A DNA stretch of 64,000 nucleotides from positions 2,403,501 to 2,467,500 of the forward strand of contig JAGI01000002.1 in NCBI GenBank assembly GCA_000526575.1. The letters run 5' to 3'. Made by a program: the position numbers and the translations under genes. Position 1 is the stretch's first letter; every line of letters starts with the position of its first letter. The stretch is from Clostridium sp. 12(A) (GTDB taxonomy: Bacteria; Bacillota; Clostridia; Lachnospirales; Lachnospiraceae). The notes under the pieces were generated by a model. That model was not told where the DNA came from. It did not search any database and saw only the letters and a program-made list of their open reading frames with translations. Of the stretch, positions 1-64,000 are shown piece after piece.

Positions 1-285
1 GAAGTCGCTTATTCCGCCACGAAGGGAGGAATCAATGCCTTTACAAAAGCTCTTGCAAAGGAGCTTGCGCCCAGTAACATTCAGGTCAATGCCATCGCCT
101 GCGGTGCCATTGATACGGAAATGAATCGTTTCCTGGAAGAAGACGAACTGATTGCCCTGATTGATGAGATTCCTACCGGAAGGCTTGGGAACGCGGAAGA
201 GGTGGCTGATCTGGTGTATCACCTTGGCTATAAAAATGCTTACCTGACCGGTCAGATCATCGGTCTTGATGGCGGGTGGATCTAG
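1..285 (+). CDS. Short-chain dehydrogenase/reductase, C-terminal part (5' end outside window)
   Basis: The frame is open from the window edge to TAG at 283-285 and gives the last 94 residues of a classical SDR oxidoreductase. The catalytic Tyr and Lys are seen as YSATK near the start of the fragment, followed by the family's GGINAFTKALAKELA helix, the VNAIACGAIDTEM loop and a C-terminal TGQIIGLDGGW motif. This ending is typical of FabG-like 3-oxoacyl-ACP reductases and related sugar or alcohol dehydrogenases. The Rossmann cofactor-binding half lies upstream, so substrate and cofactor cannot be judged. It is the only plus-strand gene before 4.5 kb, so it belongs to a different unit from the genes that follow. 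Confidence 0.9.
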   Translation, partial: EVAYSATKGGINAFTKALAKELAPSNIQVNAIACGAIDTEMNRFLEEDELIALIDEIPTGRLGNAEEVADLVYHLGYKNAYLTGQIIGLDGGWI

Positions 286-297
286 ATACTGCTCTTT

Positions 298-340
298 TGC
301 CGGTATGCCTTTATGATATTTAATCAATGGTATACCGGCA
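298..340 (+). terminator. Hairpin after the SDR gene, possible terminator
   Basis: Arms TGCCGGTATGCC (298-309) and GGTATACCGGCA (329-340) pair with one mismatch, starting 13 bases after the SDR stop codon. The following run is only moderately T-rich, so termination efficiency is uncertain. The rest of the 286-587 gap shows no gene; 530-560 is very AT-rich. Confidence 0.4.
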
Positions 341-587
341 GAACTTCTCTTCGTACCATGAAGCAATCAAATCATGTAGTTATTAAAGAATCTGTTAAAT
401 CAGTTTGATTATTTCTATTATTTTCTTCTGCCACAAAGATTCCGGCTAGACTCTCATAATCGTCCCATATTAAATCATATGTTGCAATCCAACGGCTGGT
501 ACACAAAGCCAGGTACCAAAAATTATATTGTATAAAATTAAACATTATACAATTATTATATAGTGCTTATGGGAAAATGTCAACATC

Positions 588-1055
588 CTATACCTTAAAT
601 GTTGGGGAGCGCTTTTCCATCACATAATTTTTTAATGTTACACCGTTTCGCAGAATAATCTGTTCCTTTATTACCTGGTAGCCACGTGATTCAAAAAAGG
701 GTTTTGCGGTTATGGAGGCATGAGTGGTAAAACGGCGGCCCGCTCTGTGTGCTTCCAGCCTATCACAAAGGGCGGTTGCTATCCCTCGTCCCTGATGATC
801 CTTATGAACAAAAAGGCGGTCTAGGTAGCCATCTTTATCCATGTCTGCAAAACCAACAATAACTCCATCATCTTCAGCAACCAGAGTGTAATTTTCTAAG
901 AAAGAACGATTCCATTTGTTAGAATCCGTTTTTCCCGATGCCCAGGCATTTACCTGCTCTATCGTATAATCCTTTACATTGATTGTATGAACGGTTTCAT
1001 AAAAGAGTTTTATTATTTCTAAGATATCACGTTCCTCGTATTCTCTAATTTTCAT
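588..1055 (-). CDS. GNAT family N-acetyltransferase
   Basis: A 155-residue, single-domain GNAT protein. The acetyl-CoA pyrophosphate-binding motif is visible as HQGRGIATAL (around residues 87-96), preceded by the strand VIVGFADMDKDGYLDRLFV, and the fold ends with FFESRGYQV, the usual beta6/beta7 region. It resembles the YafP/ElaA-like small acetyltransferases of Firmicutes; the acceptor (amine, small molecule or protein) cannot be told from sequence. It is a single gene with its own start (MKIREYEERD). It shares direction with yajC upstream but a terminator lies between them, so it is probably expressed separately. Confidence 0.85.
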   Translation of the reverse strand: MKIREYEERDILEIIKLFYETVHTINVKDYTIEQVNAWASGKTDSNKWNRSFLENYTLVAEDDGVIVGFADMDKDGYLDRLFVHKDHQGRGIATALCDRLEAHRAGRRFTTHASITAKPFFESRGYQVIKEQIILRNGVTLKNYVMEKRSPTFKV

Positions 1056-1104
1056 AAATCACCCTCATTACTTCTCCTAACTGCTTATACGATCTGCATC
1101 TATT

Positions 1105-1144
1105 AAAAAACGCCCGGAAAAAGATATTCTTCTTCCGAACGCCC
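1105..1144 (-). terminator. Rho-independent terminator of yajC
   Basis: On the minus strand GCGTTCGGAAGAAG pairs with CTTTTTCCGGGCG through a 5-base loop, with G:U pairs, and is followed at once by TTTTTT. It lies 8 bases after the yajC stop codon. Confidence 0.8.
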
Positions 1145-1152
1145 TGATTTTC

Positions 1153-1455
1153 TTAAGCTTCTGGCTTTTCAATCTCAACGACTGCTGACTTCTGCATAGG
1201 TATTCTGCAGTTTTTATTGTTTCCGAATTCAACAATTACAGTATCTTCTGTCATATCGATGATTACACCATAAAATCCGCTGGATGTTAGTACGCTGTCA
1301 CCTACGGCAATACTGGAAAGCATATCCTGCTGTCTCTTCTTCTCTTTCTTCTGTGGTCTGATTGCGATAAAGTACATAAAGCCAAAGATTACTGCGATGT
1401 AAAGAATCCAGAACCCCATGCCCATGCTGCCGCCTGTTGCTAATAACATAACCAT
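1153..1455 (-). CDS. yajC: Preprotein translocase subunit YajC
   Basis: A 100-residue protein with the YajC layout: one N-terminal membrane helix (residues about 10-32, FWILYIAVIFGFMYFIAI), the hallmark IRPQKKEKKRQQDML right after it, then a small cytoplasmic beta domain (VGDSVLTSSGFYGVI, then IPMQKSAVVEI). YajC is an accessory of the Sec translocon that associates with SecDF. The next gene upstream on the same strand is tgt, 51 bases away; tgt-yajC is a very widely conserved pair, which supports both calls. A hairpin terminator follows directly, so yajC ends this transcription unit. Confidence 0.96.
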   Translation of the reverse strand: MVMLLATGGSMGMGFWILYIAVIFGFMYFIAIRPQKKEKKRQQDMLSSIAVGDSVLTSSGFYGVIIDMTEDTVIVEFGNNKNCRIPMQKSAVVEIEKPEA

Positions 1456-1506
1456 TTCCTCCTTATATAACGATCCGCTAAAATGCTGCGGTATCTTGTC
1501 CAGCTT

Positions 1507-2643
1507 TTAGGATTGAGCTTCCGTCATTCCGGCAAGCTTTCTTTCCTTATATTCCCCATAACACTGATTGTCAATCGCGTCACGAATCTCTTCCATCATT
1601 GTATTATAAAAATACAAATTATGCAAGACACATAATCTCATGCCGAGCATTTCTTTTGCCTTTAAAAGGTGTCTGATATAGGCTCTACTATAGGAACGAC
1701 AGGCAGGACACTGACAGCCTTCTTCTATTGGTTTGGCATCCAGCTCAAACCTACTGTTAAACAGATTCAGCTTTCCTTTGTCGGTGTAGACATGTCCATG
1801 ACGTCCGTTCCTTGAAGGATAGACACAGTCAAAGAAATCCACGCCCCGATCTACGGCTTCTAAGATGTTTGCCGGAGTTCCTACGCCCATGAGATAAGTA
1901 GGCTTATTTTCCGGAAGATAGGGAACGGTTTCGTCTAATATCCGGTACATCTCAAAATGGCTTTCTCCAACGGCAAGACCGCCAAGGGCATAGCCGTCTA
2001 AATCCATGGCAGAAATGGTTTTTGCATGAGCGATACGAATATCCTCATAGGTTCCTCCCTGGTTAATCCCAAATAAAAGCTGTTCTTTATTAATGGTCTC
2101 CGGAAGGGAGTTAAGCCTTGCCATCTCGGTGCGGCAGCGCTCCAGCCATCTGGTGGTTCTGTCCACGCTGTTTTGCATATATTCCCTGGTAGCAGGGTGA
2201 GGCGGGCATTCATCAAAGGCCATAGCGATGGTTGAGCCAAGATTTGACTGAATTTGCATGCTCTCTTCTGGTCCCATGAAGATCTTATGTCCGTCGATAT
2301 GAGACTGGAAATAAACACCTTCTTCTTTTATCTTTCTTAATCCGGTTAAGGAGAATACCTGGAATCCACCGGAATCCGTAAGGATGGGGCGGTCCCAGTT
2401 CATGAACTGGTGCAGGCCGCCAAACTGCCTGATCAGCTTATCTCCGGTACGTACGTGAAGGTGGTAGGTGTTTGACAGCTGCACCTGAGTCTTAATCTCC
2501 CGTAAATCATCGGTGGATACAGCACCTTTAATGGCTGCAACCGTGCCTACATTCATGAATACAGGGGTCTGAATGGTGCCGTGGACTGTGGTGACCTCTG
2601 CCCGTTTGGCCCTGCCATCCTTTTTTATTAAAGTATACTTCAT
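1507..2643 (-). CDS. tgt: tRNA-guanine transglycosylase
   Basis: This 378-residue enzyme exchanges the anticodon wobble guanine of tRNAs Asp, Asn, His and Tyr for preQ1 in queuosine synthesis. Visible family features are the substrate pocket DSGGFQVFSL (about residues 91-100), the catalytic aspartate in DFFDCVYPSRNGRHG (about 262-276), the GGLAVGE loop, and the C-terminal zinc site CQCPACRS with a fourth ligand in LHNLYFYN. Length and order match bacterial Tgt. It starts ATG-AAG-TAT (MKYTLIKKDG). yajC follows 51 bases downstream and the SCIFF maturase gene lies upstream on the same strand, so all may be cotranscribed. Confidence 0.97.
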   Translation of the reverse strand: MKYTLIKKDGRAKRAEVTTVHGTIQTPVFMNVGTVAAIKGAVSTDDLREIKTQVQLSNTYHLHVRTGDKLIRQFGGLHQFMNWDRPILTDSGGFQVFSLTGLRKIKEEGVYFQSHIDGHKIFMGPEESMQIQSNLGSTIAMAFDECPPHPATREYMQNSVDRTTRWLERCRTEMARLNSLPETINKEQLLFGINQGGTYEDIRIAHAKTISAMDLDGYALGGLAVGESHFEMYRILDETVPYLPENKPTYLMGVGTPANILEAVDRGVDFFDCVYPSRNGRHGHVYTDKGKLNLFNSRFELDAKPIEEGCQCPACRSYSRAYIRHLLKAKEMLGMRLCVLHNLYFYNTMMEEIRDAIDNQCYGEYKERKLAGMTEAQS

Positions 2644-2699
2644 TGATAGTCCCTTACTTTTGTTTCTGAGTTTTCAGTTACACAGCGGGTAATTAATTC

Positions 2700-4094
2700 T
2701 TATTCTTCTGCCAGCGCAGCCTTGATCATAATGGAACATTCCACCCGCTTCTTTTCCATCTCGCATCCAATATCGTATGCATCTGTAATATTACCATGGA
2801 AGTTATAGGAATTGGCTGCACAGCCGCCACTGCAATAAAATCTTGCAAAGCAGTCCTGGCATTTGTCCTTTGCATATACGTTGCAAAGCTTAAATTCATC
2901 CCGTACTTTTGTATTCAGAAGACCTTCGTCTACATTTCCAAGAAGGTAATCATCCTGTCCTACGAACTGATGGCAGGGATAGAAATCGCCCCATGGAGTT
3001 ACAGCCAAATACTCGGTACCGGAACCACAGCCGGCAAGTCGCTTTGCCACACATGGTCCCTGCTGTAAATCAATGTTAAAATGGAAGAAATTAAAGCCTT
3101 TGCCTTCTTTATGACGTTTGATGTATTCCACTGCAAGGTTGTCGTATTCTTCAAGAATCTGAGGAATGTCCTCTTCCCGAATGGCATAATACTCTTCTGC
3201 CTGTGCCACTACCGGCTCGATGGACATGCTCTTAAAGCCTAAATCTGCAAATTCCAGAACGTCTTTGGCAAAATCCATATTTTCTCTGGTAAAGGTTCCT
3301 CTGATATAATAATCCTTGTTTTCACGAAGCTTTGCAAATTTCTGGAATTTGGGTACGATTAATTCGTAGCTTCCCTTTCCGTTACGGAAAGGACGCATCT
3401 TGTCGTTGACTTCCTTACGTCCGTCGAGGCTTAAGACCACATTGCTCATTTCCTTGTTACAGTACTCCATGATTTCGTCATTTAAAAGAACGCCGTTGGT
3501 TGTCATGGTGAAACGAAAGTTCTTATTATATTCTTTCTCTTTTGAGCGTCCGTATTCAACAATCTGCTTTACAACTTCCCAGTTCATCAATGGTTCGCCG
3601 CCAAAGAAGTCTATTTCTAAGTTTTTGCGGTTGCCGGAATTTAGAAGAAGGAAATCAATCGCCTTTTTTCCTACCTCAAAGGACATGAGGGCGCGGCGGC
3701 CGTGGTATTCCCCTTCTTCTGCAAAGCAATACTGGCAAGCCAGATTGCAGTCATGAGCAATATGTAAACAGAGCGCTTTTACGACTGTCTTTCTCTTTTT
3801 AAAATCTACTATGTAATCATGGTAAACATCTTTTGAAAATAATTCCCCTGCATCGATGAGATACTGGATTTCCTCCAATGCCTCTGCGATTTCGGCTTCG
3901 GGATAAGAATCCTTTAAACGGCTTATGACTGCCTCCGTTACCTGACCGGACAGCTTTTCCGGCTTTTCCATATCAGGAATCAGTTCCTTTGCTGCGGCAA
4001 CTGCATCATACATCACCGCATCGACGGAATGGACTGCTCCGCTGTTGACATCCAAAATAATATGGAAGCCATTATTAATATATTGATGAATCAC
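2700..4094 (-). CDS. scfB: SCIFF maturase: radical SAM/SPASM thioether-forming enzyme
   Basis: A 464-residue radical SAM enzyme. An N-terminal peptide-recognition-like region (residues 1-95) precedes the [4Fe-4S]-SAM motif CNLACQYCF (about 115-123), then the GGEPLMNW and TTNG motifs of the radical SAM barrel. The SPASM/auxiliary cluster region carries CGSGTEYLAVTPWGDFYPC and CNVYAKDKCQDC followed by YCSGGCAAN and a late cysteine. This is the layout of the maturase that crosslinks Cys to Thr in SCIFF (six Cys in forty-five residues) peptides of Clostridia. The precursor gene lies directly upstream, which fixes the family. The start is GTG at 4092-4094 with AGGAG seven bases before it. Confidence 0.95.
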   Translation of the reverse strand: MIHQYINNGFHIILDVNSGAVHSVDAVMYDAVAAAKELIPDMEKPEKLSGQVTEAVISRLKDSYPEAEIAEALEEIQYLIDAGELFSKDVYHDYIVDFKKRKTVVKALCLHIAHDCNLACQYCFAEEGEYHGRRALMSFEVGKKAIDFLLLNSGNRKNLEIDFFGGEPLMNWEVVKQIVEYGRSKEKEYNKNFRFTMTTNGVLLNDEIMEYCNKEMSNVVLSLDGRKEVNDKMRPFRNGKGSYELIVPKFQKFAKLRENKDYYIRGTFTRENMDFAKDVLEFADLGFKSMSIEPVVAQAEEYYAIREEDIPQILEEYDNLAVEYIKRHKEGKGFNFFHFNIDLQQGPCVAKRLAGCGSGTEYLAVTPWGDFYPCHQFVGQDDYLLGNVDEGLLNTKVRDEFKLCNVYAKDKCQDCFARFYCSGGCAANSYNFHGNITDAYDIGCEMEKKRVECSIMIKAALAEE

Positions 4095-4142
4095 TTGTAT
4101 TCTCCTAACTTTTAGAAAAAGGTTGACCCTTTGATTGATGTT

Positions 4143-4204
4143 AGGCAGACAAGCGAAGGAACCCCTACTGTCTTAAGACCGTAGGGGCATCTGCTTCTCT
4201 GCCT
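4143..4204 (-). terminator. Two-tier hairpin between scfA and scfB, probable attenuator
   Basis: An inner perfect stem CCCCTAC/GTAGGGG (4162-4168, 4181-4187) is enclosed by an outer imperfect pairing AGGCAGACAAG with CTTCTCTGCCT. It stands 25 bases after the scfA stop and 48 bases before the scfB start. There is no immediate T-run on the minus strand, so partial termination or mRNA processing is more likely than full termination. This would give more precursor than maturase, as is common in RiPP loci. Confidence 0.55.
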
Positions 4205-4228
4205 TATGGCTGTTCTATACAGTTTTAA

Positions 4229-4375
4229 TTAGCGGTTGGTGTTCTCACAGCTCTGATTTCCTACTGTACAGGATGTCTTGCAGGCAGACTGACAGGAAGT
4301 CTGGCACTCGCCGCAGCCGCCTTTTTTCATAGATTCTTTTAATGTACTGGAACTTAATGTTTTAACGTGCTTCAT
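4229..4375 (-). CDS. scfA: SCIFF ribosomally made peptide precursor
   Basis: A 48-residue peptide. The start chosen is ATG at 4373-4375 because AGGAGGTG lies just upstream; a longer reading to 4423 has no such site. The leader MKHVKTLSSSTLKESMKK is followed by a core with exactly six cysteines, at 21, 24, 28, 32, 36 and 43, in the pattern CGEC-TSC-SAC-TSC-SC. This matches the SCIFF (six cysteines in forty-five) family that is nearly universal in Clostridia. The maturase is encoded next downstream. Known chemistry for the family is a Cys-to-Thr thioether; Thr34 and Thr37 are candidate acceptors here by position only. The biological role of SCIFF is unknown. Confidence 0.95.
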   Translation of the reverse strand: MKHVKTLSSSTLKESMKKGGCGECQTSCQSACKTSCTVGNQSCENTNR

Positions 4376-4556
4376 AAACTTACACCTCCTGTATTTACAT
4401 AATTCCTTGCGATTATACCACATGTTTTTTGACAGCGCAAGATGAATCGGCCCTGGTAAACAGGGGAAGATTGACTGAAATAGGCCAAACTCTTAGAATA
4501 TCCTCTACAGGGAGGGAATATACTGAACCATAAGACAAGATGTGAGGAGTAATCAA

Positions 4557-4916
4557 ATGGAAAAATCAAAGCTTCAGGTCACACTTAGAAATCTGCTCAT
4601 CTCCTACATACTGACCGGTATCCTGCTTGTTGTCCTGGCCTTGGCACTTTATAAATTTCAATTAAAGGAAGGCCAGATACGGCTGGGAGTCAATGCGGTC
4701 TACATCATTACCTGTCTCTTTGGCGGAATTCTCATGGGGAAAAGCATAAGACAGAGAAGGTTCTTCTGGGGACTTTTGCTGGGGCTGCTTTATTTTGTAG
4801 TCCTGCTTGCGGTCTCATTTCTTATGAGCAAAGGAATTAACGGTTCCATGAACCAGATTCTGACTACCATGGCCATCTGCGCTGCAAGCGGAACAGCAGG
4901 TGGGATGTTAAGCTAA
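4557..4916 (+). CDS. Small four-helix membrane protein, TIGR04086-like
   Basis: A 119-residue integral membrane protein. Four hydrophobic segments are visible (about residues 12-34, 44-61, 67-88 and 96-115), with short loops and a glycine-rich fourth helix (CAASGTAGGML). The size and pattern resemble the small TIGR04086 membrane family of Firmicutes, which I recall near SCIFF genes; no function is known. The ATG at 4557 is preferred over the GTG at 4542 because AGGAG lies seven bases before it. The gene is divergent from scfA, with starts about 180 bases apart, so both promoters must lie in 4376-4556. A long hairpin follows at once. Confidence 0.75.
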   Translation: MEKSKLQVTLRNLLISYILTGILLVVLALALYKFQLKEGQIRLGVNAVYIITCLFGGILMGKSIRQRRFFWGLLLGLLYFVVLLAVSFLMSKGINGSMNQILTTMAICAASGTAGGMLS

Positions 4917-5007
4917 AAAATACGTCCTGTACCTATTTATATCAAATGGTGAGAACCACATCAGTGGAGTCACCAATGATATAAGCAGGGTCAGGACGTA
5001 TTTTTTT
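4915..5007. terminator. 93-base near-continuous hairpin, probable bidirectional terminator
   Basis: AAAAAATACGTCCTG (4915-4929) pairs with CAGGACGTATTTTTT (4992-5006). Inside, TATATCA pairs with TGATATA, TGGTGA with TCACCA and CCAC with GTGG, closing on an ATCA loop. The poly-A/poly-T ends would let it terminate both the plus-strand membrane-protein gene and the minus-strand lspA, which converge here. It is much longer than an ordinary terminator. Confidence 0.8.
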
Positions 5008-5011
5008 GTTT

Positions 5012-5479
5012 TTAGCGATCCCGGAAGGTACGAATCAGTTCCACGATTAAGAAAATGGCTGCTCCCAGGAAAATAAAGATATCTCCAAGATTGAAAACCA
5101 CCTTTTTCAGCTTTCCGAACTGAAGGCTGAAATAATCGACCACGTAACGGCGTACCAATCTATCGTATAAATTGCTGATCGCGCCTCCAAGTACGAGGGA
5201 AAGAGCAAGCTTATCTGCGATTTTTCCTCTTGTTTTTAAAAGCCCGCCAAGCATTCCTCCCACAAAAGAGGCCACAGCCAGAGGTATCATCTGAACGACC
5301 TCCGGGCGGTTCTTTAAATAGCCGAAGGAAAATCCGGCATTGTGATTCTTATATAGAAGGACTTTTCCGTTGCTTCCCTTTAATTCCTTGGGAAACTGGG
5401 ATTCCTCCTGTTCTTCGATGGCACTTTTTATAAAAAGGTCCACGGCTGCCAATAATGCGATAAGACCAACAAATATCAT
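5012..5479 (-). CDS. lspA: Signal peptidase II (lipoprotein signal peptidase), divergent
   Basis: A 155-residue membrane aspartyl protease that would cut prolipoproteins after lipidation. Four membrane segments are seen (about residues 1-16, 56-80, 86-105 and 123-146). The family blocks are present in altered form: NAGFSFG for the usual NxGAAFG, GAISNLYDRLVRRYVVDYF with the first catalytic Asp region, and FNLGDIFIFLGA for the usual FNxAD. The ATG at 5477-5479 is taken as start because GAAGGAG lies eight bases upstream; a longer reading would add 15 polar residues before the first membrane segment. The divergence suggests a second LspA-like paralogue rather than the main housekeeping copy, but this cannot be settled here. 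Confidence 0.85.
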   Translation of the reverse strand: MIFVGLIALLAAVDLFIKSAIEEQEESQFPKELKGSNGKVLLYKNHNAGFSFGYLKNRPEVVQMIPLAVASFVGGMLGGLLKTRGKIADKLALSLVLGGAISNLYDRLVRRYVVDYFSLQFGKLKKVVFNLGDIFIFLGAAIFLIVELIRTFRDR

Positions 5480-5556
5480 ATCATACACTCCTTCCGCCTT
5501 TATTATCTCCAACTTGCAGGACATTTTATCCTAAGAATTTCATTCTTTCCGTTTTG

Positions 5557-6990
5557 TCAGCTTCTCATCTGTATGAACGGTCCTCCCTTTTTATCCAGGT
5601 AGGCTCTTGTTATGACAACGGAACCGATACTTGGGTCCTTTGGAATCTCATACATGATATCCAGCATGAAGTTTTCTATAATGGCGCGCAGGGCTCTTGC
5701 ACCGGTCTTTTTCTTCATTGCCTCTTCTGCAATCCACTCCAGTGCCTCTTCCTCAAAAACAAGCTGCACCTCGTCAAGCTCTAAAAGCTTTTTATATTGC
5801 TTTAAGATAGCATTCTTTGGTTCTTTTAATACGCGGATTAAAAGGTCTTTATTTAAGGATTCCAGAGTCACGGATATAGGCAGACGGCCTAAGAACTCTG
5901 GTATCATACCGAACTTTCTTAAATCTTCGTTGGTCACCTGGAAAAGTATATTGGAATCTTTTTCATAACGGTCCTTTAATTCTGCGGAAAATCCCATGGT
6001 GGATTTTTCTTTTAGCCGTTCCTTAATGATATCCTCAAGGTCCGGGAAGGCACCTCCGCAGATAAAAAGTATGTTGTCGGTACGGACAGAGGTCATGGGG
6101 GTAAGAGCATTCTTTTGATTAGAGCCTACCGGAACCTCTACGGTGCTTCCTTCTAAAAGCTTTAACAGCTCCTGCTGCACGGATTCCCCGCTGACATCAC
6201 GGCTGCTGGTACTTTTTTTCTTGGCGATCTTGTCGATTTCATCAATGAATATGATTCCCCGTTCAGCCTTGTCCACATCGTTGCCTGCGGCAGAGAGAAG
6301 CTTTGATACCACGCTCTCTATATCATCGCCTATGTAACCGGCTTCTGTTAACGAGGTGGCATCGGCTATGGCCAGAGGAACGTCTAACAGCTTTGCAAGA
6401 GTCTTCACCAGATAGGTCTTTCCGCTTCCGGTAGGACCGATCATTAAAATGTTGGATTTTTCAATCTGAACATTTCCTTCTTCATCTGTCAATCCCTTTT
6501 CTGTTAAGTAAACTCTTTTATAATGATTGTATACAGCAACTGAAATAACCTTCTTTGCCTGCTCCTGCCCAATGACGTATTCGTCAAGCTTTTGACGAAT
6601 TACATGGGGAGCCGGGATATCCTTTAGACTGATTTCAGGCTTTGCCTCCTTATCGGAACGTTTTTTAATCTTTTGTTTCTTAGGTATATCAAAATCCTGG
6701 CTGTTCAGCTTTCCAAGATCATTTAAATTCAGATTCATATATGGCATGTTGGGAATCTTACTCAGATCAAATCCGCCCTGGGTCACGGAATCAAATGCCT
6801 TTTGCATACAATCATGGCATAAATTCATGGAACCCGGCATGGAGATCATGGGTCCTGTTACTTGTTCCGATCTACGGCAGACGTAACAGAATTTTTCATA
6901 CTCATCCTGTTCCTTCTTTGTATCTTCTCCATCAGAGCCATGGACATTATTGTCTTCCATCTTCTCCTCCAGTATCTCTTTATCGTTCAA
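5557..6990 (-). CDS. clpX: ClpX-like AAA+ unfoldase with N-terminal zinc finger
   Basis: A 477-residue AAA+ protein in ClpX order: N-terminal CYVC...CHDC treble-clef zinc domain (about residues 35-65), Walker A GPTGSGKT (about 190), pore loop EAGYIGDD, Walker B IIFIDEIDKI, the RDVSGESVQQELLKLLEG block, box GGAFPDLEDII, and sensor-2 GARALRAIIE. Partner protease ClpP is not in the window. It differs from housekeeping ClpX: it is about 50 residues longer, has a lysine-rich linker after the zinc domain, and the RKH pore loop is replaced by NQKNALT. It is probably a clostridial ClpX paralogue. The start is TTG (6988-6990) with AAGGAG eight bases upstream. Confidence 0.85.
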   Translation of the reverse strand: MNDKEILEEKMEDNNVHGSDGEDTKKEQDEYEKFCYVCRRSEQVTGPMISMPGSMNLCHDCMQKAFDSVTQGGFDLSKIPNMPYMNLNLNDLGKLNSQDFDIPKKQKIKKRSDKEAKPEISLKDIPAPHVIRQKLDEYVIGQEQAKKVISVAVYNHYKRVYLTEKGLTDEEGNVQIEKSNILMIGPTGSGKTYLVKTLAKLLDVPLAIADATSLTEAGYIGDDIESVVSKLLSAAGNDVDKAERGIIFIDEIDKIAKKKSTSSRDVSGESVQQELLKLLEGSTVEVPVGSNQKNALTPMTSVRTDNILFICGGAFPDLEDIIKERLKEKSTMGFSAELKDRYEKDSNILFQVTNEDLRKFGMIPEFLGRLPISVTLESLNKDLLIRVLKEPKNAILKQYKKLLELDEVQLVFEEEALEWIAEEAMKKKTGARALRAIIENFMLDIMYEIPKDPSIGSVVITRAYLDKKGGPFIQMRS

Positions 6991-7104
6991 TCTATGTTCT
7001 CCTTCTATCTGTAATTATATACTTCCCACAGGGATATTATAATGCATTTAAAACTCTCCTACAAGTGCGGACGGGGAATTTAGATTTTTTTAATGAATGA
7101 GAAA

Positions 7105-7144
7105 ATGCGCTTTGTCCCAGCCCGCGGGCTGATTCAAAACGCAT
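7105..7144 (-). terminator. Rho-independent terminator after the htrA-like gene
   Basis: ATGCG...CGCAT arms enclose CAGCCC/GGGCTG; on the minus strand the stem is followed by TTTTCTCATT. It begins 40 bases after the htrA stop codon. Confidence 0.75.
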
Positions 7145-7184
7145 CTTCTTATTGGTTTTATATCGGGTTAAGCCTCTGTAACTT

Positions 7185-8591
7185 TTAGCTTTGTGGCTGA
7201 GTTTCTGCCGGTCTCTTTCCAAGAGTGATGTCAACATTGCGTTCCACGTACTTACCATTTTCAAGGGACTGGACTGTGACTGAAATCGTGCTTCCGCCCT
7301 TATAATATTTTAACATACTGGTAAGGTCATCGTAGGTTTTAATGGACTGTCCGTCAAACTTGGTGATAATGTCCTTTTCCTTTAAGTCAGACTTGCTGGC
7401 AGCGCCGCCTTCTACAATCTTATAGATGAATACGCCCTGAGGCATACCAAGCTGCTGACTGGTCGTTGCATCAATGTTCTTGCACTGGATTCCTAAATAT
7501 CCCTGCTCTGCATCAGAGACCTGAGTTCTTGTGGTCTTTGTCATCAGGTTGTCAAAAATCTCCTGTGCCTTTGAAATCGGGATTGCATATCCCATTCCTT
7601 CTACTTCGGTAGAAGAATATTTTGCTGAGTTAATTCCAATGACCTCACCCTGCATATTTAAAAGAGCACCACCGCTGTTACCTGGGTTGATGGCTGCATC
7701 GGTCTGAAGAAGATTCCGGTTTGTTCCGTCTTCTGTCTGTACGGCTCGGTCAAGTGCGCTGATATAACCTACGGTAACAGACTGGCCATATCCAAGTGCA
7801 TTACCGATGGCTACTACCCCCTGACCTACCTTTAAGGTATCAGAGTTACCAAGAGAGGCAATGGCTATTTTGGATAAGGTATCAGAGGAAATATTCTTAA
7901 GGGGAACTGCAATGACTGCTAAGTCTGATTCTGCATCGGTGCCTTTAATGGCTGCATCCACGGCCTGCTGGTCAATGAAGTTCACCTTTAAAGCTTCCGC
8001 TCCCTGTACCACATGGTTGTTGGTCACGATCAACAGTTCATCGTTGTTCTTTCCAACGATAATACCGGATCCGCTTCCTTCGCCTTCTCTCTGCATGGGT
8101 CCAAACCAGGTCTGGCTTTCATAGACTACTTTACTGGTTATGGCTACCACAGACGGCATTGCTTTATCTACAATCCCCGATACATCATTGGGAACGGTTA
8201 AACTTGAAGCATTGGCAGCCGGTACAGTCGTTGAGGATGAAACGGTTTCAGCCTTGTTGATCTCAACAGAATTATTATTGCCGTAAGCTCCGGCTGTCCA
8301 GTTGATTCCTACCATGGTGCTTCCTGCAATGACGCCAAAGACGAGAGCACTTCCTACCAGGGCTGCTGCTTTTTTTAACCCGCCACGTTTTTTACGGGGC
8401 TTAGGCTCCTTTTCAAACGACATCTGATCCACAATTCTCTGCTGCTGGTATTCCTGGTAGTGTGGAATACTCTGGCTGGTCTTTGGTTCCTCTGGTTCCG
8501 GGTCCCTCATAATAAAGTTCGTTGTCATTGGTTCTACATTTTTATTTTCTTCAGGATTTAAATTACCTGTGTCTTTATTTTCATCAAACAT
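7185..8591 (-). CDS. htrA: HtrA/DegP-like serine protease with PDZ domain, membrane anchored
   Basis: A 468-residue envelope protease for misfolded exported proteins. A cytoplasmic N-terminus of about 70 residues leads to a membrane anchor (AAALVGSALVFGVIAGS). The trypsin-like domain shows the triad: His in VTNNHVV, Asp in DAESDLAVIAV and Ser in NPGNSGGALLN. A PDZ domain follows (YLGIQCKNID to SLENGKYVERNV), with the carboxylate-binding region at MPQGVFIYKIVEG. The layout matches HtrA/HtrB-type proteases of Bacillus and Clostridium. Start ATG 8589-8591 has AAAGGAG nine bases upstream. It sits directly downstream of the LCP gene on the same strand, and a terminator follows. Confidence 0.94.
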   Translation of the reverse strand: MFDENKDTGNLNPEENKNVEPMTTNFIMRDPEPEEPKTSQSIPHYQEYQQQRIVDQMSFEKEPKPRKKRGGLKKAAALVGSALVFGVIAGSTMVGINWTAGAYGNNNSVEINKAETVSSSTTVPAANASSLTVPNDVSGIVDKAMPSVVAITSKVVYESQTWFGPMQREGEGSGSGIIVGKNNDELLIVTNNHVVQGAEALKVNFIDQQAVDAAIKGTDAESDLAVIAVPLKNISSDTLSKIAIASLGNSDTLKVGQGVVAIGNALGYGQSVTVGYISALDRAVQTEDGTNRNLLQTDAAINPGNSGGALLNMQGEVIGINSAKYSSTEVEGMGYAIPISKAQEIFDNLMTKTTRTQVSDAEQGYLGIQCKNIDATTSQQLGMPQGVFIYKIVEGGAASKSDLKEKDIITKFDGQSIKTYDDLTSMLKYYKGGSTISVTVQSLENGKYVERNVDITLGKRPAETQPQS

Positions 8592-8715
8592 AAAATCTAT
8601 CTCCTTTCACCTATACTTGTAATCGCTTTCATAATCACAGTCTATCAATGAATTGTGACCAATTTGTGATAAAAATATAGTTAATATGTGAAATGAGATA
8701 GATTTATCTGTTTCC

Positions 8716-10611
8716 TTATGCAGCTGGTGGTGCTGGTACTACCGGAGCTTCTGTATTTGCTCCGCCTGGGATAACATTACCCGGCTGGGTCTGGTTTCCA
8801 TCTCCAGGTCCGGTTGTATTTGATTTCGTGGTTTCAGGAGTCGTTGGCTGGGCAGCCGCAGTTGTCTCTTTTCCACCAGGTCCGTGAGAGGCAGTCGTGG
8901 TCTCTGTGGTTCCACTTGACTGGGTTGGTTTTGTCTCCCCTGGTCTGGTAGAACCGCTTGAGGATTCCTGAGTCTTAGTCTCTCCTGGCTTTGTCTCTTT
9001 TGTCTCTCCGCTGCTGGTACCTGTTCCAGGACCTTTGATCGGCTTTCCGTTCGCATCTGTTTCATAGGCAGAGCTTTCATGGAATGAGGTTTCCACCTCT
9101 TCCGTTGTTCTTACCTCTTTTGTTTCATTGTCTTCTTTTTTAGGCTTATCTTTGGTTGGCTTCGTAGAATCATCGCTATACTTACCGTCCTTATACATAC
9201 CGGAATCGGCAGCAATCTTGGCACTGATCTTCTTCACCATCTCAGACGGCTCATAGCTTTCCTTTCCAAAAAGGAACTTATGAAGGTCTGATACATTGGT
9301 AACCAGGGTCTGCGGAATGACGCAATCACCCTTTTTGCCCATCTTCATATCACCTCGGCTGAATGGGAAACCGCCGTTCTCACCAATGTGATATTTTCCA
9401 ATATCTAATAAGAGCTCAGTAAAATCACTGAAGGTTAAGTTTGTTCCTACCTGCTCTACTTCCATTAAAAGAATCCGGTTCAACAGACCTAAATCAGCTT
9501 TTTTTGCTTTTTCAAATGATTTTTGGATGACCAGACGCTGGCGTTCTGTTCTGGCATAATCTGTATCCATCTTTCTAAGTCTGGCATAAGCAACGGCCTG
9601 AACACCATCTAAATGGTTTAAACCTGCTGATTTTAAATGAACAGAAGGAATTCCTGTTTTTTGAACCGTCTCTGTAATAAAGGAGTTGATATATTTGAAT
9701 TCTGCCTTTGTAATATCGATATCAACGCCTCCCAGCATATTGATGCCGTCGGCAACTGATTTCCAGTTAAAGGTTACGTACTCCTGAATATCCAGATCCA
9801 GGTTTTTATTTAAGGCTGCCAGGGCCTGGGCGGCGCCTCCGTTGGCATAAGCGGCATTAATCTTATTATAGGTAGTGCCTTCGTTTATATTCAGATATGT
9901 ATCTCTAAATACCGAAACCAGTCGTATCTCTCCTGTGTCACGGTTGATATTGCATATCATAATAACGTCAGCATTGGTTCCCTTATTAACGTTACCGTCA
10001 CGGCTGTCCACACCGAAAACCGCGATGGTACGGTACCCGGTCATGTGCTTCTTCTGCTCTTGGGACATCTCTTCATTCCGGACCTGGTCCTTATCAAAGT
10101 TATCGGGACGCTGAATGGAGCCCATGATTCTTGCCACGTAAGCATAGGAAAAAATTAGAGCCAGAGTAAAGATCTCTGCAATCGCCATAATGATGATTCG
10201 TCTGATCTTTCGTTTCTTTCCGGTGGCTCCTGATGCACGGCTTGACGCAGCCGGCTTTTCCTGCCTGGGCGCTCTGGACTGCTGTCTGGTGCCGCCGTCA
10301 CCGATGACAATCTGTCCACGGGACGGTGACTGGCTGTTTCCCTGAGCACCTCCAGAGGATTGTCTCTGACGGGATGGGTTCTGGCCTGTGGAACCTGTCT
10401 CTGATGATGACTGTGCCCGGCGAGTTGGCTGGCTGCCTCCGTTTTCCCTGTTATTCGTATGATAGGCACCGCGGCTTTGGCGGTCTTCAAAATCTTCGTA
10501 ATCGTCATCCAGGTAGTAATCTCTATCGGACGGATCTGGTTTTGAATCGTAACCGCGTCTTGCCCTTTTCTTATTCTCACGGTTTAACTCATCATCAAAT
10601 TCATTTTTCAT
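8716..10611 (-). CDS. LytR-CpsA-Psr family wall-glycan ligase with long low-complexity tail
   Basis: A 631-residue membrane protein that would transfer undecaprenyl-linked glycans to peptidoglycan. A charged, Arg/Ser/Gly-rich cytoplasmic region (1-135) precedes one membrane helix (IIIMAIAEIFTLALIFSYAYVA, shown only in part: about 138-160). The LCP domain runs from about 190 to 430, with the polyprenyl-phosphate-contacting residues in FGVDSRDG, SVFRDTYLNI, and the HLDGVQAVAYARLRKMDTD-type block. After about residue 470 the protein is a Thr/Glu/Pro/Gly-rich tail (repeated ETK, PGETK, TTE) of about 155 residues, which may span or bind the wall. It lies directly downstream of a polyprenyl-phosphate sugar transferase, fitting a role as the ligase for the locus product. 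Confidence 0.92.
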   Translation of the reverse strand: MKNEFDDELNRENKKRARRGYDSKPDPSDRDYYLDDDYEDFEDRQSRGAYHTNNRENGGSQPTRRAQSSSETGSTGQNPSRQRQSSGGAQGNSQSPSRGQIVIGDGGTRQQSRAPRQEKPAASSRASGATGKKRKIRRIIIMAIAEIFTLALIFSYAYVARIMGSIQRPDNFDKDQVRNEEMSQEQKKHMTGYRTIAVFGVDSRDGNVNKGTNADVIMICNINRDTGEIRLVSVFRDTYLNINEGTTYNKINAAYANGGAAQALAALNKNLDLDIQEYVTFNWKSVADGINMLGGVDIDITKAEFKYINSFITETVQKTGIPSVHLKSAGLNHLDGVQAVAYARLRKMDTDYARTERQRLVIQKSFEKAKKADLGLLNRILLMEVEQVGTNLTFSDFTELLLDIGKYHIGENGGFPFSRGDMKMGKKGDCVIPQTLVTNVSDLHKFLFGKESYEPSEMVKKISAKIAADSGMYKDGKYSDDSTKPTKDKPKKEDNETKEVRTTEEVETSFHESSAYETDANGKPIKGPGTGTSSGETKETKPGETKTQESSSGSTRPGETKPTQSSGTTETTTASHGPGGKETTAAAQPTTPETTKSNTTGPGDGNQTQPGNVIPGGANTEAPVVPAPPAA

Positions 10612-10647
10612 CTAATTAACCTCATCCTAATCGTGTCGTATCCTATA

Positions 10648-12099
10648 TCAGTACGCATTTTTATTAATAAACCCTTTGAACATAGTCAAAAACAGGATTT
10701 TAAAATCAAATCCAAGGGTCCAGTTTTCGATATAGTATAAATCATGCTCAATTCTCTTGGTAATGGAAGTATCTCCCCTTAATCCATTGACCTGCGCCCA
10801 GCCGGTAATTCCGGGGCGAACCTGATGCTTAATCATATATCTTGGAATCTCTTCTTTAAATTTCTCAACAAACAAAGGTCTTTCCGGCCTTGGGCCGACT
10901 AAACTCATATCGCCCCGGAGAACGTTGATGAACTGGGGCATCTCATCTATGCTTGTCTTTCTTATGAACCGTCCCACAGGGGTTACCCTGGAATCATGAG
11001 GGGTTGTCCATTTGGCTTTTTCCTCAGAAGGGGCCTGGACCACCATAGAACGGAACTTATACATATGAAATGGCCGGTTGTGTAATCCCACCCGCTCCTG
11101 TTTATAAATGAGCGGACCTGGAGCTGTCAGCTTAATCAGAATCACAGTCAGAAGCATAACAGGGGAAAACAGGATCAGTGCAACCGCTGCACCTACAATA
11201 TCCACGGCTCGTTTTGCCAGTGCATTCACCGTATCCGTAAGAGGAACCCTTCGGATATTGACCACTGGAAGTCCCTGTAAGTCCTCAATAAAAGGTCTTG
11301 TGGGGATCATGTTGTTATAATCGGGGATAAATTTTGTATGGACTCCTGACTTTTCACAGGAAGCCACTATTTTTTCTAAGTTGGCATATTCGCTGATGCT
11401 TAAAGTAATGGCAATTTCATCAAGAGAGTTTAAGGCCAGAATCTCATCTAAATCCTTAATCTTTCCTATCACATTGATGCCTTTATATCCAGTTCCCCAT
11501 TCTTTTTTATTGTCCAGAATACCCTTGATCTGATATCCCCATTCCGGATTTAAACGCACCCGGTCAATAAAGCCTTCTGCCGCCCGGCTGTAGCCGATTA
11601 AAAGAATGTGTTTCTGGTTATAGCCCTTGGAGCGCATGGAACGCAGTATGCTTCGAATCAAATTCCGCTCGATGGTCTCCAGTATAATGTTGATGGCAAA
11701 GAAATAAAATACCATCCTGGTGGAAAACTCACGGAAAAATGGGTTCTTCTTAATCAGAAACAGGATTAATATAAAGATGAGCACTCCCAGTACATTGGCC
11801 TTTAATATATTGGCAAATTCGTACCGGCTCTCCTGTACTCTTTTAGGAGCATAAAGCTGAAAGACTCCGTATAGCAAAAGATAGGTGGGCAATATTACTA
11901 TAAGTGCTGCAAAATAGTACTGTGGTGCCAACACCTGCTTATCCGGGCTGAACAACCGGTTGCCGAGCAAAAGAAAGAGCCAGGCAATTACATAGGAAAG
12001 GATGATGACCAACCCATCCAGTACTACATGAAATCCATTAAATTTTTTCTGATTATCCTTTATCATAGCAGCAAACCTTCCAATCGTGCATTGCACCAT
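10648..12099 (-). CDS. Polyprenyl-phosphate sugar-1-phosphate transferase (initiating enzyme, first locus)
   Basis: A 483-residue PglC/WbaP-superfamily enzyme that starts a glycan repeat by moving a hexose-1-phosphate from a nucleotide sugar to undecaprenyl phosphate. Four N-terminal membrane helices (about 20-130) are followed by a CoA-binding-like domain (ILLIGYSRAAEGFIDRV), then the reentrant membrane helix and catalytic domain: KRAVDIVGAAVALILFSP, KQERVGLHNRPFHMYKFRSM, IRKTSIDEMPQFINVLRGDM, LVGPRPERP and RPGITGWAQVNG. Two starts are possible: ATG/GTG at 12099/12096 after GGAG, or an ATG at 12066 after GGAAGG. A second such enzyme is at 45111-46529, so two glycans may be initiated separately. 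Confidence 0.93.
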   Translation of the reverse strand: MVQCTIGRFAAMIKDNQKKFNGFHVVLDGLVIILSYVIAWLFLLLGNRLFSPDKQVLAPQYYFAALIVILPTYLLLYGVFQLYAPKRVQESRYEFANILKANVLGVLIFILILFLIKKNPFFREFSTRMVFYFFAINIILETIERNLIRSILRSMRSKGYNQKHILLIGYSRAAEGFIDRVRLNPEWGYQIKGILDNKKEWGTGYKGINVIGKIKDLDEILALNSLDEIAITLSISEYANLEKIVASCEKSGVHTKFIPDYNNMIPTRPFIEDLQGLPVVNIRRVPLTDTVNALAKRAVDIVGAAVALILFSPVMLLTVILIKLTAPGPLIYKQERVGLHNRPFHMYKFRSMVVQAPSEEKAKWTTPHDSRVTPVGRFIRKTSIDEMPQFINVLRGDMSLVGPRPERPLFVEKFKEEIPRYMIKHQVRPGITGWAQVNGLRGDTSITKRIEHDLYYIENWTLGFDFKILFLTMFKGFINKNAY

Positions 12100-12164
12100 A
12101 CTTCTCCATGATAATTTCCCGTTTATTATACATGATATGTTCTTATAGTGCTATAAAAAATTTC

Positions 12165-13154
12165 TTAATAAGACCTGTCAATTTTTAGTTTTCTTCTTAA
12201 AAATTCCCAAACATACAGGAAAGTGCCAAAAATCAGCTCACCTTCTATTTTCACGTAGTTCTTAAGCCGGGACATTTGAAACCTTACTTTTTTCGTGGTA
12301 CGGGCAGTCTTAAGACCTTCCTTTAAGCCTTCCACATAGTCGGATTCAAATCCAATTTTCTTGAAAAACATGTATTTCACACATATTCCTATCATAATAG
12401 GAAAGAGATTAATAAGAAGCTGTAAAAACGGCATGTTCTTATAATTTAAATAAATATTATTTCTGGCAGCCAGTTTGACCTTAAAGGAATTATACTTAGA
12501 ACCGCTGGTGCCGCTGCCTACGTGATAGACCACTGCACTGGGGCAGTAAACATTGTCATAGCCGTATATCTTCGCCCGGTATCCCACGTCAATGTCTTCC
12601 AGATAAGCAAAATGGGCTTCGTCAAAACCACCGATTTCGTCAAATACCTCTCTTCGGTAGATGGCAGCTCCGGCGCAGGCGGCAAATACATTCCGGGGCT
12701 TTTTATATCCCTTAATGCTTTGTCCCACTCCTCTTTGATAAGCCCAGCCAAGGACACTGTACATATCTCCCGCATCATCCATTAAGTCCTTATGATAAAG
12801 CTGTATCATCTTGCTGCTTGCGGAAAATATCCTTTTGGAGCTGTCCATGGTGCGTACCAGCTCCCTTACATAATCCGGTTCCGGCTCTGTATCGTTATTA
12901 AGAAGAATCACATACGGAGTCTTTGACGCCTTGATTCCTACATTCACAGCTCCGGAAAATCCGGTATTTTCCTCTAAGAATATAGATGGAATCCCATGTT
13001 CCTTCAGCCACTCCACACTGCCGTCTGTGGAACCATTATCCACCACAAGAAGCTCAAAGTTTTTATCACTTTGAGTTTCCAGTGCTTTCATACACGGTTC
13101 CATGAATTTAAGACCATTATAATTTGGAATAATGATGGTTACTTTTTTTAGCAT
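12165..13154 (-). CDS. Family 2 glycosyltransferase
   Basis: A 329-residue GT-A enzyme. The nucleotide-binding start TIIIPNYNGLKFM, the acidic LLNNDTEPEPDYV (DxD equivalent) and the ending block GGFDEAHFAYLEDIDVGYR are all typical of rhamnosyl- and related GT2 transferases. The C-terminal third holds a hydrophobic hairpin (LLINLFPIMIGICVKYMFF) that may touch the membrane. Start taken at ATG 13152-13154, since GAGG lies six bases before it and the alignment to family begins at MLKKVTIII. One base separates it from the upstream gene's stop, so the two are translationally linked. The sugar added cannot be read from sequence. Confidence 0.9.
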   Translation of the reverse strand: MLKKVTIIIPNYNGLKFMEPCMKALETQSDKNFELLVVDNGSTDGSVEWLKEHGIPSIFLEENTGFSGAVNVGIKASKTPYVILLNNDTEPEPDYVRELVRTMDSSKRIFSASSKMIQLYHKDLMDDAGDMYSVLGWAYQRGVGQSIKGYKKPRNVFAACAGAAIYRREVFDEIGGFDEAHFAYLEDIDVGYRAKIYGYDNVYCPSAVVYHVGSGTSGSKYNSFKVKLAARNNIYLNYKNMPFLQLLINLFPIMIGICVKYMFFKKIGFESDYVEGLKEGLKTARTTKKVRFQMSRLKNYVKIEGELIFGTFLYVWEFLRRKLKIDRSY

Positions 13155-13155
13155 C

Positions 13156-15360
13156 TCATACCTCAAGTTGATAGGGCTCTCCGATTTTTTCCTTCCGTAG
13201 GTCGCGAAGGGCAAAATTAGATTTGCGCAGGGTCAGATTCGGATTGTAGTAAGGATCTCCGTCTCTTAAAATATCCGGCCATTTATCAGAGAATTTCTTG
13301 ATTTCCCGGTTAAAACGGGCTACCTTTTCCGGTGTGTCCTCAAGTCCTCTGGATTTGGATTCGTAATGGTAAAAGAGGGCGTATGGGGCATAAACCACCA
13401 GTTTATTAAGGGCGCGGATCTTCATGCAGTAATCAATGTCATTAAAAGCAACGGCCAGGTCCTCACAAAAACCTCCTGCCTGATCAAACAGGGACCGCTT
13501 GCTCATCATGCAGGCTGCTGTTACCGCACTGTAATTTCTGGCGCACATGGCCTGGTTAAAATAACTGCTTTCTGACTTATGAAGACCGATAAAGGTATGA
13601 CCGGCAATTCCTCCAAAGCCAACCACAACTCCAGCGTGCTGAATGGTATCATCGGAATAAAGGAGTCTGACGCCTACGATTCCTACATCATCTCTCTGAC
13701 AGAATCCAAGCATTTCTGTGATGCTGTCCGGATTAATGATCTCGGTATCGTTATTTAAAAACAGAAGATATTCTCCTTTGGCAAAGGTGACACCAAAGTT
13801 ATTGATAGCAGAATAATTAAACTCCCGTTCCCATTTTACCACATGGACAAAATCAAATTCTTTTTGGATCTTCTCATAGTAATCGAAGGTAGCAGAATCT
13901 GTGCTGTTATTCTCCACCACAATAAATTCAAGGTTCTTATACGTTGATTTCTCAATAATAGAGCGCATGCAAAGATCCAGATCCTGAGAATGATCCTTGT
14001 TGGGGATAATAACAGAAACAAGCGGGTCTCCTGTAATTTCAAAGGTGGAATGATAAATACCGTAATCAATGCCTTTTTCTACGGAAACTGCCTTCACACC
14101 AATCCGGTCATAATGAGCTTTCACTGCTCTTGCTCCCGCTTCAAAGGCGTAAAGCTTACTCTCCGGGTTGCTGGCGGTGGAATTTTGATGACATCGCCAG
14201 TGATAAAGAGCCTTTGGTACGTGATAGATTTTTCTTGCTTTTTCCGTACAGCGAAGGATAAAGTCGTAGTCCTGGGCACCATCGTATTCTTCCCGGAAGC
14301 CACCTACTTCTAATAGAAGCTCATGGTTTACTACGAATAAATGGCAGATATAATTGACGCTGGTCAAAAGGTCTGGATTAAAGTCAGGCTTGAAGTGAGG
14401 CTCAAATAATTCTCCTCCATCAATATCCAGCTTGTCTTCATCCGTATAGACCACATCGATCTCAGGATCGGAATTGATCGCTTTTACACATTCAAACAAG
14501 GCATCAGGAGCCATGGTATCGTCGTGATCGGCTAGTACAATAAAATCTCCCGTAGCCATCTCAATGGCTGCGTTTGTATTTCCTGAGATTCCTTTATTCT
14601 CTCCAATAATCACATATCGGATTCTTTCATCTTTCATGGCGTAGCGTTTTAAGACCCGCTCTGCACTTTCTCCCCTGGGACTTCCGTCCGCGACACAAAC
14701 TTCCCAGTTATCATAGGTCTGTGCTAACAGGGAATCAAGCATGGCAGCTAAAAAGCGCTCTGGTGTCTTATAGGCAGGTATGACCACAGACATCTTTGGT
14801 GTATAATCAAAGATAAATTTTCTCTGTGCATCCAGCTCTTCCTCCGTTGGCTTTGTCAGCTCGTACCACTCCGGATAATCATAATCGCTGTCAATGCCCT
14901 GAAGCTTGTGTCTTGATTTAATCAGGAATGCTTTTAACCCATTTTCTTTTAAGAAATCAGCCGCAGACTGGAAGGTCTGGACATTCATCATGCTTTTAAG
15001 CTTCATGGTCTTTTTATGGGCAGAGCTGTTCTGCTTTTCAATGATCTGGGTATTAAGCTTTACCCGGACAATTTTTCCATCGCATGCAATCTGAAGAATC
15101 CGGTCCTCATTGTCTTCTCTCACATAAGGAATGCGGATGTCAAAACCAAGATCCTCTGAAACTACGTTCTTAAAATAAATCTGGCTTACATCATCTCTGC
15201 GGACCGGGACATACTTAAATTCCAGCTCCTGGTCCTGACCATCAAATACCTTTACTTCCACCTTGGAACCAGGATTTTTTCCGATTACCCAACCATTTAA
15301 TACAATGGAATTCTCACGGATTCTTGCTACGTCTATCTTATATTTCATCTCTGTTACCAT
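13156..15360 (-). CDS. Tandem-domain family 2 glycosyltransferase
   Basis: A 734-residue protein with three parts: an N-terminal beta-rich domain of about 130 residues (MKYKIDVARIRENSIVLNGW onwards), a first GT2 domain (about 190-420) with SVVIPAYKTPERFL and the acidic VLADHDDT, and a second GT2 domain (about 455-700) with SVIIPNKDHSQDL, LLFLNNDTEIIN and FNDIDYCMKIR. Double GT2 proteins of this kind build repeating or alternating linkages in clostridial surface glycans. It overlaps the upstream gene's end by about 20 bases. ATG at 15348 (MKYKID) is an equally good start; both lie just after GGAGG. Product linkage unknown. Confidence 0.9.
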   Translation of the reverse strand: MVTEMKYKIDVARIRENSIVLNGWVIGKNPGSKVEVKVFDGQDQELEFKYVPVRRDDVSQIYFKNVVSEDLGFDIRIPYVREDNEDRILQIACDGKIVRVKLNTQIIEKQNSSAHKKTMKLKSMMNVQTFQSAADFLKENGLKAFLIKSRHKLQGIDSDYDYPEWYELTKPTEEELDAQRKFIFDYTPKMSVVIPAYKTPERFLAAMLDSLLAQTYDNWEVCVADGSPRGESAERVLKRYAMKDERIRYVIIGENKGISGNTNAAIEMATGDFIVLADHDDTMAPDALFECVKAINSDPEIDVVYTDEDKLDIDGGELFEPHFKPDFNPDLLTSVNYICHLFVVNHELLLEVGGFREEYDGAQDYDFILRCTEKARKIYHVPKALYHWRCHQNSTASNPESKLYAFEAGARAVKAHYDRIGVKAVSVEKGIDYGIYHSTFEITGDPLVSVIIPNKDHSQDLDLCMRSIIEKSTYKNLEFIVVENNSTDSATFDYYEKIQKEFDFVHVVKWEREFNYSAINNFGVTFAKGEYLLFLNNDTEIINPDSITEMLGFCQRDDVGIVGVRLLYSDDTIQHAGVVVGFGGIAGHTFIGLHKSESSYFNQAMCARNYSAVTAACMMSKRSLFDQAGGFCEDLAVAFNDIDYCMKIRALNKLVVYAPYALFYHYESKSRGLEDTPEKVARFNREIKKFSDKWPDILRDGDPYYNPNLTLRKSNFALRDLRKEKIGEPYQLEV

Positions 15361-16351
15361 CCTCCATGGAGGCTGCTGTCAAAAGCATATCCTCCTCCGG
15401 ATCAAATTCTTTTCCGGATGTAAAATTAATTCTCTCTTCTTCTATGACAAGAGGGCGCTTCATGATACGGGCGTTCATAGTGAGAATGTATTCTCCCACC
15501 AGACCGATAAAAAATATCTGTACGGACCCAAGAAAGAACATGCCGATCAAAAGCGGTGCCGTGCCGGCAGGGAAACGATCCCAATAAATCAGCTTTAAAA
15601 CCAGATAGATGAAAGCTACCAGCATGCTTGCAAAGCAGCAGATGCTTCCAAAAATAGTAGCGATTCGCAGTCCCACCTTTGTGTAGGACGTAATGCTTAA
15701 CATGGCTGCATCATACAGGCGGTAAAAGTTATTGCTGGTTTTTCCAGCCCGTCTCTTTGGCTGCTCGTATGGAACTTCTTTTCGCCGGAATCCAAGCTCT
15801 GCCACGATTCCACGAAGAAATGGGGTAGGATCGTCCAGTTCCCGCATTACTTTGATGAATTTGGCATCATAAAGGCCGAACCCGGTAAAATGCTCAATCT
15901 GCTCCACGTCGGAAAGCTTTTTGATACATTTATAATAACAGCTTCGAAGCCAGTACATGATCTTATTTTCTTTGCTGGATTTCTTGATTCCAATCACTAT
16001 TTTATAGCCGTTTTCCCATTCCTTCACATACTTTGGAATCATCTCTACCGGGTCCTGGAAATCAGCCGCCATAAGGATGGTGGCATCTCCCGTGGACTGG
16101 AGCATGGCGTAATAAGGGGAATTGAACTGACCAAAATTCTTGGCATTGAAAATGCCCTTTACGCCTTGATCTGCCTTACAGAGGGAACGCACGATATCTC
16201 TTGTCCTGTCTTTGGAATCATTGTCTATAAATATAATCTCATAGCTATAATCCGGAAGATCCTTATGGAAGGTACCGGAGATTGCCTGATATAGGGCCTC
16301 TACATTTTCTTCTTCGTTGTAGCAGGGAACTACAATGCTAATTGTTTTCAT
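15338..16351 (-). CDS. DPM1/GtrB-type polyprenyl-phosphate glycosyltransferase
   Basis: A 337-residue GT2 of the dolichol-phosphate-mannose-synthase type. The catalytic domain has SIVVPCYNEEENVEALY, FIDNDSKDRTRDIV and the acidic ILMAADFQDPVEMI, then the KRRAGKTS loop before two C-terminal membrane helices (about 236-262 and 274-298). Such proteins load a sugar onto undecaprenyl phosphate on the cytoplasmic face, for later use by an extracytoplasmic transferase. It ends inside the start of the next gene and begins four bases from the alcohol dehydrogenase stop, so it is part of one operon. Confidence 0.9.
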   Translation of the reverse strand: MKTISIVVPCYNEEENVEALYQAISGTFHKDLPDYSYEIIFIDNDSKDRTRDIVRSLCKADQGVKGIFNAKNFGQFNSPYYAMLQSTGDATILMAADFQDPVEMIPKYVKEWENGYKIVIGIKKSSKENKIMYWLRSCYYKCIKKLSDVEQIEHFTGFGLYDAKFIKVMRELDDPTPFLRGIVAELGFRRKEVPYEQPKRRAGKTSNNFYRLYDAAMLSITSYTKVGLRIATIFGSICCFASMLVAFIYLVLKLIYWDRFPAGTAPLLIGMFFLGSVQIFFIGLVGEYILTMNARIMKRPLVIEEERINFTSGKEFDPEEDMLLTAASMEDGNRDEI

Positions 16352-16355
16352 ACGT

Positions 16356-17423
16356 TCACTTCCAATCTATCTGAACCATTGCTTTTATTAAATCCCGGGG
16401 CTTATCCTTCATCATCTGAAGGGCTGTTTCCACCTCGCTTAAGCCGTAAAGCTTGTGAGTTACCAGCTTCTCCGGATTGATTCTTCCATACTGAATCATC
16501 TTTAAAAGCCGTTCAATCCGGTTTCTTCCGCCCTTTGCAAGCTCGGTATGAATGGTTTTTCCTGCCATACCGCGGCCGCCGGAAAACTTAGGAAATGCAA
16601 GGCTTCCTGTTCCGCCGTAATAATTTACATTGGAGATGGTTCCGATGCCGTACCGTGCCATATCAACTGCCTGGGTAAAGACCTCATCCCCGCCTCCGCA
16701 GAGAATTACACCATCTGCGCCAAGACCGTTTGTCCGCTCCATGACCTGATTTACAATATCACCGTCCCGGTAGCTCAACACCTCTGTGGCTCCGTATTCC
16801 TTTGCAAGCTCTACGCAAACCGGTCTGCTTCCAACCGCAAGAATTCTGGCTGCGCCTAAGTGACGGGCTCCTTCCACTGCCATTAGACCAATGGGCCCGA
16901 TTCCCATGACCACTACGGTATCACCGATCTTAATGTCTGCAAATTCTGCTCCCGTAAAGCCTGTGGTCACTACATCCACACACATCAGGGCCTGCTCGAT
17001 GGAAACACCTTCCGGTATCTTAGCCAGTGTAGTATCCGCATCTGGAATCAGGAATTTTTCTGCAAAGACCCCTGGCATGGAACGTCCCAGCTGATGACCA
17101 GAGAAAGGCGCGGAAGCATGCTTATAATTCCCTTCCTGAATGCTGGCTGCCCGCCAGTCTGGAGTAATGGCAGGAACCGCCACCACATCCCCTGGCATAA
17201 AGTCCACGACCAGCTCTCCTACCTCTAAAATCTCGGCAACGCATTCATGTCCAAGAATTAAATTAGGCGCTTTTCTTGAGCCTCCCCCATATACGGTGTG
17301 AACGTCCGAGGAGCATGGGGTGACTGCAATGGGGCGCAAAATGGCTCCATAAGGAGTGAGGGTTGGTTCCGGTGCATCGTACCAGCCTACTTTTCCCGGT
17401 TCGATTAAAACAAAAGCTTTCAT
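16356..17423 (-). CDS. Zinc-dependent alcohol dehydrogenase, secondary-alcohol (TbADH/CbADH) type
   Basis: A 355-residue medium-chain dehydrogenase strikingly like the NADP-dependent secondary alcohol dehydrogenases of Clostridium beijerinckii and Thermoanaerobacter. The catalytic zinc ligands are in place: Cys in TPCSSDVHTV, His-Glu in LGHECV and Asp in MCVDVVTTG. The NADP-selecting residues of that family also appear conserved: GSRP after the Rossmann GIGPIGLM motif, and Tyr in VLSYRDG. The Rossmann motif itself is GIGPIGLMAVEGA. Its place inside a glycan operon suggests it may act on a keto-sugar or small precursor rather than on solvents, but sequence alone favours a short secondary alcohol. 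It lacks the four-Cys structural zinc lobe. Confidence 0.88.
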   Translation of the reverse strand: MKAFVLIEPGKVGWYDAPEPTLTPYGAILRPIAVTPCSSDVHTVYGGGSRKAPNLILGHECVAEILEVGELVVDFMPGDVVAVPAITPDWRAASIQEGNYKHASAPFSGHQLGRSMPGVFAEKFLIPDADTTLAKIPEGVSIEQALMCVDVVTTGFTGAEFADIKIGDTVVVMGIGPIGLMAVEGARHLGAARILAVGSRPVCVELAKEYGATEVLSYRDGDIVNQVMERTNGLGADGVILCGGGDEVFTQAVDMARYGIGTISNVNYYGGTGSLAFPKFSGGRGMAGKTIHTELAKGGRNRIERLLKMIQYGRINPEKLVTHKLYGLSEVETALQMMKDKPRDLIKAMVQIDWK

Positions 17424-17432
17424 AGGTTATAT

Positions 17433-18647
17433 TTATATCCTTTCCAGATGATTGGATTTCAATGCCAGTATTTCCACATCACGTCCAAATTTTTCCTTTA
17501 TAATACCTGCGATCTCCTCCGTATAGCCAGGCGCCACAATTAAAATGGCATCCACAGGGTCAGTCATAAAATGCTCTGACGGCACAATGGGTAGATGAGA
17601 GGCTGGTGCATATTTTCCCTGCTTAAAGGGGGCTGAGTCAATCATATACTCTGCAAATGCTCCGATTTTCGTGGTGGAGGCCAGTGTAAAGCCCTGATGG
17701 CTGGCTCCCCATACTGCAAGACGTTTTCCGCCTGCCTCCAGCTCCTTAATAAGCTGGTCTATCTCACTTCCGATGGTATCCTGACTTTTTATAAGCCCTG
17801 ATACATCTATTTTGACAGCTTTCTTATCATCTGTTTTCCCAAACGGCTGCTTTTTCTTTCTCACAATGACAGAAAGGGTATCCCGGTTGATCATCTCTTC
17901 TTCCAGAACCTCAAACCCTGCCTCCTCCACAGTATAGCGAAGGGTATCAAAGGTATAATAAGCCAGGTGATCCCGGATCAGCTCATAATATCCGTCATGC
18001 TCCAGAATATACTCAAGGCTTGGCACCGTAATTAATCCAATGCCTTCATCCTGTAAATTATCTGCCAGACAGCGGAGCATGGAAACCGGATTCGGCTGAT
18101 GCTCTAAAAAATTAAAGGAGAGGAATCCATCATAGGGACCCTTTACACTTCCATCAGCAGGAGCCAGAATCTCTCCCTCTTTAGCAAACTGCTTCCAGAC
18201 ATTTAAGCCCTTTTCCTTTGCCATGGCAACAAGAGATTCCCTGTTTTCTATGCCATAAGCTTCAACCGGGAAGTTTGACAGCACGGAAAGAAACTCTCCC
18301 TGTCCGCATCCTGCTTCAATCAGCTTCTTACCTTCCAGATGATAGGTTTCTATTAAATGACGGTACTGACGGGTTCTTAAATTCACCATAGTGGTGCTGT
18401 AGCCGCCAGACCGGATTACGTCTTTATAATATTCCACAGGCTGGCAGTCAAACTGAACCAGACCGCAGCTGCTACACTTACAAAGGTTAAGAGATATTCC
18501 CTTATCCTCCATAAGCTCTTCCTTTAAAGGTATGTCCTGAGCAGAAGCTGGCATTCCCTCCAGAACCATCAGGGGCTCTTTTGTCAAAGGGCTGCCGCAC
18601 ACAATACAAATCTTATCTCTCATACCATAAAAATCCCTTCCTGTCAA
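17433..18647 (-). CDS. Class I methyltransferase with zinc-binding head, sugar C-methyltransferase-like
   Basis: A 404-residue protein in three parts: an N-terminal zinc finger (CIVCGSPL...CKCSSCGLVQF, residues 11-62), a SAM-binding Rossmann domain with LIEAGCGQGEFLSVL (about 108-122) and SFNFLEHQPNP, and a C-terminal domain (LAVWGASHQGFTLAS and PSEHFMTDPVDAILIVAPGY). This is the layout of NDP-hexose C-3-methyltransferases such as TylCIII and NovU, and of related clostridial proteins. It overlaps the upstream gene by four bases (ATGA-type), indicating translational coupling. It may add a methyl branch to a 4-keto sugar made by its neighbours; that is inference. Confidence 0.85.
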   Translation of the reverse strand: MTGRDFYGMRDKICIVCGSPLTKEPLMVLEGMPASAQDIPLKEELMEDKGISLNLCKCSSCGLVQFDCQPVEYYKDVIRSGGYSTTMVNLRTRQYRHLIETYHLEGKKLIEAGCGQGEFLSVLSNFPVEAYGIENRESLVAMAKEKGLNVWKQFAKEGEILAPADGSVKGPYDGFLSFNFLEHQPNPVSMLRCLADNLQDEGIGLITVPSLEYILEHDGYYELIRDHLAYYTFDTLRYTVEEAGFEVLEEEMINRDTLSVIVRKKKQPFGKTDDKKAVKIDVSGLIKSQDTIGSEIDQLIKELEAGGKRLAVWGASHQGFTLASTTKIGAFAEYMIDSAPFKQGKYAPASHLPIVPSEHFMTDPVDAILIVAPGYTEEIAGIIKEKFGRDVEILALKSNHLERI

Positions 18648-19585
18648 TATTTTTCCTCTTTATGGGTCTTTAAAATCCCTTCCCGGAAGTTGACATAAGG
18701 CTTAAAACCAGTAGCCCCTATGAGTTTCTTACTATCGGGAATGAGATTTGCGGGTCCTTCTGCATTGGGCTTTCTTCTTCCGTAGCTGTAGCTTCCGTGA
18801 GAGCCTAACACCTCATACATGGTTCGGATATACTCTCTTAGCTGCTTGTTCTCTTCCTCTGGTCCTGCCACATTATAAATTCCGGAAACCGATCCTTTTT
18901 CCTGTTCCATTAAAAGTTTCAGCGCCCGGATGCAATCGTCCAGATATAAGAAATTCCACATTTGGGTGCATTCCCCCAGCGATATATATTCCCCCCGGGA
19001 AAATGTCCGGATACAGCTTTCCACCAGAGACCAGGGGTGATCCCCTGGACCGTAAACACTGAAGATTCTGGCATGGATATATTCCATATCAGCAATTCCC
19101 TGCTGCCTCCAGCCTTCCGTCTGCTCCATTGCCCGATTTAAAAACTGAAGCTTTGCCTTTCCGTACTCGGATACTGGTCTGCACTCCGTTTCTTCGGTCA
19201 TAGCATCCTGATGGATTCCATACTCTGCCTGAGAGCCGCTGAAAAGAAATCGGCGGCAGCCTAAGCGTCTGGCTCCTTCTAAAGCCTTCAGGGAGTCTTC
19301 CACATTCTTCTGCTGGACCTCTCCCTTTAACCTGTTTTCACTTCCTGAACCATCCCAGCCAAAATGATAAAATGCCTGGCATTCTTCATCAATGGCCTGG
19401 TTCAGTTCATGAAGTTCTTCTAAATTACGTTCTATTATAATAAGCCCGTTCCGATCTTCTTTCAGACTGCTTCTGTTTAAAGAGCCCGGACGGACAATTG
19501 CGTATACTTTATTACCGTCTTCCAATAACTGATCCACCAAGGCTCTTCCTAAAAAGCTGGTAGCTCCTGTTACAACTGCATTCAA
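18644..19585 (-). CDS. NAD-dependent epimerase/dehydratase (extended SDR)
   Basis: A 313-residue extended SDR with the Rossmann motif VTGATSFLGRAL at the N-terminus, catalytic Tyr and Lys in SEYGKAKLQF (about 142-151), a Ser in LFSGSQAEYG, and the substrate-binding ARIFSVYGPGDHPWSLV loop. It is probably an NDP-sugar dehydratase, epimerase or reductase. Start is TTG at 19583-19585, with GGAGG seven bases upstream, because no in-frame ATG lies near the Rossmann motif. It overlaps the downstream methyltransferase start. The neighbours suggest a modified-sugar pathway, but the exact reaction is not readable. Confidence 0.88.
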   Translation of the reverse strand: MNAVVTGATSFLGRALVDQLLEDGNKVYAIVRPGSLNRSSLKEDRNGLIIIERNLEELHELNQAIDEECQAFYHFGWDGSGSENRLKGEVQQKNVEDSLKALEGARRLGCRRFLFSGSQAEYGIHQDAMTEETECRPVSEYGKAKLQFLNRAMEQTEGWRQQGIADMEYIHARIFSVYGPGDHPWSLVESCIRTFSRGEYISLGECTQMWNFLYLDDCIRALKLLMEQEKGSVSGIYNVAGPEEENKQLREYIRTMYEVLGSHGSYSYGRRKPNAEGPANLIPDSKKLIGATGFKPYVNFREGILKTHKEEKY

Positions 19586-19621
19586 GGTGCTTCCTCCATA
19601 CCTTAATTTAATGTCATAGCT

Positions 19622-21556
19622 TTAATCCGTAAGTCTTGGGATAATCATATTCTCTTCCATCTCTTCCTCAGAAAGAAATGGAGATAAATCCTCAAGGGGA
19701 GGAGAAACCATAGTTCCATCTGGAAGCCGTTTTGCTGAAGACTTTGGTTCAAAATTCTGTTCCCGGCTTACAAAGACCTCGCAGATTACTGGTCCGTCCA
19801 TGGAAAGGACTTTGGAAAGCGTTTCCTCTAATTCACTGTTATGGTGAATGGATTCATAGGGATAACCGTAGGCAGCGGATAATTTCTCCATCTCAGGGAA
19901 GCTTAAGTCCCTGCTGTCATCACCAACGCCTACTAATGGCTCTCCAAAGAAATTCTTCTGGGTCTGACGGATGGAATGGTATCCTCCGTTGTTAATAAGG
20001 AATATCTTAACTGGCATCTTGTGATGGATAATGGTCTGCAGTTCCTGAATATTCATCTGGATACTTCCGTCACCGGTAATCAGGATAATATCTTCGGAGG
20101 AATCTGCCATACAGGCACCGATGGCCGCCGGAAGATCATAGCCCATGGAGGCCACGGCTGAGTTGGTAATAAACCTCTGCCCCTGCTTAATAATACAGGC
20201 ATGTCCTCCCACCACACAGGCAGATCCGTTTCCTACCACTGTGATCTGATTTTCCTTAAGCTTCTCTCCCAGCTCCTTGATGAGCGCATATACATTGGTA
20301 AGCTCATGCTCGTCCTGTTTTAAATGCTTTGGAAGGACAACTGGATACTTCTCCTTCCACATGCGGCAGGTCTCATTCCAGGTCATATCCTGAATTCCTT
20401 TGCCGCCTTTAAACAGAGGACTTTCCTCAGTCGCCTTATATTCTAAGTCAAGAACTTCTTCCAATGCCCTGAGTAACTCTTTTACATCAGCATGAACCCG
20501 CATATCGGAATGAACCGACGGCTTTTTCAGCTCTTCCTGATCAATATCATTGACGATCACAAAGGCTTCTCTTGCCCATGTTTTATAATTATAGCCCACC
20601 TGACGAATGCTTAAGCGGCTGCCAAGGGACAATACAAGATCGCTGTTTTGAATGGCAAAATTACCGGCCCGGTCTCCCATTCCGCCACCTCGTCCTGTAT
20701 AAAGGGGATGGGTATCCCAGATACAGTCCTGGCTGTTCCAGCCTGTTACCACCGGGACTCCAAGCTTTTTAGCCACACGAAGAAATGCTTCATGGGCCTG
20801 TCCGATGCGTATCCCATTCCCCGCATTGATAACGGGACGTGAAGCGTTCTTAATTTTTTCAAGGATTTCCTTTGCCGTTTCCCTTTTCACAGGCCCTGGA
20901 AGGACCTGGCGTTTTTCTCCTTGCCCTGCCTCATCTTCCTTTATCCTGGCGCTGCTTTTCGTCAGCCAGCCATCTCCGCCACGTTCATAATCTTCCGGAG
21001 AAAATCCTGCCAGCTCTTCTGTCTCAATATACGCTCCCTGGACATTGAGTGGAATGTCAAGCCAGGCAGGCCCCGGACGGCCGGAGCAGGCCAGATAAAT
21101 GGCTTTTTCCAGGCAATACCGGATTCTCGTTGGGTCAATGACCATCTCACTATATTTGGTCATACAGTCCACGGCCTTTACAATATCAAATTCCTGGTCT
21201 CCCATGGCACGAATGTCCACTCCAGACCATCTGGCTGTGGTGTCGAAACGGACCTGACCGGACAAAATCAACATAGGAATAGAATCCAGCCAGCCTCCAA
21301 GCACACCGGTAATGGCGTTGGTCCCCCCGGGACCCGTAGTCACACAGACAGCAGCAAGCTCATTATGGATTCTTGTATACGCTTCTGCTGCTATGGCACA
21401 CGCCTGCTCGTGATGGTTATAGAGGCATCTTAACCCTTCCTGATGACCAAGAGCATCATTTAAATGCATGGCACCTCCGCCTGTTACGGTAAATACCTGG
21501 GTGATCCCTGACTCTAAAAGCTTCTGAGAGATATAGTTGGATACTTTCATTCTCAT
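19622..21556 (-). CDS. Thiamine diphosphate-dependent enzyme, acetolactate-synthase superfamily
   Basis: A 644-residue ThDP enzyme with the three domains of acetohydroxyacid synthases. The N-terminal PYR domain has the catalytic Glu in NHHEQACAIAAEAY (about residue 50) and TTGPGGTNAITG. The middle domain holds GNGIRIGQAHEAF. The C-terminal PP domain has the ThDP/Mg motif GDGSIQMNIQELQTI and INNGGYHSIRQTQ. There is no IlvN regulatory subunit gene beside it and it leads a glycan operon, so branched-chain amino acid synthesis is unlikely. ThDP enzymes such as YerE of the yersiniose pathway add two-carbon branches to keto-sugars, a possible parallel. Start ATG 21554-21556 follows AAGGAG. Confidence 0.88.
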   Translation of the reverse strand: MRMKVSNYISQKLLESGITQVFTVTGGGAMHLNDALGHQEGLRCLYNHHEQACAIAAEAYTRIHNELAAVCVTTGPGGTNAITGVLGGWLDSIPMLILSGQVRFDTTARWSGVDIRAMGDQEFDIVKAVDCMTKYSEMVIDPTRIRYCLEKAIYLACSGRPGPAWLDIPLNVQGAYIETEELAGFSPEDYERGGDGWLTKSSARIKEDEAGQGEKRQVLPGPVKRETAKEILEKIKNASRPVINAGNGIRIGQAHEAFLRVAKKLGVPVVTGWNSQDCIWDTHPLYTGRGGGMGDRAGNFAIQNSDLVLSLGSRLSIRQVGYNYKTWAREAFVIVNDIDQEELKKPSVHSDMRVHADVKELLRALEEVLDLEYKATEESPLFKGGKGIQDMTWNETCRMWKEKYPVVLPKHLKQDEHELTNVYALIKELGEKLKENQITVVGNGSACVVGGHACIIKQGQRFITNSAVASMGYDLPAAIGACMADSSEDIILITGDGSIQMNIQELQTIIHHKMPVKIFLINNGGYHSIRQTQKNFFGEPLVGVGDDSRDLSFPEMEKLSAAYGYPYESIHHNSELEETLSKVLSMDGPVICEVFVSREQNFEPKSSAKRLPDGTMVSPPLEDLSPFLSEEEMEENMIIPRLTD

Positions 21557-21599
21557 GTTTCTTCGCTCCTTTTTGAAGGAATGTTTTTATCTGTCTGTG

Positions 21600-21608
21600 A
21601 TTATACCA
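21600..21608 (-). promoter_or_regulatory. Extended -10 promoter candidate for the first glycan operon
   Basis: On the minus strand TGGTATAAT, an extended -10 (TGnTATAAT), lies about 45 bases before the ThDP enzyme start codon. No good -35 is seen, as is usual for extended -10 promoters. It would drive the seven-gene run from 21556 leftwards. Confidence 0.5.
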
Positions 21609-21761
21609 CACCAACCTTTATTTTCCTATTAAAGTTTTCTTACTTTCTTAAACCTTTGGATCCACGGGAAACCCCTACACTTTCTCATGTTTTTTCTTAT
21701 TATGTTATCTCCTTCCATATCTGCCATCAAACCTCACTATCTTTGGGACTTTTAAATAGGT

Positions 21762-21767
21762 TATAAT
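21762..21767 (+). promoter_or_regulatory. -10 box candidate for the wall-binding protein gene
   Basis: A perfect TATAAT lies 69 bases before the chosen start codon at 21837. The -35 region is poor, the nearest TTGGGA being only 13 bases away, so the call rests on the -10 and the position. Confidence 0.4.
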
Positions 21768-21836
21768 CGCAGAGTAATGCAACTATGGATTTTCGGCCAC
21801 GATACAACTTATTGCAAAAAAGGAGAGAACATATTT

Positions 21837-23189
21837 ATGAAAAAGCACTTAAAATTGATGGCTGTATTATCCGCTGCCGGTGTAATAGCTGCCGCAGCTC
21901 CAGAGCTGGGTATTTTAAGCAACGCCACCACTGCTTTCGCGAAAGCAAATGGCTGGGTAGAAGAGAACGGTTCCTGGAAATTCTATGAAGAGGGCGACTA
22001 CTATGCGACCGATTCCTGGAAGAAATACGGTGAGGATTGGTATTACTTAGACGAGAATGGCGAAATCGCAAAAGGTCAGGAAGTCGATGAATATTATGTA
22101 GACGACAGCGGTAAGAGAGTTACCAACTATTGGAATTCTGTACAGAATGACAACTACTGGGACTCCCCTGACGCACCAGAAGTTTTCTGGCATTATTATG
22201 GAAAAGACGGCAAGGCTGTTGTATCCAAATGGCAGAAAATTAACGATCAGTGGTATTACTTTGACGAACAGGGTCAGATGCTCACTGGTAAAGTTGAGAT
22301 CGAAGGCTCTACCTTCTATCTTGGTGATGAAAATGACGGTGCCAAGAAAACCGGCTGGTTTGAACTTGACAGCGTAAAAGAGGATTCTGAGAAGCCTCTC
22401 TCCTGGTACTACTTTGATAAAGACGGCGTTATGGTAAAAGATCAGGTTGATAAGAAGATCAACGGTGCTTACTATACGTTCGTAAATGGAGAAATGCAGA
22501 CTGGTTGGTACAAGCTTCCAGTTACAGCAACCCCATCTGAAGCGGCCGAAAATACAACTGACAACGCTGGATCTGCTGCAGGGTACCAGTACTATGATCC
22601 TGACAACGGAACAAGAGTTGATGGCTGGAGAGAAATCGAAGGTATCACAGGTGTTAGCGTAGAAGACGAGACTCATTGGTTCTTCTTTAAAGATGGCGCT
22701 CCATACTTTGCAAAAAAGGGAATCGCGTTATTTACCATTAACTCTCAGAAATATGGATTTAATACAAAAGGTGAAATGCAGACTGGTCTTAAAGTCGTTA
22801 CTTTAGGAGACGGAGATGTTGCAAACTTCCACTTCTCCTCTAACGGTACTATGGATACAGGAAAGCAGACAATTTTTAACGAAACTTTAGATGAGAACGA
22901 GATCTGGTACTTCTATACCTCAGGTTCCAAAAAGGGACAGGGTTATACCGGAATCCTCGATAATACAGTGTATGAATACGGTTTAAGAAAAGAAGCATCT
23001 ACTGATTTAAGAGTGGCTCCTGTTTCTCTTAACGGTGTAAATTACCTTGTAAATACAAGCGGAGTTCTTCAGACCGCATCTTCTACTTCCAAGTCTATCG
23101 TTAAACCAGAGCTTGGTGCAGGATACAGAGATTACAAGGATGCCAACGAAAAAGTATTTGTTGTCAACACAAACGGTATCATTCAGTAA
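21837..23189 (+). CDS. Secreted protein of choline-binding-type wall repeats
   Basis: A 450-residue exported protein. A signal peptide (MKKHLKLMAVLSAAGVIAAA, cleavage probably after AFAKA near residue 37) is followed by almost nothing but cell-wall-binding repeats of about 20 residues with the pattern GW...NGxWYYxDxxGxM: GEDWYYLDENGEIAKG, NDQWYYFDEQGQMLTG, SWYYFDKDGVMVKD and others. These repeats bind choline or other wall-polymer groups in related proteins. No catalytic domain is visible, so it may be a structural or adhesive surface protein. Start ATG 21837 follows AGGAGAG. It is divergent from the first glycan operon and has its own terminator. Confidence 0.9.
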   Translation: MKKHLKLMAVLSAAGVIAAAAPELGILSNATTAFAKANGWVEENGSWKFYEEGDYYATDSWKKYGEDWYYLDENGEIAKGQEVDEYYVDDSGKRVTNYWNSVQNDNYWDSPDAPEVFWHYYGKDGKAVVSKWQKINDQWYYFDEQGQMLTGKVEIEGSTFYLGDENDGAKKTGWFELDSVKEDSEKPLSWYYFDKDGVMVKDQVDKKINGAYYTFVNGEMQTGWYKLPVTATPSEAAENTTDNAGSAAGYQYYDPDNGTRVDGWREIEGITGVSVEDETHWFFFKDGAPYFAKKGIALFTINSQKYGFNTKGEMQTGLKVVTLGDGDVANFHFSSNGTMDTGKQTIFNETLDENEIWYFYTSGSKKGQGYTGILDNTVYEYGLRKEASTDLRVAPVSLNGVNYLVNTSGVLQTASSTSKSIVKPELGAGYRDYKDANEKVFVVNTNGIIQ

Positions 23190-23239
23190 GATAATCATTA
23201 TAAATAAATTACAAAAGATTCATCCGTTCAATGTAAAGA

Positions 23240-23273
23240 AGCCCGCACGCGATACGCGTTGCGGGCTCTTTTT
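23240..23273 (+). terminator. Rho-independent terminator of the wall-binding protein gene
   Basis: AGCCCGCA pairs with TGCGGGCT around CGCGATACGCGT, followed by CTTTTT; 50 bases after the stop codon. Confidence 0.9.
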
Positions 23274-23395
23274 GTGCCATTTCTATAATAATTATTAATT
23301 TTGATGATTTTAGCGTTACATTTTCCTTTAAAATACGTTATATATTATAGAAGTAGACTGTCTTTACTATAAATCAAGAAAAAAGGAGGAGACTA

Positions 23396-23803
23396 ATGAG
23401 AGAATTGTCCGTGTACTACTGTTCTAAATGCGGTTACTATGGATATTATCAGCTTCAGCGCAATGCGGTTTGCCCTAAATGCAGGGTCCAGATGGCTCCG
23501 CTATCAATCAGCTACCAGGCCTTTATGGATCTTTCCTGCGAAGATAGGGATGAGTTGCTTTCCCAGCATATAATTGATTCCTCTTCTCCTTATGTCCAAC
23601 GCCTCTTGGCGCCACACAAGGAAAATAACAGTCGGGAAGTTATCGCCCGCATGGGAGACCGCATTACTGAATTAGAGATAGAGAATGAAAAACTGAATCA
23701 AACCATCGAATGGATGCATCAGACAATATGGGAACTCGTTCGCAAAAACAAAGGAATGGTTCCAGACGACAAAATAAACCCGGATCAAGGGATAGACCCC
23801 TGA
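23396..23803 (+). CDS. Zinc-ribbon protein with C-terminal coiled coil, function unknown
   Basis: A 135-residue protein with no family I can name. An N-terminal zinc ribbon is plain: CSKCGYYGYY...CPKC at residues 9-29. A middle helical region has YQAFMDLSCEDRDELLSQ. The C-terminal third is a predicted coiled coil with heptad-spaced hydrophobics (RITELEIENEKLNQTIEWM, about residues 88-106). AAAAGGAGGAG stands just before the ATG. Its stop codon lies inside a long hairpin shared with a convergent small gene whose product is also a coiled coil and looks like this protein's C-terminus. It may be a small regulator or scaffold; this is not shown. Confidence 0.75.
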   Translation: MRELSVYYCSKCGYYGYYQLQRNAVCPKCRVQMAPLSISYQAFMDLSCEDRDELLSQHIIDSSSPYVQRLLAPHKENNSREVIARMGDRITELEIENEKLNQTIEWMHQTIWELVRKNKGMVPDDKINPDQGIDP

Positions 23804-23854
23804 CAGGGATACTCCCGGGAGTGCCCGGCACTCCCCTGACTATCCCCTGTCAGG
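23799..23854. terminator. Strong 56-base hairpin shared by two convergent genes
   Basis: CCTGACAGGGATA pairs with TATCCCCTGTCAGG (one bulge), and inside it GGGAGTGC pairs with GCACTCCC around CCG. The stop codons of both convergent genes (23801-23803 plus, 23850-23852 minus) lie inside the outer arms. There is no T-run on either side, so it may act by blocking readthrough or antisense overlap rather than as a classical terminator. Confidence 0.7.
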
Positions 23855-23999
23855 CAATCTTATCAACGCTTATGTACCGACCGAGTAATCTGTTGAGGGT
23901 TTGGTTCAACCGTTCAATCACTCTATGGAGCTTCATATTCTCTTCCGTTAACCTTTCATTCTCAAGCTCTATAATCCGCAGCTTCTCAGCGTCTGTCAT
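23850..23999 (-). CDS. 49-residue coiled-coil protein
   Basis: A small gene reading ATG at 23997-23999 to TGA at 23850-23852, preceded by AAAAGGAGGG at ideal spacing. The product MTDAEKLRIIELENERLTEE... has leucine/isoleucine heptads along nearly its whole length and ends GRYISVDKIA. RIIELENERL and IERLNQTLNRLL resemble RITELEIENEKL and NQTIEWMHQTIWEL in the convergent zinc-ribbon protein, so the two may be related or may pair as a heterodimer. It is too short for usual gene-calling limits. The strong ribosome binding site and clean heptads support it as real. Confidence 0.65.
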   Translation of the reverse strand: MTDAEKLRIIELENERLTEENMKLHRVIERLNQTLNRLLGRYISVDKIA

Positions 24000-24962
24000 A
24001 TAGAAAACCCTCCTTTTTATCTGCTTTTCTAGTAACCACTATAAGCTGTTTCATACAGTTTGAAAAGCGAAATTAATCGCAAAATTCGACACGAATTTGT
24101 TTATTTTGTATAAATTATTATATTTTTTGATGAAAAAGTAGTCAAAGTACTATATGTATTAACAGTGCAAACGTGAAACACAAGATATGCTTTTGGGATT
24201 GTTATATTATTGTCGATAAATTATGTATCAAATTTTGCTTTTTTCGAACTATATGAGACTATTTTGTATTTAATTAAACTTGATAAGATTTTAACTATAA
24301 TTGAGGCATATCATCACTTCCGCATTTACGCCCTAAAAAGGCTTAAACCGCAATCTTTTGAATGGGTATGATCAGGTTTATCTATCCTTGAAAAAAAAGG
24401 TTTGAAGATTAGGATTTTGGTATTGTTTTGTCATGGTTTAGAGCTCTTTTTGTTGTAGTTTAACACTTAGGAGGTATCTGTATAAATCCTAGGCTGTTAC
24501 GATATACCGCTAAATTTTTGATTGTAGAGGTACTAATATTGTTAGATTGATATCAATTAGGCCATATAAAAGGGGTAGGTTGTATCCAGAAATTTGTATG
24601 GGTTCTTGTATGAGTTATTCGTAAATTTTTACGTGAGTTTTGCATGGACCCTTATAAGTTTTGTTGCCAGTTTGTATTAGAAATAGTATGTAAGCTTATA
24701 AATAATTTTAAGTTTAGCAACTTTTTAGTGTCGATACAAATATGGATTGATTTTAACTAGATAAGAAGTGTCTATCTAACAATAAACGACATAAAATTTT
24801 TCTATTGTTCTAACTATTTATTTAATTATAATTATATATATTTTTACTATGAATAAGATACAATAAGGTCAACTTTATGGAAGTCAATTTAAAATGTAAA
24901 ACAAACTTTTTTTTATGATATTTTGTTTATTTTAGTGAGCTGTTTAAAGAAAGTGATAATAG

Positions 24963-25082
24963 ATGAACATCGCAAAGACTATTATACAGGATTTGAAGAC
25001 AGCAAACAATCCCCATTTGCCAGAAATTACTGTTGGCAAAATTAAGATGAACGCAATATGCCAGGTAGTAACACCGACATAA
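24963..25082 (+). CDS. Short reading frame of 39 codons, doubtful
   Basis: ATG to TAA giving MNIAKTIIQDLKTANN...CQVVTPT. The composition is protein-like against a noncoding background, but the upstream site is weak (GAAAGTGATAATAG). It may be the start of a decayed larger gene. No family recognised. Confidence 0.25.
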   Translation: MNIAKTIIQDLKTANNPHLPEITVGKIKMNAICQVVTPT

Positions 25083-25154
25083 AATGGAACCTTATGATTC
25101 AAAAAATTTATTTTAATCCAGTATTTTATTATATTCTATTAATTACATGAAAAC

Positions 25155-25196
25155 ACCTCCAAGTAGGACTATAATTATTACGTCCTATTTGGAGGT
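25155..25196. repeat. Inverted repeat, 15-base arms
   Basis: ACCTCCAAGTAGGAC (25155-25169) pairs with GTCCTATTTGGAGGT (25182-25196), one G:U pair, 12-base AT-rich loop. It lies about 190 bases beyond the 3' end of the large GH59 gene. It could be a terminator without T-run or the remains of an element end. Confidence 0.6.
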
Positions 25197-25384
25197 TGAA
25201 TATTACTAATTTAAGCTTTTCTCCTGTGAAATTTTACATGCAGCTGATTTTCTCATTTGACAGGGCGCGTATTGATATTTTCTACATGCTCTTATGATAA
25301 CATATACTTACTGGTATATTTATTAATACACAAGTAAATTAAGGTAGTCACTCAATCTTCTCTCATTCTATATCTTTTGGAAAT

Positions 25385-28300
25385 TTAACGAATCCAGGCT
25401 CCATCTGCTCCTGTTTTATAGCCATCAGGAGTAACAGTGTTAATTAGCATGGATCCCATTTTCCCATCTGATTTTTCTTGAAAATAATACCATTTGCCGC
25501 TGATTTCCTGCCATCCGGTCATCATTCGCCCTTTATTGGTATCGGTATTAGGGTTTAAATAGTAGACAATGCCCTCATGCTGGAACCAGCCTGTTATAAT
25601 ATAGCCTTTGGGATCAAAGAAATACCAACTGTCGGTTCCGTTCCAACTGACAATTGCCCATCGGTTAATTGGCTGGCTTCCATCCTTTGCAATCAGCTTC
25701 CAGCCGTTCTCATCTTCCACCCAAGTCCCTTCTGCACGGTTATCATCTTTTGAACTTTTATAACCAGGTGTAACAATATCACGACTGTCATCATCTGAGT
25801 CCTCATTCTTATATACATTCATGACACGGACCGTGAAAAGATCGGTAAACCGTTTTTCTTCTCCCCTTTTGTCCAGACCATAATAAATAACTTTTACGTT
25901 CTGATTGCCCGATGATGAAAAATCATAAATTAGTTCGTATTCATCTTCTGTAAGAAGTTTCTTTCTCATCGCATTGGAGGGGCTTGCCTTCCGATATTCT
26001 GTCACTTCAAGGCCGCTGGTATCCAGCTCCTCTCCCACAGTGTAAACAGTTTTTCTTGGCTTTTTGGTTACCTGGATTTTTGTGGTGTAGGATTCCTCTT
26101 CTATGATTCCCTCTTTTACTGTAACCTTAAAGGAATCCGTAAAGGTTCTATCCTCCCCATTTTCATCCCATTCACTATAAGTAACCACTACGTCAGCTTT
26201 GCCTGGTTTAGAGAAATCGTATTCCAATTCATACTGCGTATCGTTCATCACAGTTTCTCTTACTGCATTGCTTGGGGTTGCCTTCTCATAGCGGCGTACC
26301 TCCATTCCAGCTTGATCAAGAGTCTGGCCTACCTCGTATTCTGTTTTATCCGGCTTTCTTGTCACTTTGATTCCGGTGGTACGGTATGGAATTTCTTCCG
26401 GTACATCTTTCTTTTCCTCATAGACCGCCAGCCAGCTGATGACAGGATCACTGCTTCCAGTTTTCTTTACATGAAATTCTATGGTCTGATCTTCGGTTAG
26501 TTCAATGGGTGCTTTTGAATTTAAAATGGTCTCCTCAGGCTTAGAAATGGTTACGGATCCCAATGTCTGCGTCATTTCCTGCCCACTCTGGTCCTGGTAA
26601 ACCACATAGGCCTCCATAGGGCGGTTGACATTCCACCATTCATAAAAGCCGGAGCTAAACTGATAGCTTCCTGCTTTCAATGGCAATTGGTAAACGATTT
26701 CTTTCCCAGATTTTGCCCACCATCCGGTCTTGCTCCTGCTGCCACTGCCAGCTCCCATAGGACCGCCAAGGGCATCTGGGTCCGAATATCCCCAGGAGCC
26801 TTCCTCATACTGCTTATCAGGCACATCATTCTCAAGACCTACGGCTTCCTTTACCATGGTGTAATAAGGGGATTCCTCTGGGGAATCAACTCCTGAATCC
26901 ACGAAGTATATAAGATTCTTTGGAACCACCTCTACGGCCATGGATACCGGGATTTTTAAGCCATCAACCACACCTTTGATCGTTACGGTGCTCCACAAGC
27001 TACTAAAGGCTTCCTTGCTTGGATATTTCCATGTAACACTCTTTTCCTCTCCGTCTACCAGAACCGTTTCTGGTAATCCCGGCAACGTGTCCTTAGAGGT
27101 TACCACGGAAGAAGGCATTTCTACTCCTGCCTCCTTTGAAACAGCCAGCCAGCTGATCAGATGGATCTTGGTGTCTGCCTTTTTAATCCTCACCTCTACG
27201 ACTCCGCTTGTTGGTATTTCAAGGGATTTAGTAAATGAAACGTTTCCAGTGGAGGCACTTACTGTGGAGGTTCCAAGTTCTGTTGTTTTCCATTCTCCAT
27301 TTTCAGTCTGGTATCTTATTGAAATGGCGCTGGAATGGGTTTCGCTCCAATAAGCCTGGGCTCCTATCATGAACCGGTACTTTCCAGCGTCCAGAGGGAG
27401 CTTATATACGATATCTGTGTCCTTATAATTATCTACAAATAGACCTGATTCATAAATACCAGTCCCATAGGAAACACTGTCACCGCTCTTTATGGAGATA
27501 TTGCCATCTGGAACATAGCCCCAGGAGCCTTCCTCATATATCTTATCTGCAACCTGATTTTTAAGAGGAACTGATTCAGCGACCTGATCATAAAAGGCTG
27601 AGTGACCAGCCTCTCCGCTGCTATCTGCTACATGTTCCACGCCGCTGTCAATAAACCAATCAAGACCATAAGGAATTACGACAGCCTTAATACTTGTTTT
27701 TAAGGACGTATTTTTGATTTTACCGGTTATGGTCACTGTGTTCCATAAGGTTTCAAACTCTTTTTCGTTGATGATCCATTCGATTTCTTTCTGTGTTTCT
27801 TCTCCTGCTGCATTGACTACAGTAACCATTTCCGGGAGTTCAGGTGTACTGTTTTGGATGACTGCCATTGATTCCGGCAAATCTTTCACGGATATGACTG
27901 TGTCAGATGGAACCACATTTAAAAATGCATTTCTAAGTCTGATTCTGCTTGTATCAACCGTTCTTTGATCCTGTGGTTGATTGATCGTCTCTTCCGCATT
28001 CAAAATGGCATTTTCAAGCTGCTCCAGCAAGGATTGCGGATATTTTTCTGAGTCAAAGGTGTAATTCTTTATGTAGGCAGTAAGCTCTGCCAGCTCCTGG
28101 GTGCGAACCAGGATTTCCTCATCAAATGGTTCTGTCAGCAAATTGATTCCGTCAACCTGTAAGGTTCCCTGAGTCACCTTGATTTTAACCGTATGAGGCT
28201 CATTTTCAAGATCTTCCCTCCAATAAGAAGTTTCCCTGTCTCCAGCTGCATTGGTGGTTGCCGTTTCCGCTGATTTGCCATCGATTGTCACTTCGATTGA

Positions 28301-31300
28301 CGAAGCGCCCGTATTGCCAAATAGATCGAATCCAATGCCACTTGGGATATTAAACTCCAGGCTGCTGCCTGCAGGCATTGATGTGAAGCTTCTATTATAG
28401 TAGGCAAATCCCTGACCAATGTTGTGGGTTACATTTCCATTCCAGGTAATAAGGGAAGAGGTGTCGTCAAGCTTGGCTGAAGCAAATGCTGTTTTTCCTT
28501 CCACAGGCATTACTTCAAGCTGATCAAAGCTTGTATTCCAGAAGCCGCTCATTAAAGTGATTCTTCCAGTCATGACCGGACTTGATGTATCGGTAAAGCT
28601 TCCGGTTTCTTCTCCATCGAGATACATGGTAAGAATATTTTCGTCCGCTTTCAGCTGCAGCTTATGCCAGATAGAGGCATCGAAGTTTTCAATTTTTCCT
28701 GACTTTTTCACGGAGTTGTATTTTAGCAGTTCCCATTTACCGCTGTCATAAATTTTAGCACGATAGGGAGCTCCGCTTGAGTGAACAACCTCGCGAACGC
28801 CCAGCACGGCAAAATTATCTCCAAAGCCATTTCCTTTGGTATCCAGCTTTACGTCAATTCCTGCGGTATAGTTGGCCCATCGGTGATCTCCCATAACAGT
28901 CCATGGAATATTGGTGGTCTGACTGCTTTCATCACTTCCGCTTCCCCATGGATTCCAATTATAGGGACGGTTATCCCCATTGATCCTTTGGGTTAAAACA
29001 TATCCGGTATCATCTGATTTCGTGACCTCGAAAGCTCCTTCAATATCTGTGGTAAATAAGGGAGTTCCTCCCCTCTCCTCCACAAAGGAATCTTCATAAT
29101 CAAAGTTATCCCGGTAAGGAAGGTCTAAAACGGTTCGTTCCACTCCGGAATCATTCTGACCGCTTTCATAGACGGTGCCACGGTCCAGGAGACTTGTTAA
29201 GGTCATCACGGAGTAGGGCTTTACGGTTAATTCAATGGTGGAGGTTCCGTCTCCATTGTCCACTGGAGCAGCTTCTTTTGTTACGTTCTGGAACCAGTTG
29301 GCGTCAAAGGCTTCTCCTGTGTCTGGCCCTCTTGTTTCCCATACATTATAGGGCTGAGAATATGTTTTAAGATTTTTCAGTTTTATGCGGTATTTTCTTT
29401 CCTTGGCTGTATTGTTGGCAAACATTACGGAGTAATCATCGGTTTCCGGATCCTTTACTGCCAGGCGAGTATCTGTAGATGTATCCACTGTAATATCTCC
29501 GTCTCCAGTTGTACCATCGCTATAGCAGGCATCCGGTAAATAGTTCCAGTCACTGTCTGCAAATTGCATGAAATGCTGAACCATCTGGATTCCTCCATCT
29601 GCCTCGTAATGGCCAGACCATGGGTCAAAGGCTCCGATCAGCTGTTTGGGACTATAGGCACTGCCTTCGTAAAAGGCTCCAATGGCAGGCTGGAATAAAA
29701 GCTCTGTCATGTGGCTGGTGTAGCCGCTGCTATTTTTATAGGCATAGGCTGATATAAAGCGTTCTGCCATAGCTGCAATGCTTGCCGAGCCGCCTACGCC
29801 TCCCCGGGTGGGATCTACGTTGGCTCTGTAATAAGCATTGATCATAGGGGCTGTAGACTCACCATACCAGCTTTCTTTTCCGTATACCTGGTTTAGTTTT
29901 GTTAGGTCTGGGCTTCCCATCCAGATCTGATAATGGTCGGATATGACATCTACCAGGTCTCTTAGTTCTGCATCTTTCATCAGATAGTCTACGGTCGTAT
30001 TCATGCCACGGTATAAATCGGCTGCTACGATTTTTATTTCCCTGTAGTCGAAGGACCCGACTCCGTTGGCTCCATCTTCGTTGAACCGTTTGGCACAGTA
30101 TTTGATCCAGGCAAAATCGTCGGGATAATTTTTTCTTCTTTCATTTTGTCCCGGGCTTACTTCTGTGATTTTATAGCCGTAGGTTTCGTATACGGCATCT
30201 ATGGTTTTGCGATACCACTGGTATCTGGCTTCATACTTTGGTTTGTCATATTCCTCGTACCCTATGCCCTCCTGTGTCCATCGTGGTTCTCCCCAACGAA
30301 GTATTTCTACGGAGATGTCGGGATTAATGGTTTTTGCGTCGGCGGCAAACACAAAACCAGCGCCACGTTTTACGTTGGGAGACTCGTCAGGGGAACGCAT
30401 GGTGGCTGGTTCGGTTCCTGATGATGAGTTTACGTCGGCACCCATTTCTATTTTTACATGGTTTAAGCCGGCGCCTTTTTCTTTGTCAAAAAGAAGAGTC
30501 ATCATTTCCCAGTATTTATCTTCGTGGAGGGCTTTGTAGTCCATTAAGAGTCTGGAGGTGTTATTGCAGGTGACAGAACCGAAGCCGCCGAAGGTGTTGG
30601 CTTTGTCTATTTGGGCTCCGTCCAGGGTGACTGGGATATGGCTGTCTATTGGAAGGTCCTTATCTGTTTTGATGATGGTGAAGCCGGAAAGGACGGCTTC
30701 CTGGGTGCTTGTGGAACTTTTTTGAAAGGATAAGGTGACTTCCTGGCTGGTTGTTATGGTAAAGCTGCCTAGGGCTGTGGCTGTGTTTCTGCCGTTTCCT
30801 AACTCGGCGGTGTCCAGGAGATCGGTTTTCGTTTGGCCGTCTTTATCTTTGTAGGTGATTTTCATGTCTACCGATCGCTGCAATGACCACCATTCGGCAA
30901 ATTCTCCGGATACTAGGTAGGTTCCGGGGGGTAGAGGGAGTTTGTAGGTGATGGCTTTGCCAGCTTTGGCGTAATAGCCGGTTTTTCCTTTGGTGTCTTT
31001 TAGGGGGGTGTATTCACCCTTGGCAGAGATGTCTGTGTTAAGTATGCTGGTGTATCCCCAGGAACCGGAGGTGTAGGGCTGGTCGGGGACTGTGTTTTTT
31101 AGGGTTGACGTGTTTCCATTTTCTTTGAAGCGTTTGAAATCTGCTGAGGAATCTGGTGATGGTATGTTGGAATCTACCAGATATATGACTTGGTCAGGCA
31201 CTGCTAGAATGGAGGCCTTCTCCTGTTGTCCATTCTCTTTTATGGTGCCGGTTACTTTTACTGTGCTTCCTGCGTTGTTAAATGATCCGTTGTTGTTGAT

Positions 31301-31528
31301 CTCCCAGGTGATTTCCTTAGGAGTTTGGATGGATGCCCCTTCTGCTACGCAGTTTACAATGGAGGGCAGTTGTTCGATGGAAGATGCCTTGGTGGGTATC
31401 TCTCCTGCCTGTATTGTATACTGGGCTGCATATCCTTCCAGTAATCCGAGTCCCGGGAAGTTAGTTGCTACCATTCCGGTGGTAAGTAGCAGGCAGATGG
31501 ACTTCCGGGTTAATTTTTTAATTCCCAA
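25385..31528 (-). CDS. Secreted multi-domain GH59 (galactocerebrosidase-family) glycosidase with wall-binding repeats
   Basis: A 2047-residue exported enzyme. The start is taken as TTG at 31526-31528 because GGGGAGG lies eight bases upstream and a clean signal peptide follows (GIKKLTRKSICLLLTTGMVA, ending YAA near residue 35); a longer reading has no signal peptide at its front. Order: bacterial Ig-like domain, a jelly-roll-like module (about 115-290), a GH59 domain (about 300-700) with FGGFGSVTCNNTSRLLMDY, acid/base Glu in GQNER (463) and likely nucleophile Glu in WYGESTAP (557), a LamG-like domain, a FIVAR-like helical bundle, two more copies of the jelly-roll module (SGVEHVADSS and SGVDSPEESP), two Big_3-like domains, and C-terminal wall-binding repeats. 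It likely removes beta-galactosyl groups from host or plant glycans. Confidence 0.88.
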   Translation of the reverse strand: MGIKKLTRKSICLLLTTGMVATNFPGLGLLEGYAAQYTIQAGEIPTKASSIEQLPSIVNCVAEGASIQTPKEITWEINNNGSFNNAGSTVKVTGTIKENGQQEKASILAVPDQVIYLVDSNIPSPDSSADFKRFKENGNTSTLKNTVPDQPYTSGSWGYTSILNTDISAKGEYTPLKDTKGKTGYYAKAGKAITYKLPLPPGTYLVSGEFAEWWSLQRSVDMKITYKDKDGQTKTDLLDTAELGNGRNTATALGSFTITTSQEVTLSFQKSSTSTQEAVLSGFTIIKTDKDLPIDSHIPVTLDGAQIDKANTFGGFGSVTCNNTSRLLMDYKALHEDKYWEMMTLLFDKEKGAGLNHVKIEMGADVNSSSGTEPATMRSPDESPNVKRGAGFVFAADAKTINPDISVEILRWGEPRWTQEGIGYEEYDKPKYEARYQWYRKTIDAVYETYGYKITEVSPGQNERRKNYPDDFAWIKYCAKRFNEDGANGVGSFDYREIKIVAADLYRGMNTTVDYLMKDAELRDLVDVISDHYQIWMGSPDLTKLNQVYGKESWYGESTAPMINAYYRANVDPTRGGVGGSASIAAMAERFISAYAYKNSSGYTSHMTELLFQPAIGAFYEGSAYSPKQLIGAFDPWSGHYEADGGIQMVQHFMQFADSDWNYLPDACYSDGTTGDGDITVDTSTDTRLAVKDPETDDYSVMFANNTAKERKYRIKLKNLKTYSQPYNVWETRGPDTGEAFDANWFQNVTKEAAPVDNGDGTSTIELTVKPYSVMTLTSLLDRGTVYESGQNDSGVERTVLDLPYRDNFDYEDSFVEERGGTPLFTTDIEGAFEVTKSDDTGYVLTQRINGDNRPYNWNPWGSGSDESSQTTNIPWTVMGDHRWANYTAGIDVKLDTKGNGFGDNFAVLGVREVVHSSGAPYRAKIYDSGKWELLKYNSVKKSGKIENFDASIWHKLQLKADENILTMYLDGEETGSFTDTSSPVMTGRITLMSGFWNTSFDQLEVMPVEGKTAFASAKLDDTSSLITWNGNVTHNIGQGFAYYNRSFTSMPAGSSLEFNIPSGIGFDLFGNTGASSIEVTIDGKSAETATTNAAGDRETSYWREDLENEPHTVKIKVTQGTLQVDGINLLTEPFDEEILVRTQELAELTAYIKNYTFDSEKYPQSLLEQLENAILNAEETINQPQDQRTVDTSRIRLRNAFLNVVPSDTVISVKDLPESMAVIQNSTPELPEMVTVVNAAGEETQKEIEWIINEKEFETLWNTVTITGKIKNTSLKTSIKAVVIPYGLDWFIDSGVEHVADSSGEAGHSAFYDQVAESVPLKNQVADKIYEEGSWGYVPDGNISIKSGDSVSYGTGIYESGLFVDNYKDTDIVYKLPLDAGKYRFMIGAQAYWSETHSSAISIRYQTENGEWKTTELGTSTVSASTGNVSFTKSLEIPTSGVVEVRIKKADTKIHLISWLAVSKEAGVEMPSSVVTSKDTLPGLPETVLVDGEEKSVTWKYPSKEAFSSLWSTVTIKGVVDGLKIPVSMAVEVVPKNLIYFVDSGVDSPEESPYYTMVKEAVGLENDVPDKQYEEGSWGYSDPDALGGPMGAGSGSRSKTGWWAKSGKEIVYQLPLKAGSYQFSSGFYEWWNVNRPMEAYVVYQDQSGQEMTQTLGSVTISKPEETILNSKAPIELTEDQTIEFHVKKTGSSDPVISWLAVYEEKKDVPEEIPYRTTGIKVTRKPDKTEYEVGQTLDQAGMEVRRYEKATPSNAVRETVMNDTQYELEYDFSKPGKADVVVTYSEWDENGEDRTFTDSFKVTVKEGIIEEESYTTKIQVTKKPRKTVYTVGEELDTSGLEVTEYRKASPSNAMRKKLLTEDEYELIYDFSSSGNQNVKVIYYGLDKRGEEKRFTDLFTVRVMNVYKNEDSDDDSRDIVTPGYKSSKDDNRAEGTWVEDENGWKLIAKDGSQPINRWAIVSWNGTDSWYFFDPKGYIITGWFQHEGIVYYLNPNTDTNKGRMMTGWQEISGKWYYFQEKSDGKMGSMLINTVTPDGYKTGADGAWIR

Positions 31529-32353
31529 TTTTCGTTCCTCCCCAATGTTGATTTGATAAATTGGATTTGAGCTCATTTTTTGTGGATTGGTGGCTTGTGA
31601 GATATAGGTATAGAATTGTAATACTTTGGGTTCATTTGGTTCTGCTTGCTGAAAATGAGCTTGTTGCTCGACTGATTGCAGGAAAATTTTATGAGTCATC
31701 AATAATTAATTAAAATAATCGGTTATATGTTTTCTTTACCTGCAATTTTATCAATATATCTTTGTTACCTCCTTTCTGAATGTATATTGTTTTATTTTAT
31801 CAGTATGTTTAGGGATTTTACATGTAATTAATTATGAGGGTACGGACAATTTTGGAGGAATATTACAGGTTTTTTGATAAGTTGAAAGAGGTGATAATAT
31901 ATTCATGTAGTTTTCTTATTTTCTTGCATTTTATTCCACATAATAACTATTAAGTGGAATAAATCATTAATCATATCTTAGTACAACAATTATAAGAAAT
32001 TCTATCAAAAAACAGAGTTTATACTAGTTGTTTTTAATATACTCCATTATTGCAGAAGTTGTTTAATAACATTAGTTATACAACCCGTTGCAATCATGTT
32101 TAATGTTATTGATTTTTATTTCATTGCTTTGTAAACTTACGACACTAGTTGATTTATATATAAGATTTATTTGAAATTATTAAAATTATTAAGTACATAA
32201 TTTGGTTAAGACCCAGAATCGTTTACTTTTCACCTATACTCTAGTATAATGAAATTACTTAATCTAGGTGGTAAAAAATAAATTATATTATTAATAGCAA
32301 AATTTATATTTTATTATCACTTTACATGTCGAAAAGGAGTTAACATATTAATT
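31529..32353. other. 825-base AT-rich divergent intergenic region
   Basis: It separates the GH59 gene from the second glycan locus. It must hold the GH59 promoter and leader: AGAAAGGAGGTAAC near 31768-31781 (minus strand) looks like a ribosome site but leads only to a 14-codon frame. No RNA gene or longer frame is seen. Composition shifts here from the moderate GC of the left part to strongly AT-rich. Confidence 0.55.
32222..32250 (+). promoter_or_regulatory. Promoter candidate for the plus-strand glycan genes
   Basis: TTTACT (32222-32227), 17-base spacer, TATAAT (32245-32250). It lies about 105 bases before the nucleotidyltransferase start. Confidence 0.55.
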
Positions 32354-33277
32354 ATGAAAGAAACAACCTTAGTTATTATGGCAGCTGGAATCGGAAGTCG
32401 GTTCGGTGGAGGAATCAAGCAGTTGGAGCCCGTGGGACCTAATGGTGAGATTATTATGGACTATTCTATATATGATGCATTAGAAGCGGGCTTTAAAAAA
32501 ATTGTGTTTATCATTCGAAAGGACCTAGAAAAGGACTTTAAAGAAATTATTGGAAACCGAATTGAACGTATAGCCCCTGTCTCATATGCTTATCAAGAAT
32601 TAGATAGCCTACCAGAGGGTTTTATAAAGCCAAATTATCGTTTCAAACCTTGGGGAACAGGTCATGCACTACTATGCGCAAAAGATTTAATTAATAATCC
32701 TTTTGTTGTTATAAATGCAGATGACTATTATGGAAAAGAAAGTTTTAAAAAAATCCAAAATTACCTTGTCAATAGTATGAGTCTTGAATCTAAAAAAATT
32801 GATATCTGCATGGCAGGATTCTCTCTTGAAAATACCTTAAGCGATAATGGTGGGGTTACTCGAGGAATCTGTCAGATTGACAAAAACAATAAATTAACAA
32901 CTATATTGGAAACCTACGAAATTAGACAATGCAACAATTCAGCTCTTGGTTATAATGAAAATGGTGATTCTGTTGTCTTGGATCTAACTCAAAATGTTTC
33001 AATGAATATGTGGGGGCTTTGCCCAGCTTTTCTTAATGAATTAGAGAAGAGATTTCCAATGTTTTTAAGTAGTTTAAAAGAGGGTGATGCTAAAACTGAA
33101 TTTTTATTGCCTAAAATAATCGACAATCTTATTCAATCTGAAGAAGCTACGGTTCAAGTTTTAGAAACACATGATAAATGGTTTGGTGTAACCTATAAAG
33201 AAGACAAAGAACAAGTATCAGCCTCAATAAAAGGATTAATATCTGAGGGAATATATCCAGCCAATCTATTCCAATAG
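32354..33277 (+). CDS. Sugar-phosphate nucleotidyltransferase-like protein
   Basis: A 307-residue GT-A-fold nucleotidyltransferase. The N-terminal signature MAAGIGSRFGGGIKQLEPV is the nucleotide-binding loop, with INADDYYGKESF as the metal-binding acidic motif (about residue 119) and WGTGHALLCAKDL before it. It should activate a sugar-1-phosphate or a polyol phosphate with NTP for the glycan locus. It is not the RmlA or GalU subtype by sequence, and the sugar is unknown. It leads a plus-strand run with glf and a GT4. AAAGGAG stands a little far (14 bases) from the ATG, so the true start could differ slightly. Confidence 0.85.
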   Translation: MKETTLVIMAAGIGSRFGGGIKQLEPVGPNGEIIMDYSIYDALEAGFKKIVFIIRKDLEKDFKEIIGNRIERIAPVSYAYQELDSLPEGFIKPNYRFKPWGTGHALLCAKDLINNPFVVINADDYYGKESFKKIQNYLVNSMSLESKKIDICMAGFSLENTLSDNGGVTRGICQIDKNNKLTTILETYEIRQCNNSALGYNENGDSVVLDLTQNVSMNMWGLCPAFLNELEKRFPMFLSSLKEGDAKTEFLLPKIIDNLIQSEEATVQVLETHDKWFGVTYKEDKEQVSASIKGLISEGIYPANLFQ

Positions 33278-33338
33278 AATAATAAAACTCTATTCATTAA
33301 GTAAAGTTCAATCATTATATAGCAGGAGAATAAATACT

Positions 33339-34436
33339 ATGAAAAAATATGATTATGTTTTAGTCGGCGGTGGCTTATTTAATGGTGTATTTGCATATTT
33401 AGCTGGCCAAAAAGGTAAATCTTGTCTCGTTGTAGAGAAAAGGGATCACATGGGAGGCAATATTTATTGTGAAGATAATGAAGGAATCCATGTTCATCGA
33501 TACGGCGCACACATATTCCACACCAGTAATAAAAAAGTCTGGCAGTTTGTAAATAACTTTGCAGAATTTAACAGATATACGAATAGCCCTGTTGCTAATT
33601 ACAAAGGTGAAATGTATAATATGCCATTTAATATGAATACCTTTAGTAAGATGTGGAATATCTCTACTCCGGCAGAAGCTAAAGCTAAAATTGAAGAACA
33701 AAAAAGAACAATTTCCGGTGATCCTAAAAATTTGGAAGAGCAGGCTATTAGTCTTGTAGGGACCGATATTTATGAAAAACTGGTTAAGGGATATACAGAA
33801 AAACAGTGGGGACGTGATTGTAAAGAACTTCCATCTTTTATAATCAAACGTCTTCCTGTACGTTTTACTTATGATAATAATTATTTTAATGATTTGTATC
33901 AGGGTATTCCAATTGGAGGATATAACGTAATAATTGATAAATTGTTTGAAGGATGCGATATTGAACTTGGTAAAGACTATTTGGAAAACAAAGCCTACTA
34001 TGATAATTTAGGAGGTAAAATTATCTACACAGGCCCTATTGATGCTTATTACGGATATGAATATGGCAAATTAGAGTATCGAAGCTTAAAATTCGAAAAT
34101 GAAGTTATCGATACTGATAACTATCAGGGGGTAGCGGTCGTTAATTATACAGATAAGGAAACTCCATATACTAGAGTAATTGAGCACAAGCACTTTGAGT
34201 TTGGAACCCAGAAAAAAACCGTAATCACAAAAGAATACTCCGTAACTTGGAGTGAGGGAATGGAACCATATTATCCAGTAAATAATGAAGTAAATCAGGA
34301 ATTATATCTAAAATATGCTGCTCTATCAAAAAAGGAAGAAAACATTCTTTTTGGCGGAAGATTAGGCGAATATAAATATTATGATATGGATAAAGTAATT
34401 GAATCTGCCATTAAGACTGCTGAAACAGAACTATAA
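33339..34436 (+). CDS. glf: UDP-galactopyranose mutase
   Basis: A 365-residue flavoenzyme converting UDP-galactopyranose to UDP-galactofuranose. The FAD-binding start DYVLVGGGLFNGVFAY is followed by VEKRDHMGGNIY, HRYGAHIFHTSN (the conserved substrate/flavin His region), the uracil-binding EKQWGRD, FTYDNNYFNDLYQGIPIGGY and the C-terminal NILFGGRLGEYKYYDMD flavin-contact block. Length and all motifs match bacterial Glf. Its presence predicts galactofuranose in the product of this locus. It is 61 bases from the nucleotidyltransferase and ends at a strong hairpin. Confidence 0.97.
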   Translation: MKKYDYVLVGGGLFNGVFAYLAGQKGKSCLVVEKRDHMGGNIYCEDNEGIHVHRYGAHIFHTSNKKVWQFVNNFAEFNRYTNSPVANYKGEMYNMPFNMNTFSKMWNISTPAEAKAKIEEQKRTISGDPKNLEEQAISLVGTDIYEKLVKGYTEKQWGRDCKELPSFIIKRLPVRFTYDNNYFNDLYQGIPIGGYNVIIDKLFEGCDIELGKDYLENKAYYDNLGGKIIYTGPIDAYYGYEYGKLEYRSLKFENEVIDTDNYQGVAVVNYTDKETPYTRVIEHKHFEFGTQKKTVITKEYSVTWSEGMEPYYPVNNEVNQELYLKYAALSKKEENILFGGRLGEYKYYDMDKVIESAIKTAETEL

Positions 34437-34457
34437 GACTATAATAATAGGAGTTGT

Positions 34458-34487
34458 AAAATTCCGAGACTCCAGTCTCGGAATTTT
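34458..34487. terminator. Perfect 14-bp hairpin terminator after glf
   Basis: AAAATTCCGAGACT (34458-34471) pairs perfectly with AGTCTCGGAATTTT (34474-34487) across a CC loop. The A and T ends make it able to act both ways. It would limit readthrough from glf into the GT4. Confidence 0.85.
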
Positions 34488-34522
34488 AATTGTAACCAGT
34501 AAAAAGTATACGGGGGAAACAT

Positions 34523-35695
34523 ATGAAGAAAATAAAAAAAGCCCTTTTAGTCACAACAGTCAGCGGATTTGTCCCACAATTTGAAATGTCAAATGTACAA
34601 ATTCTTCAAAGTATGGGATATGAAATTCATTATGCTTCCAACTTCCATACCCCATCATACGGAAGCGATAATCATCGTCTTGAGGGAACTGGAATTATAC
34701 AACATCAGATTGATTTTGTTAGAAGCCCCTTTCATTTGCAAAATATAAAAGTTTTTAAACAGCTTAAACAGTTAATGATGGCTGAACAGTTTTCACTTGT
34801 TCATTGTCATACACCCATGGGGGGAGTCATGGCACGGCTGGCTGCACGATCAACAAAAACAGGACCCGTTATTTATACAGCACATGGATTCCACTTTTAT
34901 ACAGGAGCTTCTATTATTAACTGGCTGTTTTATTACCCTATAGAAAAATTCCTTTCATACTTTACTGACGAACAAATCTGCATTAACAAAGAGGATTACG
35001 AGCGTGCCAAACAACATTTTCATGCAAATCATGTAAGTTATATACCTGGCGTTGGCTTGGACTTCAATAAAATCAAAAAAACAGTTGATGTCACAAATAA
35101 AAAAATAGAGCTTGGACTTCCTTTAGATAAAATAATTCTTCTTTCATCAGGGGAATTAATAAAACGAAAAAATCATGAGACAGTTATACGGGCTATTGCA
35201 AAATTAAAAAACGACACATCTCTTTTTTATGATAAAATCCATTATGTTATTTGTGGGCAAGGAGAATTGGCTCAACACCTTAAGCAGTTGAGTGATAAAC
35301 TTGATATAACAGAATCGGTATCCTTTCTTGGATACCGCGAAGATATGATGGATATATTTCAAATTGCAGACATCTTCCTATTTCCATCTTTTCAGGAAGG
35401 GCTTCCTGTGGCTCTTTTGGAAGCAATGGCATATGGTTTACCCGTTATCTGTTCCGACATTAGGGGAAGTAATGATTTGTTAGGCGGAAATGCCAGAAAA
35501 TCAATGGGATTTTGTGATGGTGGTATTATGATAAAAAGAGCTAATGACGTACCTACTTATAGTCAGGCTATTTCTTATATGATAAAGAATAAGAATATAT
35601 TGCATGCTATGGGAGAAAAAAATAGCGAAAGAACTAAATATTTTAGCAGTGAAAATGTCAAAAATACCATGAAAAATATTTATGTAAAATATTAA
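34523..35695 (+). CDS. Family 4 glycosyltransferase
   Basis: A 390-residue GT-B enzyme. The N-terminal half shows VHCHTPMGGVMARLAAR and YTAHGFHFYTGAS, a hallmark of EPS transferases of the EpsD/CapM kind. The C-terminal half has ILLSSGELIKRKNHETVI, FLGYREDMMDIFQIADIF and the nucleotide-sugar motif FQEGLPVALLEAMAYGLPV (EX7E type). It would add a hexose or hexosamine to the growing lipid-linked repeat. GGGGG lies just before the ATG. It is the last gene of the plus-strand run; the IS cluster starts about 90 bases downstream. Confidence 0.92.
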   Translation: MKKIKKALLVTTVSGFVPQFEMSNVQILQSMGYEIHYASNFHTPSYGSDNHRLEGTGIIQHQIDFVRSPFHLQNIKVFKQLKQLMMAEQFSLVHCHTPMGGVMARLAARSTKTGPVIYTAHGFHFYTGASIINWLFYYPIEKFLSYFTDEQICINKEDYERAKQHFHANHVSYIPGVGLDFNKIKKTVDVTNKKIELGLPLDKIILLSSGELIKRKNHETVIRAIAKLKNDTSLFYDKIHYVICGQGELAQHLKQLSDKLDITESVSFLGYREDMMDIFQIADIFLFPSFQEGLPVALLEAMAYGLPVICSDIRGSNDLLGGNARKSMGFCDGGIMIKRANDVPTYSQAISYMIKNKNILHAMGEKNSERTKYFSSENVKNTMKNIYVKY

Positions 35696-35760
35696 TATAA
35701 TAAGATTTTATCCTTGCTGTTGGAACATGCTTAAAAGTATAATTCGGGTTCACAAATCCT

Positions 35761-35780
35761 TAAGGTTCTTAAGTACCTTA
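35761..35780. repeat. 20-bp palindrome, left remnant of an older IS66 relative
   Basis: TAAGGTTCTTAAGTACCTTA is a near-perfect palindrome. A close copy (TAAGGCACTTAAGTACCTTA) lies at 38923-38942 in the second IS66 element, 19 bases before its tnpA start. Here it abuts the insertion point of the first IS66 element and looks like the upstream region of a third tnpA. Confidence 0.75.
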
Positions 35781-35843
35781 TAGGAAGTAAGCGCTACATA
35801 AAGAAGTGTATTGATCTTTCTGGATTTTTCACCTCTCGAAAAA

Positions 35844-37439
35844 TCAAATAGTACCTTTATTCAAGCCACAGGATTTTTGCATTGCTTCTGACCAAGGCAT
35901 CAGTTCTTCCAGGATACTATCGGGCTCATTTTTGTAGTCCAGCATCTTAGTCATAACTGTTTCCAGATAAAGACGGATGTTTAATCCATTTGCTTTGGCT
36001 GTTTCTGCAAGCGTGTAAACAATTGCACTTGCTTTGGCACCTTTTACAGTGTCATGAAAGAGGAAGTTTTTTCTTCCCATAACATATGATTTCACGGCTC
36101 TTTCAGCTGCGTTATTACTAATGGAGCATCTTCCATCAAGGAGGTAATTCTCCATATACGATTTTTGGTTTTGGGCATAGTTAATTGCCTTGGCAAGCTT
36201 TGATCCGCCAAGGGCATTTATCCCATTCACCCACTTCCAGAATGCATCCAGTACAGGTCGCTCCAGTTCAAGACGCTTTTTCTGTCGCTCTTCTGGTTCT
36301 AAGTCTTTCAGTTCTTTCTCTATCTGAAAGAGTTGGTTGCAGTAGGAATAGCCTGTGTAGGCTTCAGATTTTTCGGAGCATGATCCCTTCTTCTTGGGAA
36401 TCGCTTCGAACATATATCTTCGAAGATGTGCCCAGCACCCGCATCGGGTAATGTCACTCAAACGGTTGTATCCGCTGAAGCCGTCCGTATGGACAAACCC
36501 GTGATAATCAGCAAGGAACTTTGCTGCATGATAGCCGCCCCTTGATGGTTGATACTCGTAAAGCACAATCCGGTGCTCTTCAAATGCACCGCTGGTGTAC
36601 AACCATATGTAAGACTTTGATTCTGGAGTCTTGCCATCTTCATTCAAAACCTGGCATGTCGTCTCGTCTACATGAATGACGGACTGCCTAAGAAGATACT
36701 CATGATATCTCTCATAAACGGGTTCCAGATATTCTTCTGCGCATGTATTGAACCAGCTGGCAATGGTTCCACGATTCAGCTTGACTCCCAGCTGTGCCCA
36801 ATCCTGCTCCTGACGATAAAACGGAAGATAGTTCGTACACTTCTGATACATGATGTAAGAGACCGCTGTAGCAGAAGCCATACTGTGATTGATGAGTGGC
36901 TTTGGCACAGGTGCCTTCTCAATGGTTGAATCACCATCTTCACGGCACTGTGGACATGCATAGCTATGCTGTACGTATTGGACACGTTCCACTTTTGCTG
37001 GAGTGATATGAATCTCTTCACGAACAACTTTGGAGCCGATATCTTCCATTTTAGTATTACAGTAAGGGCAGTTACGAGAATCACCTTCCAGTAAAAGCTC
37101 AATGGTCCTTATCGGTACATTTTTTGTAAGTTCATCATGCGTAGCACGGGATTTTTTCTTCTCATGCGCTGTCACATTGATCATTTCCGGTTCGTGAACG
37201 TGTTCATCAATTCCCAACTGATCGAACAAGCTGAGTTGTCCGTCAATGTAAGGTAAGTTCGATGATTTCTCACTGGAAATACCAAAGATTTTTCGTTTCA
37301 GTTCATTAATTGTTTCCGTGAGGTTTGCAATGGTCTGGTTTAATTGTTCCATCTGATGATCTTTTGCTTCCAGCTGTTTGAGCAGATTACTGACCAGCAG
37401 ATTCATGTTAAGATCTTCGGTTTCAACAGACTTTTTCAT
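35844..37439 (-). CDS. tnpC: IS66 transposase TnpC (copy 1, intact)
   Basis: A 531-residue DDE transposase. The N-terminal coiled coil (about 10-55, ending LKRKIFGISSEKS) is the leucine-rich region of the family. It is followed by DGQLSLFDQLG, a zinc-binding CPYC...CPQC region, and the catalytic acids in HVDETTCQVL (Asp), FVHTDGFSGYNRL (Asp) and SISNNAAERAVK (Glu). No frameshift or internal stop is seen. Start taken at the second ATG (37437-37439), nine bases after AAGGAGG; the first ATG is too close to that site. Confidence 0.95.
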   Translation of the reverse strand: MKKSVETEDLNMNLLVSNLLKQLEAKDHQMEQLNQTIANLTETINELKRKIFGISSEKSSNLPYIDGQLSLFDQLGIDEHVHEPEMINVTAHEKKKSRATHDELTKNVPIRTIELLLEGDSRNCPYCNTKMEDIGSKVVREEIHITPAKVERVQYVQHSYACPQCREDGDSTIEKAPVPKPLINHSMASATAVSYIMYQKCTNYLPFYRQEQDWAQLGVKLNRGTIASWFNTCAEEYLEPVYERYHEYLLRQSVIHVDETTCQVLNEDGKTPESKSYIWLYTSGAFEEHRIVLYEYQPSRGGYHAAKFLADYHGFVHTDGFSGYNRLSDITRCGCWAHLRRYMFEAIPKKKGSCSEKSEAYTGYSYCNQLFQIEKELKDLEPEERQKKRLELERPVLDAFWKWVNGINALGGSKLAKAINYAQNQKSYMENYLLDGRCSISNNAAERAVKSYVMGRKNFLFHDTVKGAKASAIVYTLAETAKANGLNIRLYLETVMTKMLDYKNEPDSILEELMPWSEAMQKSCGLNKGTI

Positions 37440-37533
37440 GACCATGTACCTCCTTGAATGATATACTTATTATACCACAAAGGAGACCGCAAAGCCAGTA
37501 AATAAGCGGTTCTGCGTGTACTTTATCAGATGC

Positions 37534-37887
37534 TTAAAAGGGCTTTTTGGCAACGGGTTTAATTGCCTTTGGCTGCTCAATAGAAAGACCTTCCATAAGC
37601 CAACGGAATTCCTGTCTGGTCAAATTTCTAACATCTTCTGAATTACGTGGCCACTGGAAACGGCCGGAATCTAACCGTTTATAAAGTAACACAAAACCAT
37701 CTTTGTCAAAATGCAGTGCCTTCAGTCTGTCGCATCTTTTTCCGCAGAAAAGAAAAAGGGAATTACTGAAAGGATCTAACTCATAGGTATCCCGGACAAT
37801 TGCCATAAGACCGTCTATGCTACGCCTCATATCGGTGTAGCCGGCCACAAGAAATATCTTTGCCACGCCGGAGAGATCACCTAGCAC
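37534..37887 (-). CDS. tnpB: IS66 accessory protein TnpB (copy 1)
   Basis: A 117-residue IS66 Orf2 protein with the family signatures VAGYTDMRRSIDGLMAI, PFSNSLFLFCGKRCDRLK, GFVLLYKRLDSGRFQWP and the C-terminal LTRQEFRWLMEGLSI. It is needed for transposition in IS66 elements but its mechanism is not known. Overlaps tnpA by seven bases, implying translational coupling. The C-terminus ends in a short basic tail. Confidence 0.95.
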   Translation of the reverse strand: MLGDLSGVAKIFLVAGYTDMRRSIDGLMAIVRDTYELDPFSNSLFLFCGKRCDRLKALHFDKDGFVLLYKRLDSGRFQWPRNSEDVRNLTRQEFRWLMEGLSIEQPKAIKPVAKKPF

Positions 37888-38246
37888 AGTTGTCGCAACG
37901 CATTTAATGTTGCTGTAATAATGGCGGCATCTGCATTGTTACTGATAGCCAAAACAAAGCCATTGTATTCCAGATGGATTGCAATCCGATCCGTTTGTTT
38001 TTTAGGAAGAACTGCTTTTGTTTCTTGCAGTTCGTTGTAGTGAATTGGTACAACTTCTGTTTTCTCTAGAACTTTTGGAACAGAGTCAGGAATCATAGAG
38101 GCTTTCTTCCTCAGCCGCTTTATATTGTAATAAAAAGAGCTGGTAGGTATACCATTCTGACTGCACCAGGCGTAATCAGATAAGCCGCTTACGCGGCACT
38201 GCTGGATGCAATCCATCCAGTATTCATCTTTTTGAGCTTTTGTCAT
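37881..38246 (-). CDS. tnpA: IS66 accessory protein TnpA (copy 1)
   Basis: A 121-residue IS66 Orf1 protein. The N-terminus (YWMDCIQQCRVSGLSDYAWC, then TSSFYYNIKRLRKKA) is a helix-turn-helix region typical of the family. The C-terminal part ends in a hydrophobic strand and ALRQLC, the usual ending. GGAGG lies just upstream of the ATG. The region between it and the right end holds two TTTTACT(T/C) boxes on the minus strand that may form its promoter or operator. Confidence 0.92.
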   Translation of the reverse strand: MTKAQKDEYWMDCIQQCRVSGLSDYAWCSQNGIPTSSFYYNIKRLRKKASMIPDSVPKVLEKTEVVPIHYNELQETKAVLPKKQTDRIAIHLEYNGFVLAISNNADAAIITATLNALRQLC

Positions 38247-38446
38247 ATTTTAAAATCCTCCAAGAAAATATGGAGTAAAATGATACAAAAGTTTGAAGTA
38301 AAATAGCAGTGAAATGCTACAACCTTTGTTGTTCAAGAACAGAACTTAGAGTGAATTACTCCAACTGTCCTTATTTTACAGCAAAAAAAGTCAATTAGCA
38401 CGACGGTAGATTATGTTGCGCTTACTATAGGAATGTAGACTCATCT

Positions 38447-38560
38447 ATGGATTCCCTGACTTTAACTACTCATCAACGAAACCACAATTACTGGCTTTCT
38501 CGAACTCGAGATTGCAGAGCGAGTGGAGAGACCGTTTCTTGCGGGTGCAAAACCTGCTAA
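38447..38560 (+). pseudogene. Start of a decayed IS66 tnpA split by IS66 copy 1
   Basis: A 37-codon frame MDSLTLTTHQ...CRASGETVSCG. It lines up with TnpA of copy 2 (MDHLTVATDF...CRASNQKVSDW): same start MDxLT, the Trp, Arg and CRAS...VS..C all in register. The 19 bases between the palindrome and the ATG also match copy 2 in length exactly and at 14 positions, once copy 1 and one target repeat are removed. So copy 1 jumped into the leader of an older relative. The frame stops early at TAA. Confidence 0.75.
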
Positions 38561-38574
38561 GGAAAGTCAAGAAT

Positions 38575-38632
38575 AAAAAGGCATCATTAATAAGGAACGA
38601 GAGTTGCTCCTTCCTTAGAATGAGGCCTTTTT
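38575..38632. terminator. Bidirectional hairpin terminator
   Basis: AAAAAGGCATCATT (38575-38588) pairs with AATGAGGCCTTTTT (38619-38632), with AAGGA/TCCTT inside. It lies just after the 3' end of the IS110 fragment. Confidence 0.75.
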
Positions 38633-38645
38633 GTTAGCTTTATAG

Positions 38646-38849
38646 TTAATTCGTCAGATAGGCATCCCTAACCTTTGCGTAATAAATATGAAAGAATTTA
38701 TTCAAACCCGCGATTTTTGCAACCTTCTTAGGTTTGCCTTCACTTTTTTTCTTTTTCACGTAGTCATATACAGCGTTATCAGTTGGTTTCTGCCTCGAAA
38801 ATGAGGCAATTATTTCATATCCTACTTTTCTCAAAGATTTAGATCCACG
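38646..38849 (-). pseudogene. C-terminal fragment of an IS110-family transposase
   Basis: 67 residues open up to the edge of IS66 copy 2, beginning RGSKSLRKVGYEIIASF and ending GLNKFFHIYYAKVRDAY. The block EGKPKKVAKIAGLNKFF is the usual IS110/IS1111-type ending (KxYKVAxxAxxNKLLRxIY). The N-terminal and catalytic parts are missing; the break coincides exactly with the left inverted repeat of IS66 copy 2, so that insertion or a later deletion removed them. Confidence 0.8.
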
Positions 38850-38922
38850 GTAAGCGTCAAAAGTGTCGGTGTATATTTTTTCACTTTTAATTGTGAGTTA
38901 ATGTCTCTAATTTTAAAAGTCT

Positions 38923-38942
38923 TAAGGCACTTAAGTACCTTA
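38923..38942. promoter_or_regulatory. 20-bp palindrome upstream of tnpA (copy 2)
   Basis: TAAGGCACTTAAGTACCTTA, 19 bases before the tnpA ATG and conserved with 35761-35780. Its position fits an operator for transposase control. Confidence 0.5.
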
Positions 38943-38961
38943 AAGGATTGGAGATTTATCT

Positions 38962-39336
38962 ATGGATCACTTAACCGTAGCAACTGATTTCCACAAACTC
39001 ATTCTTTGGATTGAACGGATTCAGGAATGCAGGGCAAGCAATCAGAAAGTGTCTGATTGGTGTACCGCTCATGATGTCAGTATAAAATCCTATTATTACT
39101 GGCTTCGCAAGATTAAGCGCGAAGCGTTTGATGCTATTCCTGCTGAAAGAGAAACTAAAGTTCCAACAGTTGCCTCCCGGCCCTCTATGTTTGCTGAAAT
39201 GCCGCATACAACTGCCAATTTCAGCTCATCAACCGCTGTCATCATCAGACTTGGAAACACAACTCTGGAAATCCAGAATGGTGCGGACCAAGAAACAATC
39301 GAAAATCCCCTTCGTACCATCAGGCATCTATGTTAG
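38962..39336 (+). CDS. tnpA: IS66 accessory protein TnpA (copy 2)
   Basis: A 124-residue IS66 Orf1 protein: helix-turn-helix region LWIERIQECRASNQKVSDWC with SYYYWLRKIK, a variable middle, and the C-terminal IIRLGNTTLEIQNGADQETI then LRTIRHLC. GGATTGGAG lies eight bases before the ATG. Intact, although the element's tnpC is broken. Overlaps tnpB by seven bases. Confidence 0.92.
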   Translation: MDHLTVATDFHKLILWIERIQECRASNQKVSDWCTAHDVSIKSYYYWLRKIKREAFDAIPAERETKVPTVASRPSMFAEMPHTTANFSSSTAVIIRLGNTTLEIQNGADQETIENPLRTIRHLC

Positions 39337-39686
39337 GCGACATTTCAAAGGCAAAACATATCTATCTTGCCTGCGGTTACACGGATATGCGCAAATCCAT
39401 TGATGGCCTGTCCGCCATTGTACAGCAAAACTTCAGACTTGATCCTTTTTCCAACAGCCTGTTTTTATTCTGTGGACGCAAATGTAACCGCATTAAAGCT
39501 CTCTTCTGGGAAGGTGATGGTTTTGTCTTACTTTATAAGAGGCTTGAGAATGGAACATTCCAGTGGCCCAGGACACAGGCTGAAGTACGGCTGATTTCAG
39601 GGCAGGAGTTTAGGTGGCTCATGGAAGGGCTGTCCATTAACCAACCAAAAGCAGTGAAGAAATCTCAGCCGGAAAGTATTATATAA
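39330..39686 (+). CDS. tnpB: IS66 accessory protein TnpB (copy 2)
   Basis: A 118-residue IS66 Orf2 protein with ACGYTDMRKSIDGLSAIV, PFSNSLFLFCGRKCNRIK, GFVLLYKRLENGTFQWP and GQEFRWLMEGLSI. Closely parallel to the copy 1 protein, with clear differences along its length, so the two elements are relatives and not duplicates. Intact frame. Confidence 0.94.
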   Translation: MLGDISKAKHIYLACGYTDMRKSIDGLSAIVQQNFRLDPFSNSLFLFCGRKCNRIKALFWEGDGFVLLYKRLENGTFQWPRTQAEVRLISGQEFRWLMEGLSINQPKAVKKSQPESII

Positions 39687-39773
39687 AAGTCCTCCAAATG
39701 TCGTATTTACTGGATTTTACGGCATCTTTATGGTATAATTATGACAGTTAAAAAGCAAAGGGACTGTTATTAA

Positions 39774-41187
39774 ATGGAGCATAACAATCAGGTTGAAAAT
39801 CTCGAAAACCATATCGCTGAGTTGGTAAAAGAGAACCTTCTTCTTCATGAAAAGGTTACTTTTCTGACCAGAAGATTTATGGCAGGACTACGGAGTAGAC
39901 ATCATCTCTCGGACTCGAGGGACAGATGTCTCTTTTTGATGAAGCGGAAGTCTCGGCAGATCCGAAGGCTGCAGAACCGAACTTAAAAGACGTTGCCTCC
40001 TACCGCCGCCGGAAGCATAAAGGGCAAAAGGAAGAACTGTTAAAGGATCTCCCTCATGAAAAGAAACTCTGTACTCTTGCGGAAGAGGATCGTTTCTGCG
40101 AGACCTGTGGCACTCCCCTTGTATCTGTTGGGGAAGAATTCGTCCGCACAGAGATTGAATTTATTCCTGCCAAAGTACGTGTAATTGATTATTACCGTGA
40201 GACCTTTGAATGCAGAAAGTGCCGTAAGGAAGGAAAAGGAATGGGAAAACCTATGAGCAGCCTTAAGCCGTGCAACGATGTCAAACTGGATCCTTACCAG
40301 TTATCGTGACTGGCTTTACCCGGTGGTTGGGCTTCTTCATAAAAAACTGTTAGAACAGCAATAGCTTCACATCGATGAAACGCCCGTACAGGTCATGAAT
40401 GAACCGGACCGGAAGAATACAACGGATTCTTATATGTGGGTTTACTGCTCCATCAAAGACTTCGGGCAGCCAATCAGCCAGTTCGTATATCAGCCAGGGA
40501 GGAGCGGAACATATCCTCAGGAATATCTGAAAGGATACCATGGATTCATTCATACCGATGCTTACAAAGGCTATGAAAAAGTATCCGGTATTACCCGGTG
40601 CATCTGCTGGACCCATCTACGGAGATACTTTGTTGAAGCACTTCCCAAAGATGTCGACAGCCCGGAAGCAACCATTCCAGCCCAGGCAGTCAAATATATC
40701 AACCAGCTTTTTGAGATTGAGAAAAAACTGGAGGTTCTATCCCAAGCAGGGCGGAAGGAACAGCGTCTGGTACAGGAAAAGCCTGTACTGGATGGCCTTT
40801 TGGTCGTGGGTAAAAGAGACCTCACCGAAAGTCCTTGCGAGTTCTAAACTGGGAAAAGCCTTTCAGTATGCGAATAACCAAAAAGAAGGACTGATGAATT
40901 ATCTTCTTGATGGCAACTGCAGCATATCAAACAATCTCGCAGAAAACAGCATCCGGCCATTTACAACTGGCCGGAAAAACTGGCTGTTCTCAGGAAGTCC
41001 CAAAGGAGCAGAAGCAAGTGCGGGTATCTATACTTTAATAGAAACGGCCAAAGCCAATGGATTAAATCCATGGAAGTACATAAAGTTCATTCTCAGCGAT
41101 ATTCCCAGAACTTCATTTCTTGAATATCCAGAATATCTGGAAGAACATATGCCATGGGAGCCGATGATTCAAAAACTTTGCCGTTAA
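39774..41187 (+). pseudogene. IS66 transposase tnpC (copy 2), multiply disrupted
   Basis: Read in pieces it gives an IS66 TnpC: coiled coil MEHNNQVENLENHIAELVKE, then a one-base loss near 39870 (the RRLYGRTTE region), a stop at 39896, GQMSLFDEAEV, a zinc region FCETCG...CRKCRKEG, an internal deletion near 40273 that joins SSLKP to ATMSNW and drops roughly 50 residues around the expected PLYRQEQ block, a stop at 40362 before LHIDETPVQVM (first Asp), HTDAYKGYEKV (second Asp), a one-base insertion near 40795 and the rest with SISNNLAENSIRPF (Glu). At least three frame changes and two stops, so it cannot make an active enzyme. Confidence 0.92.
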
Positions 41188-41253
41188 AAGACAGCTTTCA
41201 ATTATAAACAGAGGCTGTCTGTTTTTCTATACACCAACTTATTTGACACTTAC

Positions 41254-41765
41254 CATAATTCTGGCTGTAGCATTCGTTAATCTCACATTTTCAGGAACAA
41301 GGACCAGCTCACGACGTACATACTCTTCACTAATTTGCTCATCTGTGTTTTGAAGAAATAGCAGACCTAATCTTCTTCTGCGAGAAGTGTAACTATCTTG
41401 TTGACTTTAAAGCCCTTGAACATATCTGAATGAGCTAATAGCTCCTCTTCAAGTCTAGAAGAAACCTATTCCACTTCAGCTTCAGCTAAGAGATTCATTT
41501 GTACAGGGGTGTCGATCGCTTTTGGATCGCTTGAAGCACAAAAAAGCTATTTGGTAAGATAATAAAGTTACTCTTCAAGGGGTAAACTGTACCCTGATAG
41601 TTAAACACAGAAAAAGAGGCTGTGCTTAACTATCAGGGTACAGTTTACCTCTTTTTCTCAATAATTAGACGGAGAGACTTGATTAGTTCAGACTGTTCAA
41701 AGACCACTGCTTTCAGTTGTTAAATAGTATCTTTATGTTCACGCAGATGAATGTTTTCTTAACTT
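41254..41765 (-). pseudogene. Relic of another IS66 tnpC, N-terminal part
   Basis: Minus-strand reading with many stops still shows the N-terminal TnpC order: ENIHLREHKDTI and LKAVVFEQSELIKSLRLIIE (coiled coil), LYYLTK then a stop and LFCASSDPKAIDTP, VQMNLLAEAEVE (compare GQMSLFDEAEVS in copy 2), and EEYVRRELVLVPENVRL (compare EEFVRTEIEFIPAKVRV). It is cut at 41254 by the right end of IS66 copy 2, and a 69-base palindrome sits within it. The C-terminal catalytic half is absent. Confidence 0.75.
41581..41649. repeat. 69-base near-perfect inverted repeat inside a tnpC relic
   Basis: GGTAAACTGTACCCTGATAG... (41581-41610) pairs with the mirror arm at 41620-41649, one mismatch, 9-base loop. The arm outer part (ACTGTACCC) is like the terminal repeats of IS150-group IS3 elements. 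It interrupts the relic between the LRLIIE and LYYLTK blocks, which otherwise read on in register, so it behaves as a small insertion. Confidence 0.8.
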
Positions 41766-41912
41766 AAAGCCACTGTCTCTCTGCTTGGTTAACAGTCTCT
41801 TATACAAGAAAAAGATGTCTTACAAAAGCATAGTAAGGGAGTGTTCCAAAACCAACTTACGTTTTTTTTGTAATCAAAATAGAGTGTTTTACTCCAGTTT
41901 CAATGCTTATAC

Positions 41913-43052
41913 TTACCGATTCAATCTAGTATTAAAAAATTTCATATAAAGTAAATCAATCTTTTTATTCAAAACCCCTGTTACCTTTTGAAATAGAATA
42001 GCAATTATCATTATAATTATAATAGTAACTAAGATAGTTTGAATAACTGCTAAATTATATTTAAAACGTGTACTCAATCTAAGAAAAAGCCACGAAGAAA
42101 TACTAATTAGTATTGGGTAATGCACCATATATATTGCCATTGAATAATTTCCAAGAAACTGAAATAGTTTTTTTTCCATTAATTTTTTTAAAGGGTGCCA
42201 ATATAATGTAACATATAGAAGTAAAAATGCTCCTATAATATGATAATACAGTACAACATCTCCTTTAAAAATTAAAAACCTATACATTATAAATTCCGGC
42301 TTCATATATGTTGGAACCCCGAAAAAATATAAAGATATAATTAGCAATACAATTGCTTGCAAATTACTTAATTGCCTGCAATTACCTTTAGAATACCAGT
42401 CTGCAAGCAATAACCCCAATATACAAGGAACATAATAAATATCCTGCAAATTAATCATTAAAGCAATCGCTATTATGTATATATAATGTCGTTTAGATGA
42501 GCGCCCCCAAATAGACTTGAGTAAGATCACCAGAAATGATCCTTTAAAAATATATGGCATTGTCCATAAAGTATTATTATATTTCCTTGCTTCTGTAAAA
42601 ATGTGTAACAATACTTTAAAAAAATTAACATTATAAGGATTCCAATCACCAAACCATAACGTTTTTGTGCTTTCTATTATATCCCGATAAAAAGTTAAAT
42701 TTAATGCAAAAAGTAACCAAACCATGAAACAAGACAAAACTATAGGCATCGTCAACTTAAAAAAACGCAACGTAGAAAAACTAACAATGGCACTTTTGCC
42801 TTTTTCATGCACAAAATATGCACCAAATCCAGTTAATATAAAAAAAATCATCACTGCACTATTTCCTGCAAATAATACGGATAATGGTGATTGTCCTATT
42901 AAGATATCTAAATAATTGCTAATATGGCTTATATTCTCTCCTCCCCAATAAGCTGCTGGATAGTACATCACTGTTAGATGATTAAATAAAACTATCAACG
43001 CGGCTATTCCTCTTATGCCCTCAACATTCTTAATACGCATATTTTTACTCAC
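41913..43052 (-). CDS. Acyltransferase family 3 (OafA/NolL-type), membrane
   Basis: A 379-residue integral membrane O-acyltransferase with about ten hydrophobic helices. The N-terminal signature GIRGIAALIVLFNHLTVMYY (catalytic His in the first helix) and FILTGFGAYFVHEKG mark the family. It would acetylate or otherwise acylate the surface glycan, using a cytosolic acyl donor. It stands between IS relics, on the same strand as the following glycan genes. The 3' side is within 150 bases of a tnpC relic, and the gene is strongly AT-rich like the rest of the second locus. The acyl group and the target are unknown. Confidence 0.9.
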   Translation of the reverse strand: MSKNMRIKNVEGIRGIAALIVLFNHLTVMYYPAAYWGGENISHISNYLDILIGQSPLSVLFAGNSAVMIFFILTGFGAYFVHEKGKSAIVSFSTLRFFKLTMPIVLSCFMVWLLFALNLTFYRDIIESTKTLWFGDWNPYNVNFFKVLLHIFTEARKYNNTLWTMPYIFKGSFLVILLKSIWGRSSKRHYIYIIAIALMINLQDIYYVPCILGLLLADWYSKGNCRQLSNLQAIVLLIISLYFFGVPTYMKPEFIMYRFLIFKGDVVLYYHIIGAFLLLYVTLYWHPLKKLMEKKLFQFLGNYSMAIYMVHYPILISISSWLFLRLSTRFKYNLAVIQTILVTIIIIMIIAILFQKVTGVLNKKIDLLYMKFFNTRLNR

Positions 43053-43215
43053 CTTTTTTTATATCAGTTTAACAATAATTATATAAAAAGTAAATGGTAA
43101 TTTGATGAGGTATAATTAATTTCGTAAATTTAATTTCATATAGATAGACATGTTCTACAGCCGTTTGGTAAAATAAAGTCACCACAACCAAATCTCACTA
43201 AGAAGGCTATATAAC

Positions 43216-43290
43216 ATGTCTGATAACAATATACAGTTAAACCACGAACTTATCCATAATGAATTGAAAAATTGTAACCACATAGTTTAA
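43216..43290 (+). pseudogene. Possible N-terminal stub of an IS256-family transposase
   Basis: 24 codons MSDNNIQLNHELIHNELKNC then a stop. It resembles the first residues of IS256/Mutator-type transposases (pattern NNIxLxxELIxxELKNLV). Nothing of the rest of the gene is seen. Short, so tentative. Confidence 0.35.
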
Positions 43291-43404
43291 GGGTGGATTT
43301 AAATTAGCGTCATTTATCGCTACAATTGTTATCTGGAAATGCGAGCACTTTACTCCAATCCCTTGCGAGAATGTAAGCATTTTACTCTATTTCGGAGACT
43401 AGCA

Positions 43405-43700
43405 ATTATGAGATCAAAACGAATTTATGCTCATCATGGAGTGCCGGCAAAAGGGCCTCTCCGACTATTAATGGTGCCACATGAATGATATTAATCCAGG
43501 CACCTTTTAAATACTGGATCAGTAGACTTCGTAAGTGAGGAATGGTAATTCCCATGCCATTTGATCAAGGAAAGAAAAAATCAGTTCCTTTACAGGAAGT
43601 AGTCAAGGTTAACTTAATACCAGATTCGGCAGCAATGCCCGCTCCCTTAAGGAAGGCTATTTTGTTACTTTGTCAGAAGGTACCTTTTGAAACGTCCTTG
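43405..43700 (+). pseudogene. Relic of a further IS66 tnpA
   Basis: Across frame changes and two stops it reads FMLIMECRQKGLSDY, stop, WCHMNDINPGTF, frame change, KYWISRLRK, stop, GMVIPMPFDQGKKKSVPLQ and VNLIPDSAAMPAP. ECRQxGLSDYxWC...INPGTFxxWxSRLRK is the IS66 Orf1 helix-turn-helix region. Two CxTTTACTC boxes lie upstream (near 43348 and 43380), as in copy 1. Confidence 0.75.
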
Positions 43701-43722
43701 TTTTTATACTTTGATAGAATAT

Positions 43723-45087
43723 TTATAATATAATACAGCCTATTATTTTCTTATCCAGACTATAAATAGTTTCTATTTGATTGTCAATATCTTTATATTT
43801 TGATACACCATATTTCTCAACTAGAATAACAACGTCAATAGTTGGAAGTTTGGTTAGTGTTTCAGGGTTTCGATTTATATCTGGTCCCACTACAAAAGTT
43901 AAGTTACTAAAGGTACCCTTAAGCTCACTTTCAATGCTCTTTAATAAATCGAGTGCTATTGTTCCAGTTAAAAATATAGTCTGATCCTTTTCCGTATATA
44001 TAGAAATACTGGCAATAATTCGCTTCAGAACAGCTTCCCTAGAGAAGATCTGCTTTCCTTCAATTTTATTAAGCCAATTATCAACTCCAGAGAGTTTTCT
44101 GTTTTTCTCTTCTTTAGGATATTCACCAAATATTTTTATTCCAAAACGACTTACAAATTTATCAGCTGAATATAATTTAGGATTGATAACATATATCAAG
44201 CATAAAAAGAGTACTACTAAAAATACTCCAAAAGTACCTCCCATAATACTGTATTTGATTGCAGATTTAATCAGGCCTATGAAAGAAAGATCATTAGGTT
44301 TTTGAGGTTCCTTTAAGTTATGTAATTCCAACTGAGTTTCTACCATGCTTTTTTTCATCGCAGACAATTTTTCTATTCTCTCATTCTGAAGCTCTGCCAA
44401 TTTCTGATCTGCCACCATATTTGTCTCTCTATTCATATAAATAACGCTGTGTGCTCTAAGATTGCTTTCCACATCATCTTCACTTGCTTTAACACTTTTT
44501 AAGATACTGTCTAATATTTTCTGAGCTCCCTCCTCATCTTTATACGTGACTGATACTGATATCATATTTCCATTATAATCTGCCTCGATATTAAGCAGTT
44601 CCCTTAAATAATTTATTTCTATGTTATTTTCTTTACAAGTTTCTTCAAGAGAACTTTTACTTTTTATAATAGCAGAATATACTTTCACCAAACTATCTAC
44701 TGGATCCACAGTATTAATTATATTATTTTCTTCATCTAATTTAATAAATATGTTTATATTGGCTACCCATTTATTGTATGGATCCAACTGAAATAAAATA
44801 GATTTTTTTTCATAATCCTTTTCATAATCAATATTCTGAGTAAGTGTATCAATTTTTCTCTCATACCCTTCTTTCTTCACTTGATAACTCCTAGAATCAG
44901 AATCATAATTTTCTAGTAGATTGGCCATATATTTCTTATCCTGAGATTTCATAATTCCTTCGCTTAATTTATATCCCCCAATTAATGTGGCAAAAATAAC
45001 AGCTATAAGGAAGACTGGACGCCATCTATTTAGTATGTAAAACATTAAATTTTTCAAGTCTATTTCCTGCTCATATGAAGTATTCAT
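43723..45087 (-). CDS. Wzz/CapA-type chain-length protein with degenerate tyrosine-kinase-like domain
   Basis: A 454-residue membrane protein. Start ATG 45085-45087 is chosen for GGAG six bases upstream. IDLKNLMFYILNRWRPVFLI opens the Wzz domain, whose first membrane helix is about residues 15-35. A long extracytoplasmic coiled region (70-260) follows, then the second helix (about 275-300). The cytosolic tail of about 150 residues ends like a BY-kinase (VVILVEKYGVSKYKDIDNQI, IGCIIL), with a strand IFLTGTIALDLLKSIESEL where CpsD-type kinases have the P-loop. No GxGKS/T motif is present. It would set polymer length but should not hydrolyse ATP. It lies 23 bases downstream of the sugar transferase. 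Confidence 0.85.
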   Translation of the reverse strand: MNTSYEQEIDLKNLMFYILNRWRPVFLIAVIFATLIGGYKLSEGIMKSQDKKYMANLLENYDSDSRSYQVKKEGYERKIDTLTQNIDYEKDYEKKSILFQLDPYNKWVANINIFIKLDEENNIINTVDPVDSLVKVYSAIIKSKSSLEETCKENNIEINYLRELLNIEADYNGNMISVSVTYKDEEGAQKILDSILKSVKASEDDVESNLRAHSVIYMNRETNMVADQKLAELQNERIEKLSAMKKSMVETQLELHNLKEPQKPNDLSFIGLIKSAIKYSIMGGTFGVFLVVLFLCLIYVINPKLYSADKFVSRFGIKIFGEYPKEEKNRKLSGVDNWLNKIEGKQIFSREAVLKRIIASISIYTEKDQTIFLTGTIALDLLKSIESELKGTFSNLTFVVGPDINRNPETLTKLPTIDVVILVEKYGVSKYKDIDNQIETIYSLDKKIIGCIIL

Positions 45088-45110
45088 TCCATTCTCCTTT
45101 GTATTTTTGC

Positions 45111-46529
45111 TTATCTGGATCCTTTTCCAGTTAGTACGACCCAAATTGTTAGTATCAAAATCTTTATATCTTTTAAAATTGACCAATCGTCAATATACTG
45201 CATGTCAAGTTTCACTACTTCATCAAAATCTTTAATGTCGCTTCTGCCGCTTATTTGCCATAGACCAGTGAGGCCTGGCGTCATACTAAGTCGACATTTA
45301 TGCTTTGTCTCATAACGCTCATATTCATCAACAGTTGGCGGCCTTGTTCCTACTAGGCTCATATCTCCACGCAAAACATTCCAAAACTGTGGGAGTTCAT
45401 CAATGCTTGTCTTACGTATAAAACGACCAATATGGGTTATTCTTGGATCATTTTCCAATTTAAACATTAAACCTTTTACTTCGTTTTCTTTCATTAGTTC
45501 TTTTTTTCTGTGCTCTGCATCCTGATACATGGAACGAAATTTATAAAATGTAAACTTTCTACCATTTTTTCCTATCCTAGTCTGTCCAAAAAATGCCGGA
45601 CCAGGAGATTCTAACTTTATTAAAGGTGCAATAAAAATCGTTACAATACATAATATAATAATCCCCACCAAGCTACCTATAATATCTAAAATTCTTTTTG
45701 CAGCAACCTGTCTATTAGAAAAAATATTTCTAGCAAAGGTGACCACTGAATATTTTCCAACTCGATTTAGTGTTTTTTTTCCTCCCACTTTAATATCAAA
45801 AATATCTATATTTACATCTACAATAATTCCCATATTTTTCATTTCTGCAACCCATTGCTCCAAAAGCTTATTGGAAATTGCAGAAGTATCATTAATAAAT
45901 ACTTCATCTACATTATGATGAACCACATAATCAATTATTGTTTCCTTATCTGCAACAACTGGCATACCACATTGCGCTTCTCCCACTAAAGACTTATCAA
46001 TTAAGGCAATCCCCGTTATAATACGATTCCACTCGTTATATTCAATGAAATTTTTGATTACACCTTCAACTTTTTCTGTAGTCGTGACAACAAGTAATCT
46101 ATTGCTATATTTACTTGTTTTATAAATTTTCAACATAAAAAGCTTGAATAACATTCTGCCTATAAATATGAAAACCACACTTATAATAATAAAGTATCCA
46201 TAAAGCAGTCTAGATAATTCGCTACTTCTATGTATCAAAAATAGTGTCACAACCCAGAGAATGGAAAAAGCTGACTGCCCCCGAATCACTGAACCTATTT
46301 CATCAAGACATCCCCTTCGAAAAAAATGCCTGGTGGTATTAGTTATAAAAATAACCAATACATATAATAAGGTTATGATTATTATCTGCCAAAGATTGTC
46401 CATATTTTTATTAATACCCAAAAACAAACCGTATCGAATCGCAAATGCTAGATAAGTACTTATCCAAATACAGATAATATCTATAAATGATATCAGTATA
46501 TTTTCAATCGTCTTTCTCTTTTGATACAT
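45111..46529 (-). CDS. Polyprenyl-phosphate sugar-1-phosphate transferase (initiating enzyme, second locus)
   Basis: A 472-residue enzyme of the same superfamily as 10648-12099, with four or five N-terminal membrane helices, a central Rossmann-like domain, and the catalytic C-terminus: KRILDIIGSLVGIIILC, GQTRIGKNGRKFTFYKFRSM, IRKTSIDELPQFWNVLRGDM, LVGTRPPTVDE and MTPGLTGLWQISGRSD. The GTRPPT motif is typical of galactose- or glucose-specific EPS initiators (CpsE/WelB-type). It should prime the second polysaccharide. GGGGA precedes the ATG. The chain-length gene follows it, a standard EPS order. Confidence 0.93.
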   Translation of the reverse strand: MYQKRKTIENILISFIDIICIWISTYLAFAIRYGLFLGINKNMDNLWQIIIITLLYVLVIFITNTTRHFFRRGCLDEIGSVIRGQSAFSILWVVTLFLIHRSSELSRLLYGYFIIISVVFIFIGRMLFKLFMLKIYKTSKYSNRLLVVTTTEKVEGVIKNFIEYNEWNRIITGIALIDKSLVGEAQCGMPVVADKETIIDYVVHHNVDEVFINDTSAISNKLLEQWVAEMKNMGIIVDVNIDIFDIKVGGKKTLNRVGKYSVVTFARNIFSNRQVAAKRILDIIGSLVGIIILCIVTIFIAPLIKLESPGPAFFGQTRIGKNGRKFTFYKFRSMYQDAEHRKKELMKENEVKGLMFKLENDPRITHIGRFIRKTSIDELPQFWNVLRGDMSLVGTRPPTVDEYERYETKHKCRLSMTPGLTGLWQISGRSDIKDFDEVVKLDMQYIDDWSILKDIKILILTIWVVLTGKGSR

Positions 46530-46971
46530 AAGTAATCCCCTTAAGACTATTCTATTATGTGTTAAGTAACAATATATCTTCTTATATAGAACAATTACAG
46601 ATTTACATGGCAGCTGTTAATATTTATAATAGTTGATATTTATCTATCACTATTTTTTTAATCAGACTATAGAATGATTCCCTTCAGAGTTTTCACCATC
46701 ACCAGTAAAAAACCATACTTAAGATATTTAATTCCATAATACATATAATATAATTGTTCCTCAGCCGCCCTAGTTAGTATAATATTTAACACTTATGAAT
46801 TTTATATGATATATTTCACACCCAAGATCTTCAAACTTTTAAAAAAAGTGCATGCCTTCTGAAATTTCAGAGTATCTGTTTTCGGAAATATTGTGCGTTT
46901 TTTCCTTATTGAATGCAGTTTAAAAGTCTTAATCTTTACGCTTTATACTCTTCAATGTAACATTTATACGC
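46530..46971. other. 442-base AT-rich gap, no clear gene
   Basis: It separates the sugar-transferase unit from the Kdo genes. Every frame is closed by frequent stops. It must hold the promoter of the sugar-transferase gene; several AT-rich -10-like boxes occur but none has a matching -35. No hairpin with a T-run is seen directly after kdsC. Confidence 0.5.
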
Positions 46972-47436
46972 TCACTCTATCAACCACTCAATAAAGTCTC
47001 TTACAGCACCATTACCACCTTCATGTTCAGCCCTAAAATCTGCAATATCGCACACCTTTTTGACTGCATCTCTGGGGCATCCCACAATGCCACCAGATAC
47101 CTTCACCAGTTCCATGCAGGATACATCATTAAGATCGTCCCCAATGTAGGCAACTACCGAAAGGTCATCTGTAATTTCTCTTAGTTTCTCAATTTTGTCA
47201 GTAACCCCCTGATACACGTCTACTACACCAAGCTCCTTACAACGATTCAATACAATATCAGACTTACGGCCAGTAATAATCACGGGGATAATACCAGCAG
47301 GTATTGCTAAATCATGGATTCCGCATCCATCTTTTATATTGAAGGCTTTTAAAATTTCACCACTATTTCCCATATAGATTTTTCCATCAGTAAGGGTACC
47401 ATCAACATCCATTACTAGATATTTTACATTTTTCAT
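46972..47436 (-). CDS. kdsC: 3-deoxy-D-manno-octulosonate-8-phosphate phosphatase
   Basis: A 154-residue HAD phosphatase of the C0 (KdsC/YrbI) group. Motif I is VMDVDGTLTDGKIYMG, motif II is in IPVIITGRKSD, the Lys of motif III is in VTDKIEKL, and motif IV is YIGDDLNDVSCM. This short, capless form acts as a tetramer on Kdo-8-phosphate; N-acylneuraminate-9-phosphatases share the fold. Its neighbours kdsD, kdsA and kdsB favour Kdo. AAAGGAG precedes the ATG. A 416-base gap lies upstream, before kdsD. Confidence 0.93.
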   Translation of the reverse strand: MKNVKYLVMDVDGTLTDGKIYMGNSGEILKAFNIKDGCGIHDLAIPAGIIPVIITGRKSDIVLNRCKELGVVDVYQGVTDKIEKLREITDDLSVVAYIGDDLNDVSCMELVKVSGGIVGCPRDAVKKVCDIADFRAEHEGGNGAVRDFIEWLIE

Positions 47437-47852
47437 TTAACTCTCCTTTGCATAGTATACATATTAGTAGCTACTCGCCTCTCACCCAGCTTGAACATCA
47501 AAAAGGACATGCAGAAAGGAGAAAGTCATTGCCAAAAGAATATTTATTTTAAAATGTAATGTCCTTCTCTTTGTTGTAAAAATCAAAAACTTTCATTTCA
47601 GACACCGTAGCCATAATTCCAGTTCTTCACCACCAATCGTACTCTGAATATTGATATACTTATTACTCGATTCGAACTTGACATCTTTTCGACAGCTCGC
47701 TTTATATGTCTCAATACTAGCATAAAGCCGTCTATCATTTTGCATCATCTATCTTTATAATTAGCAGGAATAAATTTCTTTAAAAAATTATATGTAGTAG
47801 TGCTTAATTCTTTAACAAAATTTAGTTTCGTCTTTTACTCTCTCTAAGTATG
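47437..47852. other. 416-base gap between kdsC and kdsD with possible decayed coding
   Basis: Mostly stop-rich. One 50-codon frame (47593-47745) is described separately. A second short stretch just upstream of it (about 47747-47815, ELSTTTYNFLKKFIPANYKD) is in another frame. Together they suggest the remains of one gene lost from inside the Kdo operon. Confidence 0.45.
47593..47745 (-). pseudogene. 50-codon remnant frame inside the Kdo operon
   Basis: ATG to TGA, with protein-like composition (SNKYINIQSTIGGEELELWL). No good ribosome site. Upstream coding-like sequence is one frame off. I recognise no family; it might be the tail of a lost glycosyltransferase, but that is only a guess. Confidence 0.3.
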
Positions 47853-48818
47853 TCAAGCAACAATACCTGCTTTTACGATCTGTTGCCAGGTAATAGTCCC
47901 CACAAGTACATTTTCAGAATCCACAACAGGAAGATTATTAATACTATGGCTTTTGATAAAATGAAGAGCGTCAATTGCAAAACGGTCCTTTGTAATGCTC
48001 ATTGGGGAAACAACCATTACCTCCTCCACAGTTACACTATAAATATCAACAAACTTCTCAATTATTCTTCTAAGATCACCATCTGTGAGAATACCTAATA
48101 GCTTTCCTTCATCATCAACAATCGAAACAATTCCTAGTCCTTTTTGAGACATGACTGAAATTGCATCCATTAATAATGTCCGAAAAGATACTTTAGGTAC
48201 CTCATCACCATGAGCCATTAAATCATCAACTTTAAGAATAAGCTTCTTGCCAAGTGATCCTGCTGGATGGAACTTACCAAAATCTGCATCCTTAAACCCA
48301 TAAATTCCACTTGCCACAACTGCAAGAGCATCACCATAGCAAAGAAAAGCAGTTGTACTTGAGGTCGGTGCCAATCCAAGATAACAGGCTTCTTCGAACT
48401 TCGGCAGTACCTGAACAATATCAGATGCCTGAGCAAGAGATGAATTTGCATTTCCGGTAATACCAACTAGTGTTGCACCAATCATCTTAATATTAGGAAG
48501 AATTCTTACAACTTCATCACTCTCTCCGCTATAGCTAATTGCAATAATCACATCATTTTCCGAAATCATACCAAGATCACCATGCATAGCTTCCCCAGGA
48601 TGTAAGCAGAAAGATGGGGTACCTAAACTGGCAAATGTTGCTGCCAATTTTGCAGCAATATGGCCGGGTTTACCCATTCCAGTAATGATAACTTTACCTT
48701 TACAGCCAGTAACTAAACCCAAAATTTTAACAAATGTATTATCTAAAGCGTCTCTTGTCTTCTTTAATGCCTCTATTTCTATATCAAACACACGTTTTCC
48801 GTCAGCAAGCATATCCAT
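47853..48818 (-). CDS. kdsD: D-arabinose-5-phosphate isomerase (SIS plus two CBS domains)
   Basis: A 321-residue KdsD/KpsF enzyme making arabinose-5-phosphate from ribulose-5-phosphate, the first step to Kdo. The SIS domain (about 30-180) has KVIITGMGKPGHIAAKLAAT, HPGEAMHGDLGMI, AISYSGESDEVV and the family's PTSSTTAFLCYGDALAV. Two CBS domains follow (DLMAHGDEVPKV and EVMVVSPMSITKD). Start taken at ATG 48816-48818, five bases after AAGGA; a start six codons earlier overlaps no better site. It is 24 bases from kdsA. The capsule-type KpsF and the housekeeping KdsD cannot be told apart by sequence. Confidence 0.94.
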   Translation of the reverse strand: MDMLADGKRVFDIEIEALKKTRDALDNTFVKILGLVTGCKGKVIITGMGKPGHIAAKLAATFASLGTPSFCLHPGEAMHGDLGMISENDVIIAISYSGESDEVVRILPNIKMIGATLVGITGNANSSLAQASDIVQVLPKFEEACYLGLAPTSSTTAFLCYGDALAVVASGIYGFKDADFGKFHPAGSLGKKLILKVDDLMAHGDEVPKVSFRTLLMDAISVMSQKGLGIVSIVDDEGKLLGILTDGDLRRIIEKFVDIYSVTVEEVMVVSPMSITKDRFAIDALHFIKSHSINNLPVVDSENVLVGTITWQQIVKAGIVA

Positions 48819-48842
48819 AAAAATCCTTCTTTCCATCCATTC

Positions 48843-49619
48843 CTAATGTACCGCATCGTACACTTTAACAACACGCTTTAGCAACTCTTCAAACTCGTCC
48901 AATTTTACCATGTTCGGTCCATCCGATAAGGCACTGTCAGGATCTGGGTGAACCTCAAAGAACAGAGCATCTGCTCCAACTGAAACCGCAGCCTTTGCTA
49001 AAGGTTCAACATTTTCTCTATTACCGCCAGTAATAGTACCTTTACCACCGGGTTTCTGAACACTGTGAGTTGCGTCCATTACAACAGGATAACCAAATTT
49101 CTTCATCTCAACAATACCAGTCATATCAACTACAAGAGTATTATACCCAAAACTGGTCCCACGCTCACAAAGCATGATATTTTTGTTACCGGATTCCTCT
49201 AGTTTTTTAACAACATTGGCCATGTCCCAAGGAGCCAGGAACTGGGCCTTCTTAACATTAATCAGTTTTCCTGTCTTCGCTGCTGCAACAAGCAGATCAG
49301 TCTGGCGGCACAGGAAAGCAGGAATCTGAATCAGATCACATACTTCCGCTACTTTCTCGGCCTGCCACGGCTCATGAATGTCAGTCGCAATCTTCAGACC
49401 ATAAATATCCTTCACTCTTCTCAAAATACGAAGCCCATCTTCAATTCCAGGACCTCTGTAAGAGGAAATACTAGTACGATTTGCCTTATCAAAAGATGCT
49501 TTGAAGTAATAATCTAAATCCAATCTCTCTGCAATTCCCTTAATGGTTTTTGCTATCTGCATTACATTTTCCTCTGACTCGATAACACAAGGTCCTGCTA
49601 TTAAAATAAATTTACTCAT
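48843..49619 (-). CDS. kdsA: 3-deoxy-D-manno-octulosonate-8-phosphate synthase
   Basis: A 258-residue KDO8P synthase that joins phosphoenolpyruvate and arabinose-5-phosphate. The N-terminus [14 protein letters not shown], then [55 protein letters not shown] and [11 protein letters not shown] are all KdsA blocks. Cys11 in GPCVIES is the metal ligand of metal-dependent (Aquifex-type) enzymes, where E. coli has Asn; the late Glu in FFEVHPDPD and Asp in LSDGPN fit the same site. So this should be a metal-dependent class. It begins one base from the kdsB stop codon. Confidence 0.97.
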
Positions 49620-49620
49620 A

Positions 49621-50358
49621 TCAAATGCTCTCCTTTTCTAATTCTTTTTCAACCAAAGCAATCTGTTCTGGTGCATCTACGCCAACAGTCTGCCATTTTG
49701 TTTCTTTTACTCGAACTTTATATCCGTTCTCGATAGCACGAAGCTGCTCTAAAGATTCCGAAAGTTCAAGTTCTGTTTTATCCAGCTCACTGAATTTCAC
49801 TAAGAACCACTTCTTATAGCCATATGCACCAATATGTTTATAGTGAGTTCTTCTTTTTCCGTCCCGCTCATAAGGAAGTGTGTGGCGAGAGAAATAAATA
49901 GCGTCACCATTTACGTCAGTGATTACCTTCACCACGTTAGGGTTATTTAATTCTTCCTCTTCCTCAATCTTCTTTTTGAGTGTTCCCATATAAACTGATT
50001 CAGAATCAAATGTGCTTATCAAATCCATAACCATTTCTGGCCTGATGAGTGGCTCATCTCCCTGAATATTAAGTACAATATCTTCGTCATTTAATTGCAA
50101 GATATCTGCGCATTCAGCAAGTCGATCTGTACCACAGGCATGTGCTGATGATGTCATAAGGGCCTTCCCTCCGAAAGACTCTACCGTAACAAATATGCGC
50201 TGGTCATCAGTGGCGACATATACACCATCTAGTTGTGTCACCTTACTTACATTTTCATAAACCCATTGAATCATTGGCTTACCAGAGATCAAGGCCAATG
50301 GTTTACCTGGAAATCTACTCGACTGATATCTTGATGGAATAATTGCGTAAGTCTTCAT
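49621..50358 (-). CDS. kdsB: CMP-Kdo synthetase (3-deoxy-manno-octulosonate cytidylyltransferase)
   Basis: A 245-residue cytidylyltransferase activating Kdo as CMP-Kdo. Visible blocks are [18 protein letters not shown] (CTP-binding loop), [40 protein letters not shown] (metal-binding Asp), [25 protein letters not shown] and [13 protein letters not shown]. Length and motifs are those of KdsB rather than of NeuA. It sits tightly between kdsA and the flippase gene (gaps of one base each), a clear operon. Confidence 0.97.
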
Positions 50359-50359
50359 A

Positions 50360-51781
50360 TTAATACCCCTTTATTTTTAATTTGGTAATAAACTTATCCT
50401 TTAATAATACTAATAAAAAGAAATAAACAAATACTCCAATTAATACTATTGCAAACATCATGATAGTATTTACTGGTGAATAAATAGATATAAGTCTCAT
50501 AATAATTCCCATGATTAGTGATGCAACTAAATACTTATACGATTGAACCAATATTTTCAAAACATTAACACCTATACATTTATATACTGCATATGATTGA
50601 ATAGATGTAACCGTCAATTCAGCTACAATTGTACCAATCGCAGCTCCCAGTGAATTCAAATGAGGGATTAATAAAAAATTACATACTAGATTTAAAAGTG
50701 CCCCCAACAAAATACTTATACTATAAACTTTTTGTTTTTTTAATGGAATTAAAATTGCTTGTCCAACAACACTAGCCAATCCAATTATTACAATTAATGG
50801 AGAAAGCACTTTAAATAAAATAACTGAATGAATATAATCTGCTCCTAAAAACCAAGGGATAAATCTATCACCAATTATAATTGAACCAATAGCCATTGGA
50901 AATCCTAATCCGAAAACAAATGCTATAGCTTCAGAAATTTCTTCATTAATTTTTTTCATTTCACCTGTCTTCACAATAGTTGCTATGTGGGGTAATAATA
51001 CAATGCCAAGAGAAGTTAATATAGTCATTAACAATTTTACGATTTTTTCAGCTTGTGAAAAATAACCAACTTCTTCATTTGAAGATAATACTCCCAAAAT
51101 TATTTTATCTATATATGTATAGACATAAACAGCTGCTGTAGGTAAAAAGAGATTCAGTACTGGTTTAATATGTTTTTTTAATTCTAAAGCTTTTATTTTC
51201 ACTAAAACTATTTTCTCAGGAACTTTAATTAATAATGCAGCATTTCCTAATAATTGAGCCATAGCTAAAACAAAAACATACTTATTTAAATCAGTTTCAC
51301 TTTTAATTGTCAAAAAAATCAATAGGGCACCAATTACTTTTACACCTATACTTCTAATTGCTGTTTTTTTAAAATCCTCTAAACCTTGAAAAAACCAACT
51401 CACTTCTATTATATTAGCAATAAGATAAATAGACATCCACAAAAGCAAAATACTATATTTTTTGTATTGGAATGCTATTATTAAATATATAGGCAAACTA
51501 ATAAAAGTCGTTATCACTCTTATTATTAGTATTTCCCAAAAAACCTTGCTTCTACTAAACAAATCAGATTGGACAAATGCAATCTCTCTCTGACCATACA
51601 AGTTTGTTCCAAGTTGAGCAACATTTAGCACAACTGATACAATAGAGAAAGCAAAATTATAGTCTCCTACACCTTCAGGTTTTAAGACTCTAGAAATATA
51701 TGGTGTAGTGATAATTGGTAATATCATTACCAGTATTTGATATACTAAATTATATATATAATTCTTTAAAACCTTTTTCAT
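50360..51781 (-). CDS. Wzx-type polysaccharide flippase
   Basis: A 473-residue MOP/MATE-superfamily membrane protein with 12-14 hydrophobic helices. The opening LVYQILVMILPIITTPYISRVLKPEGVG is characteristic of O-antigen and capsule repeat-unit flippases (shown here only by its ends: LVYQILVM and VLKPEGVGDYNF). ATVYTYIDKIILGVLS-type central helices and the C-terminal PHLNSLGAAIGTIVAE also match. It would turn the undecaprenyl-linked repeat to the outer face. One base from kdsB, so it is cotranscribed with the Kdo genes; this places Kdo in the exported repeat. Confidence 0.92.
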   Translation of the reverse strand: MKKVLKNYIYNLVYQILVMILPIITTPYISRVLKPEGVGDYNFAFSIVSVVLNVAQLGTNLYGQREIAFVQSDLFSRSKVFWEILIIRVITTFISLPIYLIIAFQYKKYSILLLWMSIYLIANIIEVSWFFQGLEDFKKTAIRSIGVKVIGALLIFLTIKSETDLNKYVFVLAMAQLLGNAALLIKVPEKIVLVKIKALELKKHIKPVLNLFLPTAAVYVYTYIDKIILGVLSSNEEVGYFSQAEKIVKLLMTILTSLGIVLLPHIATIVKTGEMKKINEEISEAIAFVFGLGFPMAIGSIIIGDRFIPWFLGADYIHSVILFKVLSPLIVIIGLASVVGQAILIPLKKQKVYSISILLGALLNLVCNFLLIPHLNSLGAAIGTIVAELTVTSIQSYAVYKCIGVNVLKILVQSYKYLVASLIMGIIMRLISIYSPVNTIMMFAIVLIGVFVYFFLLVLLKDKFITKLKIKGY

Positions 51782-52027
51782 CTTTCTTTACTCTTCATTC
51801 TTAATTTCATTTTTTTACTCAAACTAAAAGTTTTAGATATTGATTTAAACTAGTCGCTTTCGTTTATGCCTCAAGTTTATTTAGTATTCTCGCCAGATAA
51901 GATTTATTAGTCTCAACAAATACAATTTCCAGCCCCTTAAGCTAAATATAGCATGTAATTATATACAACGCAGTTCCTCTACTTCAAAATCCCATTTGCA
52001 TCCTCATACTACATTCAGTCTCTCTCT

Positions 52028-53344
52028 CTAGTTAAATTTTTTACTTCTTATACACCGTAATCTTGGTAGAATTCTAATCATTAATATAATAAGAAATATA
52101 TAGACTGCATTGGTAATCGTTATTGCCCACATCGTTTGACAATAATAAAAGCTCATTACAAAAACATAATTGAAATACATCATTAAAATTATTGAAATAT
52201 CTTTTCCTTTTTTTATAATTCCCTTATAAAGAATATGATTAAACCAACAATAGATAAATATTGTAAAAATAAGCATACCTATAAATCCATAGTCATGATA
52301 CGGACCCTCAAACCAAGAGAAAACATTACCTGCGAAATTACTATTTCCTCCAACATAAATAAAATTATTATTATATTGAGGACTATATCCTAAGTCTTGT
52401 AATAAACTTGTTAATGTGTTTTCTCCTATTAGAGTATTTTTTGCATGAACGCTAATAGGATCTGCTATGTATTTTGAAAACAAATAAACTGGACTACCAA
52501 TATAGTAGGTTATATATTCCAAGAAAGTACGGTTCGCTGTAGAAGTGTTAACTTTCGTAAAAACCCTCGATAAATAAAAAAGCGCAACCATTGCTATACC
52601 AAATATTACAAAATACTTAATAACTTTTTTAAATTCTTTCATTTTAATATTTTTCGACTGATACATCATAGAAAGTACAGCAGCATAGATAGCCAGAAGG
52701 TTCTTAAGTATTCCTATTCTATTGCCTGCGAAGAAAGTGACAATAAAATAACATATAATTGGTATAAAGTTCATAATCTGAGATTTAACTTTTACCTTAC
52801 ACAAAATAATGTTCTTAGCTACTACATAAACGTAAAAATAAAATAAGATCATTAATACCCTATAAAAAATTTTTTCTAATATATTTCCAGTAGACGTTGA
52901 ATCATATTTATTTAATCCTATTACATTAAGGCCCGTAGCACCTAAAATTTTTCCTCGTGTAAAAACAGAATATACGTATACCATCATTATTAATATACTC
53001 GAGAGTATAATAAATCCATTAATAAAGCTGTCAATATGTATAGGATTTTGTATCTTTTTTTCATTAAGCTGCCTGATATAATTAGTATAAGAGTGTTTTT
53101 TTTTCGTATAAAAAATTTCTGGTAATAACATAGCTAAAAACCCACTGGTGGTGACCGCCCAAGCTTTTATAGAGTATTCAACCTCCCAATAATGAATATT
53201 ATATATAACACAGATCGTTGATAGCGTGAACATAGCATAAGATAAAAAAGATGGAGACATTAAGTTTCCATTTGAAATTGTGTAAGAAATCGATAGAAAG
53301 AACAACTCCGTAAAGAATAATAAAAATATGTAGTTAGCTGACAT
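52028..53344 (-). CDS. O-antigen-polymerase-like membrane protein (Wzy candidate)
   Basis: A 438-residue integral membrane protein with about eleven to twelve hydrophobic helices and one larger extracytoplasmic loop (about 275-350, SPVYLFSKYIADPISVHA to FSWFEGPYHDYGFIG). This loop plus the motif near YHDYGFIGMLIFTIFIYC is typical of the oligosaccharide repeat-unit polymerase family. It would polymerise flipped repeats. It is preceded by a 63-base gap from the WbsX-like gene and followed by a 246-base gap before the flippase. Wzy proteins are poorly conserved, so the call rests on topology and place. Confidence 0.8.
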   Translation of the reverse strand: MSANYIFLLFFTELFFLSISYTISNGNLMSPSFLSYAMFTLSTICVIYNIHYWEVEYSIKAWAVTTSGFLAMLLPEIFYTKKKHSYTNYIRQLNEKKIQNPIHIDSFINGFIILSSILIMMVYVYSVFTRGKILGATGLNVIGLNKYDSTSTGNILEKIFYRVLMILFYFYVYVVAKNIILCKVKVKSQIMNFIPIICYFIVTFFAGNRIGILKNLLAIYAAVLSMMYQSKNIKMKEFKKVIKYFVIFGIAMVALFYLSRVFTKVNTSTANRTFLEYITYYIGSPVYLFSKYIADPISVHAKNTLIGENTLTSLLQDLGYSPQYNNNFIYVGGNSNFAGNVFSWFEGPYHDYGFIGMLIFTIFIYCWFNHILYKGIIKKGKDISIILMMYFNYVFVMSFYYCQTMWAITITNAVYIFLIILMIRILPRLRCIRSKKFN

Positions 53345-53407
53345 GCCTTCCTCCCGATGATCAACTTCATTTCAAAAGCAGTTTAATTTAAATCCATATG
53401 TGTTTTT

Positions 53408-54547
53408 TTATTGAACAATTTTCTTCTTAAGAGCCTCTAGGTACCCACGTCCAAACTTAATATCTGGCTCCATATAATTACCTTCTCCCCACTCATTCCA
53501 TGCCTGCAAGAAAATAATTTTATGTTCCTGCTCTTTTTTTTCTACAATTTTCAAAGCATTATCTATTGCCTTCTCGAATTTTTCCGGTGTACTGTTATCA
53601 TAAATTCTGGCATCTTTTCCTGATCTCGGAGTTCTGTCCAAACGAGGAATAATCTGTGGATAAATGTACTCTCTCTCCTCTGCCTTATTATGAAAATTTT
53701 GCATTATAGCATCATAATCATATCTCAATACCGTGAAATTCCCTGCAAATTTTCTTATAATAGCTCTTAACGCTTTTTTAGCAAATCCGACGACCTTTGT
53801 TTCAGCATAACGTTGTGTATCTGAATTTATTCCATCGAATCCCATATCAAGATATTTTTGGTACCTTTCAACTGATTCATCTTTGACGGTTGTATTGCTC
53901 ATTGATAACTTACCCATTGATGAGACACGCGCAACAAAATGAATTCCCTTCAATCCACTGTCTATTGCCAATTTCTGCCATAATTCAATAAAATGAGATG
54001 CGTCAGGAATTGCTTCAGGATCAAATATTAAAAATAAGGGTTTTCCGTCAATAGTGATATATCTATGATCTTTAAAAGCCGATAAGATTGAGTTAAAATG
54101 CAAAATATAATCATCATCACCTGGATATGTTTGCTCCAGAAATGTTATATCATTTGTAAAATGCTCCGTCTTCTGCCAAGTTTTATTGGACCAGGAATGG
54201 TTGGCCCAGCCTAAACAAAACGGATAATCAGGTTTGCCAGATTCTAAAACTTCATTAAAAGGTCTTTCAAGAATTCGTTTTCCGTTGCCGAACCAGTAGT
54301 GCCAATAACAAAATCCTTCTACGCCATATTCTCTAGCCATCTCTGCCTGTTCTTCTCGAGCTTCAGGTAGTCGTAAATCATAAAATCCCAAATCCATAGG
54401 TATCTGTGGTTGATAATGTCCTTTATATAAAGGGGTTGCTTTTGCAACATTTGTCCATTCTGTAAAACCCTTGCCCCACATCTCATTATTTTCTTTTACT
54501 GGATGGAATTGTGGTAAATAAAAAGCAATTACTCTAGCTTTATTCAT
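53408..54547 (-). CDS. WbsX-like protein with GH99-type barrel
   Basis: A 379-residue protein of the WbsX/GH99-like family found in O-antigen and capsule loci. Marks are the N-terminal VIAFYLPQFHPVKENNEMWG and KGFTEWTNVAKATPLYKGHY, then YDLRLPEAREEQA, GVEGFCYWHYWFGNGKR, FCLGWANHSWSNKTW, and the C-terminal IIFLQAWNEWGEGNYMEPD. The fold resembles endo-mannosidases, but in these loci the proteins are often treated as glycosyltransferases; the real reaction is uncertain. No signal peptide, so it acts in the cytosol. It overlaps the DUF115 gene by eight bases. Confidence 0.88.
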   Translation of the reverse strand: MNKARVIAFYLPQFHPVKENNEMWGKGFTEWTNVAKATPLYKGHYQPQIPMDLGFYDLRLPEAREEQAEMAREYGVEGFCYWHYWFGNGKRILERPFNEVLESGKPDYPFCLGWANHSWSNKTWQKTEHFTNDITFLEQTYPGDDDYILHFNSILSAFKDHRYITIDGKPLFLIFDPEAIPDASHFIELWQKLAIDSGLKGIHFVARVSSMGKLSMSNTTVKDESVERYQKYLDMGFDGINSDTQRYAETKVVGFAKKALRAIIRKFAGNFTVLRYDYDAIMQNFHNKAEEREYIYPQIIPRLDRTPRSGKDARIYDNSTPEKFEKAIDNALKIVEKKEQEHKIIFLQAWNEWGEGNYMEPDIKFGRGYLEALKKKIVQ

Positions 54548-55352
54548 TTATTTCTACAACCTCCTCTAAATTCATACGAGGGAACCACTCTAATTTGCCA
54601 CCTCGTGTAACATTAATTATTGAAATATTATGGTCTTTTGCATAATCTCTGGCAGCAATATATGCTTTATTCATTCCCTCAATATTAGCTATAACCTCCT
54701 TTGGATTTTTATCAGTAAAGAAATGACTATTAACAGTTTCATCTTGTATAACATTGCCTTTTTCATCATATGTTAAAGAGTAACTATGATCCATTCCTAA
54801 CAAATAAATATATCTATACCCCAAATATACTGCCAATTGAATCATGGTATATGTAATAGTGGGCATATTTATAATGTAATCAGAAACATCTTCACTAAAA
54901 GCGATCTTTTTATTTAAGTCATTTCTACGTGCGCGTATACATACTGCATGAGGATTTTTCATGCCTCTTTTTCTCCAGTAGTATTCACCAATAAACATAT
55001 ATGGAACTTCCATATTATCTAATGCATCACCTGTATCGGCATATCTATCTTGGATTACAAAATACTTTGGTCTCCAACAAGTTTTTTCAAAAACCTTAAA
55101 TATTAAATTGGCCGCAAAACAATCTTGATCTTTTATCAATTCTAAATCATCAGTTGTAAGACTTGGCCCATTACCAATAATAAAACAACTCTTTCCTGAC
55201 GCAACATCTTTCATAGACTTTAATTTTTCATCATAATGTTTTATATTATTGAGTTTTTTGTAAAATCTCTCATTTTCAAATTCAATCAGATTAATGCACA
55301 ATTCGTGTAACCATTTTGTTTTTGTAATCACTTTTCTTAATTGAATATTCAT
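54540..55352 (-). CDS. DUF115/MptE-like protein, candidate CMP-sugar-dependent glycosyltransferase
   Basis: A 270-residue cytosolic protein. It carries SCFIIGNGPSLTTDDLELI (about 53-71), KYFVIQDRY, and YLGYRYIYLLGMDHSY (about 180-195). These mark the DUF115 family, which includes the Maf flagellar nonulosonate transferases. GNGPSL and LGxDxxY are also found in GT42 sialyltransferases, whose donors are CMP-sugars. Because the operon makes CMP-Kdo and no GT30 (WaaA) or KpsC/KpsS-type Kdo transferase is visible, this protein is the best candidate for the Kdo transferase. That is inference; some DUF115 proteins have other roles. Confidence 0.7.
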   Translation of the reverse strand: MNIQLRKVITKTKWLHELCINLIEFENERFYKKLNNIKHYDEKLKSMKDVASGKSCFIIGNGPSLTTDDLELIKDQDCFAANLIFKVFEKTCWRPKYFVIQDRYADTGDALDNMEVPYMFIGEYYWRKRGMKNPHAVCIRARRNDLNKKIAFSEDVSDYIINMPTITYTMIQLAVYLGYRYIYLLGMDHSYSLTYDEKGNVIQDETVNSHFFTDKNPKEVIANIEGMNKAYIAARDYAKDHNISIINVTRGGKLEWFPRMNLEEVVEINE

Positions 55353-55365
55353 AACTTGCTCCCTA

Positions 55366-56355
55366 TCAAACTAAATTTGTTTTTTTATACCACTGTATAG
55401 TTTTTATTATTCCTTGCTGCATTGAAACTTTAGGCAAAAAATCCAATTGTGCTTTAGCCTTTGATATATCATAAACGCGGTTAGTTATAGTAGCTTCAAT
55501 ATTCTTTTTTGTCACTACTGGTTTTTTTCTAATTGCATTAAATACTGCTTCTTCAGCTGCCGCTGCATAAATCATTATGTTAACCGGTACAGGAATTATT
55601 ATTATTTTTTTTCCAATCGTCTGCGCAATAGTTTTTCCCATTTCAGTGAAATCTATTGATCCATCTGATGTTAAAATATATGTTTCGCCTATCACTCCGT
55701 TGTCAACCAATTTTATTAATGCTTGTACAAAATCTGTAACATAGATATTAGATGTATAGTTATTACCGCTACCAATCTTAGGAAATATTCCTTTCTTGCA
55801 TAACTTTGCCAAAGTCAAATAAGAATACTCATGTTCACCCACTCCATATACCTTAGTTGGTCGAACAATTATGCATGGAAACCCACCTTTATAATAATCA
55901 TTTAGTAATCGTTCAGCTTCATATTTGGTAACTTGATAAGGAAGATAAGGAGAACATTGACTTTCTTCTGTAATAGGTGTTGTTTTTACAATCCCCATTG
56001 CAGCTATAGAGCTAACAAAAATAAACCTAGATACTCCCTTCTTTTTACTTTCATCAGCAATATTTCTCGTTCCTTCAACATTAACTGCTCTAAAAATCGA
56101 AAAACTTTCTTCACTCGGTAATTGATTTCCAACTTTGGCCACCATGTGATATACAATATCAATACCATCACAACAGCCATTAAGGCTATCTCTATCAGTC
56201 ACATCTCCTATAAAATATTCACAGGTATCTTTAAAAAGTTCCTTAGCCTTATTTAAATTTCTCACTAGTAAGCGAATCTTGTGCCCCTGTTCTAACAACT
56301 GGGGGATAAAATGCTCACCTATAAAACCCGTGCCTCCAGTTACTAATATATTCAT
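55366..56355 (-). CDS. NAD-dependent epimerase/dehydratase (extended SDR)
   Basis: A 329-residue extended SDR with Rossmann motif VTGGTGFIGEHFI, IGDVTDRDSL, Ser/Thr in FVSSIAAMG, catalytic Tyr and Lys in YQVTKYEAERLL (about 142-153) and RPTKVYGVGEHEY. The family covers UDP-galactose-4-epimerase-like and keto-reductase enzymes; GGTGFIG with a KVYG block fits a nucleotide-sugar reductase or epimerase. AGGAGGGC precedes the ATG. It is the first gene of the operon running leftwards through DUF115, WbsX, Wzy, Wzx and the Kdo genes. Substrate unknown. Confidence 0.88.
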   Translation of the reverse strand: MNILVTGGTGFIGEHFIPQLLEQGHKIRLLVRNLNKAKELFKDTCEYFIGDVTDRDSLNGCCDGIDIVYHMVAKVGNQLPSEESFSIFRAVNVEGTRNIADESKKKGVSRFIFVSSIAAMGIVKTTPITEESQCSPYLPYQVTKYEAERLLNDYYKGGFPCIIVRPTKVYGVGEHEYSYLTLAKLCKKGIFPKIGSGNNYTSNIYVTDFVQALIKLVDNGVIGETYILTSDGSIDFTEMGKTIAQTIGKKIIIIPVPVNIMIYAAAAEEAVFNAIRKKPVVTKKNIEATITNRVYDISKAKAQLDFLPKVSMQQGIIKTIQWYKKTNLV

Positions 56356-56942
56356 GTTTATGCCCTCCTAGTGTAATGTCTAAACATGATGTATTATAAT
56401 TGTTTAACCACTCAACATTAGGATACAGAGAGGTCAACTTAATTTTGACATCATAGGTTTATAATTACAAGTAATTGTCTTGAGACTTAGATTATGACTT
56501 TCTCCCAATTACTTAGTTCTTTTTCTACTATTCCAATGTGCCTATACTCCATGATAAATATTGTCCGGCCATATATTAAACTCTAGTCAACTCCTATGTT
56601 CAGGTATATGCTTATATTTCAAGGTACTACGCCAAACGCCTTACTTCTTCAGAAGAAAACAATTTAAACAGTGCTGATAATGCAAAAATGCTTATCTTGC
56701 AAATTACAATATTTATTATCTTTTTATCTGGCTTTCATACTTCCAATAAATATTTATTCATCTCTATTCAGTTTACAACCTTGTGAAGATCCTATAGGGG
56801 TTCAAAACAATTTAACAACATTAAATATATGATCTTAAAAAGTTTTTAATAAAACTTTTAATATCATTTTTATTAAATCAATTATGTATATTCTTGTTCT
56901 TGACTTAGAACTAGTTACGTTATTAGGATATCACAATATAGA
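56356..56942. other. 587-base gap upstream of the Kdo operon
   Basis: AT-rich, stops in all frames, no hairpin with T-run. The minus-strand TATAAT at 56393-56398 is described separately. The rest shows nothing I can name. Confidence 0.5.
56393..56398 (-). promoter_or_regulatory. -10 box candidate for the Kdo/Wzx/Wzy operon
   Basis: TATAAT on the minus strand, 37 bases before the epimerase ATG and 20-odd bases before AGGAGG. A TTGAGT lies upstream but only 11 bases away, so the -35 is doubtful. Confidence 0.4.
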
Positions 56943-57962
56943 TTATATATCAACAAGGCCTGCTCTAGGAAAAAATGATTTTGTAGCTTTTAAACGAATA
57001 TACAATGGTTTCAATTCGGAATGAATGAAACCAAGAACCTTATGAGATATACCACTAGGTAATTTATCGATAACACCTATCACTTTTGCTGCTTTAGTAT
57101 CAAATCTCATCTCATTCAATTTCTTATCTTTCCATGGGCTCATACCCATATACTTTCTAAATTCAGATGCCAGCGGATGATCAGTATTGCTAAACCAAGG
57201 CCGTATTATCCTCATGTTAGCGGTATAATGAATTATAGTTGGATCTGCTACGCCCGCTGCTAGTTCGTCTTTAGAGTAAAAGGCTGTTGGCTTTCTTAAC
57301 GTATTAATTTCCTCATAAGAATGAGCAACATTGATTGTCATCACATCATACTTCGATTCTAAAATACCAATTCTTCCGCAAAAAATACCGTTTAAAATAT
57401 CTTGATCTGCATAACTAATAAGTTTCAGATAACGTGTCATATACTTATCAACAACAGTTTTTATATCAATTTTTCTCAATTCATCTAGATTAAAGAGAAT
57501 TACCCCTGCATTTATATACACACTATTTTTCTTTAACCCTATATTCTGTTTATAAGTACTTCCTATACAGTCCTTGATTCCGAAACAAATACAGTTTGAA
57601 ACATCAACTTCAGATAAGCGAGAGATATCTCCTCTGACAATTGTATCACAATCAAGATATAACACTTTATGTATATTTTCTGGAAGTAATTGTCCTGAAA
57701 AAAGTCTGGTAAATGCACTTAACGGCCACCTGGTAGATACCAAAACATCTGGTATATCCAGTTCAGGAACATCAATTACACTAATCCTTCTTCCATATTT
57801 TTCTGCAATTGTCCATAATATACTTTTGTTCTCATCTGAAATATTTTCACCAAGTAAATATACTGATAAATCCTTAATATGCTTATTCGTTTCAAATAAA
57901 GAAATCGCAGATATTCCCATTATCCATATATAATTATTGTCACAAGTATATATAACGTTCAT
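56943..57962 (-). CDS. Family 8 glycosyltransferase
   Basis: A 339-residue GT8 (galactosyl/glucosyltransferase) with the GT-A blocks VIYTCDNNYIWIMGISAIS, the metal-binding DxD in VLYLDCDTIVRGDIS (about 100-114), NAGVILFNLDELRK, SYADQDILNGIFCG and IIHYTANMRIIRPW. These are LgtC/WaaI-like features; donor is most often UDP-galactose or UDP-glucose, and the enzyme retains configuration. It lies ten bases downstream of rfbC, so both are cotranscribed. A related GT8 domain is found at 62526-64000. Confidence 0.92.
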   Translation of the reverse strand: MNVIYTCDNNYIWIMGISAISLFETNKHIKDLSVYLLGENISDENKSILWTIAEKYGRRISVIDVPELDIPDVLVSTRWPLSAFTRLFSGQLLPENIHKVLYLDCDTIVRGDISRLSEVDVSNCICFGIKDCIGSTYKQNIGLKKNSVYINAGVILFNLDELRKIDIKTVVDKYMTRYLKLISYADQDILNGIFCGRIGILESKYDVMTINVAHSYEEINTLRKPTAFYSKDELAAGVADPTIIHYTANMRIIRPWFSNTDHPLASEFRKYMGMSPWKDKKLNEMRFDTKAAKVIGVIDKLPSGISHKVLGFIHSELKPLYIRLKATKSFFPRAGLVDI

Positions 57963-57972
57963 ATAATCCCCC

Positions 57973-58527
57973 TTAACTATGCTTTAATGTCGAGAATGCA
58001 GGATATTTCTTATCTTTTTCAGCGATTATAGGCTCTTCACCTTTTGATAATGGCCATTGTATTCCGATATCTGGATCATTCCACGGAATGCCAACCTCAT
58101 CATTCTGATGCCAGAAATCCGTAACTTTATAACAAAGCTTAGCAGCCTCTGATATTACTAAAAAACCATGTGCAAATCCTTCTGAAATATAAAACTGCTT
58201 ATTATTTTCTTCCGATAACTCAACCCCAAACCATTGCCCATATGTTGGGGAATCTAATCTTACATCAACAGCCACATCAAAAACAGTCCCTTGAATAACT
58301 CTCACAAGCTTCCCCTGTGGATGCTGTTTTTGAAAATGTAATCCGCGAAGTACTCCCCTTGTACTCATTGATTGATTATCCTGTACAAAAACCATGTCCA
58401 GTCCTGCTTTACGCATGTCATTCTGATTATAAGTTTCTACAAAATATCCACGACTATCTCTATGTACAATCGGTTCTATTACATAGAGCCCTTCTATCGG
58501 AGTTCTTGTAACATTTATCTCTCCCAC
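57973..58527 (-). CDS. rfbC: dTDP-4-dehydrorhamnose 3,5-epimerase
   Basis: A 184-residue RmlC cupin enzyme. Motifs: SRGYFVETYNQNDM, FVQDNQSMSTRGVLRGLHFQ with the active-site His region, GKLVRVIQGTVFDVAVDVR, FYISEGFAHGFLVIS (His) and YKVTDFWH with the catalytic Tyr. It epimerises C3 and C5 of dTDP-4-keto-6-deoxyglucose in dTDP-rhamnose synthesis. The other genes of that pathway (rfbA, rfbB, rfbD) are not in the window, so they must lie elsewhere, perhaps further right. Ten bases from the GT8 gene. Confidence 0.95.
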   Translation of the reverse strand: MGEINVTRTPIEGLYVIEPIVHRDSRGYFVETYNQNDMRKAGLDMVFVQDNQSMSTRGVLRGLHFQKQHPQGKLVRVIQGTVFDVAVDVRLDSPTYGQWFGVELSEENNKQFYISEGFAHGFLVISEAAKLCYKVTDFWHQNDEVGIPWNDPDIGIQWPLSKGEEPIIAEKDKKYPAFSTLKHS

Positions 58528-58978
58528 TTTTATTTATCTCCATTTACAATTATTCTTCTTTGATTTATAGGAAACAGTTTATCAATTGCTATACGTATGA
58601 TTTAGACGATTTTGACGGCCTCCTGTAATAGTATCCTACCATTCACGGCTATAAAGATAATATTAACAATTTCCCTTACCATAATCCTTAAAATTGATCA
58701 CTGACAATCAGGCCAGTTCTTTAAAAATTTTAGTCGAATTAATTAACATTATTTTGCAAATCCACACTTGCCATCGCTTAACACCTTTTTTAACATTTAT
58801 GCTAATCAATTATAAAGAACTTTGACCTTCGCTTAAAACAGCGAATAGAGTTCTTCCTCCATTCGCTGTTCCCCCCACTTCTCTAAAAAAGCTTTTTTTA
58901 TACGAATCTTTCGTCCATCTAGTAAGACAACACTTAAGTTAAATGCTATCCAATTCTAATGGAATTATTAGGCTTTAA
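58528..58978. other. 451-base gap with one hairpin
   Basis: No gene seen; stops in all frames. It contains the hairpin at 58835-58870, and must hold the rfbC promoter. Confidence 0.5.
58835..58870 (-). terminator. Hairpin after the large membrane protein gene
   Basis: AAACAGCGAAT and ATTCGCTGTT arms (10-bp perfect stem) across a 14-base loop; on the minus strand TTTTAAG follows. About 110 bases after the stop of the gene at 58979. Weak T-run. Confidence 0.55.
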
Positions 58979-61267
58979 TTACTCCTTCTTGACTTTTCCA
59001 TAAGTCAAAGAATTTAATTGGATTTTTGTTTTTCCTTCAACAAATACCAAAAATTCTATTCCTTCGGAATCAGGAATATCACAAACTATAGAAGTAAGTA
59101 GATGCCCGCTATCATCAAAATCCAATTTATTTACAGCCACTTCTTTCAAGATCTTAGCTCCACTTCCATATGATAGTCTTAATGTGGCTATCTTTCCTTC
59201 AAGAATATCAGTATCTAAGAGAGTCATATCAAAATCCACCTTTAAGCGTCCTTGATAAATTGTGACCCATGGACCATGAATAAGAGATTTATTATTACCA
59301 TCAATAAGTACCCTTCCATTGTGATCTGTACTTAAATTGTTCGCCCCCGCCAAGCTAATTAAATTTATCACCTTCTTTTCTGCATAGTAATCATTCATCT
59401 CAATACCATGTTTACGAAGTGAATCAGTAATAGTTTGATCATTTGTATAAATATATTCGGCATCTGATATTTTGCCACAGACATATCCAGAGCGAATCAA
59501 GTGCGTCATTTCTTTTGAACTATCAGTTATTACAACAGCTTCATCCTTGCTGTTCCTATAAGGACTTCCCTGAATAATATTATCAATTTTCTCTTCACCT
59601 GTCATGTATAGATAGGGAATATGATCAATATAAAGTGTAAATTCACTTTCGGGATTTAATTTTTTAAGTATATTAGTACCGGATTTAACGGTCTCCAAAT
59701 AATTTATTGATTTTTGTTTTATTAACTCTTCCCCCATTTTAAAACCAATACAAAGCAATGCTACTCCTATCCCTGATATTATTGCCCATTTACAAGTTTT
59801 CTTTTTATATCCTCTATCTATTACATAATATAACAAGTTTCCATTTGCAATTATGATAGCTATAATTACTAACAAAATTATAAAAACACCGCATACAAAG
59901 AATATATTTCTTGTAGCATCACTCAATCTTAATAATTCTACCATGGTTCGTACATAGGCAAACAATTTATTATGTATAAAAATCAAAAATAATAATGCTA
60001 CCACAATAGAAATAATTAAAGTTCTAGTTCGTTTCCGTTCTTTATTGATAGATAAAATATGACAGCTTTCTGAGTTATCTATCTTTGAAAATACAAATAA
60101 AACGAATGGATTATATGCTATTTCCAACATATGGTGCTCAATAGTACATTGTACAGCCATGGCCCAAAGGATAACCAGTAAATACCTTTTTCCTGCGTTA
60201 TTCGCCTTTAAGCCTATCAATACAAAAGTAATAACAGTTAATATGAATAGAACTGATCCATATCTGATAAAAATCATTACATAAGAACTATCAATAAAAT
60301 TATAACCAATTCTGCCAACAGTATCTCCACCTGCCCCGATCATATCAAATGGAGTTCCCCATAGACTAAGCCCATATTTGTCAATTGCAGCTTTCCCTAA
60401 GCCAAGCCTCCCTGATACAATAGAATTAATTACGCTTAAAACCTTGTTATCTTTTGAATAAAGTATTGTAACAAGTATTGACAAAAAGGCACAGATGGGA
60501 ACAGATAAAATCAGGCAATAATCGATATACTTAATCATTGTTAATCTTATTTTCTTAAATTTATAATTGTCAATACTATCATTAATTAACACTTTATCTG
60601 TCCTGCCTATATATTGACCAGCCAAAAGCAATAGCAACAAACTCCCCGAACTATTCCTTGCACCGCTGAAAAAATATAATATAAAAGCAACAAAAGTCAC
60701 TAATATATTTAAAAAAACTCCAGGTGTTTTATCTTTATAAGCCATGTAAACTAATATAAGAAAGAATACATGAGCACCAAAATCGGTTGAAAAAACAATA
60801 CCAAATGCATGTTTATACATACCATCATCAAAATATATTAAATCTTTAATACAACCAGTTAATGCTGCCATGATTGTTATCGTCATAATAATAGATACGA
60901 TAAATAAATATAAGCCTAATATTTTTTTGTAGGAAATATCTTTTGCTCCTAATACAAAAAAAGCCATTTCCAGCAAAAATAAATAGCCTGTTTTCCTATA
61001 CACTAAAGAAAAAACAATCAAATATAGGAAATAAAATAAACATTCACCAACACTTTTATAACCTTTTAAAACTACTTTAGTTACTAAATAAGCTCCGATA
61101 CTTAAACGTAAAAAATCAAAGTATTTAGTTGGCCATGGCAACGAAAACATAGTAGTATCAAAAAATAACCTAATTAAATATAATGCTAATATAAGAAGGT
61201 AAATAAATTCTAGTAACATTTTTTTATCTATGCATTTAATATACTTATCATTTATATTTTTCATCAT
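58979..61267 (-). CDS. Large membrane protein, Wzy-like polymerase fused to an extracytoplasmic domain
   Basis: A 762-residue protein. Residues 1-500 are mostly hydrophobic, with about 12 to 14 helices; KHAFGIVFSTDFGAHVFFL (about 160-178) and YFFSGARNSSGSLLLLL resemble streptococcal-type Wzy polymerases (compare FGFxHPNxxG and SRSS/G). A short loop with SGRLGLGKAAIDKYGLS also fits. The last 260 residues are soluble and probably outside the cell, with a beta-rich ending (SLIHGPWVTIYQGRLKVDFD). That domain I do not recognise; it may bind sugar. As a second polymerase-like gene in the locus it may be the real Wzy or act on a second glycan. Function inferred only. Confidence 0.6.
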   Translation of the reverse strand: MMKNINDKYIKCIDKKMLLEFIYLLILALYLIRLFFDTTMFSLPWPTKYFDFLRLSIGAYLVTKVVLKGYKSVGECLFYFLYLIVFSLVYRKTGYLFLLEMAFFVLGAKDISYKKILGLYLFIVSIIMTITIMAALTGCIKDLIYFDDGMYKHAFGIVFSTDFGAHVFFLILVYMAYKDKTPGVFLNILVTFVAFILYFFSGARNSSGSLLLLLLAGQYIGRTDKVLINDSIDNYKFKKIRLTMIKYIDYCLILSVPICAFLSILVTILYSKDNKVLSVINSIVSGRLGLGKAAIDKYGLSLWGTPFDMIGAGGDTVGRIGYNFIDSSYVMIFIRYGSVLFILTVITFVLIGLKANNAGKRYLLVILWAMAVQCTIEHHMLEIAYNPFVLFVFSKIDNSESCHILSINKERKRTRTLIISIVVALLFLIFIHNKLFAYVRTMVELLRLSDATRNIFFVCGVFIILLVIIAIIIANGNLLYYVIDRGYKKKTCKWAIISGIGVALLCIGFKMGEELIKQKSINYLETVKSGTNILKKLNPESEFTLYIDHIPYLYMTGEEKIDNIIQGSPYRNSKDEAVVITDSSKEMTHLIRSGYVCGKISDAEYIYTNDQTITDSLRKHGIEMNDYYAEKKVINLISLAGANNLSTDHNGRVLIDGNNKSLIHGPWVTIYQGRLKVDFDMTLLDTDILEGKIATLRLSYGSGAKILKEVAVNKLDFDDSGHLLTSIVCDIPDSEGIEFLVFVEGKTKIQLNSLTYGKVKKE

Positions 61268-61317
61268 AAGCCTACTTTCTGGTTTACTATGTAAGAGTTT
61301 AGCTTTCTTAGCAGATA

Positions 61318-62346
61318 CTAATCCGAAAGTAAAATAGAAAAATTAATTTTTTTTACCAAATAATTAGCATATCGCACTAAATAGATCCCTGAAATAGCCC
61401 ATAAGATTTTCATTATCAATATCACATAAAAGGAAGCAATCCCGTCACTCTCCAAATAATTTCCAATAATATCCCATCTGAACGTATTTAGTTCGATCAA
61501 ATGAAAGCATAATATTATTAATGAATTTCTTCCCATAAAACCTAAAACCATATTAAAGTAACTTAATTTACTTATAATTTCAGAAATATAAATCACTACA
61601 ACACATGCACAAAATGAAGCCAGTATATCAAATACTCCATATTGAAAGTAATTTGCCACTAAATAGAGATGCCCACCTCCTTTAATAAGGTACAATCCCC
61701 ATACCATTGCTGATAAAATGAATGCTTTCCACATATTGGGAAGAAAAACTTTATATCTTCTCAAAAGATATCCAACGTATACGTAAATTACCGCTACCAT
61801 TCCTGCCTGGATACTAAAAGGAAGCCATAATAGTTTGGAAGAATAGTAACCTATTAAAGCAATCGCTCCTACCTCCAAATACGCATATTTATGTTTAATA
61901 ACTAATTTTAAAATTAGGAGAGAAGAAAATAGAGCCAATAAAAACCAGATTGCTCCAATTTGAGGTATATAATATGGTGTTTCATATGTATTACCACTTC
62001 CGTAGAGAGCTGCCGATATCCATCGTAATACATTTTGCTTCAGATTATTTATATTATAAAATAAATCCCAAATTATTGAACTAATAATAACACCGAAAGA
62101 AGTAAAAACGTATGGAATTATCAACTGCCTGGTTTTCTTCTTTATGAGCTCATTCCAAGAAACATTTTTAAAAAAATAGCCACTAAGTATAAAGAAAATT
62201 GGCATGTGGAAGCTAAAAATCAAATTTTGTACAGGCGGGCGATAATCATAATGGCCTATAATAACACTTATAATTCCTATTCCTTTTGCAACATCCAGAT
62301 AGTCTATTCTCTTCTTTTCTACCTTATGCTCCTCCTTATAACCCAT
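61318..62346 (-). CDS. Acyltransferase family 3, membrane
   Basis: A 342-residue O-acyltransferase. IDYLDVAKGIGIISVIIGHY opens the family's first helix with the catalytic His, followed by FSFHMPIFFILSGYFFKN and about nine further helices. It resembles WecH/OafA-like enzymes that modify sugars with acetyl or succinyl groups. Start ATG 62344-62346 is chosen because GGGGGGAGG stands eight bases upstream; a longer frame adds 44 residues with no such site. It is preceded by the partial GT8 gene and followed by the large membrane protein, all on one strand. Second acyltransferase of the locus. Confidence 0.9.
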   Translation of the reverse strand: MGYKEEHKVEKKRIDYLDVAKGIGIISVIIGHYDYRPPVQNLIFSFHMPIFFILSGYFFKNVSWNELIKKKTRQLIIPYVFTSFGVIISSIIWDLFYNINNLKQNVLRWISAALYGSGNTYETPYYIPQIGAIWFLLALFSSLLILKLVIKHKYAYLEVGAIALIGYYSSKLLWLPFSIQAGMVAVIYVYVGYLLRRYKVFLPNMWKAFILSAMVWGLYLIKGGGHLYLVANYFQYGVFDILASFCACVVVIYISEIISKLSYFNMVLGFMGRNSLIILCFHLIELNTFRWDIIGNYLESDGIASFYVILIMKILWAISGIYLVRYANYLVKKINFSILLSD

Positions 62347-62525
62347 AAGTTTGGCCTCCCCCCTGTCTAATATACATATACTTAAAAAATTCATAATGTA
62401 GCATTTATATTCCTTTTTAATCTTACTATGCGAAAACATAAAAATCTTATTAACAACTAACCTTGCTACATCGACCACTCAACTCTATCTCTTGCTGGTA
62501 GAACCATCTAAACCCGCTTTTATCT

Positions 62526-64000
62526 CTATCTACGAAGGATTCTTAAAGTCTTTACAAAAATCTTTTTTACAAAAGCATGCCTCCTTGTACCAAATGGCAA
62601 CACCGCATCTTTTATCTGTATACACCGGTTTTTAAAGCCTCTATTTTGCCAGTAATAATGATTAGCAACAGTATGCGCCATGCGGTACATCATTGCTTCA
62701 TAGAATGAAGTTTTTTTTGCATAATGCCAAAAAACTTCTGCCATATCCTGTTCTGGTGAAGTCCATGGCTTCTCTGGACCAGCATAATGAATTATTTTGG
62801 GACTCTTTCTAGATTCCATATACATCTTATACTGCCATTGAGGTGCTAAACTGATAATATCTTTAATTCTAATACAACCGAAATCAACCATAACATTCCA
62901 AGACATATCAATATACTTTACCCGACCTTTGCACAAGCAATTTAAGATATCCTGATCAAGCAATTGCCACTTTTGTGAGACAGCAAATTTAAGTATATAT
63001 TCCATACTATATGTATTTCTAAATTCCCTTAAATTTAATACGAGAGTTCCTGCCTGGAAATAGTCATAAGGACTATCTAACTTCATAATGGTATCCATAA
63101 AAAGTTTTTTATCTTTTTCATATCCGTTGTAAAGACCTGCTGTATCAGGATCATAACAAGCTGCTACGAGATACCCATTAACATCCGTATTATAAAGATC
63201 CGCTATATCCGCATTTACTATCATATCTGAATCAAGATATACAATTTTATCATAATTTGAAATTAATTCAGGCAGCACCAAGCGATAATACGTCTGAAGA
63301 CCAAAATGTCCTCTGACAAAAAAGTCATATCCCTCAATCAATTTTGTAGGATCTAAATATCTAATGCTAAAGTTATTAAAACCTTTAATGATTTGATTGA
63401 TTCGAGACTTATTTCCTTCACTAATATCCTGAGTAAGTATAATTATATCATAATTATTAATGTTTTTGGAATTATCTACAATTGATTGAATAAGGGTAGC
63501 GGTATATGGAACAAAAGAATCATTTGCCGCAAGTGCAACTGCTATATTACTTTCCTCAAAAGCAGGCTTTATCTCTTTAACTTCATTCACGTTTTTAAAT
63601 AATGTCCTCTGTAATTCTAAACATTTATAATTTCCTTTTTTCTTTTGGTATGTATACCATATGCCAAATAAGCGTTCACCCAAATAGCCGCTTACCCGAT
63701 ATCCTGCTATGTCATAATTGTGATAATCCCTACGTTTTTCATGTTCTTCCAGAATATCAAATAGCCACTGACTATATTCCTGAAATATTTCCCGTCTCAT
63801 AATAAACATATTACAAAAGTAGCCTAGATTAGATTTAAAATATTCATTAGCAGTCTGGTAATAGTCAGAATGCCTTTCTTTAATTATATCTAATAAAACA
63901 GTCAAGTCTTCTTCATATTGGTAAGGAGTAATTTCATACTGTTCATAATTGGATTTAACAGGAGGAACCAATTTTTGCAGATCAACTTGGGTTGTAGCTA
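62526..64000 (-). CDS. Family 8 glycosyltransferase with N-terminal DUF4422 part (5' end outside window)
   Basis: At least 490 residues; the frame is open to the window edge, so the N-terminus is missing. The visible first part, with YFKSNLGYFCNMFIMRREIF, WLFDILEEHEKRRDYHNYD and SGYLGERLFGIWYTYQ, is the C-terminal half of a DUF4422 domain, itself a glycosyltransferase-like module. After a linker comes a GT8 domain with VALAANDSFVPYTATLIQS, IVYLDSDMIVNADIADLY (DxD), AGTLVLNLREF, LLDQDILNCLCKG and IIHYAGPEKPW. So one polypeptide has two sugar-transfer modules, which may add two successive sugars. The C-terminal 60 residues are basic. Confidence 0.9.
   Translation of the reverse strand, partial: ATTQVDLQKLVPPVKSNYEQYEITPYQYEEDLTVLLDIIKERHSDYYQTANEYFKSNLGYFCNMFIMRREIFQEYSQWLFDILEEHEKRRDYHNYDIAGYRVSGYLGERLFGIWYTYQKKKGNYKCLELQRTLFKNVNEVKEIKPAFEESNIAVALAANDSFVPYTATLIQSIVDNSKNINNYDIIILTQDISEGNKSRINQIIKGFNNFSIRYLDPTKLIEGYDFFVRGHFGLQTYYRLVLPELISNYDKIVYLDSDMIVNADIADLYNTDVNGYLVAACYDPDTAGLYNGYEKDKKLFMDTIMKLDSPYDYFQAGTLVLNLREFRNTYSMEYILKFAVSQKWQLLDQDILNCLCKGRVKYIDMSWNVMVDFGCIRIKDIISLAPQWQYKMYMESRKSPKIIHYAGPEKPWTSPEQDMAEVFWHYAKKTSFYEAMMYRMAHTVANHYYWQNRGFKNRCIQIKDAVLPFGTRRHAFVKKIFVKTLRILRR

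Follow-up and report, generated by a model that had tools for sequence, protein, structure and literature searches.

A predicted CMP-Kdo pathway with a candidate Kdo transferase in a strain-variable polysaccharide locus of a Lachnospiraceae bacterium

Kdo and related ulosonic acids in surface polymers

Kdo is best known from Gram-negative cells, and its presence is commonly read as a sign of Gram-negative lipopolysaccharide. Group 2 and 3 capsules leave the cell by ABC export. According to one report, Kdo is a surface-polysaccharide building block in these capsules and in K antigens, where retaining Kdo transferases (GT99, GT107 and their kin) are used (PMC12887879). In the diderm Firmicutes, namely Negativicutes and Halanaerobiales, kds genes adjoin lipid A genes in lpx/kds clusters (PMC5007114). 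Teichulosonic acids of actinobacterial walls contain the nine-carbon Kdn (PMC7831098, PMC6801904). The literature searches turned up one printed precedent of a monoderm Gram-positive with Kdo genes. In Bacillus coahuilensis m2-6, kdsA, kdsB, kdsC and kdsD lie in a strain-specific island for which the authors infer lateral acquisition, and kpsC is listed with them (PMC4744853). A literature search for Kdo in Lachnospiraceae returned nothing on the topic by title among the matches listed.

The window analyzed here, a stretch of 64,000 nucleotides from Clostridium sp. 12(A), shares features with each of these systems. Like the B. coahuilensis island (PMC4744853), it holds kdsABCD in a strain-specific region of a Gram-positive host, but the partner of the genes is an MptE-like gene in a Wzx/Wzy locus. 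The KpsC/KpsS family (PF05159) has no match in the genome, and KpsC/KpsS was rejected as the Kdo transferase here on that ground. As in the capsules and K antigens outlined above, Kdo is a predicted building block of a surface polysaccharide; in contrast to them, the predicted transferase is GT42-like and the locus is of the Wzx/Wzy type. The predicted polymer would also resemble teichulosonic acids in carrying a 3-deoxy-ulosonic acid on a Gram-positive surface, although the enzymes are those of the eight-carbon Kdo. Finally, KdsA to KdsD occur in Firmicutes here as in the diderm lineages, but the KdsA-bearing genomes of the window's family have no LpxC match, and the set that holds the window is separate in the KdsA tree.

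The kds genes and their neighborhood

Four intact open reading frames on the minus strand (46972-50358), kdsC, kdsD, kdsA and kdsB, adjoin a flippase and a polymerase gene. The latter two lie in one cluster and score above the cut-offs of their models, as expected of a Wzx/Wzy-dependent locus. The genes assigned in the block include:

43723..45186, minus strand: Wzz-like chain-length protein (weak; PF02706 21 bits, below the cut-off of 25.5)
45111..46529, minus strand: phosphoglycosyltransferase (Bac_transf), candidate initiating enzyme of the block (PF02397 230.3 bits)
46972..47436, minus strand: kdsC-type phosphatase, 154 aa (TIGR01670); predicted to convert Kdo-8-phosphate to Kdo
47853..48836, minus strand: kdsD, arabinose-5-phosphate isomerase type (TIGR00393; PF01380, SIS, and two PF00571, CBS)
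48843..49619, minus strand: kdsA, Kdo-8-phosphate synthase (TIGR01362; PDB 1fwn; Cys11/His185/Glu222/Asp233)
49621..50358, minus strand: kdsB, CMP-Kdo synthetase (TIGR00466; PDB CMP-Kdo synthetases)
50360..51781, minus strand: Wzx-type flippase (PF01943 107.4 bits, cut-off 28.2; the NCBIfam Wzx_EPS equivalog cut-off is not reached)
52028..53344, minus strand: Wzy, oligosaccharide repeat-unit polymerase (TIGR04370 121.4 bits, cut-off 40)
53408..54547, minus strand: WbsX-family protein (PF14307 438.7 bits)
54540..55352, minus strand: MptE-like protein, proposed CMP-Kdo transferase (sialyltransferase-type fold predicted; PF01973)
55366..56355, minus strand: NAD-dependent sugar epimerase/dehydratase (PF01370 130.4 bits)
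56943..57962, minus strand: GT8 glycosyltransferase (PF01501 114 bits)
57973..58527, minus strand: RmlC-type dTDP-sugar epimerase (PF00908 241.6 bits)

The presence and integrity of the four kds genes agree with the original prediction. It had also called them contiguous with wzx. This describes kdsD, kdsA, kdsB and wzx well, with gaps of 6, 1 and 1 bases, but is slightly generous for kdsC, which is separated from kdsD by 416 bases with no open reading frame of at least 100 aa inside.

KdsA and KdsB exceed the NCBIfam equivalog cut-offs. KdsA reaches 405.9 bits with TIGR01362 (cut-off 314) and 416.7 with NF003543 (242), and its closest PDB relative is 1fwn (E 4.2e-93). KdsB scores 227.6 bits with TIGR00466 (155.2), and in the PDB it finds CMP-Kdo synthetases from E 1.3e-57, compared with 5.9e-8 for the best NeuA-type entry. 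The other two pass subfamily cut-offs only: KdsC the YrbI/KdsC phosphatase model TIGR01670 (136.7 bits, cut-off 106.95) and KdsD the KpsF/GutQ-type model TIGR00393 (307.5 bits, 203.7). The KdsC equivalog NF007019 (137 bits against a cut-off of 208) and the KdsD equivalogs NF008141 (318.9 against 505) and NF008581 are not reached. KdsD has the SIS domain and two CBS stretches of its type. The possibility that the four are nonulosonate enzymes, named in the original prediction as one outcome that would contradict it, was rejected: KdsB scores just 32.1 bits with the pseudaminate model PseF, and no NeuB model is among the eight NCBIfam matches of KdsA; both lie far above the nonulosonate models. 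The comparison is closer for KdsC, with 108.1 bits for the KDN-9-phosphatase model, below that model's cut-off of 180, against 136.7 for its own subfamily. A chance origin of the four genes is ruled out by the NCBIfam scores and the conservation among relatives. Taken together, these data support a complete CMP-Kdo pathway of Kdo-type enzymes, whose activities are predicted.

All four metal-class ligands of KdsA are present (C11, H185, E222 and D233). Among 119 aligned KdsA rows, the last three are found in 119/119 and C11 in 117/119, the exceptions being one gap and one N (that of E. coli). The class rule and the ligand positions are those of Aquifex KdsA, which we take to apply here. The assignment of KdsA to the metal-dependent class, first made from Cys11, is consistent with this predicted ligand set.

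A strain-variable block

The kds cassette sits in a polysaccharide block (31840..64000) that varies between strains, is probably exchanged laterally and extends about 9 kb past the window end. A genome of the same species, G321, has no kdsA, and in blastn comparisons the locus is replaced between near-identical flanks. Window positions 3901-19905 match G321 at 97.9% and 19906-31839 at 93.5%, and the block is unmatched apart from two pieces (38850-41253 and 43274-43648). Past the window end, matches to G321 are found at 66-68% (L129 positions 5015-5867 and 6586-8076) and at 86% from L129 position 8961. The phosphoglycosyltransferase finds just two matches in G321, at 31% (E 3.5e-45) and 43% identity (E 6.7e-33). 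The LCP gene (PF03816, 8716-10611) lies about 36 kb from the cassette. Since it is in the flank common to the kdsA-less G321, it says nothing specific about a Kdo polymer.

A candidate CMP-Kdo transferase

Gene context and predicted fold make the MptE-like protein (54540-55352) the probable CMP-Kdo transferase of the block. It is a single 270-aa domain annotated as a pterin kinase (PF01973 48.3 bits, cut-off 34.6). A fold of the sialyltransferase/Maf type is predicted, and Maf is related by both fold and profile. Against the PDB, the family profile matches CstII (GT42 sialyltransferases), not HPPK; with the single sequence, phmmer gave one match, Maf (E 0.18), so that CstII was found by the profile alone. 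The predicted fold and the profile kinship to CstII point to a GT42-like enzyme. Foldseek ranks an archaeal HPPK first, and for this reason pterin kinase was considered and retained as a rival function. H210 is nearly invariant in the family, and the profile alignment places it off the general base of CstII, presumably a histidine at the lid loop. A GNGPS motif, D102 and D188 are conserved as well. The motif (K/R)xHP, given as CMP-binding in one report (PMC12887879), occurs in 0/91 aligned members.

Other enzymes also use or accept CMP-Kdo, as proposed for 54540-55352, but with acceptors of their own: E. coli WaaZ (lipopolysaccharide core), Maf flagellin glycosyltransferases (flagellin) and plant RCKT1/MGP2 (pectin). 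Kinship to WaaZ and Maf is weak in sequence, and the WaaZ model TIGR04437 gives 29.4 bits, far below its equivalog cut-off of 200. RCKT1 is related by sialyltransferase family membership.

CMP-sugar synthetase genes lie nearby in 25/30 MptE-like loci without kdsA, the other five having no cytidylyltransferase, compared with 3/40 control flippase loci. The controls were hand-picked (roughly one row in three of the place list, from 38 genomes), and any genome that matched KdsA or the MptE-like family was excluded. In the PF02348 linkage count, five "near" matches were weak (27.6-38.8 bits), and weak rows and rows on other contigs were left out. The kdsA loci come from one tblastn scan of genome contigs (E <= 1e-3) with 485 related stretches, not all of them necessarily KdsA, and locus counts rest on the best 80. 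As the MptE profile was built from kdsA loci, its count of 33/80 is descriptive and carries no test; likewise, the HMGL profile was built from five loci of the same set that was later counted. Many relatives' loci are cut by contig ends, and a separate count was made for loci of at least 18 kb. An MptE-like gene is missing in 28/53 well-flanked kdsA loci. A polysialyltransferase-like family occurs in 9/28 of these and in 0/25 of the MptE-bearing ones (p 0.0016), a pattern chosen after inspecting several gene clusters. Such a replacement is expected if every locus needs one CMP-ulosonate transferase.

Alternative explanations

If the cell were diderm, Kdo could be destined for lipopolysaccharide. 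In Negativicutes and Halanaerobiales, kds and lpx genes occur together (PMC5007114), and in the phylum draw LpxC was found in 34/36 KdsA genomes outside the family. In contrast, true KdsA occurs in 9/397 Lachnospiraceae genomes, and LpxC in 0/9 of these. The search of the 99.98% complete genome, proposed with the original prediction, covered LpxC and WaaA (PF04413) and matched neither; no lpx gene is seen in the strain-variable block that holds the kds genes. In a quick KdsA tree, a check proposed at the same time, the window's row falls in an 84-row set with 0 of the 28 LpxC-bearing rows, but the branch support is modest (81), and two LpxC-less genomes outside the family (L211 and L223) group with LpxC-bearing rows. 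A diderm cell was rejected on the LpxC and WaaA results and is extremely unlikely. Some of the relatives' records are metagenome bins, and the names Bacteroidales, Muribaculaceae and Treponema among them may be binning errors.

For a monoderm cell, the rivals concern the transferase, the sugar and the acceptor. Kdo might enter the polysaccharide through another protein of the block, such as the WbsX-family protein, a GT8 protein or an unassigned one, with the MptE-like protein acting, e.g., as a pterin or nucleotide kinase. The Foldseek ranking, the Pfam name, the kdsA loci devoid of an MptE-like gene and the missing (K/R)xHP motif favor this. The strong linkage to CMP-sugar synthetase genes, the profile match to GT42 rather than HPPK and, as a post hoc pattern, the polysialyltransferase-like family speak against it and make it unlikely. 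Alternatively, KdsA and KdsB could act on a different aldose phosphate and yield a derivative of Kdo or an ulosonic acid close to it. KdsC and KdsD are indeed below their equivalog cut-offs, and KdsA is paired with NeuA-like CMP transferases in 42/80 relatives' loci (best 80 of 485 stretches). However, KdsA and KdsB exceed theirs, KdsD is present, and the genome's single NeuB-family match near an MptE-like gene lies about 500 kb from the block, which leaves this a distinctly improbable product. Kdo could also be put on flagellin or another protein, since Maf is kin by profile and fold and a Maf enzyme accepts CMP-Kdo. Nevertheless, 54540-55352 is one 270-aa domain amid Wzx, Wzy and sugar genes, no flagellar gene is among its scanned neighbors, and such a use seems very unlikely.

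Proposed route

In the preferred reading, KdsD would convert ribulose-5-phosphate to arabinose-5-phosphate, KdsA would condense the latter with PEP to Kdo-8-phosphate, KdsC would release Kdo, and KdsB would activate it to CMP-Kdo. The block's own phosphoglycosyltransferase would start a lipid-linked repeat unit, onto which the MptE-like protein, a predicted inverting enzyme of sialyltransferase fold, would move Kdo. Once flipped by Wzx, the units would be joined by Wzy to form a surface polysaccharide on a monoderm Lachnospiraceae cell. The enzyme activities, Kdo within the polymer, and the donor, acceptor and stereochemistry of the transfer are what we infer from sequence and gene order. The route as a whole is considered likely, a grading set by the transferase step, itself held as probable, and by the negative (K/R)xHP check. 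The original prediction of an exported, wall-linked Kdo polysaccharide is partly supported: the Kdo pathway does lie in a genome without LpxC and WaaA matches, within a locus with Wzx and polymerase. It had overlooked the candidate transferase and the strain-variable setting of the cassette.

Wider meaning

Should Kdo polysaccharides be made by monoderm gut Firmicutes, finding Kdo in a gut sample would not prove lipopolysaccharide, nor would kds genes in a metagenome bin prove a diderm. The transferase role, if true, would assign a function to a family that is widespread and now named after a pterin enzyme. We lean slightly towards a broader reading, in which the PF01973 proteins of Firmicutes surface-polysaccharide loci, now annotated as "MptE-like 6-hydroxymethylpterin diphosphokinase", form a large family of sialyltransferase-fold CMP-ulosonate transferases with Kdo and HMGL branches. 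One branch would use CMP-Kdo from KdsABCD cassettes circulating among gut Firmicutes, and another would serve an ulosonate route that lacks KdsA and relies on an HMGL-type aldolase. In that case, acidic polymers of 3-deoxy-ulosonates, Kdo included, would recur as strain-variable surface antigens in monoderm gut bacteria. Nothing on the family was among the matches listed in a literature search for DUF115 with sialyltransferase. One MptE-like query matched 2601 proteins at E <= 0.001.

The kds cassette and its enzymes

The original prediction placed the kds genes in the window (G000:C2:2403501-2467500), and this observation was correct. Reading of the ORFs showed all four genes to be intact, with the flippase adjoining:

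46972-50358, minus strand: kdsC, kdsD, kdsA and kdsB, beside Wzx and Wzy

KdsA and KdsB exceeded the NCBIfam equivalog cut-offs; KdsC and KdsD exceeded subfamily cut-offs only. Among solved structures, those nearest in sequence are KDO8P synthases and CMP-Kdo synthetases. Metal-class KdsA enzymes are expected to carry four ligand residues. The enzyme had been assigned to the metal-dependent class from Cys11, and the sequence agrees with this assignment, as all four expected residues are found (positions 11, 185, 222 and 233). In contrast, E. coli KdsA carries Asn at the first ligand position, which is Cys11 in the KdsA encoded here. At the sequence level, the reading of the locus as one that would direct a Kdo-containing polysaccharide is well supported; linkage of this polymer to the cell wall, part of the original prediction, is putative.

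The kdsD-kdsC interval (47437-47852) spans 416 bases without an ORF of at least 100 aa, compared to 75 bases in the kdsA locus L013. It is perhaps a decayed insert.

A replaced block

Compared to the same-species genome G321, identity is 97.9% over 3901-19905 and 93.5% over 19906-31839. Right of 31839, only pieces align within the window (38850-41253 and 43274-43648). Past the window's end, alignments of 66-68% were found at 5015-5867 and 6586-8076 of L129, the sequence containing this stretch, and 86% identity is found back from L129 position 8961, about 9 kb beyond the window. Since the flanks are near-identical and only pieces align between them, the kds genes belong to a replaced block, roughly 41 kb here versus about 24 kb in G321 by arithmetic on the alignment. 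G+C content drops from 43.5% in the left flank to 34.0% in the part of the block that the window covers.

Two further features were observed:

35844-41187, left block edge: transposase ORFs, read as putative IS66-type, some short and broken-looking
2700-4094, left flank: SPASM-domain radical SAM protein, which would fit the SCIFF maturase meant in the original prediction

The G321-matching piece 38850-41253 falls in the transposase ORFs, and related pieces occur in the same-species locus.

Distribution and envelope type

With true KdsA called at E <= 1e-50, 9/397 Lachnospiraceae genomes were positive, this one included; none was found in G321. A phylum-wide draw gave 37/398. In this genome (4.6 Mb, 3 contigs, completeness 99.98%), searches for LpxC, WaaA and the KpsC/KpsS family gave no hit; of 14 control genomes, 4, 3 and 2 were positive, respectively. 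Because LpxC was found in 0/9 KdsA-bearing family genomes versus 34/36 elsewhere, KdsA-bearing Firmicutes are of two kinds, with and without LpxC.

The KdsA tree (119 rows) is a quick build with weak deep branches. It places the window in a set of 84 rows (support 81, many open forks within) holding seven of the nine family rows and no LpxC-bearing row. This set is mixed, comprising Lachnospiraceae, Oscillospiraceae, Erysipelotrichaceae, Paenibacillaceae, two Actinomycetota and otherwise-named metagenome bins. The remaining family rows, L008 and L009 (54-55% identity to the window's KdsA), group with Fusobacteria rows. L211 and L223, the two rows of non-family genomes lacking LpxC, group with LpxC-bearing rows. 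Kdo genes in a Gram-positive island, kpsC included, were reported in Bacillus coahuilensis (PMC4744853).

A candidate CMP-Kdo transferase

The main additions of this analysis are a transferase candidate and the breadth of the Kdo cassette. The candidate has a predicted sialyltransferase-type fold:

54540-55352, minus strand: MptE-like gene (PF01973)

Several points argue against its proposed role. The gene is present in 25 of 53 well-flanked kdsA loci, which is under half, and the family also occurs in loci that have NeuA-like cassettes but no kdsA. A (K/R)xHP motif has been reported in families of sialyltransferases and of retaining Kdo transferases (PMC12887879); it was found in 0/91 members here. 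In the profile alignment, the nearly invariant H210 does not line up with the general-base histidine expected from CstII. Known users of Kdo include a Maf enzyme accepting CMP-Kdo (PMC11339370), a plant GT29 enzyme reported to be a CMP-Kdo transferase (PMC11288761) and Acinetobacter KdoT, another Kdo transferase, of lipooligosaccharide (PMC12856342). Among the titles and abstract openings listed from the open-licence literature, which do not prove absence, no Kdo-transfer role was found for PF01973/MptE-like proteins of Gram-positive capsule loci.

Elsewhere in this genome, about 500 kb from the block, a second MptE-like gene adjoins genes for a CMP transferase and a NeuB-type synthase; together they form a distinct locus of nonulosonate type (G000:C2:2962260-2965442).

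Other CMP-sugar cassettes

In 80 kdsA loci (L011-L090), the best of 485 stretches related to kdsA at tblastn E <= 1e-3, the CMP transferase is KdsB-type in 31 and NeuA-like in 42; the NeuA-like type may also activate Kdo. A polysialyltransferase-like family occurs in 11 kdsA loci, e.g., L038:8198-9286, none with a strong MptE-like gene; PF07388 was detected in one of two proteins tested.

In a KdsA-free cassette, the MptE-like gene is accompanied by one for an HMGL-like aldolase, a protein about 530 aa long (PF00682 in 3/3 tested):

KdsA-free HMGL-like loci: L140, L141, L147-L149, L151-L153, L156-L159, L161, L162, L166, L168

These loci encode a CMP-sugar synthetase (16/16) and often a KdsC-like phosphatase (11/16). 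Counted with a profile built from five of the loci, the aldolase occurs in 16/30 kdsA-less MptE loci, 4/80 kdsA loci (best 80 of 485) and 0/40 control flippase loci. The cassette may represent another way of making a 3-deoxy-ulosonic acid.
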